IMG/VR virus record: IMGVR_UViG_3300037119_000977
Span: 1 to 27,992 of that record
Source: a virus
Strand: one strand, 5' to 3'
DNA length: 27,992 bases
Position numbers and translations under genes: made by a program
The notes under the pieces: generated by a model
Seen by the model: only the letters and a program-made list of their open reading frames with translations
The model's database searches: none
What the model was told of the DNA's origin: nothing
Shown here: one piece after another, positions 1-27,992 of the stretch
How positions within the stretch are numbered: the first letter of the stretch is position 1
Layout of the letters: every line of letters begins with the position of its first letter

Positions 1-2401
1 CAACGTTGCCCATCGTGGTCGCGGTGGTCATGGTTGCTACGGTAGTGAAGGTGATTCCACCATCGAAGCTGCGAAGGATCACTGCCCCCGGCCAGCCTGC
101 TGAATAACCTCCTGCAGCTACATAGAACCCCGGATCGTCATCGGACTCCCTGAGCATTGGGATATCCAGCAGAACCATCTTGGTCGCGGTCACCAAGACA
201 ATCTCTGTGCCCTGATCGATGTTCGCGCCCTCTGCGTTCTGCGTGTAAAGGGCTGCGTCTTCGTCGACGCATTCGACTTCCAGAAAGCCGTCGTTCGTCT
301 TGATCGACGTTATCCGAACCACGAAGTCCGCGACGTCCGTTCTGAGCGTGATGATGTCCGTCGGCTCGAGATACGAATACTTGCGAGAAAGTCTTACCGT
401 GCGCTTGGTCCGGCTGATCCATTGGTTGTAAAGCCAGACACTCGCGATCTGCCGCGCGTCGTCCGGAGTGAACACGAGAGGCATCTCAAGATTGACTGGT
501 TGATCGGTTTCAACCGCAGACCTTCTGTCGTGCTGTGCCGCGACTTGGTAGTCGGAAGCCCGGTCGATGTAGGTGACGATCGCCGCGCCGGGAAGGCTGT
601 CTTCGTCCGACCGTTCCGGGTTGATCAGGTCTTCTTCGGCGACTCCCCCAATAGCCGCGCCGAGCTCGTCATCCTCAATCGTGACTACCGAAGATCCTCC
701 GCGAAGCTTTGCCTTCAGTTGCCCGGAGGATTCATAGGTGTCGTAGAAATAGGCCGGCTGCAGGGCTTGCAGGACGCCTCTGGGAGCGCCGAGTCTGCGG
801 ACGAACATTCCATCCACTGTTATGGCGGACAGGGCGCTGGCCTCGATCTGGGCAGACTCAAGCCCGCCCAAGAGGCATTCGGCGGTGTGGACTTCTTCTA
901 GCGTCTGATCGTTGACCGCCGCCCCATCAAGACGGGTGACGACGTAGTAATACTGCTCGGCGAAGGCATAAGCGGTGCCGTTATCAACCCAGATGTTAGC
1001 GTTCGAGAAAGCCCAGACTCCAAAGTCGATAACCAGGGTATCGACCAAGACCAATGTCCCGGTCTCGTCGATCCAGTGCAATCTGAACTGCGCGCCCGGG
1101 GAAGCATCTAGCCACCAGAGATAGCGCAGGTCCGATTCGGCCATCGCTGCGTAGTAGAGCCCTTGACTCGCCGGTCCCGGAGCGCGCGAGATTGCATTGG
1201 TTCCGACTGGCCCGGTATCCACCAGAACCCATTCGAGCTCTGCAGCGTCCCATTGCAACAGATGCCACGTGTAATCGGCGCCGTCATAACCGATAGCGAA
1301 AACGTGTCTCTGGTCGGCGCTTGGTACGACCGCCTCCAGTATGTCTGTCTGTGGAAGTAGCAGCGGCAGGGCACTTATCTTGCCGCCGTCACTCAGTTCC
1401 GCATAGAGCCGGTTGCTCGCGTTGTTCATCGCGTAGGTGCCAGCGAACTGATAAGTGCGAACGCTCGAGCCGTCGTAGAGTCTTGTGACCGCTACCGTGC
1501 CATCCGCATATCCAGTAGTCCCACCACTAGGCCATTCTTCCTCGTCGTCGGTCTTGCTGTCTTGGAATAGGAGAATTCCTTCCAGGTTGTTGACGATTAC
1601 CGCAGAACTGAGCGCTGGATCATCGATGACTCTGACCACGCCTTCCACTACGGGCATGATTAAACGATTGGCGTTGCCAGATCCAGAAGCCGGAGATGCT
1701 GTCCGATGGATTTGCCGCAGACCCACGGGTGGCGTGCCGGTCATCGTGACTTCGAACGTGATCCTCAATGCGCCTGGCGGCTGGTTCTGCACCATCCCAA
1801 GCGGAAAGTCGGTGAACACTATGTAAGATCGACCTCGGTAAGCCGGGACGTTCCCCACCCCGAGAATCGCTTCCATCGTTGGGTCAGGAAGCTGAGTCTG
1901 ACTGCCGGGGTAGAACTTGAAGAACCGCTGGAAGTTAGACGAAGCCGCCATCGCTTCGACGTTCGTCTCATCCCTGACGTCGTAGTAGCACTTCTCGTTG
2001 ATCCAGATGCGGTTCAAAGCCGCTACAGGAACCGAGCCCTCAATCTCCGCGTCCTCTCCGCGACAGAGAATCATTGCGAAGCTGCACGAATATGTGAAGG
2101 TTGTCGCTGTGGCTGGGTCTCCTCCCTTGCCTTCTTCTTCGACGTTCTCCGCTTCCTGAATGTCGTCCATCCAGATCAGAGAGCCCATGAAGCCGATCTG
2201 CCCATAACATCGCGGGATGGGTTGCCCGTAGGTCGATACGTTCGACTTCAGATCCTCAAGTCTTGGTCCGGTTGTTTGGGGACCATCAGGAGCGAAGACG
2301 ACTCCGCCGATAGCCGTACCGACCGCCCACCCAATCGCAGGACCAGCCCCGACGTAGGTACTGATCGCCGCTCCGACGACGCCAAAGGCAAGCTGACCCA
2401 T
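1..2401 (-). CDS. Phage tail-tip / host-specificity protein (Phage-tail_3-like), 3' end beyond window
   Basis: This is an open frame of at least 800 codons that runs off the left edge, read by direct translation from the ATG at 2401. That ATG overlaps the NlpC/P60 stop (TGATG). The N-terminus (residues about 1-38) is Gly/Ala-rich and hydrophobic. It is followed by GPRLEDLKSNVSTYG and IPRCYG (45-67), a block typical of siphovirus and GTA-like tail-tip proteins. Near residues 650-690, DDARQIASVW and LSRKYSYLEPTD match the Phage-tail_3 style of central tail-tip proteins as I know them. Coming directly after DUF2460, DUF2163 and NlpC/P60 genes, it fits the position of the large GTA gp15-like megatron subunit that contacts the host envelope. 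The C-terminal part, which usually carries receptor-binding modules, is not visible. Receptor specificity is therefore unknown. Confidence 0.85.
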   Translation of the reverse strand, partial: MGQLAFGVVGAAISTYVGAGPAIGWAVGTAIGGVVFAPDGPQTTGPRLEDLKSNVSTYGQPIPRCYGQIGFMGSLIWMDDIQEAENVEEEGKGGDPATATTFTYSCSFAMILCRGEDAEIEGSVPVAALNRIWINEKCYYDVRDETNVEAMAASSNFQRFFKFYPGSQTQLPDPTMEAILGVGNVPAYRGRSYIVFTDFPLGMVQNQPPGALRITFEVTMTGTPPVGLRQIHRTASPASGSGNANRLIMPVVEGVVRVIDDPALSSAVIVNNLEGILLFQDSKTDDEEEWPSGGTTGYADGTVAVTRLYDGSSVRTYQFAGTYAMNNASNRLYAELSDGGKISALPLLLPQTDILEAVVPSADQRHVFAIGYDGADYTWHLLQWDAAELEWVLVDTGPVGTNAISRAPGPASQGLYYAAMAESDLRYLWWLDASPGAQFRLHWIDETGTLVLVDTLVIDFGVWAFSNANIWVDNGTAYAFAEQYYYVVTRLDGAAVNDQTLEEVHTAECLLGGLESAQIEASALSAITVDGMFVRRLGAPRGVLQALQPAYFYDTYESSGQLKAKLRGGSSVVTIEDDELGAAIGGVAEEDLINPERSDEDSLPGAAIVTYIDRASDYQVAAQHDRRSAVETDQPVNLEMPLVFTPDDARQIASVWLYNQWISRTKRTVRLSRKYSYLEPTDIITLRTDVADFVVRITSIKTNDGFLEVECVDEDAALYTQNAEGANIDQGTEIVLVTATKMVLLDIPMLRESDDDPGFYVAAGGYSAGWPGAVILRSFDGGITFTTVATMTTATTMGNV

Positions 2402-2820
2402 CAGGCGACAGACGGATAGCGGTAAGCGGCAACGATGCTTTTATGCCAGCGCGAGTCAAGGCGGTGCTCGACCACCTTTCCGCGAGCCTTCAAGGCATGG
2501 ATGATTCCGAATCCATCGCGGTAGTTGCTCAGAATTCCCATGTGATGCGGTTCCTTGACCGTCTGGATCAGGACCACGTCCCCAGGCTGCATCTGTGCGA
2601 CAGGAACCTTGCGAAGACGGGAGTCGCATTCGCGCTCCATGCGTCTGTTGTCGGGGGACTGCTTCCACGGCTCGACACTGATCTCGTGCCCCAGGTCTCG
2701 ACCGACTCCAACGCCCAGACCTACGCAGTCAGCGCCCTCGCCCCGCATTGACTGTTGCTCGCGAAATGGCGTGCCGATCCATGACCGCGCAGCGGCCACG
2801 ACTTCTTCCCTAGTGATCAT
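2401..2820 (-). CDS. NlpC/P60-family tail peptidoglycan hydrolase
   Basis: A 139-residue protein of the NlpC/P60 papain-like fold, the size of the stand-alone GTA gp14/tail-associated cell-wall peptidases. The catalytic cysteine is in GADCVGL (Cys32). His92/His93 lie in the PHHMGIL strand and His108 in IIHAL, giving the usual Cys-His core. The N-terminal SWIGTPFR helix preceding the Cys is typical. Such enzymes sit in the tail tip and cut peptide cross-links so that the tail can pass the murein. It has no signal peptide, as expected for a virion component. Its start overlaps the upstream gene by ATGA and its stop overlaps the next start, so it is co-translated with the tail-tip proteins. Confidence 0.88.
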   Translation of the reverse strand: MITREEVVAAARSWIGTPFREQQSMRGEGADCVGLGVGVGRDLGHEISVEPWKQSPDNRRMERECDSRLRKVPVAQMQPGDVVLIQTVKEPHHMGILSNYRDGFGIIHALKARGKVVEHRLDSRWHKSIVAAYRYPSVA

Positions 2821-3698
2821 GTACCGGGGAGGCGGAAAGTCTTGGACGGCAGGGGGACTTCAGGTTCGCTGCCGTTGTTGATTACGTTGTCGAACTTCTC
2901 CCCGCAGTCACCCAGGTATTCGCTAGGTCCGGTCTTGTGCTGCTTGTTGCAGCCGGGAGAAATACTGAACTCGTCAGCTACAGAGATCGCGTAAGGAAAC
3001 GGCAGCTGTAATTCAACCGTTCCTCCTGCGGTGTAGGACTTGATGTCCATCGAAAAGCCGGCATTGAGACCTGTCGTGAATGTCACCACGCCCCAGCTAT
3101 ACCAACCAGTCGCATAGTTGGGCGATGTCGATCCTAGGCTTGATGCGACGAATATCCGCCGTGATGTCACAGATGTAACTGGAACGTCGTGCTCGGTCAG
3201 AACGTCAAGATCGACCTTGCAGTTCAAGTCCCCAAGCTTGTAGCGACAGTTCGGCGTAATCATGTCGCCTACTGTTTTCTGCAGGGTCGACGTGAGGCTT
3301 CTTAGCTCTGCTACGAACAATCCTTTGTTGCGCCTGACCTGGCCTAGCCATCCAGTGAGCAGCGTATTGGTCCACGTGCGGGTCACATAATTGGCTTCGA
3401 AAATAACGATCTCGGCGTTATCCCAAATCCCTGCCTCCAGTTCCGCATCCGTAATCCCAGCAGAATCGAAAAGCCCTTCGAGTTCCATGTTGTCAACGCT
3501 AAGCTGAGCATTGGTGACAAGCTGGGAAGCAGTAAATCCGCTCAGAGCTTCGTAAATAACACCGCCAATGGGAATGGGTTGATCGTGATCAGTGAAGCCA
3601 AATACTTCTCCGTCAGTCCGAACCACGTTCCAGCACTTGGCAATGGTCCGCTCAGGTGCTGCGTAGTCTGTGGTCTCGGCGAGGGTGAAGGTCTTCAC
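2817..3698 (-). CDS. Tail-tip hub protein, DUF2163 (GTA gp13-like)
   Basis: A 293-residue protein resembling the DUF2163 family. Family members are tail-tip hub proteins related to lambda gpL and Rhodobacter GTA gp13. Four cysteines are placed as in the family's C-terminal domain: Cys151 and Cys160 in CRYKLGDLNC, then Cys250 (SPGC) and Cys265 (GDCGEKF). Related hub proteins bind an iron-sulfur cluster with such residues, so cluster binding is likely here but not shown. The N-terminal half (WNVVRTDGEVFGFTDHD, GWLGQVRR) matches the first DUF2163 domain. It overlaps both neighbours by four bases (ATGA), between DUF2460 and NlpC/P60 genes, which is the canonical order. Confidence 0.85.
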   Translation of the reverse strand: MKTFTLAETTDYAAPERTIAKCWNVVRTDGEVFGFTDHDQPIPIGGVIYEALSGFTASQLVTNAQLSVDNMELEGLFDSAGITDAELEAGIWDNAEIVIFEANYVTRTWTNTLLTGWLGQVRRNKGLFVAELRSLTSTLQKTVGDMITPNCRYKLGDLNCKVDLDVLTEHDVPVTSVTSRRIFVASSLGSTSPNYATGWYSWGVVTFTTGLNAGFSMDIKSYTAGGTVELQLPFPYAISVADEFSISPGCNKQHKTGPSEYLGDCGEKFDNVINNGSEPEVPLPSKTFRLPGT

Positions 3699-4600
3699 GT
3701 CAGGGCAATACGGACTTCGGTTAGATTGATGCCGGACCAGCTGTAGAGCAGACCACCGCCCGAACCCTGCCTGTCAACAATCTCGTACGAGGCTTCGTCC
3801 GATAGAAACCGGCAAGGAACATCGAACTCGCCGGCCCATGCGAGCGCTTGATTCGATTGCGGATACATGGCGGCCGTGCCACCGCTGGCAGTCAGGCCGG
3901 TAGTGGTGGTAGAGACATCAACTATCGTTCCGCCGCCACCGACGTTCGTTATTGCATGCGAAAGATTATTCAAGAGGCTCGCAGCTGACCCCGTAACGCC
4001 AGTGATAAAGATGCGTTGTCCGGCACTGGCTGCAATGGCGGACGATAACGTCATCCGATGCGCCGCGCCCACGGTATGCGATGAGATCGTCTGCGAATCA
4101 TCTGCAACGAACGTAACGACGCCAGTCGTGTAGTCGATCGTGTAATTCGTGGTGAGGGTTTGCAGCGCACCGGCGCGATAGATAAGAACCGTTGCAATCG
4201 GCTTGTTGATGTTCCGATAGGTGGTCAGAGCCCCAGCGGTGTAGGCCTTCTGCAATAGGTAGGTGCTCGTCCCGTAACCCGCGCCAGATGTGCCGACGGT
4301 CAGCGTGCTGTGCAATGGAACCAGGACGCCGTTAGAAATTGTGGCCGCGTAATCCGCATAATCCTTCACGCGGAAGCGATGGCCCATTCCCTTTACTGCG
4401 TTGAAGAACGTCAGCAGTTCGTCGTGTTCTATCTGCGTCCTGTTCGCGTGCTCCAAGACGAAGCGATGCAACGGCTGTTCGTATCGGATCAGAACATCAT
4501 CGAAGCCGGAAGCCACGACAGTCCGAACTGAACTGAACGTAGGCCCTGTAATGGCTCCGAATGCCACGCAACTCGGGAACCTTGGCGTCTCTAAGAACAT
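3695..4600 (-). CDS. Distal tail protein, DUF2460 (GTA gp12-like) with inserted FCCH-like domain
   Basis: A 301-residue protein of the DUF2460 (TIGR02217) type, the distal tail component that joins the tail tube to the hub. The N-terminal FLETPRFPSCVAFG and the C-terminal AGEFDVPCRFLSDE (about 256-269) are family signatures. NYTIDYTTGVVTF (152-164) is the usual central strand pair. Between these, residues about 182-248 hold an extra glycine/threonine-rich segment (QRIFITGVTG ... TASGGTAAMYP). It looks like a diverged copy of the E1-FCCH-type domain also seen in the tail tube protein of this phage. That insertion is my reading by eye. The start codon overlaps the tape-measure stop (TAATG), and the end overlaps DUF2163. 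Confidence 0.82.
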   Translation of the reverse strand: MFLETPRFPSCVAFGAITGPTFSSVRTVVASGFDDVLIRYEQPLHRFVLEHANRTQIEHDELLTFFNAVKGMGHRFRVKDYADYAATISNGVLVPLHSTLTVGTSGAGYGTSTYLLQKAYTAGALTTYRNINKPIATVLIYRAGALQTLTTNYTIDYTTGVVTFVADDSQTISSHTVGAAHRMTLSSAIAASAGQRIFITGVTGSAASLLNNLSHAITNVGGGGTIVDVSTTTTGLTASGGTAAMYPQSNQALAWAGEFDVPCRFLSDEASYEIVDRQGSGGGLLYSWSGINLTEVRIALT

Positions 4601-7020
4601 TAGCCGAGACGCCTGGTTGCGCGGTTAACGGAACGTCCTACTTGAGCCGCGATTTGATCAGCCGTAGCTCGATCGACCTGACCGTTAACGCTGAAGTTGA
4701 ACACCATGCTGTTGCTGGCGCTACCACGGTTCTCATGCGCTGGCACGATCTTCTCGCCTCGATGCACATAGGCCAACATGTCGCGTGGCACGAAGTCAGA
4801 ACCGGAAGCGAACACGCCTCCTAGATTTTGGCCTCCGAACAGACCGGCAATTAATCCACCAACACCGCCACCCTGCGTGTTGCCACCTAATAAATCACCA
4901 AAGATGGCCCGCGATAGTTCCTGCGATGCCATGCGGTTTATCTGTTTCACGATATCGTCAGCGAATGCCTTGAAGGCATCCTTTGCCGAAGTTGTTCCGT
5001 CTAGGAAACTAGCGAACGCATCCGCGAAAGAATCGGTGAACATGTTGTTGAATTTCTCCGCCAGCACGTCGGCAGATTTGGCTAGTTCTTTTATCTTTTG
5101 ATTGAACGCTTCTGCGTCGGCTATCAGTTTCGGATCACCAGATGCGTCAGCGATCTCTTTGTATCTTGCGGCGATCCGCTGTAGATCAGGCAGTGCAGCT
5201 TTGCGTGCATTGCCAAGTTCATGCAGTGATTCAAGTTCTCCACGCAATCCAAGGTCGCGCTCGAGCTGAAGTCGTGACTCCGTAGTGCCGAGCCTGTCCT
5301 GAATGACACGCGCTTCGTCTAGCAATGAATTGACACGTGCCTGCGCCACACCATGCGCACGCAGCTTGTCAATGTTGGTCAGAGCGACTACATCGCCCTC
5401 CTGTGTTGCCTGATCTGTCAGGCGGCGATTCTGGATGTTGAAGCGTCTCAGCGCAGCTTCCGCCGCTGAGTTTTCATTGTTCGCCAGATCCAGAACCTTA
5501 GCGCTGAGTTCCGTGATCTGGTCGCTGTAGTCCCGTGCGGCCCTAGCCCGTTTGTCTACAAGCTGCGTTGCCTCATCGGAACGCTTCTGCAGGAACTCGC
5601 TGCGCTTCTCGGTGATGTCACCCGCCTTGGCAAGTGCATCTAGTTTTGCCGTTTCCTCTTTCGCGGTCGCGGCAAAATCCTTGAGTGCCTTGATCTGGTC
5701 GTTGTAGATACCGACCGTCTCGAAAGTATTGCGATCGAGCGCCGCCGTCTTCTGGTCGAAATAACTCGCAATAGAAATACGGTCCTGGTCGTACAGACGG
5801 TCAAGACTGTTGTTGCGTGCGTCTAGAAGCCGTTCCTCCGCTTTGATGAAGTTTTCGAGATCGCTGAGTTGCTTGTCGAGTTGTTTCTTGGCAAGCGCTG
5901 CGGCTTTGTTTGCAGAGCCTTCATCGCGCAGGCCTGGAGCGGTTTTACCGGGACGGGCCTTTCGGATCGCTGCGTCTAAGTCTTCAAGCCCTACACCAGC
6001 AATTCTCTTTTGCGGAACCGAATCCGCGATTGCTCGCGTCATCCGATCTACTTCGGCACGGGCCTCCTCACCTCGCTTGCGGATGGCGTCACCGATCTCT
6101 CCGGCCTTGGCGAAGTCGCCGCTGAAGAACGCCTTGAGTTGCGCGGCGCGTTCCGTGATGTCCTTGCCGATCGTGCCAAGGACATACTTGACGTTGATCG
6201 CAAGGATGGTGAAATTTCGGAAGAAGTTGCTAAAGCCGTGCGCAATCGTGTCGAATGCGCTGTCGCCGTCTTCGCCCGTTTTCTGAAACTCATTCCCGAG
6301 GGTTTGCAGGAACGGCAGCAGTTCAATAGCGATCTTCTGACCAAGCGACCTTGCAAGCACCCCAAGCTTGCCCATGGTGTCGTTGAATTCATCAGCTTGT
6401 CTTGCAGTCTCCGCAGTTACGCCGCTGAACTTCTTGTAGTAATCGATGTTCGCCTGAAGGGCCTTGCCGCCTTCATTCAGGATTGCGATCTGTTCCTGGC
6501 CGGTCTTGCCAAATCCGCGAAGAGCCAATGCCGCCTTGTTCGGTCCATCCTCAAAGGTCTCGAACTTGTTCGCGATCTCGATGTATACCGCGCCCGCATC
6601 CTTGATCTGCTTGTTCGAGTCGCGAACATCGATGCCAAGCTTTTGAAAGAACTCGCCCGCCTTCTCGTTGCCCGCCGCAGCTTCAGCGATTGTCTTGTTG
6701 AGCTTGCCTAATCCTTGGACGGTCGTTTCAAGATCGCCGCCCGCCTGGCTCGCGGCAAATCCCAATCCTCCGAGTGTTTCAACTGCAACTCCAGTCTGCT
6801 TGCTTAGGTCGTTCAGTCGGTCAGCGGCATCAATCGCGCCCTTGACCATCTGCACAAAAGCGCCCGCACTAAGGGCACCACCGATTGCCGCGCCAATCTT
6901 CTTGCCGAGCGACGTCATTTGGCGCTCGAACTTGTCGGCCTCCTTTGTCGCCGCATTGAGGCCCGTAGTAAAGCGGGCAGCATCCAGTGCGAGAAGAACG
7001 TCTAAACGACCAGCGGCCAT
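4600..7020 (-). CDS. Tail tape measure protein
   Basis: An 806-residue, helix-rich protein with the organisation of siphovirus tape measure proteins. An N-terminal alpha-helical segment (DRLNDLSKQTGVAVETL, FAASQAGGDLE) is followed by a short hydrophobic stretch and long charged coiled-coil-like regions around residues 370-640. The C-terminus carries the lambda-like motif FTDSFADAFASFLDG and then GGVFASGSDFVPRDM and AYVHRGEKIVP near the end, both widespread in these proteins. It sets tail length and leaves the tail with the DNA at infection. By the usual rule of about 0.15 nm per residue it predicts a tail of roughly 120 nm. It follows the chaperone pair with a gap of three bases, as in lambda. 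Coiled-coil composition generates long meaningless antisense frames here. Confidence 0.93.
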   Translation of the reverse strand: MAAGRLDVLLALDAARFTTGLNAATKEADKFERQMTSLGKKIGAAIGGALSAGAFVQMVKGAIDAADRLNDLSKQTGVAVETLGGLGFAASQAGGDLETTVQGLGKLNKTIAEAAAGNEKAGEFFQKLGIDVRDSNKQIKDAGAVYIEIANKFETFEDGPNKAALALRGFGKTGQEQIAILNEGGKALQANIDYYKKFSGVTAETARQADEFNDTMGKLGVLARSLGQKIAIELLPFLQTLGNEFQKTGEDGDSAFDTIAHGFSNFFRNFTILAINVKYVLGTIGKDITERAAQLKAFFSGDFAKAGEIGDAIRKRGEEARAEVDRMTRAIADSVPQKRIAGVGLEDLDAAIRKARPGKTAPGLRDEGSANKAAALAKKQLDKQLSDLENFIKAEERLLDARNNSLDRLYDQDRISIASYFDQKTAALDRNTFETVGIYNDQIKALKDFAATAKEETAKLDALAKAGDITEKRSEFLQKRSDEATQLVDKRARAARDYSDQITELSAKVLDLANNENSAAEAALRRFNIQNRRLTDQATQEGDVVALTNIDKLRAHGVAQARVNSLLDEARVIQDRLGTTESRLQLERDLGLRGELESLHELGNARKAALPDLQRIAARYKEIADASGDPKLIADAEAFNQKIKELAKSADVLAEKFNNMFTDSFADAFASFLDGTTSAKDAFKAFADDIVKQINRMASQELSRAIFGDLLGGNTQGGGVGGLIAGLFGGQNLGGVFASGSDFVPRDMLAYVHRGEKIVPAHENRGSASNSMVFNFSVNGQVDRATADQIAAQVGRSVNRATRRLG

Positions 7021-7023
7021 GTA

Positions 7024-7314
7024 TTACGCCTTGGGTTTAATGCGAGGCTTGAAACCGAATGCCTGACGCAAGCGAACTACGTTGTCAGGGATATCTACAT
7101 CAGGAAGAGCGAGCATGAAGTCTTTCACGGACACATTCTTGGCGCCGCCCATCGTGCGAGCGATTAGAAGTGAAAGCTGAGCCAGCATGATCTCCATCCG
7201 CTTATGCGGAAGAGGAATGCGGGAGGCATACTTGGCCCAGCCGTCTAACTCGGCGGCGGTCATGGATTTCGATAGAAGCTCAGCCGGCCACCCCAGATTC
7301 AGCGCGAGCTCCAT
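7024..7314 (-). CDS. Tail assembly chaperone C-terminal (T) domain, expressed by -1 frameshift
   Basis: A 96-codon frame lying between the tail assembly chaperone and the tape measure, the position of lambda gene T. GWPAELLSKSMTAAELDGWAKY is, in type, a DUF4035/T-like helix pair (lambda-type G/GT system). The frame is open upstream of its ATG through VLTPRDEFV, back to the slippery heptamer at 7341-7347, exactly in the -1 register. The ATG at 7314 has no convincing ribosome binding site (GACGAGTTCGTC precedes it). The natural product is therefore probably a fusion of 109 + 9 + 96 = 214 residues, the GT equivalent, which bridges the tape measure and tail tube subunits during assembly. It is absent from the mature virion in known systems. 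Confidence 0.82.
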   Translation of the reverse strand: MELALNLGWPAELLSKSMTAAELDGWAKYASRIPLPHKRMEIMLAQLSLLIARTMGGAKNVSVKDFMLALPDVDIPDNVVRLRQAFGFKPRIKPKA

Positions 7315-7334
7315 GACGAACTCGTCGCGCGGGG

Positions 7335-7667
7335 TTAAGACTTTGGGTCGCTGGTGTTCGCCTTGTTTGATGCGTCAAGAATGGCTGATTGCACGCTGCC
7401 AGGAAGCTTTGCAAGCTGCATGGCCGTTGCATCATCCGCCAGATCGAATAGCGGATTACCTTCCTCGTCGCAAAGCATGATGGCAAGCAGACGACCTATT
7501 TCGCAGTTGTCATCTTTCTTGGCGGCATCGAGCCGCTTTCGATTGACGTCTGCGTCGTAGGCCGTCTGCACCTTCACGAAGACAGGGCCTATCCCTTCAA
7601 CTTCAAGCCGGATGGGCTTCGGTGAGGAAGCCTTCAGAATTGACGCTCTCAGTTGTTCTGGTTTCAT
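7335..7667 (-). CDS. Tail assembly chaperone (lambda gpG-like)
   Basis: A 110-residue acidic-to-neutral protein between the tail tube gene and the tape measure. By position and character it is the gpG-type tail assembly chaperone. Motifs include PIRLEVEGIGPVFVKVQT and RKRLDAAKKDD. Its last codons are GAC CCA AAG TCT TAA. These contain a perfect XXXYYYZ slippery heptamer just before the stop, so a minority of ribosomes should continue in -1 into the T domain. Its ATG overlaps the tail tube stop (TAATG). In lambda the ratio of G to GT is critical for tail assembly. No catalytic motif is present, and none is expected. Confidence 0.82.
   Translation of the reverse strand: MKPEQLRASILKASSPKPIRLEVEGIGPVFVKVQTAYDADVNRKRLDAAKKDDNCEIGRLLAIMLCDEEGNPLFDLADDATAMQLAKLPGSVQSAILDASNKANTSDPKS
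7341..7347 (-). promoter_or_regulatory. -1 ribosomal frameshift slippery heptamer CCCAAAG
   Basis: On the minus strand the zero frame reads GAC CCA AAG TCT TAA. C CCA AAG is a canonical X XXY YYZ site, comparable with the lambda GGGAAAG. Slipping back one base gives CCC AAA GTC TTA ACC, which continues without a stop into the T-domain frame. The zero-frame stop follows only one codon after the heptamer. Only a weak downstream stem (GACG-AGTT-CGTC) is visible. Confidence 0.82.
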
Positions 7668-8326
7668 TACGCGAAGTCCTCACGTGCTCCTGTGTTCCGG
7701 AGTGTCATTGAGGCAGTCCACAAGCCGTCAACCGCGGCTTGCTCGCTGGTCTGCTGCACGAATCCAAGCTGCACCAAAGTCCCGCCAGACTCCGGCAGGA
7801 TCACGCGAACCGCGATCACGTTGCCGCTTTCGTAAGCTGCTTGCATGGCGATCTGGATCGTGGTGCGTGGCGCGAACAGGTAATCAATCTGCGTCGTACC
7901 AAAGTCGGGAAGGCCCAACTTGTACTCGCGCGCATTCGAGCAGATGGTCGTAGTGGGAATCTCGGGAGACGTTCCGCCAGTCCGGTTGTAGCCGGTGATC
8001 TCGCACCAATTGGACAGCGTGGCTTCATCGATGCGACCGCCGCTGGTGTACGTGCCGTAACCCGTAGCGTCGACGCCAAGTAGTTCGAACGTCGAACTGG
8101 ACAGAACATTAACGATGAAGACTCCATTGTTAACTTCCGTCATGCCGCCTACGCCGTTGAGCTTGACGACGTCTCCGTCTGCCAAACCGTGACCAGCTGC
8201 GGTCACAACAGGCGGAGCAGCCTTGGTGATACCGGTTAGAACAAGGGATGGCGAACCCGATGCGGCAAAGTCCACAAGCACCGCAATCTGGCTGCCCTGA
8301 AACTTGAAGGACTGTGCCGATGACAT
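7667..8326 (-). CDS. Major tail tube protein with E1-FCCH-type domain
   Basis: A 219-residue protein placed between neck genes and the tail chaperone, the position of the siphovirus tail tube gene. The N-terminus (SSAQSFKFQGSQIAV) and C-terminal half (TTICSNAREYKLGLPDFG, FAPRTTIQIAMQAAYESG) fit tail tube families. Residues about 29-98 (AAGHGLADGDVVKLNG, GMTEVNNGVF, GYGTYTSGG) form an added domain of the ubiquitin-activating-enzyme FCCH type, common in phage tail proteins and probably displayed on the tube surface. The start has a strong Shine-Dalgarno (AAGGAAG, five bases before ATG). An intrinsic terminator stands only about 20 bases upstream, so expression likely needs read-through. Confidence 0.87.
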   Translation of the reverse strand: MSSAQSFKFQGSQIAVLVDFAASGSPSLVLTGITKAAPPVVTAAGHGLADGDVVKLNGVGGMTEVNNGVFIVNVLSSSTFELLGVDATGYGTYTSGGRIDEATLSNWCEITGYNRTGGTSPEIPTTTICSNAREYKLGLPDFGTTQIDYLFAPRTTIQIAMQAAYESGNVIAVRVILPESGGTLVQLGFVQQTSEQAAVDGLWTASMTLRNTGAREDFA

Positions 8327-8346
8327 TGATTCTTCCTTTCAGGAAT

Positions 8347-8370
8347 AAAAAAGCCCGCACAAGGCGGGCT
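8347..8370 (-). terminator. Rho-independent terminator upstream of tail tube gene
   Basis: The minus strand reads AGCCCGC-CTTGT-GCGGGCT followed by a run of T. This is a perfect 7-bp GC-rich stem with a 5-base loop and a T tract ending at 8347. It lies between the DUF3168 gene and the tail tube gene, inside an otherwise tightly overlapped operon. There is no room for an ordinary promoter between it and the tail tube start. Confidence 0.85.
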
Positions 8371-8399
8371 GGTGGGTAAAGCGGGGTAAAGCGCTTTGG

Positions 8400-8783
8400 T
8401 TACGGAGATCCGGAACCGCTGCTTTGGTGGATCAGATAATCGATCCGAGCTCTGTAGGTTTTGGTTTCCGCGTCGTAACCTGCCGCTCCGTCCTGAAATG
8501 TGGCGGGCTTCGGATAGCTACGCATCGCGGCAATCACTTCGTTTCGTAACGCGCGCATCGCGACGAACGTCTTGTCGACGACATCCAGCTGCACACGAAT
8601 GTCTTCGGTGTCCTCGTCCCCATGTCCGCAGATGGCAATGGGACGAACCTCGCTGATGAACTCGTAGCGGATCGCCGGCCAGGTCGGAAGTGCTCCGCTG
8701 CTTGGCTGGACGAACGTCATCGGATACACGCGGTTGCTAACCAAACTACTTAGCGTCGCGCGCAAATCTGACTCAATGGTCAC
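8400..8783 (-). CDS. Tail completion / terminator protein, DUF3168
   Basis: A 127-residue protein with the character of DUF3168, the neck/tail terminator family related to HK97 gp10-gp11-region and lambda gpU-like proteins. The N-terminus TIESDLRATLSSLV and RVYPMTFVQPSSGALPTWPAIRYEFIS are typical, as is DIRVQLDVVDKTFVAMRALRNEV. It caps the end of the tail tube and joins it to the head connector. It overlaps the upstream gp10-like gene by ATGA (8780-8783). It is the last gene before the internal terminator. Confidence 0.82.
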   Translation of the reverse strand: MTIESDLRATLSSLVSNRVYPMTFVQPSSGALPTWPAIRYEFISEVRPIAICGHGDEDTEDIRVQLDVVDKTFVAMRALRNEVIAAMRSYPKPATFQDGAAGYDAETKTYRARIDYLIHQSSGSGSP

Positions 8784-9250
8784 TTGCCGCTCTCCGCTTT
8801 CTCGATGCGCTTCAGCATCCGGTCGTACATCGCCTTGAGCGCTTGCCCCTTGCCGGAATCCAATGCCGGCCGCATGAACGACTGCGGACCTTGCTTAACA
8901 GTTCCGAATTCCTGATAGATGCCTATCGCGTATGGGTTCGCTGAAACATCCTCGCTCAGTACGCCCTTACCTTTGCTTCGGATCGTGACTGCGTGCTCGC
9001 TGGTGTATGTCTTCTGGCGCCGGCTGTAACGCACGATGATGTTCTTCTTCAGGTATCCGGGAGGGACTTCAGGCGTCTGCTGTGGCGGTCCCATCGGCGC
9101 CTTTAGGATCGCTAGCTTCTTGATTACCTGCGCGCCTGCGTTCGTTGTGGCTCGCGCTATGTTCGAGCCTTGTTTGAAGTCAAGGCCCAATGCCTTCAAG
9201 CGTTCGCCAAGTTCCTTGAAGCCTTTGGTCTGGATGTACTCAACTGCCAT
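8780..9250 (-). CDS. HK97 gp10-like neck protein
   Basis: A 156-residue basic protein of the HK97-gp10_like family (tail completion/neck). Diagnostic segments are KGFKELGERLKALG at the N-terminus, NAGAQVIKKLAILKAPMG and the C-terminal YQEFGTVKQGPQSFMRPAL. In family members this last segment reads EFGT....PFLRPA. The protein sits at the head-tail joint, and its position between the adaptor and DUF3168 genes is canonical. Its start codon directly follows the adaptor stop codon. Confidence 0.87.
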   Translation of the reverse strand: MAVEYIQTKGFKELGERLKALGLDFKQGSNIARATTNAGAQVIKKLAILKAPMGPPQQTPEVPPGYLKKNIIVRYSRRQKTYTSEHAVTIRSKGKGVLSEDVSANPYAIGIYQEFGTVKQGPQSFMRPALDSGKGQALKAMYDRMLKRIEKAESGK

Positions 9251-9595
9251 CTAGCCCTCGTTCGCCCCTGACCGCGCCAATATCTCGATCCGCTTGTGCT
9301 CGCGGTGAACGTCAGCTATGTGCTGCAGGTTGTAGATGCGCCCGTTCTCGCTCAAGTCTCGAGCGCGCCACTTTGTATCAATCCCGTCCATGCTCTGCGA
9401 CCAGCGAACGTTCAGTCGTGTGTTGATCTCTGCAAGGTTCACGTTTAAGCGCAAGGCTTCTGTGCCGCTCAATGGCTCGATCTCAGCCCATACGGTTCCT
9501 GCATGGTGCCAGTCGATAATCTCTTCGCCTGTTTCGTTCTGCGTCGGCATGGGACGGTCGAAGGCGACGCGGTGTCTAAGCTTGCCGGCTCTCAT
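9251..9595 (-). CDS. Head-tail adaptor (SPP1 gp16 / Phage_H_T_join)
   Basis: A head-tail joining protein of 114 residues starting MRAGKLRHRVAFDRP, the usual opening of the Phage_H_T_join family. Next come TVWAEIEPLSGTEAL and RWSQSMDGIDTKWRARD, then the C-terminal NGRIYNLQHIADVHREHKRI. The frame extends nine codons further upstream to 9622. I chose the ATG at 9595 because it overlaps the previous stop as ATGA, like most junctions here, and because it matches the family start. It forms the ring between the connector and the tail terminator. Confidence 0.86.
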   Translation of the reverse strand: MRAGKLRHRVAFDRPMPTQNETGEEIIDWHHAGTVWAEIEPLSGTEALRLNVNLAEINTRLNVRWSQSMDGIDTKWRARDLSENGRIYNLQHIADVHREHKRIEILARSGANEG

Positions 9596-9840
9596 AGGAA
9601 CTTGTCGTACTCGTAGTTCCAAAGAGCACGATCTGCTTTGTCACGAATGTATTCACGTTCCCAGCCAACGGAATCCCACCCTTCAAAAACAAACGCTTCT
9701 TTGCCGTCGTATGGCCCACCTTGGAGCCGAACTATTTCTATCGAGCCCCAATGATCAAACTTTGGCGATGCTTGATCTGTGTAGTCAACTCGCCCATAAA
9801 GTAATGGCGAGTCAAGTGGCGGTCCGCCCCACATCATCAC
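9592..9840 (-). CDS. Small unknown neck-region protein with GGPYDG motif
   Basis: An 82-residue protein starting MMMWGGPPL and rich in Tyr, Trp and Asp. The central IVRLQGGPYDGKEAFVF resembles a small beta-rich phage protein type in which a GGPYDG turn follows a hydrophobic strand. I cannot assign a function. It overlaps the connector gene upstream (ATGA at 9837-9840) and the adaptor downstream (ATGA at 9592-9595), so it is clearly translated with neck genes. It could be a structural add-on, or an accessory gene between two conserved joint genes. Confidence 0.7.
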   Translation of the reverse strand: MMMWGGPPLDSPLLYGRVDYTDQASPKFDHWGSIEIVRLQGGPYDGKEAFVFEGWDSVGWEREYIRDKADRALWNYEYDKFL

Positions 9841-10559
9841 GCAAACCCCAGATGTAAGCGGTACGGCTCAAGCAATGCCTTTGCGCCTAGCGGAATCTCG
9901 GTCAATGGTTGCTCGACTGTGTTCTCGCGGCTTTCGTACAAGTGCCCAAGCACCAGCAGCATCGCGGCCTTGACTGAGTACGGCAATATCTCCGCCTCTG
10001 TCGGACTGTCACTCGGAAGTCCATATCCTGCGATGTACTGCACACGAACCGAACCGGCGTGGTAGCGCGCACCGCTGGGCCATGCCACGTTGTAAGGTGC
10101 CCTAAGCCGTGCCGGCTCGGTCCATGTGTCCAGTTCAAATTGAATGTTTGTCGGTGAGCCGGTGCCATCGTCCATGATGGTTTCAGTTCCGTCTTCCGCG
10201 ATGTAGCTCACCTGAATCACTCGCAAGACCGGACCCATCGGCAACGGTATGCCGTCCTGGTCGTAGCACGCCGCGGGGAATTGGTCTGTGCGGTATTCCA
10301 GCGTCTTCTGTGCGATCGACCGCCCCATGTACTGCTCGCAATACTCCCGCGCTGCGCTGATCTGCCATTCGATCAGTTCCTGATCTGGATATTCAGGAGG
10401 CGAGTCGATTGCGTCTATCCGCAGATGCAAAGCGGCTTCCGCGATGTTGATCGGCTCGACGATCTGATCCGCGTTCAGCACCTTGACGCCAGTGCGGGCG
10501 TATCGGGTTGAACTCCATGCGTAGTACCAGCTAGGCGGCGAGTAGTAGATAAGGCTCAT
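9837..10559 (-). CDS. Head-tail connector protein (gp6 / phiE125 gp8-like)
   Basis: A 240-residue protein of the gp6-like connector group. Signatures include EPINIAEAALHLRID, ELIEWQISAAREYCEQYMGRS and the central strand KTLEYRTDQFP, and the C-terminal helix YSVKAAMLLVLGHLYESREN is nearly diagnostic. It stacks under the portal as the first connector ring. Most relatives follow portal and capsid genes closely. Here it is separated from the portal by about 11 kb of fibre-like and glycan genes. The start overlaps an unknown small gene by ATGA. Confidence 0.87.
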   Translation of the reverse strand: MSLIYYSPPSWYYAWSSTRYARTGVKVLNADQIVEPINIAEAALHLRIDAIDSPPEYPDQELIEWQISAAREYCEQYMGRSIAQKTLEYRTDQFPAACYDQDGIPLPMGPVLRVIQVSYIAEDGTETIMDDGTGSPTNIQFELDTWTEPARLRAPYNVAWPSGARYHAGSVRVQYIAGYGLPSDSPTEAEILPYSVKAAMLLVLGHLYESRENTVEQPLTEIPLGAKALLEPYRLHLGFA

Positions 10560-10807
10560 CCGTCCGAACCTTGAGTTATTGGGAGAAAAGATCCATCGCT
10601 AGTTATGCGAGCGCCAAATTTGCAGTCGCGTTGGACAGAACGAATACTGCGATAAGACTTACAAATTTGTATGTCATCAAGCTCATCGGTTCGGCCGTCA
10701 CACCTTAACCATCTACCAGCATGGCGCACTTCCAGTATCGAACCTGTTAAACGGTAAGGATTCTGACGAAGAGCACTTAGCGCTTCGTCTCTGGTTAGGT
10801 CTGTCAT
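10556..10807 (-). CDS. Small hypothetical protein at end of glycan gene block
   Basis: An 83-residue protein starting MTDLTRDEALSALR. A longer in-frame extension to 11086 exists but lies wholly within the glycosyltransferase gene in another frame. The ATG at 10807 overlaps the glycosyltransferase stop as ATGA, which decides the start. The sequence is soluble and basic, with SILEVRHAGRWLRCDGRTDELDDI in its middle. The opening helix followed by strands suggests a small alpha/beta domain. No family is recognised. It sits between the last glycan gene and the connector, and could belong to either set. Confidence 0.68.
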   Translation of the reverse strand: MTDLTRDEALSALRQNPYRLTGSILEVRHAGRWLRCDGRTDELDDIQICKSYRSIRSVQRDCKFGARITSDGSFLPITQGSDG

Positions 10808-11517
10808 GCTGCCTCTTTCGCGTGCCACCAGATGTCGTCGTGCTCGGTTTGTCTGCGTTCCGGCATATCTGGCGTTCCTAATGTGAAGTGCGCAATGATC
10901 GGTCGCTCTGGCTTCGGTTGTATTCCAACGAGCCAGTTGGCGCTTCCTGGCAATTCGCCAATCTCTGAATCCGCAAGCCATTTCAGTCCGTGCAAATCTC
11001 GACCTGGCCATTGATTCAACGTCGTAAGGTTCAGTCGTTTGTTTGCAGGGTGATCGCAATTCCACAAAATCACACTGGACCAGCACTTGCGCGCGTAGGA
11101 GGTTTGCGTTTGCCCGCGCATCTTGGTTCCGTCTGCATTGAAGTCTTCATGCTTCACGCAATGCAAGGCCTTAGTTGGATCGGCATAGACCATCAGTTCG
11201 TATGGGTCTTCAAGCATCACCGTGTCTGAGTCCGCAAACAGGCACCATCCAGAATGACAGAGAATCGGCACCGCAAAGCGTGAGATTGCAAACTCCGTCG
11301 ACATTGGCGCGTTGCTGTTCAAGTCGAACAAGCTGCCGCGGCGGTCTGTTGGACGAGTCAATATCCCTGCGTAGCGAAGCCGTTCCTCGTAAAGCGGAAT
11401 AACGTCGCAGCCCCACGCTCGGGCGGTCTTCTCTGCCACGTCGTACGCGATCTTCTCGCGCTCGTCGTATCCGATGTAGACCCGCAGGCGGTCACGTGGT
11501 TGATCCTTCCATGCCAT
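10804..11517 (-). CDS. GT-A fold glycosyltransferase (GT8-like)
   Basis: A 237-residue protein with a nucleotide-sugar transferase plan. RLRVYIGYDEREKIAYDV opens the fold (residues 10-27), STEFAISRFAVPIL (73-86) precedes the metal-binding site, and FADSDTVML (94-102) is a DxD motif (Asp96, Asp98). The C-terminal IIAHFTLGTPDMP supplies a His as in GT8-like enzymes. It is shorter than host LPS GT8 enzymes (about 300-340). Sugar and acceptor cannot be read. It is the last enzyme of the nine-gene glycan block and overlaps the next small gene by ATGA. It is cytoplasmic, with no signal or membrane segment. Confidence 0.78.
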   Translation of the reverse strand: MAWKDQPRDRLRVYIGYDEREKIAYDVAEKTARAWGCDVIPLYEERLRYAGILTRPTDRRGSLFDLNSNAPMSTEFAISRFAVPILCHSGWCLFADSDTVMLEDPYELMVYADPTKALHCVKHEDFNADGTKMRGQTQTSYARKCWSSVILWNCDHPANKRLNLTTLNQWPGRDLHGLKWLADSEIGELPGSANWLVGIQPKPERPIIAHFTLGTPDMPERRQTEHDDIWWHAKEAA

Positions 11518-11520
11518 GCT

Positions 11521-12162
11521 TCAATCCCAACTTAGGAAGAAATCACCAGACATCGTGAGCCGTAGCTTTGCCCCTAAGTCCTGCAAGTAGTTGACTGCAC
11601 CGATTTCTTTCAATCCGAACTGCTGCGCCTTGCCTGGTTTCTGTTCCACACACACGACCGGCTTCCAGCGCTTCAATGTTTCCTCACCACCGCGCAAGGC
11701 ATAGAGCTCGTAGCCTTCGCAGTCCAGCTTGATGAAGTCGACGTCCTGCAAGTTGAAATCATCGAGCCGGCGCATCTCAATCGATCCCTCGCCCTTGACG
11801 TATGAATCGCCGCTGCTAGTGGGCGCCGAGTACATGCCAACAGTCCCGAACTTCTCGCCTAGTGCAATCGGGTGCAGGTGAACGTTTGGCATATCCACAT
11901 TCCGCGCGAAGCATTCGCGATGGGCACTGATGGGCTCAAAGGCATGCACCACGCCGAAGCGTCGAGCGAGGTTGTAACTCCATAGTCCGACATGGCCGCC
12001 CACGTCCACAGCAGTTCTAAACGACTTGCATAGATGTAGAGCGGCCACCTGCTTCTTGCCCTGGTAGCTATTTCGTCCATTCAGCATGACTCCGTTCTTC
12101 TGAATCCATTCCGGCAGGTGCTTCTCGCCGTCTGGGAACCACCATCCTTCAGCTAAGAACAT
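11521..12162 (-). CDS. FkbM-family SAM methyltransferase
   Basis: A 213-residue methyltransferase of the FkbM type. The SAM-binding motif I is TAVDVGGHVGLWS (50-62), motif II is HAFEP (73-77), and the family's C-terminal DFIKLDCEGYELYAL (142-156) is clear. FkbM enzymes usually O-methylate sugars or polyketide-like hydroxyls and are common in LPS, flagellar and phage glycan clusters. It overlaps the GT9 gene by 14 bases and ends three bases before the GT-A glycosyltransferase start. Together these suggest methylated sugar building or capping. Confidence 0.87.
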   Translation of the reverse strand: MFLAEGWWFPDGEKHLPEWIQKNGVMLNGRNSYQGKKQVAALHLCKSFRTAVDVGGHVGLWSYNLARRFGVVHAFEPISAHRECFARNVDMPNVHLHPIALGEKFGTVGMYSAPTSSGDSYVKGEGSIEMRRLDDFNLQDVDFIKLDCEGYELYALRGGEETLKRWKPVVCVEQKPGKAQQFGLKEIGAVNYLQDLGAKLRLTMSGDFFLSWD

Positions 12163-12880
12163 CGCGCAGCGCCTCTGCTACTTCATCAACACTTATGGCT
12201 TCCATCGATTCCCTGCATTTCGGACAGTTGACGCGCATCCCACAGATGCCTTCTGCGTGCCTTATGTTTTTTTGCGTCTGATAGCCAGTAATCGACGGAT
12301 CGATGAAATGACTCCAGAGCACCACTGCCGGAACTTCAAGAGCAGCTGCTGCATGGTGTAACCCTCCCTCAGGTCCGACGTAAGCCTTGCAAACGCTCAG
12401 CACTGCGCAGGCATGGCGGAAGGTCGGCGTGTTGACCATCGTCACGCCATTGAGCCACGGTCCCTTATCCGAGCACTGAACCATCGGCGCAATGCTTACC
12501 AACTGCTGCCATCGCTCCCAGAGCCATTGTTTGTTCGTGTGTCCGTTTGCCTTGCTGTTCGGTTCGATCATTACCAAGCCGCGATACGGCTCTGCGAACG
12601 CCTTTTCCTCAACGGTGAAATACAACTCGCCCGGTATCGGCTTGTATGGCTTCCATGACCAGCGCTGGTTATTCTTCCCTGCTATGTAAGGCCGATTACC
12701 GCCTGCATTCAGCAGCTTCACATGGTTGCTGCGATGCATGCGGGTGATCTTTGGATTCCCGTCAAACACTGGATGCCACATGAGCCGTCCGACGTGGTTC
12801 ACCACCATCACCACCTGACCACGATGCGCGTACAAGTCCTTGACTTGGCCGGTACACATCAGCCAGTCCCCGGCGCCCAT
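12149..12880 (-). CDS. GT9-like (heptosyltransferase-related) protein
   Basis: A 243-residue protein of the ADP-heptose:LPS heptosyltransferase superfamily (GT9). The start MGAGDWLM corresponds to the GxGDxL loop of GT9, which normally follows a first beta strand. Here an in-frame TGA lies three codons before ATG, so the N-terminal strand is truly absent. The C-terminal donor site YVGPEGGLHHAAAALEVP (167-184) carries the GGLHHAAA block where GT9 enzymes have SGxxHlAAAlg. A late Cys pair (CGMRVNCPKC) resembles the C-terminal cysteine motif of some phage and host GT9 proteins. Length is about 100 residues below heptosyltransferases. Activity is plausible but not certain. Confidence 0.78.
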   Translation of the reverse strand: MGAGDWLMCTGQVKDLYAHRGQVVMVVNHVGRLMWHPVFDGNPKITRMHRSNHVKLLNAGGNRPYIAGKNNQRWSWKPYKPIPGELYFTVEEKAFAEPYRGLVMIEPNSKANGHTNKQWLWERWQQLVSIAPMVQCSDKGPWLNGVTMVNTPTFRHACAVLSVCKAYVGPEGGLHHAAAALEVPAVVLWSHFIDPSITGYQTQKNIRHAEGICGMRVNCPKCRESMEAISVDEVAEALRDVLS

Positions 12881-13500
12881 TACCTCGTTTCAAACGAAAA
12901 CATGGCAGCCCTGCGCCCGTAGATGATCGCGTGCGAGACGCGACTCGAATCGACAATCCACAGATCACCGGGATCGAATGACACCCTCTGCACCGGCCCC
13001 TCGTTGATGCGAGCCCTATAGCCCGGATCGTAGGTACCGCTGTCTTTGCTTACTGCGGTTGTACCTATGTCCCAAACCCGCGGCTCAGTGTCTAGGTTCA
13101 CGAAGAACCGAACCACCGGAGAAACAACCCGCTCCGCATAAACATCGAAGTGAAGCGGCTCATCCTTCGTGATCGTGTAGCGCCAGGAGTGCATCTCCGG
13201 CCCGTACTTTTTCTTCGGGAACCATCGGCGCATCAAGCCCCTAGCTTCATCCTCCGTCTTTTTCAACATTGCCTGAATCTCTTTCGCGCGCCCCGCATCC
13301 GTAGTCCACACGCGAAGAGGATGCTTACCATCGAAAGGCAATAGAGCGTTCTTGGACTTCATCTTCTTCCAGAGCGCAACGTCGTGGATCGGCAGTTCTG
13401 ACAGCGCCTTGAAGTTGGACAGACGAATCGACTTGAAAACAATCAACTCACAGGCATCGAACAGTCTTGCGACCTCTGCGTCTGGCGGATCGAATATCAC
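12880..13500 (-). CDS. 2-oxoglutarate/Fe(II) dioxygenase-like protein resembling Kdo 3-hydroxylase (KdoO)
   Basis: A 206-residue protein. The facial-triad motif is HFD (His117, Asp119) in PLHFDVYAE. The distal His is His190 in DSSRVSHAII, with Arg196/Arg197 as candidates for 2-oxoglutarate binding. The spacing and phrasing (SWRYT..DEPLHFD, then FFVNLDTEPRVWDIG, then VSHA) recall the Kdo_hydroxy family. In Burkholderia and related bacteria that family converts Kdo to Ko in lipid A-inner core. This resemblance is from memory, not a search. The protein is shorter than host KdoO (about 280-300). Placement among glycosyl- and methyltransferases supports a sugar substrate, either host LPS Kdo or a virion glycan. 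Confidence 0.72.
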   Translation of the reverse strand: MIFDPPDAEVARLFDACELIVFKSIRLSNFKALSELPIHDVALWKKMKSKNALLPFDGKHPLRVWTTDAGRAKEIQAMLKKTEDEARGLMRRWFPKKKYGPEMHSWRYTITKDEPLHFDVYAERVVSPVVRFFVNLDTEPRVWDIGTTAVSKDSGTYDPGYRARINEGPVQRVSFDPGDLWIVDSSRVSHAIIYGRRAAMFSFETR

Positions 13501-14000
13501 CTTGTTTCAACAATCGCATAAGGCTTGCCACGCGACCACTTCACGAACTTCGCTTCCCATCTCCAGAACGGCCAAAGCGTGACGTGCATATTCAAACCGT
13601 CTTTGAATCGCTTCTTCGCTGGTCGACAACAGATCGAGGCCCACACGAATTTGTCCGCGTAGTCGAAAAGCCGCATCACGAAAGCTGGCACTTCATCTTC
13701 AGGGATGTGCTCGATCACGTCGCTGCACAAGACCGCATCGAACCTGCCTTCGGGCAATGTCGAGTGCGTCTCGAAAGCTGGGTCGTACAGGGTTGGTCTT
13801 TCAATCCCCCATAGTTCATGCAATGCGTATTCAGGCCCGTATTGCTCACCCCTGCCGCATCCGTAATCCAGAACCGTCTTCGCTTCAAACTTATCCAGCA
13901 ACTTCTTAATCTGCCCGGCGTGCTCCATGATGCTGAGGCCGGGGAAGTGAGTCGTGTTCTCGGCCAACGCCCGATAGCGGGCCAACATCTCCTCAGACAC
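13497..14000 (-). CDS. Class I SAM-dependent methyltransferase (second of pair)
   Basis: A 167-residue methyltransferase. Motif I is KTVLDYGCGRGEQYG (41-55), and the post-motif CSDVIEHIPEDEV (92-104) has the Asp-Val-x-Glu-His signature of small-molecule class I enzymes. The C-terminus is short and basic (KRFKDGLNMHVTLWPFW). It overlaps the previous methyltransferase by 8 bases and the dioxygenase gene by ATGA. The substrate is unknown. The context suggests sugar O- or N-methylation or a step in making a modified sugar. It is not closely similar to the upstream methyltransferase beyond the common fold. Confidence 0.83.
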   Translation of the reverse strand: MSEEMLARYRALAENTTHFPGLSIMEHAGQIKKLLDKFEAKTVLDYGCGRGEQYGPEYALHELWGIERPTLYDPAFETHSTLPEGRFDAVLCSDVIEHIPEDEVPAFVMRLFDYADKFVWASICCRPAKKRFKDGLNMHVTLWPFWRWEAKFVKWSRGKPYAIVETR

Positions 14001-14580
14001 GGCGCCGCCTAAACCATCCTGTCCACTCTGAAAACGATCCGCGCGTCACCCGCTCGAGCTCGAACCCGTACCACGTCATAACGGCTTGCATGTCGTGCTT
14101 CACGAAACCGGATCGCTGTGCAACTACGGCCGGCGCATGTTGTGGCGGGAGTCTCATCACAACTAGGCTCTTCGCTGCCGCCGCGAACCTTGCGCATGCC
14201 TGACTCGGCAACTTCAGCTTGTTCAGGATGCCGAGCAATAGCACGATGTGGTATTCCCCATCGGGCTGATAGGTGTTCGCATCCCCTACCTCAAAGCGGC
14301 ATGAGTAATGCGCCCGTAGTCTTCTGGCTTCTTCGACGTGTCTCTCGATCTTTTCTATGCCGTGAACGTCGGCCCCACGTTTAGCAAGTTCGATCGAGAT
14401 CAGCCCTTCAGCACAACCAACGTCGAGAATCGTTGATCCTTTCGCCTCATCGAACAGTGGATCAAGTCCGAGTAACTGTTGCTCGAGCGTGCGGTCGCCG
14501 GGACGATTTTCACCCTTGAACCATCCCTTCAGTTCAGCATCCGCCACGCTGTTCCATCTTTCATTTCTGAAACGTTCCAT
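13993..14580 (-). CDS. Class I SAM-dependent methyltransferase (first of pair)
   Basis: A 195-residue methyltransferase. Motif I is STILDVGCAEGLISIELA (49-66), with acidic Glu76 at the end of strand 2 (VHGIEKI). The N-terminal helix ADAELKGWFKGENRPGDRTLE and the central LLLGILNKL fit small class I enzymes. The frame from ATG 14580 overlaps the upstream gene by 52 bases. A GTG eleven codons in (before ADAELKGW) is an alternative start. The substrate cannot be read. The tight overlaps with both neighbours place it inside the glycan block. Confidence 0.82.
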   Translation of the reverse strand: MERFRNERWNSVADAELKGWFKGENRPGDRTLEQQLLGLDPLFDEAKGSTILDVGCAEGLISIELAKRGADVHGIEKIERHVEEARRLRAHYSCRFEVGDANTYQPDGEYHIVLLLGILNKLKLPSQACARFAAAAKSLVVMRLPPQHAPAVVAQRSGFVKHDMQAVMTWYGFELERVTRGSFSEWTGWFRRRRV

Positions 14581-15254
14581 TGGTTGTCGGCCAGCACTCC
14601 GAAGAACCGCTCGCGATCCTTTGGATATATCGGCTGCTCTATATCAATTACCCTGACTCCCATCCCGTAACACGCGCCGGCACAGCAAGCGACCGGAATA
14701 CCCTCCAGTAATGCAGTCACGCTTGCAGCGGATGAGTACGTCGCAAGAATCCATGCGTCCCGCAGATCGTCCGGCAAGGTCTTCGATGCCTTTGCTTTGT
14801 CCCTGTCCCAGTTGCGAATCTTGAAGCGCCTGTTGGATGCCAGCGCCATCGATCGCACTGCTTCCGAGAGCCAGTTGTTCTTCCATCCGGCTATGTCGCG
14901 CATGAACGAATCGGACTGCGGACATACAACGATGTGACTACCCGTCTTGCGCCACGGCTTTATTTCGAGCGCGAGCGCTTTGAACCTTTGGCCGTCGCTT
15001 TGACCTTCCCCAGAATGCTGGACTGCGTTCCTGGCGATGCGGAAATGAGTGCCCCGCGTTTTGTCGAAGAACGAGTTGTCGATGTAGTACCACGGCTCGG
15101 AACCAGTGCAGACCCGCTGCCAGTGGTGGATATTGGTTTGATCGACGCCATAGAAAACCTCTCCTTGTGCTTCGGTTGGTGCCCCTTGTATGAATGCCGC
15201 GCATAGGTCGCGGCTTTTTGCCTTGCCTAGTACCGGCCTTGCAATCAACATCAA
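14529..15254 (-). CDS. Capsule-type glycosyltransferase-like protein, paralog 2
   Basis: A 241-residue protein paralogous to the next gene upstream. Both share PWRxxGxxxxVCxQ (here residues 100-113) and the block ATYSSAASVTALLEGIPV (171-188), which is the type seen in KpsC/KpsS-like capsule transferases (T-SS--gieALl-GiPV). They also share a closing segment of a Trp, an acidic residue, Met or Glu and Leu (NVSEMKDGTAWRML). YYIDNSFFDKTRG (57-69) corresponds to a beta-strand and loop near the start. The RPHPG motif of its sister is absent. No signal or membrane segment is seen. Function as a sugar transferase is inferred from family resemblance and context. Confidence 0.68.
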   Translation of the reverse strand: MMLIARPVLGKAKSRDLCAAFIQGAPTEAQGEVFYGVDQTNIHHWQRVCTGSEPWYYIDNSFFDKTRGTHFRIARNAVQHSGEGQSDGQRFKALALEIKPWRKTGSHIVVCPQSDSFMRDIAGWKNNWLSEAVRSMALASNRRFKIRNWDRDKAKASKTLPDDLRDAWILATYSSAASVTALLEGIPVACCAGACYGMGVRVIDIEQPIYPKDRERFFGVLADNQWNVSEMKDGTAWRMLN

Positions 15255-16027
15255 TTCAACCGCTCGCGGAACAACGCGAAAGGAAGCCCCGCTTCAATCT
15301 CCGCAATCGACCACTGCGCGCTCGCGACCTTTTCCATCGCTAGCAGCCTCTTGCCGTCGTCGACTATCGGATGCGCGATGCCGTCAATCTTTACAGCACA
15401 GTCTTCAGCTATCCAAAAGGGCGCATCGAATGCGACCGGGATGCCGTTTACTAACGCCTTGATGCCGGAGGAACTAGACCAGATCGCGCACGCCCATGCG
15501 CCCTGCAAATCATCTTCAACCGGCGTCTTCGGTGGATCCTTGCCGGGGTGAGGCCTTATCCGTACCTGCTTTTCGCAAAGCTGCTGTATGCGTTTCGCCG
15601 CTTTGTCATGCCATCCTGCAGGCGACGCCATCGTCTTGCTTCCAATACCGCGCTGACCGCAAACAAGCACAAAATCGCCAGCAGTACGCCACGGCTGGAG
15701 TTCGATACCCAGCTTCGCGAAGCGGCCAGAGCACGGCGGGAACCACCCAGAGCCGTTGTGACCATGCGCGGAGATCGCGTAATACTGCTGCCCGTTCTTG
15801 TCCTTTCCGATGTATCCGTTTTCGCAGACGAGGACCGTTCCGCCTCTCCTCTCCCACGCGGCGGCCATCGATTCATAACCGCCGTACAGATTCCATGTGA
15901 TCAGCAAGTCCCTGCTGCTTTCCGGCTGCCCACTCTGCACCAGTTTGTAGCCGTTCTTCGCCAATCCGGCGAGGAATGCATCTCTTCGGTAGTGTGGTTG
16001 CGATCGGATACTGCATAGGGCGATCAT
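15251..16027 (-). CDS. Capsule-type glycosyltransferase-like protein, paralog 1
   Basis: A 258-residue protein with a GT-B-like C-terminal half. RIRPHPGKDPP (156-166) and AIWSSSSGIKALVNGIPV (181-198) match the RPHP and SSxxGxxAllxGiPV pattern of capsule-polysaccharide (KpsC/KpsS, Kdo-transferase-like) proteins and polysaccharide pyruvyl-transferase-like folds. The protein is about half the length of KpsC, so only one catalytic module is present. Arg156/His160 and Ser184-Ser187 would be functional residues in relatives. It overlaps the DUF115-like gene upstream (ATGA) and its paralog downstream (ATGA). Kdo transfer is an attractive but unproven idea, given the Kdo-hydroxylase-like neighbour. 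Confidence 0.7.
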   Translation of the reverse strand: MIALCSIRSQPHYRRDAFLAGLAKNGYKLVQSGQPESSRDLLITWNLYGGYESMAAAWERRGGTVLVCENGYIGKDKNGQQYYAISAHGHNGSGWFPPCSGRFAKLGIELQPWRTAGDFVLVCGQRGIGSKTMASPAGWHDKAAKRIQQLCEKQVRIRPHPGKDPPKTPVEDDLQGAWACAIWSSSSGIKALVNGIPVAFDAPFWIAEDCAVKIDGIAHPIVDDGKRLLAMEKVASAQWSIAEIEAGLPFALFRERLN

Positions 16028-16647
16028 GCGGCCATCTGTAACGGCTCAGACGGAAAGCATTTAATCGCGCTGCCTGGTGTTCGATTGATCACTTCAACAT
16101 CCTTCGGCAACAGCTTTGCCAGTTCGTTGAAGCGATCCACCCAGCTGCTGTAAATCGTCTCGCCGTGATTCCTCAGTGGTGAAGGATGCTCGCCATGCCA
16201 GTGCTGCTCGTAGCGGCCGGTCCTCTTGTCTTTCGCGCCGTGACAGTCAAAGCCGTACAGCAATATCCGCTTCGCGCCTGCGTGAACGGCAATGCATATA
16301 GCCTGGTATCCGCTGTTCTTGCCGCTCCTAAGTTTCGCGGGATCGGGATCGAACCCGTTAACTCCACTCCTGAATAGCGTCAGGACTTCTGGCGGTGGGT
16401 CAAAGTCTGCCGTGCCTACCTTTAATCCCTGAAAACTCTTTACCTCTTTCCAATGCCGATTCCACCACGCCGCATCTGCTGCGTAGAGCATGTCTGCCCA
16501 CGGCGCGAGCCTGATCGTCGTATTGATAGCGATCGTCCTGTGGGCGGCCCTTGCTACCTGATCCGCTACTTCCTGCGACATCGAAGGCCCGCTTGCAAGG
16601 ATGGCGACGGTTTCGCCTTCCCACATTTTCGGAACAGACCACTTCAT
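16024..16647 (-). CDS. DUF115-like Rossmann protein
   Basis: A 207-residue protein. The N-terminal ETVAILASGPSMSQE (12-26) is a glycine/serine loop typical of DUF115/Maf-2 and related proteins of sugar or motility-glycan clusters. SGYQAICIAVHAGAKRILLYG (112-132), with FDCHG next, is the family's second motif (many aligned Gly, Asp, His). DUF115 proteins include 6-hydroxymethylpterin pyrophosphokinase-like folds and motility-accessory (pseudaminic acid-transferring) proteins. Here the short form is common in phages next to glycosyltransferases. It is a soluble protein. Its exact reaction is unknown. It opens the glycan enzyme run, overlapping the upstream gene by ATGA. Confidence 0.72.
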   Translation of the reverse strand: MKWSVPKMWEGETVAILASGPSMSQEVADQVARAAHRTIAINTTIRLAPWADMLYAADAAWWNRHWKEVKSFQGLKVGTADFDPPPEVLTLFRSGVNGFDPDPAKLRSGKNSGYQAICIAVHAGAKRILLYGFDCHGAKDKRTGRYEQHWHGEHPSPLRNHGETIYSSWVDRFNELAKLLPKDVEVINRTPGSAIKCFPSEPLQMAA

Positions 16648-17090
16648 TCGACTGTCAGCTTCGCTTCGTTTTTGGTTTCTGTTTCAATACTCAAGCGAGC
16701 AGTGAATTGCGGTCGAACCGGAATCATCTTTGTCTGCACGCGGCCCACATCGAACCGAACATCTATCGAATGCTTTTGCTCGGTTGCGAACCGGATGCTT
16801 GTCTCTGTTTCGAACTTCGCTAGAACGTCCGCCCCATAGCCCCAGCTTGCGAGCCTGATTGCTGTCTCTGCTGTGACTGTCAGCAACCCTTGCTGGGCCG
16901 GTTGCCTTGTCCGAATCCGAACTGTTACGGGTTTGGGTTTCTGCTCTACTCGCTCTTCTTCGAAGAACGGTCCCCGAAGAAGATTGATGCCCCGATCACC
17001 ACCACCGCCCGCAACCGGGGGCGTTACCGGTCCAGCGCTACCCCAGCCTAACCAGTTTGCGGCCCAGCCTCTCCAATTCAGCATCGACAC
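16644..17090 (-). CDS. Hypothetical protein, beta-repeat C-terminus
   Basis: A 148-residue protein not assigned to a family. The first 35 residues are rich in Trp and Gly (NWRGWAANWLGWGSAGP, then a GGGGD loop). The C-terminal 90 residues alternate short beta-strand-like phrases with recurring (A/F)-x-(T/R)-E-T-x-(I/L)-(R/S) patterns (AETAIRLA, FETETSIRF, ARLSIETETK). That suggests a repeated strand fold as in fibre or tail accessory proteins. The stop overlaps the DUF115 gene. It could be a small virion protein or an accessory to the upstream fibre protein. Confidence 0.68.
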   Translation of the reverse strand: MSMLNWRGWAANWLGWGSAGPVTPPVAGGGGDRGINLLRGPFFEEERVEQKPKPVTVRIRTRQPAQQGLLTVTAETAIRLASWGYGADVLAKFETETSIRFATEQKHSIDVRFDVGRVQTKMIPVRPQFTARLSIETETKNEAKLTVE

Positions 17091-17093
17091 GGT

Positions 17094-18464
17094 TTACACC
17101 GCGCGCCACTCGTCGACTCCGACGTCGCCCGTTCCTTGTAGCTCCGTGTCATTAACGTACTGAATGTTTGCGTCAATTTGGTTGGCAACCGTGAACGTTA
17201 ACTTGTCGGTTTGCACCTTCACCGCATCGACTACGGTTTTGATTGCAGCGACTTCAGTATCGAGTAAGTCATCGACGGTGTTAAGAGCTGTTGCCGTCGC
17301 CAGTCCGCTTTGAATCTCCGTCACGGCATCGGCGGCCAGTGCCGAAGCGGTGACGCTATTGGCCGCGAGCCCGTTCACAAGTGTCACTGCGGCCATGGTG
17401 CGCGTTTCGACCTCGTCGGCAATAGCTGAGGCCGTCGGCGCGCTCCCGCCCGTTGGTGCCTGCTCGAGCGCATTGGTCGTGAAGCGGAATGTGCCGGCGT
17501 CATCCTCAAGCGTGTCGTCGAGCTTGTCTGTAACAGCCTTCACGAGCGCTACCTGTGCGAGCACGGCATCGTCGGCGGTCCCGAGAGCCGTCGCTAGTTC
17601 AGAATTTGTCGGCAAATCGTCGACGCTCGTTTGGAGGGCAGACACAGCGGAAGCTGTCGCTAGACCAGACTGTAGCTCGGTCGTTACGTCTGAATGAATC
17701 TTTGCCGCCGTTATTGCATCCGCCGCAAATGATGCCGCTGTAATTCCGCCCGTTGCAACGCTTCCTACGCTTCCTGTGACGTTGCCGCCGACGTTACCTG
17801 TCACGCTACCCACCGCACCGGTGACACTGCCTACGGCCCCTGTGACGCTTGCAATGGTCACGTCTGAGGCAACCTTGGCATCGGTGATTGCATCGCTGGC
17901 AATCTTCGCCGCCGTGATCGCGCCGTCCTTGATGTTCTCAACAGCGATGGCATCGTCAGCAATCTTCGCGTTAGTAATGGCATCGGCGTTGATGGCTGTC
18001 GCGGTGATCGCATTGGCCGCGATGCTCGCCACTTTGACTTCCTGAATCCCTGATGCTGCTGTGATAGCGGTTCCAGCGTTGCTGACCACGTTGGCATTGA
18101 TGCCAGCTGCAGGTTCAATCCTGAACGTTGCAGCGATAAAACTGACTGTCTGGCTGTCAGCAGTGATCGTGCTGACCACTACCCAATACTGAGCTCCAGC
18201 AGAGAAGAAGCCGCTGTCGGTGTTGTCTCCGGTATCAACGCTGAATCCGTGAATACCTGTGATGCCGTCAAAGTCGATGCCGTCCGTGTCCAGCAAGGTG
18301 TAACCGTTGTCGCTGGAACGCTGCGTGGTTGATCCATTTTTGTAAATCTCAATATCCGTGGCTGCCAGTCCGGTGATCGTCACGCTCGCGCCGGCCGCGT
18401 TGAACGTGTGGAACGGTATGTAAAGAACCGTTCCTGCCGGCACGTTTCCGTAACTGATCGTCAT
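17094..18464 (-). CDS. Repeat-rich fibre-like structural protein
   Basis: A 456-residue protein. The N-terminal ~120 residues form a beta-sandwich-like domain (TVLYIPFHTFNAAGASVTITG; GFFSAGAQYWVVVST) of the phage base/BppU-like or attachment-domain kind. Residues about 150-205 hold repeats of AIT-x-AKIA-x-D, then 204-236 is a run of GSVTG/GNV repeats. After that come alternating DAITxAKI and QSGLATA segments, and finally a short C-terminal helix (NDTELQGTG). The pattern is common to phage fibre/appendage proteins. The low-complexity center would give an extended rod. It overlaps the glycine/serine-rich putative beta-helix gene (ATGA at 18461-18464), which suggests one appendage made of both products. 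Confidence 0.78.
   Translation of the reverse strand: MTISYGNVPAGTVLYIPFHTFNAAGASVTITGLAATDIEIYKNGSTTQRSSDNGYTLLDTDGIDFDGITGIHGFSVDTGDNTDSGFFSAGAQYWVVVSTITADSQTVSFIAATFRIEPAAGINANVVSNAGTAITAASGIQEVKVASIAANAITATAINADAITNAKIADDAIAVENIKDGAITAAKIASDAITDAKVASDVTIASVTGAVGSVTGAVGSVTGNVGGNVTGSVGSVATGGITAASFAADAITAAKIHSDVTTELQSGLATASAVSALQTSVDDLPTNSELATALGTADDAVLAQVALVKAVTDKLDDTLEDDAGTFRFTTNALEQAPTGGSAPTASAIADEVETRTMAAVTLVNGLAANSVTASALAADAVTEIQSGLATATALNTVDDLLDTEVAAIKTVVDAVKVQTDKLTFTVANQIDANIQYVNDTELQGTGDVGVDEWRAV
17757..18011. repeat. In-frame tandem repeats in fibre gene
   Basis: This DNA encodes residues about 152-236 of the fibre-like protein. It contains about five AIT-x-AKIA-x-D units and about six GSVTG-type units. 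Near-identical 12-18 base blocks make it prone to slippage and recombination, so its length may vary among relatives. Confidence 0.75.
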
Positions 18465-19456
18465 CCGAATTTTCCTTGGAACAAGCGCCCGAACACGCCA
18501 GTCAATATCTGCTCAAGACCGCTAGCCACAAACTCCCACGCCCCAATATCACCCGTTGTGGTCGAACCTCTAACCGTGCCGCTGATGTCGTTCGGCGCGT
18601 TGGTTGCGTCGGTATTGCCGGTGTTGATGCAGTCCGCGCCTGTCTTGAGTCTGAAATCTGCCGTCGTGCTGACAAACTGATTGGAAAACGTCTTGCTGAC
18701 TTGATTGTTCGAGCCCGGCGCGCTTGCCGCGTCGGTGCAGTTGTAGCCGGTGCTCCCGTTGTAATTGCCCGCACCGCCGAAAGCGGTCGTCCAACCAAAG
18801 ACGGCGGAATTGTTGACGAGGTTATCTGCGTATGGGACAGAGACACCCGTCCCGCCGGCAGTATTCGCGCGGGCGACGGTGCAATTAATCATATTCATTT
18901 CAAGCGATGCGCCGCCCGCGCCGGAGACTGCCGCCGTGCTAGCGGTTGAACCGGTGTCATAAACGAGCGAATTTATTAACTTCCCGCCCCTGATCGCGAT
19001 AACTGCATTCGTGCCGCTGAATTCCTTCCCGATGATCAAATCTTTGTAGGTGTTGTTCTTAGCCGTCGCGGACGCGTTATCAATAACGGCCGCTCCGTAA
19101 AGGGTCGATGTTTTCCTAACCTGCAAGCGATCAACCGTGACATGCGGATCATCAATATCTAAGGCCGAAGGAATTCCGGTCGTCGAAATGCCGACACCCT
19201 TCGATTGGTCGTAGATAAGCGCGTTCGTTCTAACGCTGGCGTGGTCCTGAAATGATTGGCCGGTTGCTGCGGTCAACTTGATGTAATTCGCCGCGCTAGT
19301 CGTATGCCCTGCGATCTGCAGAGCAGCCGTAAATTGCGAATCGTTGTAGCAATGCCCCTCGTATCCTCCGGTCGGCGTTGCCGGAACCGCGTCTTCCCAT
19401 GCCTGCAGCGTGGAGTAATTCCGGCTCGACGTGCCAATCGTGCTAACGGTTGCCAC
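18461..19456 (-). CDS. Glycine/serine-rich, possible beta-helix surface protein
   Basis: A 331-residue protein. The N-terminal VSTIGTSSRNYSTLQAWED is the usual opening of phage and environmental beta-helix-type proteins (often a choice-anchor or right-handed parallel beta-helix fold). It continues with VTVDRLQVRK, NNTYKDLIIGKEF, AIRGGKLINSLVYD and MINCTVARAN, one short strand per 20-25 residues. That register is typical of a right-handed beta helix. The C-terminal GDIGAWEFVASG is a recurrent ending of this class. No catalytic triad for a depolymerase is visible. It could bind or process polysaccharide. Confidence 0.75.
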   Translation of the reverse strand: MATVSTIGTSSRNYSTLQAWEDAVPATPTGGYEGHCYNDSQFTAALQIAGHTTSAANYIKLTAATGQSFQDHASVRTNALIYDQSKGVGISTTGIPSALDIDDPHVTVDRLQVRKTSTLYGAAVIDNASATAKNNTYKDLIIGKEFSGTNAVIAIRGGKLINSLVYDTGSTASTAAVSGAGGASLEMNMINCTVARANTAGGTGVSVPYADNLVNNSAVFGWTTAFGGAGNYNGSTGYNCTDAASAPGSNNQVSKTFSNQFVSTTADFRLKTGADCINTGNTDATNAPNDISGTVRGSTTTGDIGAWEFVASGLEQILTGVFGRLFQGKFG

Positions 19457-19879
19457 TTACTTTTTGCCTTTGGATGCGGCCTTGACGATCACGTCAACCG
19501 GCGCAATGACGTCCAGCCGCGGCAATGGCTCGCGGACTGTCTTGCTTGCCTCCAAAGCGAGTTTCGGAACTTCCACAACAGCCTCGACTCGTTTGTCATC
19601 CGACAGCTTCAGTGCATCAGCCGGTAATGCGGCGGGGTCGATCTTGAACGCGCGCCTGCGAGGAATGTATTTGCTTGCGTCCACAGGCTCAGGAGCCAAG
19701 AAAACTGAGCCCTCATCGACCGTCATTCCAGGCACTTTCAGGATTCGCCAATCGGGATTCTTCTGTTCAATCTGCGACCACTTCCAGCCATCTGGGCAGA
19801 CGCAAACCACTTCGCGCTCGCCTAACAGCATCGGGTTGTGATCAACCTTGTCGCGGATTCTTACTAGGAATTCCGCCAT
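19457..19879 (-). CDS. Hypothetical phage protein in head-appendage block
   Basis: A 140-residue protein, MAEFLVRIRDKV at the start. WSQIEQKNPDWRILKVPGM (34-52) and FLAPEPVDASKYIPRRRAF (60-78) look like a small phage structural or accessory fold. No family is recognised with confidence. Its start overlaps the cupin stop (TGATG). It precedes the putative beta-helix gene without a gap, so it may be a joining or stabilising part of the same appendage. Confidence 0.72.
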   Translation of the reverse strand: MAEFLVRIRDKVDHNPMLLGEREVVCVCPDGWKWSQIEQKNPDWRILKVPGMTVDEGSVFLAPEPVDASKYIPRRRAFKIDPAALPADALKLSDDKRVEAVVEVPKLALEASKTVREPLPRLDVIAPVDVIVKAASKGKK

Positions 19880-20205
19880 CAGGTGTAAGCCTTATCCCAG
19901 CCGGTGTATTCCTGCACGATGTCGCCCTGCGGGGTCCGGTGGGAGTACACGCACCAAAACACTGAGTTATCTTCAAGGAACTCGATGTCGTGCTCGACTC
20001 CGGCCTTGATCAGTACGTGCGCCTGACTGATTGCCACATCACCGGACGCGGCCCTTAACTCGCGCTTAACATCGCCCGCCTTGATGCGGACCGCCCCGCG
20101 CAGGCATATGGTTGTGTGGTCGAAGTTGTGTGCGTGGCCCTTTATCTTGTCGCCCTTGTTTCCCTGGTTGGGCCGGATATAGACGTTGCCGCAGGCCCAT
20201 TCCAT
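19879..20205 (-). CDS. Cupin-domain protein
   Basis: A 108-residue cupin with a single small beta-barrel. The first cupin motif is KGHAHNFDHTTICLRG. Its metal-type ligands are His24, His26 and His30 (His at the usual Glu position) with Gly37 after six residues. The second motif places His72 in AGVEHDIEFL. This supports metal binding. Substrate and reaction are unknown: sugar isomerase/epimerase, dioxygenase or a plain structural barrel are open. It overlaps both neighbours (TGATG), between two uncharacterised virion-type proteins. Confidence 0.78.
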   Translation of the reverse strand: MEWACGNVYIRPNQGNKGDKIKGHAHNFDHTTICLRGAVRIKAGDVKRELRAASGDVAISQAHVLIKAGVEHDIEFLEDNSVFWCVYSHRTPQGDIVQEYTGWDKAYT

Positions 20206-20549
20206 CAGTCGTCCTTCACGACTCGATGCACGTACTCCGGCATGCGAACCAATGTCCCCTTCACAACCATATCGACTTGCAGGTTCATGGCTTCGCGCCC
20301 GCCCTCAATCACCACGGCACCTTCTTTCGTGCAGATACGAAATCCCGTCGGCTCGCCGGTCGCAACGGCCACAGACGGCGCGATCGCGTTGGCCTTGATG
20401 ATTCCCTCTTGCGGAGATCCAAACGGCACAGCGGCCAGATTTGACCGCGCCAGACGGTCTTCACCCGCCACTAGGTCGATGTAACCACCGACCAGCAGAT
20501 CAGCAAGCGCCTTGGCTTGCGCATTGGCTGCCAGATTGCTCAGCTTCAT
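20205..20549 (-). CDS. Hypothetical virion-associated protein
   Basis: A 114-residue protein with an N-terminal helix (KLSNLAANAQAKALADLL) and beta-rich rest (EPTGFRICTKEGAVVI, LQVDMVVKGTLVRMPEYV). No family is recognised. It overlaps the collagen-like gene (ATGA at 20546-20549) and the cupin gene. The helical front plus short beta-barrel-like tail would suit a small structural or decoration protein, but this is inference only. Confidence 0.7.
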   Translation of the reverse strand: MKLSNLAANAQAKALADLLVGGYIDLVAGEDRLARSNLAAVPFGSPQEGIIKANAIAPSVAVATGEPTGFRICTKEGAVVIEGGREAMNLQVDMVVKGTLVRMPEYVHRVVKDD

Positions 20550-21661
20550 TGAATTGTCCCGTTAGGTTTTCTCGGCGTATCGCCCTTCTTGACCATCAAG
20601 CGCCAGGCGTCGGAGCGTCCGGGCTTGTCGCGCGTGCTTTTCTCTGCATGCCAGCTCGAGCCGTCCCAGGTCACGACGTCGCCACGGTCGTATTCCTTGC
20701 CTTCCGAGAAAGTGCCGCGCGGAATCTGTTGGTAGGTCTTGACCTCAGTCACAAGGGATTTGCCGTTCGTCATCAGGTAGGACGTCACGCGCGTCCTGCC
20801 ATCCGGCGCCATGTCTTCGGCGATCGACTGAATACCGTTCTGCGAAATTAGCCATCCAGCGGCCTCCAGATCGCCCGCTACGACGGGATCGGTTGTCCGG
20901 TAGGCAACTATGGTCCCGCCGCGGTGAATCGCGCATGAGCCCTTTGGGTAAGCCATAGACTCATCTATGCCGGGGAGCCAATCAATCTCGCTTGCATGCT
21001 TGCCATCCATGCCGCGATCGCCCTTCGGGCCAGGACGACCGGGCTCGGGTCTAGGCAACGCGTTAACCGCTTTTATGGCCTCGGCTTGAATTAATGAATG
21101 GACGGTTGCGAGATCAATGTCCTTGCCATCCTTGCCTTTCTCACCATGAATGGGCGGCGGTATTTGAGCAAGTACCTTTTCCGTGACTGACGCCGCGAGC
21201 GCTTCGGTATCAACAGCCGGCGCATCGACGCCCTTAGGTCCAGGTTCTCCGCTCTTCGGAACCGGAACCTGCGCGAGAACCGCTTTGATGACGGCTTCTG
21301 TATCGATCGGTTCGGCGTCCTTACCTCGGGCTCCAGGCGGGCCCGGATCGCCGTCTTTCGGTTTCGGTACGAGCGCCAGAACCTTTTGCGCTAAGGCTTC
21401 GACGTCGACTGGTGGCGCATCCTGTCCACGAGGGCCAGGGTCGCCTCTAATGCCGATTCCATCTTCGCCCTTGTCGCCCTTCGTTCCAGGCGGGCCAGGA
21501 GGGCCAGGGTCTCCCGGTGGGCCTTTGACTGGCCCGGGAATGGATTTGATTTCCTGCCTGATTGCATCTATTTCCCCGCGCAGAGCCGCTACAGCCGAGC
21601 CAACGTGAGTCTTGATGACATCGGCAACCGCTAAGAGAATCGGCGCATCACGCATTGGCAA
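20546..21661 (-). CDS. Interrupted collagen-like fibre protein with C-terminal carbohydrate-binding-like domain
   Basis: A 371-residue protein. A helix at residues 10-40 is followed by uninterrupted G-X-Y at about 43-80, then three copies of an ~35-residue unit: a DAPxVDxEAL helix, then VLAQVPxPK, then G-X-Y (about 81-115, 116-146, 147-180). A final collagen segment follows at about 207-221. The C-terminal ~50 residues (FSEGKEYDRGDVVTWDGSSW) resemble a CBM5/12-like carbohydrate-binding module. It overlaps the portal gene by 14 bases. Trimeric triple-helical rods with a sugar-binding tip are known on phage heads and tails. Head decoration is likely from position but unproven. Confidence 0.83.
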   Translation of the reverse strand: MPMRDAPILLAVADVIKTHVGSAVAALRGEIDAIRQEIKSIPGPVKGPPGDPGPPGPPGTKGDKGEDGIGIRGDPGPRGQDAPPVDVEALAQKVLALVPKPKDGDPGPPGARGKDAEPIDTEAVIKAVLAQVPVPKSGEPGPKGVDAPAVDTEALAASVTEKVLAQIPPPIHGEKGKDGKDIDLATVHSLIQAEAIKAVNALPRPEPGRPGPKGDRGMDGKHASEIDWLPGIDESMAYPKGSCAIHRGGTIVAYRTTDPVVAGDLEAAGWLISQNGIQSIAEDMAPDGRTRVTSYLMTNGKSLVTEVKTYQQIPRGTFSEGKEYDRGDVVTWDGSSWHAEKSTRDKPGRSDAWRLMVKKGDTPRKPNGTIQ

Positions 21662-23150
21662 GTTCTTTCGTCAGGAAATCAACGGCATTGCGCCGTCTTA
21701 CCGCTGGATCTTCTTGAGCGGTGTCATCGTTGGCGGCGGGAGCCGTTGCGGCTGGTGCTGGCGCCGGATTCAGGCCGGCAGGATCGCGATCAGCCAAGTC
21801 CTGCAGCGCCCAGTTCTGTTGTTGCAGGTATGCCTTGTCGCCACCGGCGATCGGCGGCAGATCGTCGTAATCTGCGCGGCCCTCGTTGATCGTCAGCAGA
21901 CCCGCGCCCGTACCTTTGGAGTTGGTTTCCATGCGCGCGGCCGGGTCCATGCGGACCAGTGTCTTCAGGTCGAGCTCTGCGCCATAACCGGCATCGACTA
22001 GGCCTAAGCCCTCATCGAGCAGCAGTTCTAGCGCTTCAATCGGATGCTGCAGGCATTGGTTGTAATAGGCCTGGTTGAGCGCTCCGATGTTGTTGTAGCT
22101 AGGGTTCGAGCCTTGCACGCCAAGCATATGCAGCGGCACTTTGAAGCATCTGGCGACGTCTTCGACGGTCCACTTCAGTTGCTCGATGAGTTGCGCGTCG
22201 ACGGATGACATCCGCATCGGCTCGAACTTCATGCCGTGGGTGAAGAATGCGGTTCTGCCGCGCCCTCCGGGTCCGTAGTTATCTTCCCATTCCTGTTTCA
22301 TCCGCTGGAGTTTGGGATCAGGAATGTCGACGTTCGGCGGCCCGATAACTTGCCCGCCCGGAGTCGCATGACGCGTGAAGAACTCCTCGCTGTCATGCTG
22401 GATTCTCAAACCCTGAACAGCCGCGGCCCCACATGCGTAAATGGGGCTAACTCCGATCAACGGATGCCAAAGGGTAGGCCCTCGATCGTGAATGATCTCG
22501 CTGGCAGGAACAGCTAATGCGTCGTCCGTGACCGTTGCCAGCGGATCGCGCTTAAGTACGTAGAAAACAGAGCCGTTCGCCGCAACGTTTACCGTGACCA
22601 AGCGCGGGTCCAGCACGTACATTGCGCGCACGGTCTGCCGATCGTCGTACTCCTTCAGGACGTAGGTGTTGCCGTGGAGAAGCTTCGACGTTTGCCACTG
22701 GTGCAGGAATTGGATGCGCGTCTGGTATTCGTTCGGCTTGGTCAGAACAGGCAGAAAAGCCGTTCCACGTGAATCATTGGCTTGCAGACCGCCAGCGCGT
22801 ACTTCTTGCCAAACTTTCGCCTCTGTAAATTCGACAAGCTTGATTCGTAGCTTGGAAATATCACTCGCGATCAGGTCGATGCAGGTATAGACCGCTGAAA
22901 ACGCAGTGACATCTTTCGGACTGCTGGCAGATATGTTGCGCTGCCACGCGCCGCTAAAAGGCTCACCCACAATGCCGCCCAGCCAACTCCCACCGTAACC
23001 CACCGGCATGAGTGCGCTTGAGTTCTGGACCGTCAACGCTGCGACGGGCGCCTTGGTGACCGCGGCGGGCACGATCAAATCCCATCGTCCCATTCTAGGA
23101 TCCCAGCGCGAGATGTCGCCGTCCTCTGTCGTCCTGAATGTGGAGTTCAC
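21648..23150 (-). CDS. HK97-family portal protein
   Basis: A 500-residue portal of the HK97 (Phage_portal) type. The core FSAVYTCIDLIASDISKL helix, then QFLHQWQTSKLLHGNTYVLKEYD, and the clip/stem features KVPLHMLGVQGS and YYNQCLQHPIEALELLLDEGL are typical. The C-terminus is Pro/Ala-rich and acidic (PAPAPAATAPAANDD). The start is GTG at 23150, which overlaps the TGA of the 50-residue gene (GTGA) with GAAGG seven bases upstream. The portal forms the dodecameric DNA entry ring. It follows the capsid gene here, not the terminase. Confidence 0.92.
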   Translation of the reverse strand: MNSTFRTTEDGDISRWDPRMGRWDLIVPAAVTKAPVAALTVQNSSALMPVGYGGSWLGGIVGEPFSGAWQRNISASSPKDVTAFSAVYTCIDLIASDISKLRIKLVEFTEAKVWQEVRAGGLQANDSRGTAFLPVLTKPNEYQTRIQFLHQWQTSKLLHGNTYVLKEYDDRQTVRAMYVLDPRLVTVNVAANGSVFYVLKRDPLATVTDDALAVPASEIIHDRGPTLWHPLIGVSPIYACGAAAVQGLRIQHDSEEFFTRHATPGGQVIGPPNVDIPDPKLQRMKQEWEDNYGPGGRGRTAFFTHGMKFEPMRMSSVDAQLIEQLKWTVEDVARCFKVPLHMLGVQGSNPSYNNIGALNQAYYNQCLQHPIEALELLLDEGLGLVDAGYGAELDLKTLVRMDPAARMETNSKGTGAGLLTINEGRADYDDLPPIAGGDKAYLQQQNWALQDLADRDPAGLNPAPAPAATAPAANDDTAQEDPAVRRRNAVDFLTKELANA

Positions 23151-23299
23151 GATTCGGCCTTCATGTCCCGCCGCTTGTAGGCGCGCTTCACGCGAACCTT
23201 GACCTTGGCAGGAGTTGGGAATTCTTCAGCCCGCAGCATGCGGGTGCCGTACTGCTGGCGACCCGCTGCCACGAGAGGAACCTTGCGGTCCTTTTTCAC
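23147..23299 (-). CDS. Small basic protein between capsid and portal (50 aa)
   Basis: A 50-residue protein read directly from the sequence: it starts at GTG (23299), three bases after the capsid TAG, and ends in a TGA overlapping the portal GTG start (GTGA). It is rich in Lys/Arg (VKVRVKRAYKRRDMK), with predicted strong positive charge. No family is recognised. Its exact fit between two stop/start junctions with no gap argues for real translation. It may be a head-stabilising or DNA-contacting minor protein. Confidence 0.72.
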   Translation of the reverse strand: MKKDRKVPLVAAGRQQYGTRMLRAEEFPTPAKVKVRVKRAYKRRDMKAES

Positions 23300-23302
23300 T
23301 GT

Positions 23303-25279
23303 CTACCAGTACACGTCCGTAATGACTTGGACGCCGGCATCGCGACGCCGCTTCCATGTGACAAACCGCTCGGCTTTGAGGCCGACCATGTTGTGCTGCC
23401 ACAGGGAAACAAGCTGCGCCGCGCCCGTTGCAGGCGCGCCGTCCATCTGCAGCGAGGCTTCACCGCTTGAATCAATGCGGGTCGCGCCGTCATCTGCAAG
23501 AAAGACTTCACGCTGCACGAGGAACACGATGTACGAATCCGTGCCCGTTTGCAACGGCATGTTGCCCGATACGATGACCGGGAAGCCGTAGAGGTTGCCG
23601 CCGTTCAACGCTACGCCTGGGAATGCTGGCGTGTCCTGCGCGCCGCGGAGAGTCGACAGGTAAACCGCTGTCTGTGGGCGCATGATCCACACGCCGCTCG
23701 AGATGTTTACGTTGTTGCTGGCCGCGTTGGTCAGCGCCGTGGTCAATGCTGTGGTGATCAGCGCGACCGTGGCACCCGTTGAAGCGGTAGCCGTCGCTCC
23801 GTTCGTGATCGATGCCGGAGAAGTCGTGCCGACCGCTGAGAGTGATGGATCGATAAATGACACGTCCATCTTCTGCGCGACTGCCGCAACGATTTCGTCC
23901 CGCACCAACATTTCAGCGCTCGGGCTTGAGAAGCGCATCAGTTCTTCCGTCAGCACCACGATGGTCGTGAGCTTGTTGAAGAGCAGGGTCACTGAATCGA
24001 AGTCCAAAGCACTGACTGGCTTCGCTCCGCCTTGATCAACCCACGATGCAGTTGCACCCGCCGCCAACTTCGGGAAGCGGACATTGAAAGGCACGCGACG
24101 AACCAAAGGCAGGCGTCCAAGGATGGTCTCCGGACGCAGCAATTCGATGAACTCGTTCGCCAGGTCGGTGTAATTGACCAGCGGCGCGGCCCAGTTGGAA
24201 TCCGTTGTCGTACCCGCAGCGACCGCCGCCTTGTAGACCTTGGCGCCTTGCAGCGACTTGTACGCCTGTAGGACGAGCGGCGTGTCCTTGAAGTTATCGC
24301 GGATCAACTGCTCGGTGTCCATGCGGCTGCCCTTACCGGCCATGACCGCCATTGCAAGGCGCGCGAAGTCCTGACCCACAAAGCCGTTGCGCTTTGAAAA
24401 CTGAATCGGGGAGCGGCCGGCTTCCGTGCGTTGCTGCGTTGCCGTATCCGGATCGTCAGTCACCGGCGTGGCGGTCAACATCAGCTTCTCGATGTTGCGC
24501 AGGCTCGCGACCTGCTTGTCGATAACCTGAACTTCTTTGGTGATGTCTTCACGCTGTTGCAGCAGCGTGTCATCGGCCGGGCCCTCTTCAGTCACCAGAT
24601 TCTCGATCTGGCTCATCTTGTAGGCGCGCTCGGCCTCGAAATTGCCGATCTGTTCGGCGATTGAGGTTTTCATTACTTTTCCTTTGGTGGTTGATGCCGA
24701 GACGCCGGCAGATGGAGGGGGCAAATCGATAATCACTGCGTTGTCGTACGAAAATGAGCCGGACGCGGCCCGTTGGTGTTGCTCATCGAGCGCCTTAATC
24801 GTGGCGATCGTTGCTTCAGAATTTGCGGGGATGGTGACCAGCGACAGTTCGTGCCAGTCCCATTCCTTGTATCGGACGCCGCCCGACTTCAGGCGCTCAA
24901 CGGCACCCTTGACGGCCATGAAACCGATCGAAACAGCGGTCACGAGCCCGTACTTGACTGAATGGATCGCTTCGTCGACGCGTTCCTTCAGCTTTCCGTC
25001 TTCCTTGACGTAGGGTAGAAAAGCTTCAAACGGAATGCCATTTGCGGTGGGACGTGCAAAAGTGACATAGCCAACCGGCTGGTCGTTCTTGTGCTGCCAC
25101 AGCAATGGCATCGGGGTTTTGAATCTGGCCCCCAGCGGCTCGACTACGTCTTCCACGCGATCAGGCGTGGGAGTCGACGCCATGCCCTTGATCGTCAAGC
25201 CCTTCGCTTCCGCGCGGGTCTCTTTGACTTCAAGAACGGAGTACGCCTTATTGAGCGCGGTCGTTTGGTCGTATGGCAT
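23303..25279 (-). CDS. Prohead protease-major capsid protein fusion (HK97 type)
   Basis: A 658-residue fusion. Residues 1-165 are an HK97-type (S78) prohead protease: His63 in LLWQHKNDQPVG, Ser117 in TAVSIGF, and a candidate third residue Glu144 in WHELSLV. Residues about 205-270 form a coiled-coil scaffold (delta) domain (SIAEQIGNFEAERAYKM). From about 290 to the end is the HK97-fold capsid (LLRPETILGRLPLVRRVPF, then FFNKLTTIVVLTEELM-like text and the C-terminal NMVGLKAERFVTWKRRRDAGVQV). A strong internal start for the capsid part alone lies at 24673 (456 residues). GGAG stands five bases upstream of the main ATG. Confidence 0.9.
   Translation of the reverse strand: MPYDQTTALNKAYSVLEVKETRAEAKGLTIKGMASTPTPDRVEDVVEPLGARFKTPMPLLWQHKNDQPVGYVTFARPTANGIPFEAFLPYVKEDGKLKERVDEAIHSVKYGLVTAVSIGFMAVKGAVERLKSGGVRYKEWDWHELSLVTIPANSEATIATIKALDEQHQRAASGSFSYDNAVIIDLPPPSAGVSASTTKGKVMKTSIAEQIGNFEAERAYKMSQIENLVTEEGPADDTLLQQREDITKEVQVIDKQVASLRNIEKLMLTATPVTDDPDTATQQRTEAGRSPIQFSKRNGFVGQDFARLAMAVMAGKGSRMDTEQLIRDNFKDTPLVLQAYKSLQGAKVYKAAVAAGTTTDSNWAAPLVNYTDLANEFIELLRPETILGRLPLVRRVPFNVRFPKLAAGATASWVDQGGAKPVSALDFDSVTLLFNKLTTIVVLTEELMRFSSPSAEMLVRDEIVAAVAQKMDVSFIDPSLSAVGTTSPASITNGATATASTGATVALITTALTTALTNAASNNVNISSGVWIMRPQTAVYLSTLRGAQDTPAFPGVALNGGNLYGFPVIVSGNMPLQTGTDSYIVFLVQREVFLADDGATRIDSSGEASLQMDGAPATGAAQLVSLWQHNMVGLKAERFVTWKRRRDAGVQVITDVYW
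24671..24685 (-). promoter_or_regulatory. Internal Shine-Dalgarno and ATG for capsid-only product
   Basis: Within the fusion gene, the minus strand reads AAAGGAAAAGTAATG, an excellent ribosome binding site (AAGGA six bases before ATG). It lies precisely at the junction of protease and scaffold-capsid (residue 203, MKTSIAEQ). It is better than the site at the gene's own start, and would yield a 456-residue scaffold-capsid protein in excess over the fusion. Confidence 0.75.
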
Positions 25280-25427
25280 TGGAACTCCAGACAGGCGTGC
25301 GTAAAAGCTCGCCCAACATGCAAACTAGGAAAATGCTGATCGGCCAATGCCCATCATCGGCAACCGAGGAGTGCCACGCGAAGGCGAGCAGAATTAGGCC
25401 GACCAGCAGGGACCACAAAAAACGCAA
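25248..25427 (-). CDS. Small two-helix membrane protein (59 aa), TTG start
   Basis: This frame begins TTG immediately after the pilin TAA (TAATTG) and encodes 59 residues. The first helix is FLWSLLVGLILLAFAW (residues 3-18) and the second is WPISIFLVCMLGELL (28-42), with short polar ends. AGG stands seven bases before the TTG. The stop lies 32 bases inside the protease-capsid gene. It could be a holin-like, pilin-accessory or superinfection-exclusion membrane protein. No family is recognised. Confidence is limited by the weak start codon and short length. Confidence 0.55.
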   Translation of the reverse strand: MRFLWSLLVGLILLAFAWHSSVADDGHWPISIFLVCMLGELLRTPVWSSNAIRPNDRAQ

Positions 25428-25871
25428 TTACGTGCCTAGACCCACGTTGTTACGCGTGCATGTCGCAGCAGGCGCGCGGGTGAAGGTCCAGTTGATCACC
25501 GCGGTTGCCGCCGATGGCGTCATCGTGACCGTGCAACCGGCCAGCTGATTGGTTCCGGTCATCACGATTGCCGCGGTCACCGCCGTCAAAGTGACGGTTG
25601 CGTTGTTCGGTGTCGGTAGCGCAACTGTCTGCAAGAAGCCGCCGTTGACCAGTTCGGCCATCGTGTCGCAGTTGATAAGGCTGCTGTTGTTGTTCTGCAT
25701 GCATTCCGCGATTGCCTGCTTCATCTGCTGGATCGAACTAAGCGGTTCTTTCCAGCGCGTGCGCGTGATGTAGTCCTGGTACTGAGGAATCGCGATTGCA
25801 GCGAGGATCCCGATGATTGCTACAACGATCATCAACTCGATGAGCGTGAAGCCCTTTGATGCTCTTTTCAT
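25428..25871 (-). CDS. Type IVa major pilin-like protein
   Basis: A 147-residue prepilin. The leader is MKRASKG, followed by Phe at mature position 1 and Glu at +5 ([18 protein letters not shown]), the canonical class III signal for PilD cleavage and methylation. The hydrophobic N-terminal helix continues ([16 protein letters not shown]). Four cysteines lie at 57, 68, 113 and 138. The last two can form the C-terminal D-loop disulfide. The globular part is small, as in Proteobacterial PilA. The start is the ATG at 25871 with GGAG seven bases upstream. A longer frame to 25982 is not used, because it would precede the leader. No other pilus gene is nearby. It is a cargo gene between terL and capsid. 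Confidence 0.87.
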
Positions 25872-25891
25872 TTGAAACTCCGATAGATGGT

Positions 25892-25907
25892 GCGGCTCCG
25901 GTTCCGC
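25892..25907. promoter_or_regulatory. 16-bp imperfect palindrome in pilin leader
   Basis: GCGGAACCGGAGCCGC on the minus strand is palindromic except at two 2-base positions. It lies 20 bases before the pilin ATG, downstream of the terL terminator. It could be an operator or a small hairpin in the mRNA leader. Nothing else supports a specific regulator, and such GC palindromes also occur by chance. Confidence 0.3.
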
Positions 25908-25946
25908 TGGTTGGGTCTGTCTAGTTATCCGCACATCCGCAAGGCG

Positions 25947-25974
25947 AAAAAAAAGGGCCACCGAAGTGACCCTT
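25947..25974 (-). terminator. Rho-independent terminator after terL
   Basis: The minus strand reads AAGGGTCAC-TTCG-GTGGCCCTT followed by more T. This is a 9-bp stem with one G-T wobble and the very stable cTTCGg tetraloop. An eight-T run overlaps the stem end. It begins 25 bases downstream of the terL stop and separates packaging genes from the pilin-capsid genes. Confidence 0.9.
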
Positions 25975-25999
25975 AAATCCATCTAGCGGGGAATACTCG

Positions 26000-27499
26000 T
26001 TACACGAAGGACAGGCTTGGCTCTGAAGGTTTATCTGCTTCGCTCGGCATCACGCCGAAAGCATTTGCAAGCGCTGTCATGCCGTCGATTCGGCCGCGCG
26101 CCTTTTCCTTGTCCAGCTTGCGTGCTCCCGACTGTCCGACCACGACAGCATTTCGAGAGCACATGTTCATGATCGGATGATTGCCGTGGCGCAGCTGTCC
26201 GTTTACTGCCTTGACTTCCAGTTCACGAAGGGCCGGCGTCATGCTCAATGTGCCCTGCCCGAACTCGATGAACTTCTTCAGCTCATCGTCACTGAAATTC
26301 GCTTTTACAAGCCACGGACGTAGGAACCGCATCAAAGCTCGGTCAAAACCAAACGCCACGACGTTGCAGGAATCGAAGATTCCACGCAGAAACTCAGCCA
26401 CATATTCGTACTGAATCGCGCGCCCTGGAGTCGTGTTCAGGAAGCCCTGTTTCTCCCACATGTCCCACGGAACGTGGTCGTGTTTCGCTTTCTGTTCGAG
26501 TCCTTCTTTCGGCAACCAGAAAAACGGGTTAATGCTGAAATCCTCGGCGTCCAAAAGAAGGGCTGCGCACAAGTCATGCACCGCCGATAAGTCGAGTCCG
26601 CCGTAAACACTGCGTCCTTGAAATGGCGTGGGCGGCGCTGAATTTCTTTCCCAAACCGCCTTCGTCATAAACGGGTTTGAAGATTCGACCCGCTGATTCA
26701 GGCTTAACTGCCGAAACTCAGGCTCGTTGGCCGGCATCGTCAATGCGTTGCGCGACTCCATTTCAAGGTCGCTGACCGCCTTGAAAATGCCCATTGCCGG
26801 GTTCGCTGCGGCCCACGCTTTCCGATCATCAAGGTCGCAGTTCTCCGGTGCCGAGTAAACGTGAGAGACGATGCGCGGATCTGGCGATGTCTCCTGCGTG
26901 TCCAGCCACACAGAAAAGAGATCGTGATCGGTCGGCGCCTGGGTGGAGATCGCAATCAACAGCGGATGCTCGTAAGCACCTTGAGCCGTCGTGATCGCCG
27001 ATATGAACTTGTCCCGCGGCCCTTCGACTTGCCCTACCTCATCCAGAATCGCCAGCACAGGTGAGAGTCCGTGCGCCGTTTTGCCTTCCGCTGACAGCGC
27101 CTTGTATTGGACGTTTTTCGATAATCCAATCAAGCGCTTACCGCTCGGAACGATCCTGACCTTCTTCTGCAGCGTCGGATTCAGATTGACCATCTGCTCG
27201 GCGAGCTCGAACAGCAAAGCCGCCTGGTCTCTGGACTGCGCGCCGCTGACAATCTGCGTGTTCTGCTTCGCTTCCGGGCCCGCAATGTGTGCCAGCAGAA
27301 TCGCCGCAATCAGGGCCGTCTTGCCGTTCTTACGTGCGAGGGACAGATACGCGCGGCGCGTCTGGTACGGGTTATCGTAAATGTCGCGAATAAACCGCTT
27401 CTGGAACTCTTCCAAGACAAGCGGTTTGCCTACCTTGTCCCCGGACGGGATTCGGCAATATTTCTCGATAAAGCCGATTACTGCTTCGGCTCGTGTCAT
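26000..27499 (-). CDS. terL: Terminase large subunit (HK97-type)
   Basis: A 499-residue terminase. The ATPase Walker A is LARKNGKT (54-61, with Arg56 in the usual phage deviant), Walker B is VLAILDE (148-154; Asp153, Glu154), and motif III is AISTQAPTDHD (183-193). The nuclease half begins with YGGLDLSAVHD (299-309; Asp303 is a metal-ligand candidate), and an acidic FGFDRAL follows later. It cuts concatemers and drives DNA packaging. Length and order match Terminase_1 proteins of siphoviruses. The start overlaps terS by ATGA (27496-27499). A strong terminator follows. Confidence 0.94.
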   Translation of the reverse strand: MTRAEAVIGFIEKYCRIPSGDKVGKPLVLEEFQKRFIRDIYDNPYQTRRAYLSLARKNGKTALIAAILLAHIAGPEAKQNTQIVSGAQSRDQAALLFELAEQMVNLNPTLQKKVRIVPSGKRLIGLSKNVQYKALSAEGKTAHGLSPVLAILDEVGQVEGPRDKFISAITTAQGAYEHPLLIAISTQAPTDHDLFSVWLDTQETSPDPRIVSHVYSAPENCDLDDRKAWAAANPAMGIFKAVSDLEMESRNALTMPANEPEFRQLSLNQRVESSNPFMTKAVWERNSAPPTPFQGRSVYGGLDLSAVHDLCAALLLDAEDFSINPFFWLPKEGLEQKAKHDHVPWDMWEKQGFLNTTPGRAIQYEYVAEFLRGIFDSCNVVAFGFDRALMRFLRPWLVKANFSDDELKKFIEFGQGTLSMTPALRELEVKAVNGQLRHGNHPIMNMCSRNAVVVGQSGARKLDKEKARGRIDGMTALANAFGVMPSEADKPSEPSLSFV

Positions 27500-27936
27500 G
27501 CCAGCAGCGGATCGGCCTCGTCGTCAGTTTCCTTGGCGAGACTTTCCGCCTGCCGCTCGAGCCGTCGACGTTCCTTGACGTCGGATGCATTCCCAAGTCC
27601 CGCCAATCGCAACGTCCTGATGAGGGCCATCTCACGGTTGGCCAGCTTGTCCAGGATCACCACATGTTCCAGCTTGATCTTGGCTGGCTCCTCGGTTTCA
27701 ACCAGGGCAGACTCGGTTTCGATATCGGCTTGAGTGCGGGCCAACTGCGCCGCAACCACCAGGTCAACTTCCGTCCAATCGTCGCGGGCGCGCTGGGCAA
27801 TGATTCCGTCCCAAAACGGCATATCCCAAGGCCGAAGCTTTACGTGCGCCGGGGGCTCAGGCGGGCCCTTGGCTACGTCTCCCATTAGCTTGATGGTCTG
27901 CTCGATCGAGTCAACCCGAGGGCGCCTGGGCTTCAT
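27496..27936 (-). CDS. terS: Terminase small subunit
   Basis: A 146-residue small terminase placed just upstream of terL with a 4-base overlap. A basic N-terminus (MKPRRPRVDS) is followed by a central helical section, LRPWDMPFWDGIIAQRARDDW and LVVAAQLARTQADIE, and a charged C-terminal coiled coil (KERRRLERQAESLAKETDDE). This fits TerS ring-forming proteins of HK97-like phages. It recognises the packaging site and regulates TerL. No convincing Shine-Dalgarno precedes the ATG, so initiation is possibly weak. Confidence 0.83.
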   Translation of the reverse strand: MKPRRPRVDSIEQTIKLMGDVAKGPPEPPAHVKLRPWDMPFWDGIIAQRARDDWTEVDLVVAAQLARTQADIETESALVETEEPAKIKLEHVVILDKLANREMALIRTLRLAGLGNASDVKERRRLERQAESLAKETDDEADPLLA

Positions 27937-27956
27937 TTGGAGTCTAAGAATTGGAT

Positions 27957-27982
27957 AAAAAAAGAGGCACGGACGCGTCTCT
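27957..27982 (-). terminator. Possible Rho-independent terminator upstream of terS
   Basis: The minus strand reads AGAGACGC-GTCC-GTGCCTCT followed by a T run at 27957-27963. The stem has one A-C mismatch and one G-T wobble, so it is weaker than the other two. Its position, about 20 bases before terS, would terminate the operon that lies beyond the right edge. Confidence 0.5.
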
Positions 27983-27992
27983 CTCTCCTTCT

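Follow-up and report, generated by a model that had tools for sequence, protein, structure and literature searches.

A recurrent phage gene cassette with a Maf-type glycosyltransferase core and its proposed role in virion protein glycosylation

The DNA analysed here (the window, 27,992 nucleotides of the IMG/VR virus record IMGVR_UViG_3300037119_000977) carries nine intact co-directional genes on its minus strand at positions 10804-16647, arranged in the order A-B-C-D-E-F-G-H-I. Neighbouring genes overlap by 1-52 b at each junction except H/I, where the coordinates leave a 3 b gap. The block lies between fibre-like genes and the gene of a head-tail adaptor (9837..10559, minus strand; phrog_442, E 1e-20), and further flanking genes encode a fused protease-capsid protein, the portal, the terminase and tail proteins. 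A sequence-only reading had described this region as a nine-gene co-directional glycan-modification block in the virion operon. We confirmed this description: all ORFs were recovered at the positions given here, and families could be assigned. Against a relative whose module proteins are 63-84% identical, dN/dS of the module genes ranged from 0.065 to 0.18 where dS was finite, and structural genes gave equally low values; the frames are both intact and constrained. No minus-strand terminator was found inside the block, and promoter matches there occurred at chance level only. Recent acquisition was rejected, the GC content of the block (0.54-0.58) being that of the rest, and a nucleotide search of the window against phages gave no match.

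Gene A (16024..16647, minus strand) encodes a 207-aa Maf/DUF115-like glycosyltransferase core that matches phrog_4603 (142.7 bits), a family annotated as "alpha-2,3-sialyltransferase". With Pfam PF01973 (MptE-like/DUF115) it scored 22.0 bits, below the gathering cut-off of 34.6, and its closest homolog tested reached 34.0. For the AF2 model of A (pLDDT 89.4), Foldseek returned a sole significant match in the PDB (E <= 0.001), the Maf flagellin glycosyltransferase 5MU5 (E 9e-6, probability 1.00). In VIA comparisons, the model aligned to Maf with Z 16.1 and an rmsd of 3.6 A over 189 residues, followed by the other Maf-fold enzymes MptE (Z 11.7) and CstII (Z 11.2), while the remaining Rossmann folds all stayed below Z 5. 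The predicted model thus has the catalytic-domain fold of Maf. It does not have the three-domain architecture, since A covers residues 261-510 of the 632-aa Maf; by its model, A is a core-only Maf relative devoid of the flanking N- and C-terminal domains. Since MptE and CstII have the same fold, the Maf fold predicted for A is no proof of the same acceptor class. Maf enzymes glycosylate flagellin on Ser/Thr in the cytoplasm, prior to export (PMC4065374, PMC11339370). The Clostridium and Geobacillus enzymes accept CMP-Kdo, and Clostridium Maf puts Kdo on flagellin when both are co-expressed in E. coli (PMC11339370).

Genes B (15251..16027, minus strand, 258 aa) and C (14529..15254, minus strand, 241 aa, TTG start) are paralogs (28% identity, E 1e-18), neither of which matched a significant family in Pfam, PHROG or NCBIfam. 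The AF2 model of B (pLDDT 95.2) was searched against the PDB with Foldseek, and the best 28 matches were all Kdo transferases of the KpsC/WbbB/KrkA type. VIA gave Z 12.5 against the KpsC type (rmsd 4.2 over 223 aa) and Z 8.2 against the next GT-B enzyme. B also carries the S...AL..G.PV nucleotide-binding stretch of these retaining enzymes. The sequence-only label "capsule-type" is thus supported for B by its predicted fold, and may extend to C through sequence paralogy with B. The catalytic Asp nucleophile (KpsC D160, WbbB D232) is not conserved in B: it aligns with Gly129 of B in an alignment with E 0.005, and the corresponding column of the B/C family alignment holds Gly in 18 of 35 rows and Asp in one, many C-type rows having an Asp two columns earlier. 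C was found in 33 of the 34 contigs with at least five module genes.

Three of the remaining genes encode methyltransferases. D (13993..14580, minus strand, 195 aa; PF13847, 39.6 bits, cut-off 27; PF13649, 40.3 bits) and E (13497..14000, minus strand, 167 aa, GTG start; PF13489, 34.8 bits, cut-off 27; phrog_24759, E 2e-16) are class I SAM enzymes, and H (11521..12162, minus strand, 213 aa) belongs to the FkbM family (PF05050, 57.9 bits, cut-off 22.7; TIGR01444, 81 bits, cut-off 37.7). G (12149..12880, minus strand, 243 aa) is a glycosyltransferase of the GT9 or heptosyltransferase family (PF01075, 25.7 bits, cut-off 22). I (10804..11517, minus strand, 237 aa) matches phrog_28018, a family without assigned function (149.8 bits, E 2e-43); it probably has a GT-A fold, its DxD aspartates D96 and D98 are invariant in the homolog alignment, and in one relative (L006) it is fused to a B/C-like domain. 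F (12880..13500, minus strand, 206 aa) is a dioxygenase with an HxD iron-binding motif (LHFD, conserved in the homologs L029, L035, L038 and L114; PLHFD is kept in most homologs). Its likeness to Kdo hydroxylases is weak: the match to Kdo_hydroxy PF11004 (28.2 bits, cut-off 25) is short and local, and the NCBIfam KdoO equivalog model gave 31 bits against a cut-off of 300. Sequence comparison with the PDB was uninformative for I and F. F is missing from the near relatives L003, L012 and L090 and, judging from gene content, is an optional part of the cassette. The earlier suggestion of a Ko-like sugar loses ground with this weak, partial and dispensable match and with the unconserved catalytic Asp of B; such a product is possible but unproven.

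All nine proteins look soluble from their sequences. The highest 19-residue KD mean was 1.56, compared with 2.97 in the pilin used as control, indicating no membrane-spanning segment, and the hydrophobicity scan gave no sign in A-I of a membrane protein, be it a flippase, a polymerase, a Gtr-type enzyme or any other. A soluble pathway whose substrates are cytoplasmic proteins would be expected to look like this. No nucleotide-sugar synthesis genes were recognised among the ORFs scanned. The sugar donors must therefore come from the host, and the view of the block as a self-contained pathway is not supported.

Homologs were found for all nine genes, most of them collinear. The series A-B-C-D-E-G-H-I recurs in siphovirus-type phages, where its location is unchanged, and in a podovirus-type group, and the synteny search proposed with the original description found the order to be collinear in 32 of the 34 distinct contigs from these two phage types. 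Phages of the podovirus-type group have the cassette behind their DNA polymerase and helicase genes, convergent with lysis and ejection genes; it had been argued that a place in the late operon means action at virion assembly, and this arrangement speaks against that argument. Podovirus-type copies are nested within siphovirus-type ones in the tree of B, and one relative has the site without the cassette. On balance we regard the block as a mobile phage-borne cassette. A pattern search for B-like genes found them on no more than two contigs of genomes, each of which also carried virion genes of a phage; of 68 genomes from one phylum, a single genome had them, on that same phage contig. No paper describing the A-I cassette was found in the open-access literature. 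The implied uniqueness of the composition nevertheless fails, since the set recurs collinearly in two phage groups and, in part, in CcrColossus.

A is the module gene most often found beside head genes. It was present in 16 of 29 portal-anchored relatives (those with at least 8 kb downstream), 7 of the 16 having at least two further module genes. Homologs of A also occur in D3, P1, P7 and CcrColossus. In D3 and Tetraselmis virus S20 the homolog immediately follows the capsid gene, in Psp6 it comes shortly downstream of the capsid gene, and in CcrColossus it follows a tail protein; the A-like genes of P1 (PmgO/PmgP) belong to a region annotated "putative morphogenetic function". Like PmgO/PmgP, P7 HdmB/HdmC and D3 orf7 are in regions annotated as virion morphogenesis genes, and P1, P7 and D3 have the A-like gene or genes without B, C or I. 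Nearby methyltransferase and glycosyltransferase genes of D3, Psp6 and Klebsiella phage Eowyn are others or only marginally similar. CcrColossus and related Caulobacter jumbo phages carry a shorter A-B-C-I-E-G run (gp126-gp131) directly after a 1665-aa tail protein, with I, E and G in a different order and D, F and H homologs undetected by profiles. A phage-encoded glycosyltransferase set is thus placed among virion genes in siphovirus-type, D3-like and CcrColossus phages; in the podovirus-type group it lies with replication genes instead, which counts against a virion protein as the target.

Candidate acceptors were sought among the flanking genes. The 456-aa fibre-like protein (17094..18464, minus strand; phrog_892 tail fiber, E 5e-7; phrog_13518, E 1e-9) is one candidate. 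Beside the portal gene, a collagen-like/CBM5_12-like protein (20546..21661, minus strand) has Gly-X-Y runs and weak matches to PF01391 and PF02839, and its gene neighbours the cassette in most siphovirus-type relatives. As a universal acceptor it was rejected: the gene is present in 13 of 13 relatives without module genes, and PF01391 had no match in 16 podovirus-type records. Both results also count against the glycosylation of a virion protein. The Gly-X-Y count was 35 in relatives with A and 8 in those without (p 0.057, a trend only). Capsid length and Ser/Thr content did not mark the phages with A either, all capsid and collagen-gene features giving p > 0.05 in this comparison, a further point against a virion protein as acceptor.

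We lean towards the view that the cassette directs cytoplasmic O-glycosylation of a virion protein with host donors, followed by methylation; we infer that a virion protein is the acceptor, and likewise which donors are used, in what order the steps run and what the phage gains. A, as a stand-alone Maf-type core, would act first, taking a sugar from a host CMP-activated donor, nonulosonate- or Kdo-like, and attaching it to Ser/Thr of a protein on the virion surface. The glycan would be elongated by B and C (KpsC-type GT-B), G and I, O-methylated by D, E and H and, in phages that have it, hydroxylated by F. The decorated protein would then be assembled into the particle, with altered adsorption or a shielded particle as the presumed benefit. 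A point against this reading is that P1 forms plaques in the laboratory without needing pmgO or pmgP (PMC10695390), so that the effect is conditional or minor.

The original description had left virion decoration and remodelling of host LPS side by side. Three observations favour decoration: A has a predicted Maf fold, in several phage types the neighbours are virion genes, and no membrane protein is predicted among A-I. It is unlikely that the glycosyltransferases and methyltransferases instead work late at the inner membrane, on acceptors that are lipid-linked or part of the LPS core, and so remodel the host's LPS core or some other polysaccharide of the cell surface, for instance to block superinfection or avoid progeny loss on debris. 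G, B (by its Kdo-transferase fold) and F (weakly) all resemble LPS-core enzymes, temperate phages carry LPS-modifying enzymes (PMC5537653), and soluble or peripheral LPS-core glycosyltransferases are common, so that missing membrane segments do not exclude such a role. However, A has the predicted fold of a protein glycosyltransferase, and A-I lack the membrane-embedded flippase or glycosyltransferase of Gtr-type O-antigen/LPS serotype conversion. Moreover, the locations beside head or replication genes are unlike those expected of lysogenic conversion genes, and the scarcity of B-like genes outside phage contigs points the same way.

The likeness to LPS-core enzymes could also mean that the particle wears a mimic of the host inner core, a methylated, LPS-core-like Kdo/heptose glycan on a virion protein, which we consider rather improbable. 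Host CMP-Kdo and ADP-heptose would then be the donors; A would seed Kdo on Ser/Thr, B/C and G would add Kdo-like and heptose units, and methylation would fall to D, E and H, with F producing Ko in some of the phages. The fold of B, the GT9 assignment of G, the lack of recognised donor-synthesis genes and the use of CMP-Kdo by Maf enzymes are in favour of this variant; the missing catalytic Asp of B, the optional F and the fact that a fold cannot tell donor specificity are against it.

Still more doubtful is glycosylation of a surface appendage, host flagellin or a type IV pilin, possibly the operon's own, that would change receptor use or superinfection. Flagellin is the natural Maf substrate (PMC4065374, PMC11339370), and a pilin gene (25428-25982) lies in the same operon as A-I. 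However, a profile search of many cassette-bearing relatives found no pilin homologs, and relative L151 has a pilin yet no module gene in 5.9 kb downstream of the portal. Finally, we give little credence to DNA hypermodification, in which the glycosyltransferases would decorate a modified base as in phages with glycosylated hydroxymethyl-cytosine: phage glycosyltransferases are often DNA-modifying (according to work cited in PMC12619734), DNA polymerase and helicase genes precede the cassette in the podovirus-type group and a 2OG dioxygenase and methyltransferases are among its products, but D, E and H fall outside the DNA-methyltransferase families of Pfam and NCBIfam, A is predicted to have a Maf/sialyltransferase-type fold and Tet_JBP was unmatched in 16 cassette-bearing records, in a search that matched no control either.

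The proposed virion-protein glycosylation by the cassette can be compared with known systems. With the Maf systems of flagellin glycosylation (Maf1 of Aeromonas, Maf of Magnetospirillum, 5MU5, and Maf of Clostridium), A shares the catalytic fold, by its model, and a soluble cytoplasmic location, and its family membership predicts a CMP-activated donor; it differs in being a core of about 200 aa among phage virion genes, without a flagellin partner or nonulosonate synthesis genes. Mycobacteriophages glycosylate the subunits of their capsid and tail tube (Freeman 2023, cited in PMC12619734). According to that account, phage glycosyltransferases decorate virion proteins in the cytoplasm, as proposed for A-I, and both glycan and acceptor have been shown there, whereas A-I form a longer, methyltransferase-rich set with a proposed Maf-type initiator. 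Chlorovirus and mimivirus glycosylate virion proteins with their own glycosyltransferases, partly using host sugar nucleotides, and a mimivirus dioxygenase and glycosyltransferase modify a viral collagen-like protein (PMC9614988); these are eukaryotic giant viruses, chlorovirus glycans are N-linked, and the likeness to A-I is drawn from their description (PMC9614988).

There are so far few systems in which glycosylation of phage virions has been demonstrated. A Maf-seeded cassette of eight to nine genes, collinear across unrelated tailed phages, suggests that particle glycosylation is a portable phage trait. It offers a testable function for the unexplained A homologs of model phages (P1 PmgO/PmgP and D3 orf7), and could matter for adsorption, for glycoengineering and for how well particles are shielded against antibodies or host factors.

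The minus strand of the 27,992-base virus record reads as a siphovirus-type late operon. A small terminase-like ORF is followed by the large terminase, a pilin-like gene, a fused protease-capsid protein, the portal, a collagen-like gene, small genes, fibre-like genes and the nine genes A to I (10804-16647; A at 16024-16647, I at 10804-11517), then by the head-tail adaptor, head closure, neck, tail terminator, tail tube, chaperone, tape measure and tail-tip genes. All nine ORFs were found where the sequence-only reading, which had flagged a glycan-modification block, had placed them. Because their junctions, derived from the coordinates, are overlaps of 1-52 bases with a single 3-base gap, A-I look translationally coupled. 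No minus-strand terminator was found inside the block, promoter matches there are at chance level, and its GC content equals that of the flanks.

Several neighbours deserve mention. Prohead protease and capsid protein are fused in one 658-aa ORF (23303-25279, minus strand). The type IV pilin-like gene (25428-25982, minus; PF07963, 38.1 bits; PF00114, 23.7 versus 22) lies between the large terminase and capsid genes, as does its homolog in the related contig L151 (2052-2660); a phage-encoded pilin within a virion operon is odd. Adjoining the portal gene, 20546-21661 (minus) encodes a collagen-like Gly-X-Y protein with a CBM5/12-like C-terminal domain, present in 29/29 portal-anchored relatives with at least 8 kb downstream. 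A small protein (19879-20205, minus) matches the FdtA/WxcM C-terminal (cupin) family below cut-off and also occurs in L187, a relative lacking the cassette.

Homologs were found for all nine module genes. Compared with the related contig L003, whose module proteins are 63-84% identical, dN/dS of B, C, D, E, H and I is 0.065-0.18, as low as for structural genes; synonymous sites are saturated for G, and A is truncated at the end of the contig.

Pfam cut-offs are exceeded by H (clearly an FkbM methyltransferase), D and E (class I methyltransferases) and G (GT9). I belongs to phrog_28018 and its DxD is invariant among its relatives. F passes the Kdo_hydroxy cut-off narrowly (28.2 vs 25) over a short stretch and falls far under the KdoO equivalog cut-off; it retains the HxD motif of 2OG-Fe(II) enzymes. 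For A the matching phage family is phrog_4603 ("alpha-2,3-sialyltransferase"), and the single significant PDB match of its predicted structure (pLDDT 89) by Foldseek is the Magnetospirillum Maf glycosyltransferase; with a second aligner, VIA, MptE and CstII rank after Maf. The predicted structure of B (pLDDT 95), of which C is a paralog, resembles KpsC, WbbB and KrkA, which are retaining Kdo transferases; the best matches after these, other GT-B folds, have far lower scores. The KpsC catalytic Asp aligns with Gly129 of B, and the name Kdo transferase is therefore unwarranted. None of the nine proteins has a membrane-type segment.

The same block was also sought by synteny in other phages, as the sequence-only reading had proposed. 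Using I and B as seeds, scans yielded about 140 viral loci. Once near-copies were removed, 34 contigs carried at least five module genes together with a recognisable context. This context was siphovirus-type in 19 (capsid, portal or adaptor neighbours) and podovirus-type in 15 (DNA polymerase, helicase or ejection protein neighbours), never both. In 32 of the 34 contigs, whatever module genes occur follow the order A-B-C-D-E-G-H-I. A, B and C are almost always there, while D and E vary. In CcrColossus a run A-B-C-I-E-G lies directly behind a 1665-aa tail protein. F occurs in 0/19 siphovirus-type and 3/15 podovirus-type contigs; in those three it sits between G and H, whereas the window has it between E and G. 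Within the block of the siphovirus-type contig L019 lies an unrelated 2OG-Fe(II) oxygenase, so that a dioxygenase recurs via different gene families. In L006, I-type and B/C-type domains are fused, a sign that the two act together; such 572-aa fusions lie at L006:4669-6387 and L005:8820-10538. Between H and I, L003 carries an extra 152-aa gene (4540-4998) of structural-protein look, with no Pfam or PHROG match, and the podovirus-type cassette of L103 a radical SAM protein (13961-14893).

L187 shows a site without the cassette: its adaptor gene directly follows the capsid, portal, collagen-like, g108-, g140- and g331-like genes. A midpoint-rooted B tree gathers all podovirus-type rows into a single clade (100/99) that is nested among the siphovirus-type rows; the window shares a starred set of 31 rows with this clade (96/91). 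Together, the cassette-free site and the nested clade make it appear that the cassette moved between phage types. B patterns were matched in only two genome contigs, both with phage virion genes; among 68 genomes of one phylum, B was present in one, on that same phage contig.

A-like genes also lie near virion genes elsewhere: D3 and Tetraselmis virus S20 have one directly behind the capsid gene, Psp6 has one a short way downstream of that gene, and in P1 and P7 they belong to the runs annotated "putative morphogenetic function" and "head morphogenesis", respectively. P1 PmgO and PmgP (AF234172.1 79592-80778; L233) are both A homologs and tandem paralogs, and P7 HdmB and HdmC are likewise A homologs. 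Among the 29 portal-anchored relatives, 16 have A and seven have A plus at least two further module genes.

The Maf fold of A is the main clue to function. Maf proteins add sugars to Ser/Thr of flagellin in the cytoplasm, ahead of its export (PMC4065374), and those of Clostridium and Geobacillus take CMP-Kdo as well (PMC11339370). Given a soluble pathway, no donor-synthesis genes, virion-gene neighbours and a protein-glycosyltransferase fold at its head, we infer with modest confidence that the cassette serves cytoplasmic O-glycosylation of a virion protein. The host would supply the sugar donors, and the attached glycan would then be methylated and sometimes hydroxylated. Counting against this reading, pmgO and pmgP are dispensable for P1 plaque formation (PMC10695390), and the benefit would therefore not be assembly as such.

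Against a virion-protein target, the podovirus-type group also has its cassette among replication genes. Nor was an acceptor singled out: the collagen-like neighbour is present with or without the cassette in portal-anchored relatives, and capsid and collagen-gene features do not differ significantly between relatives with and without A. Remodelling of the LPS core by the cassette is unlikely, set beside the virion-gene neighbours and Maf-like fold. Glycosylation of an appendage protein is more doubtful still. DNA modification, with a protein-glycosyltransferase fold heading the cassette, is the least probable.

In the open-access literature neither a description of the cassette nor a Maf-type initiator in phage particles was found. 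Giant viruses encode their own glycosylation (PMC9614988), and virion glycosylation is known in mycobacteriophages, as cited in PMC12619734. The cassette, whose function is putative, would be a new form of a known kind of system.
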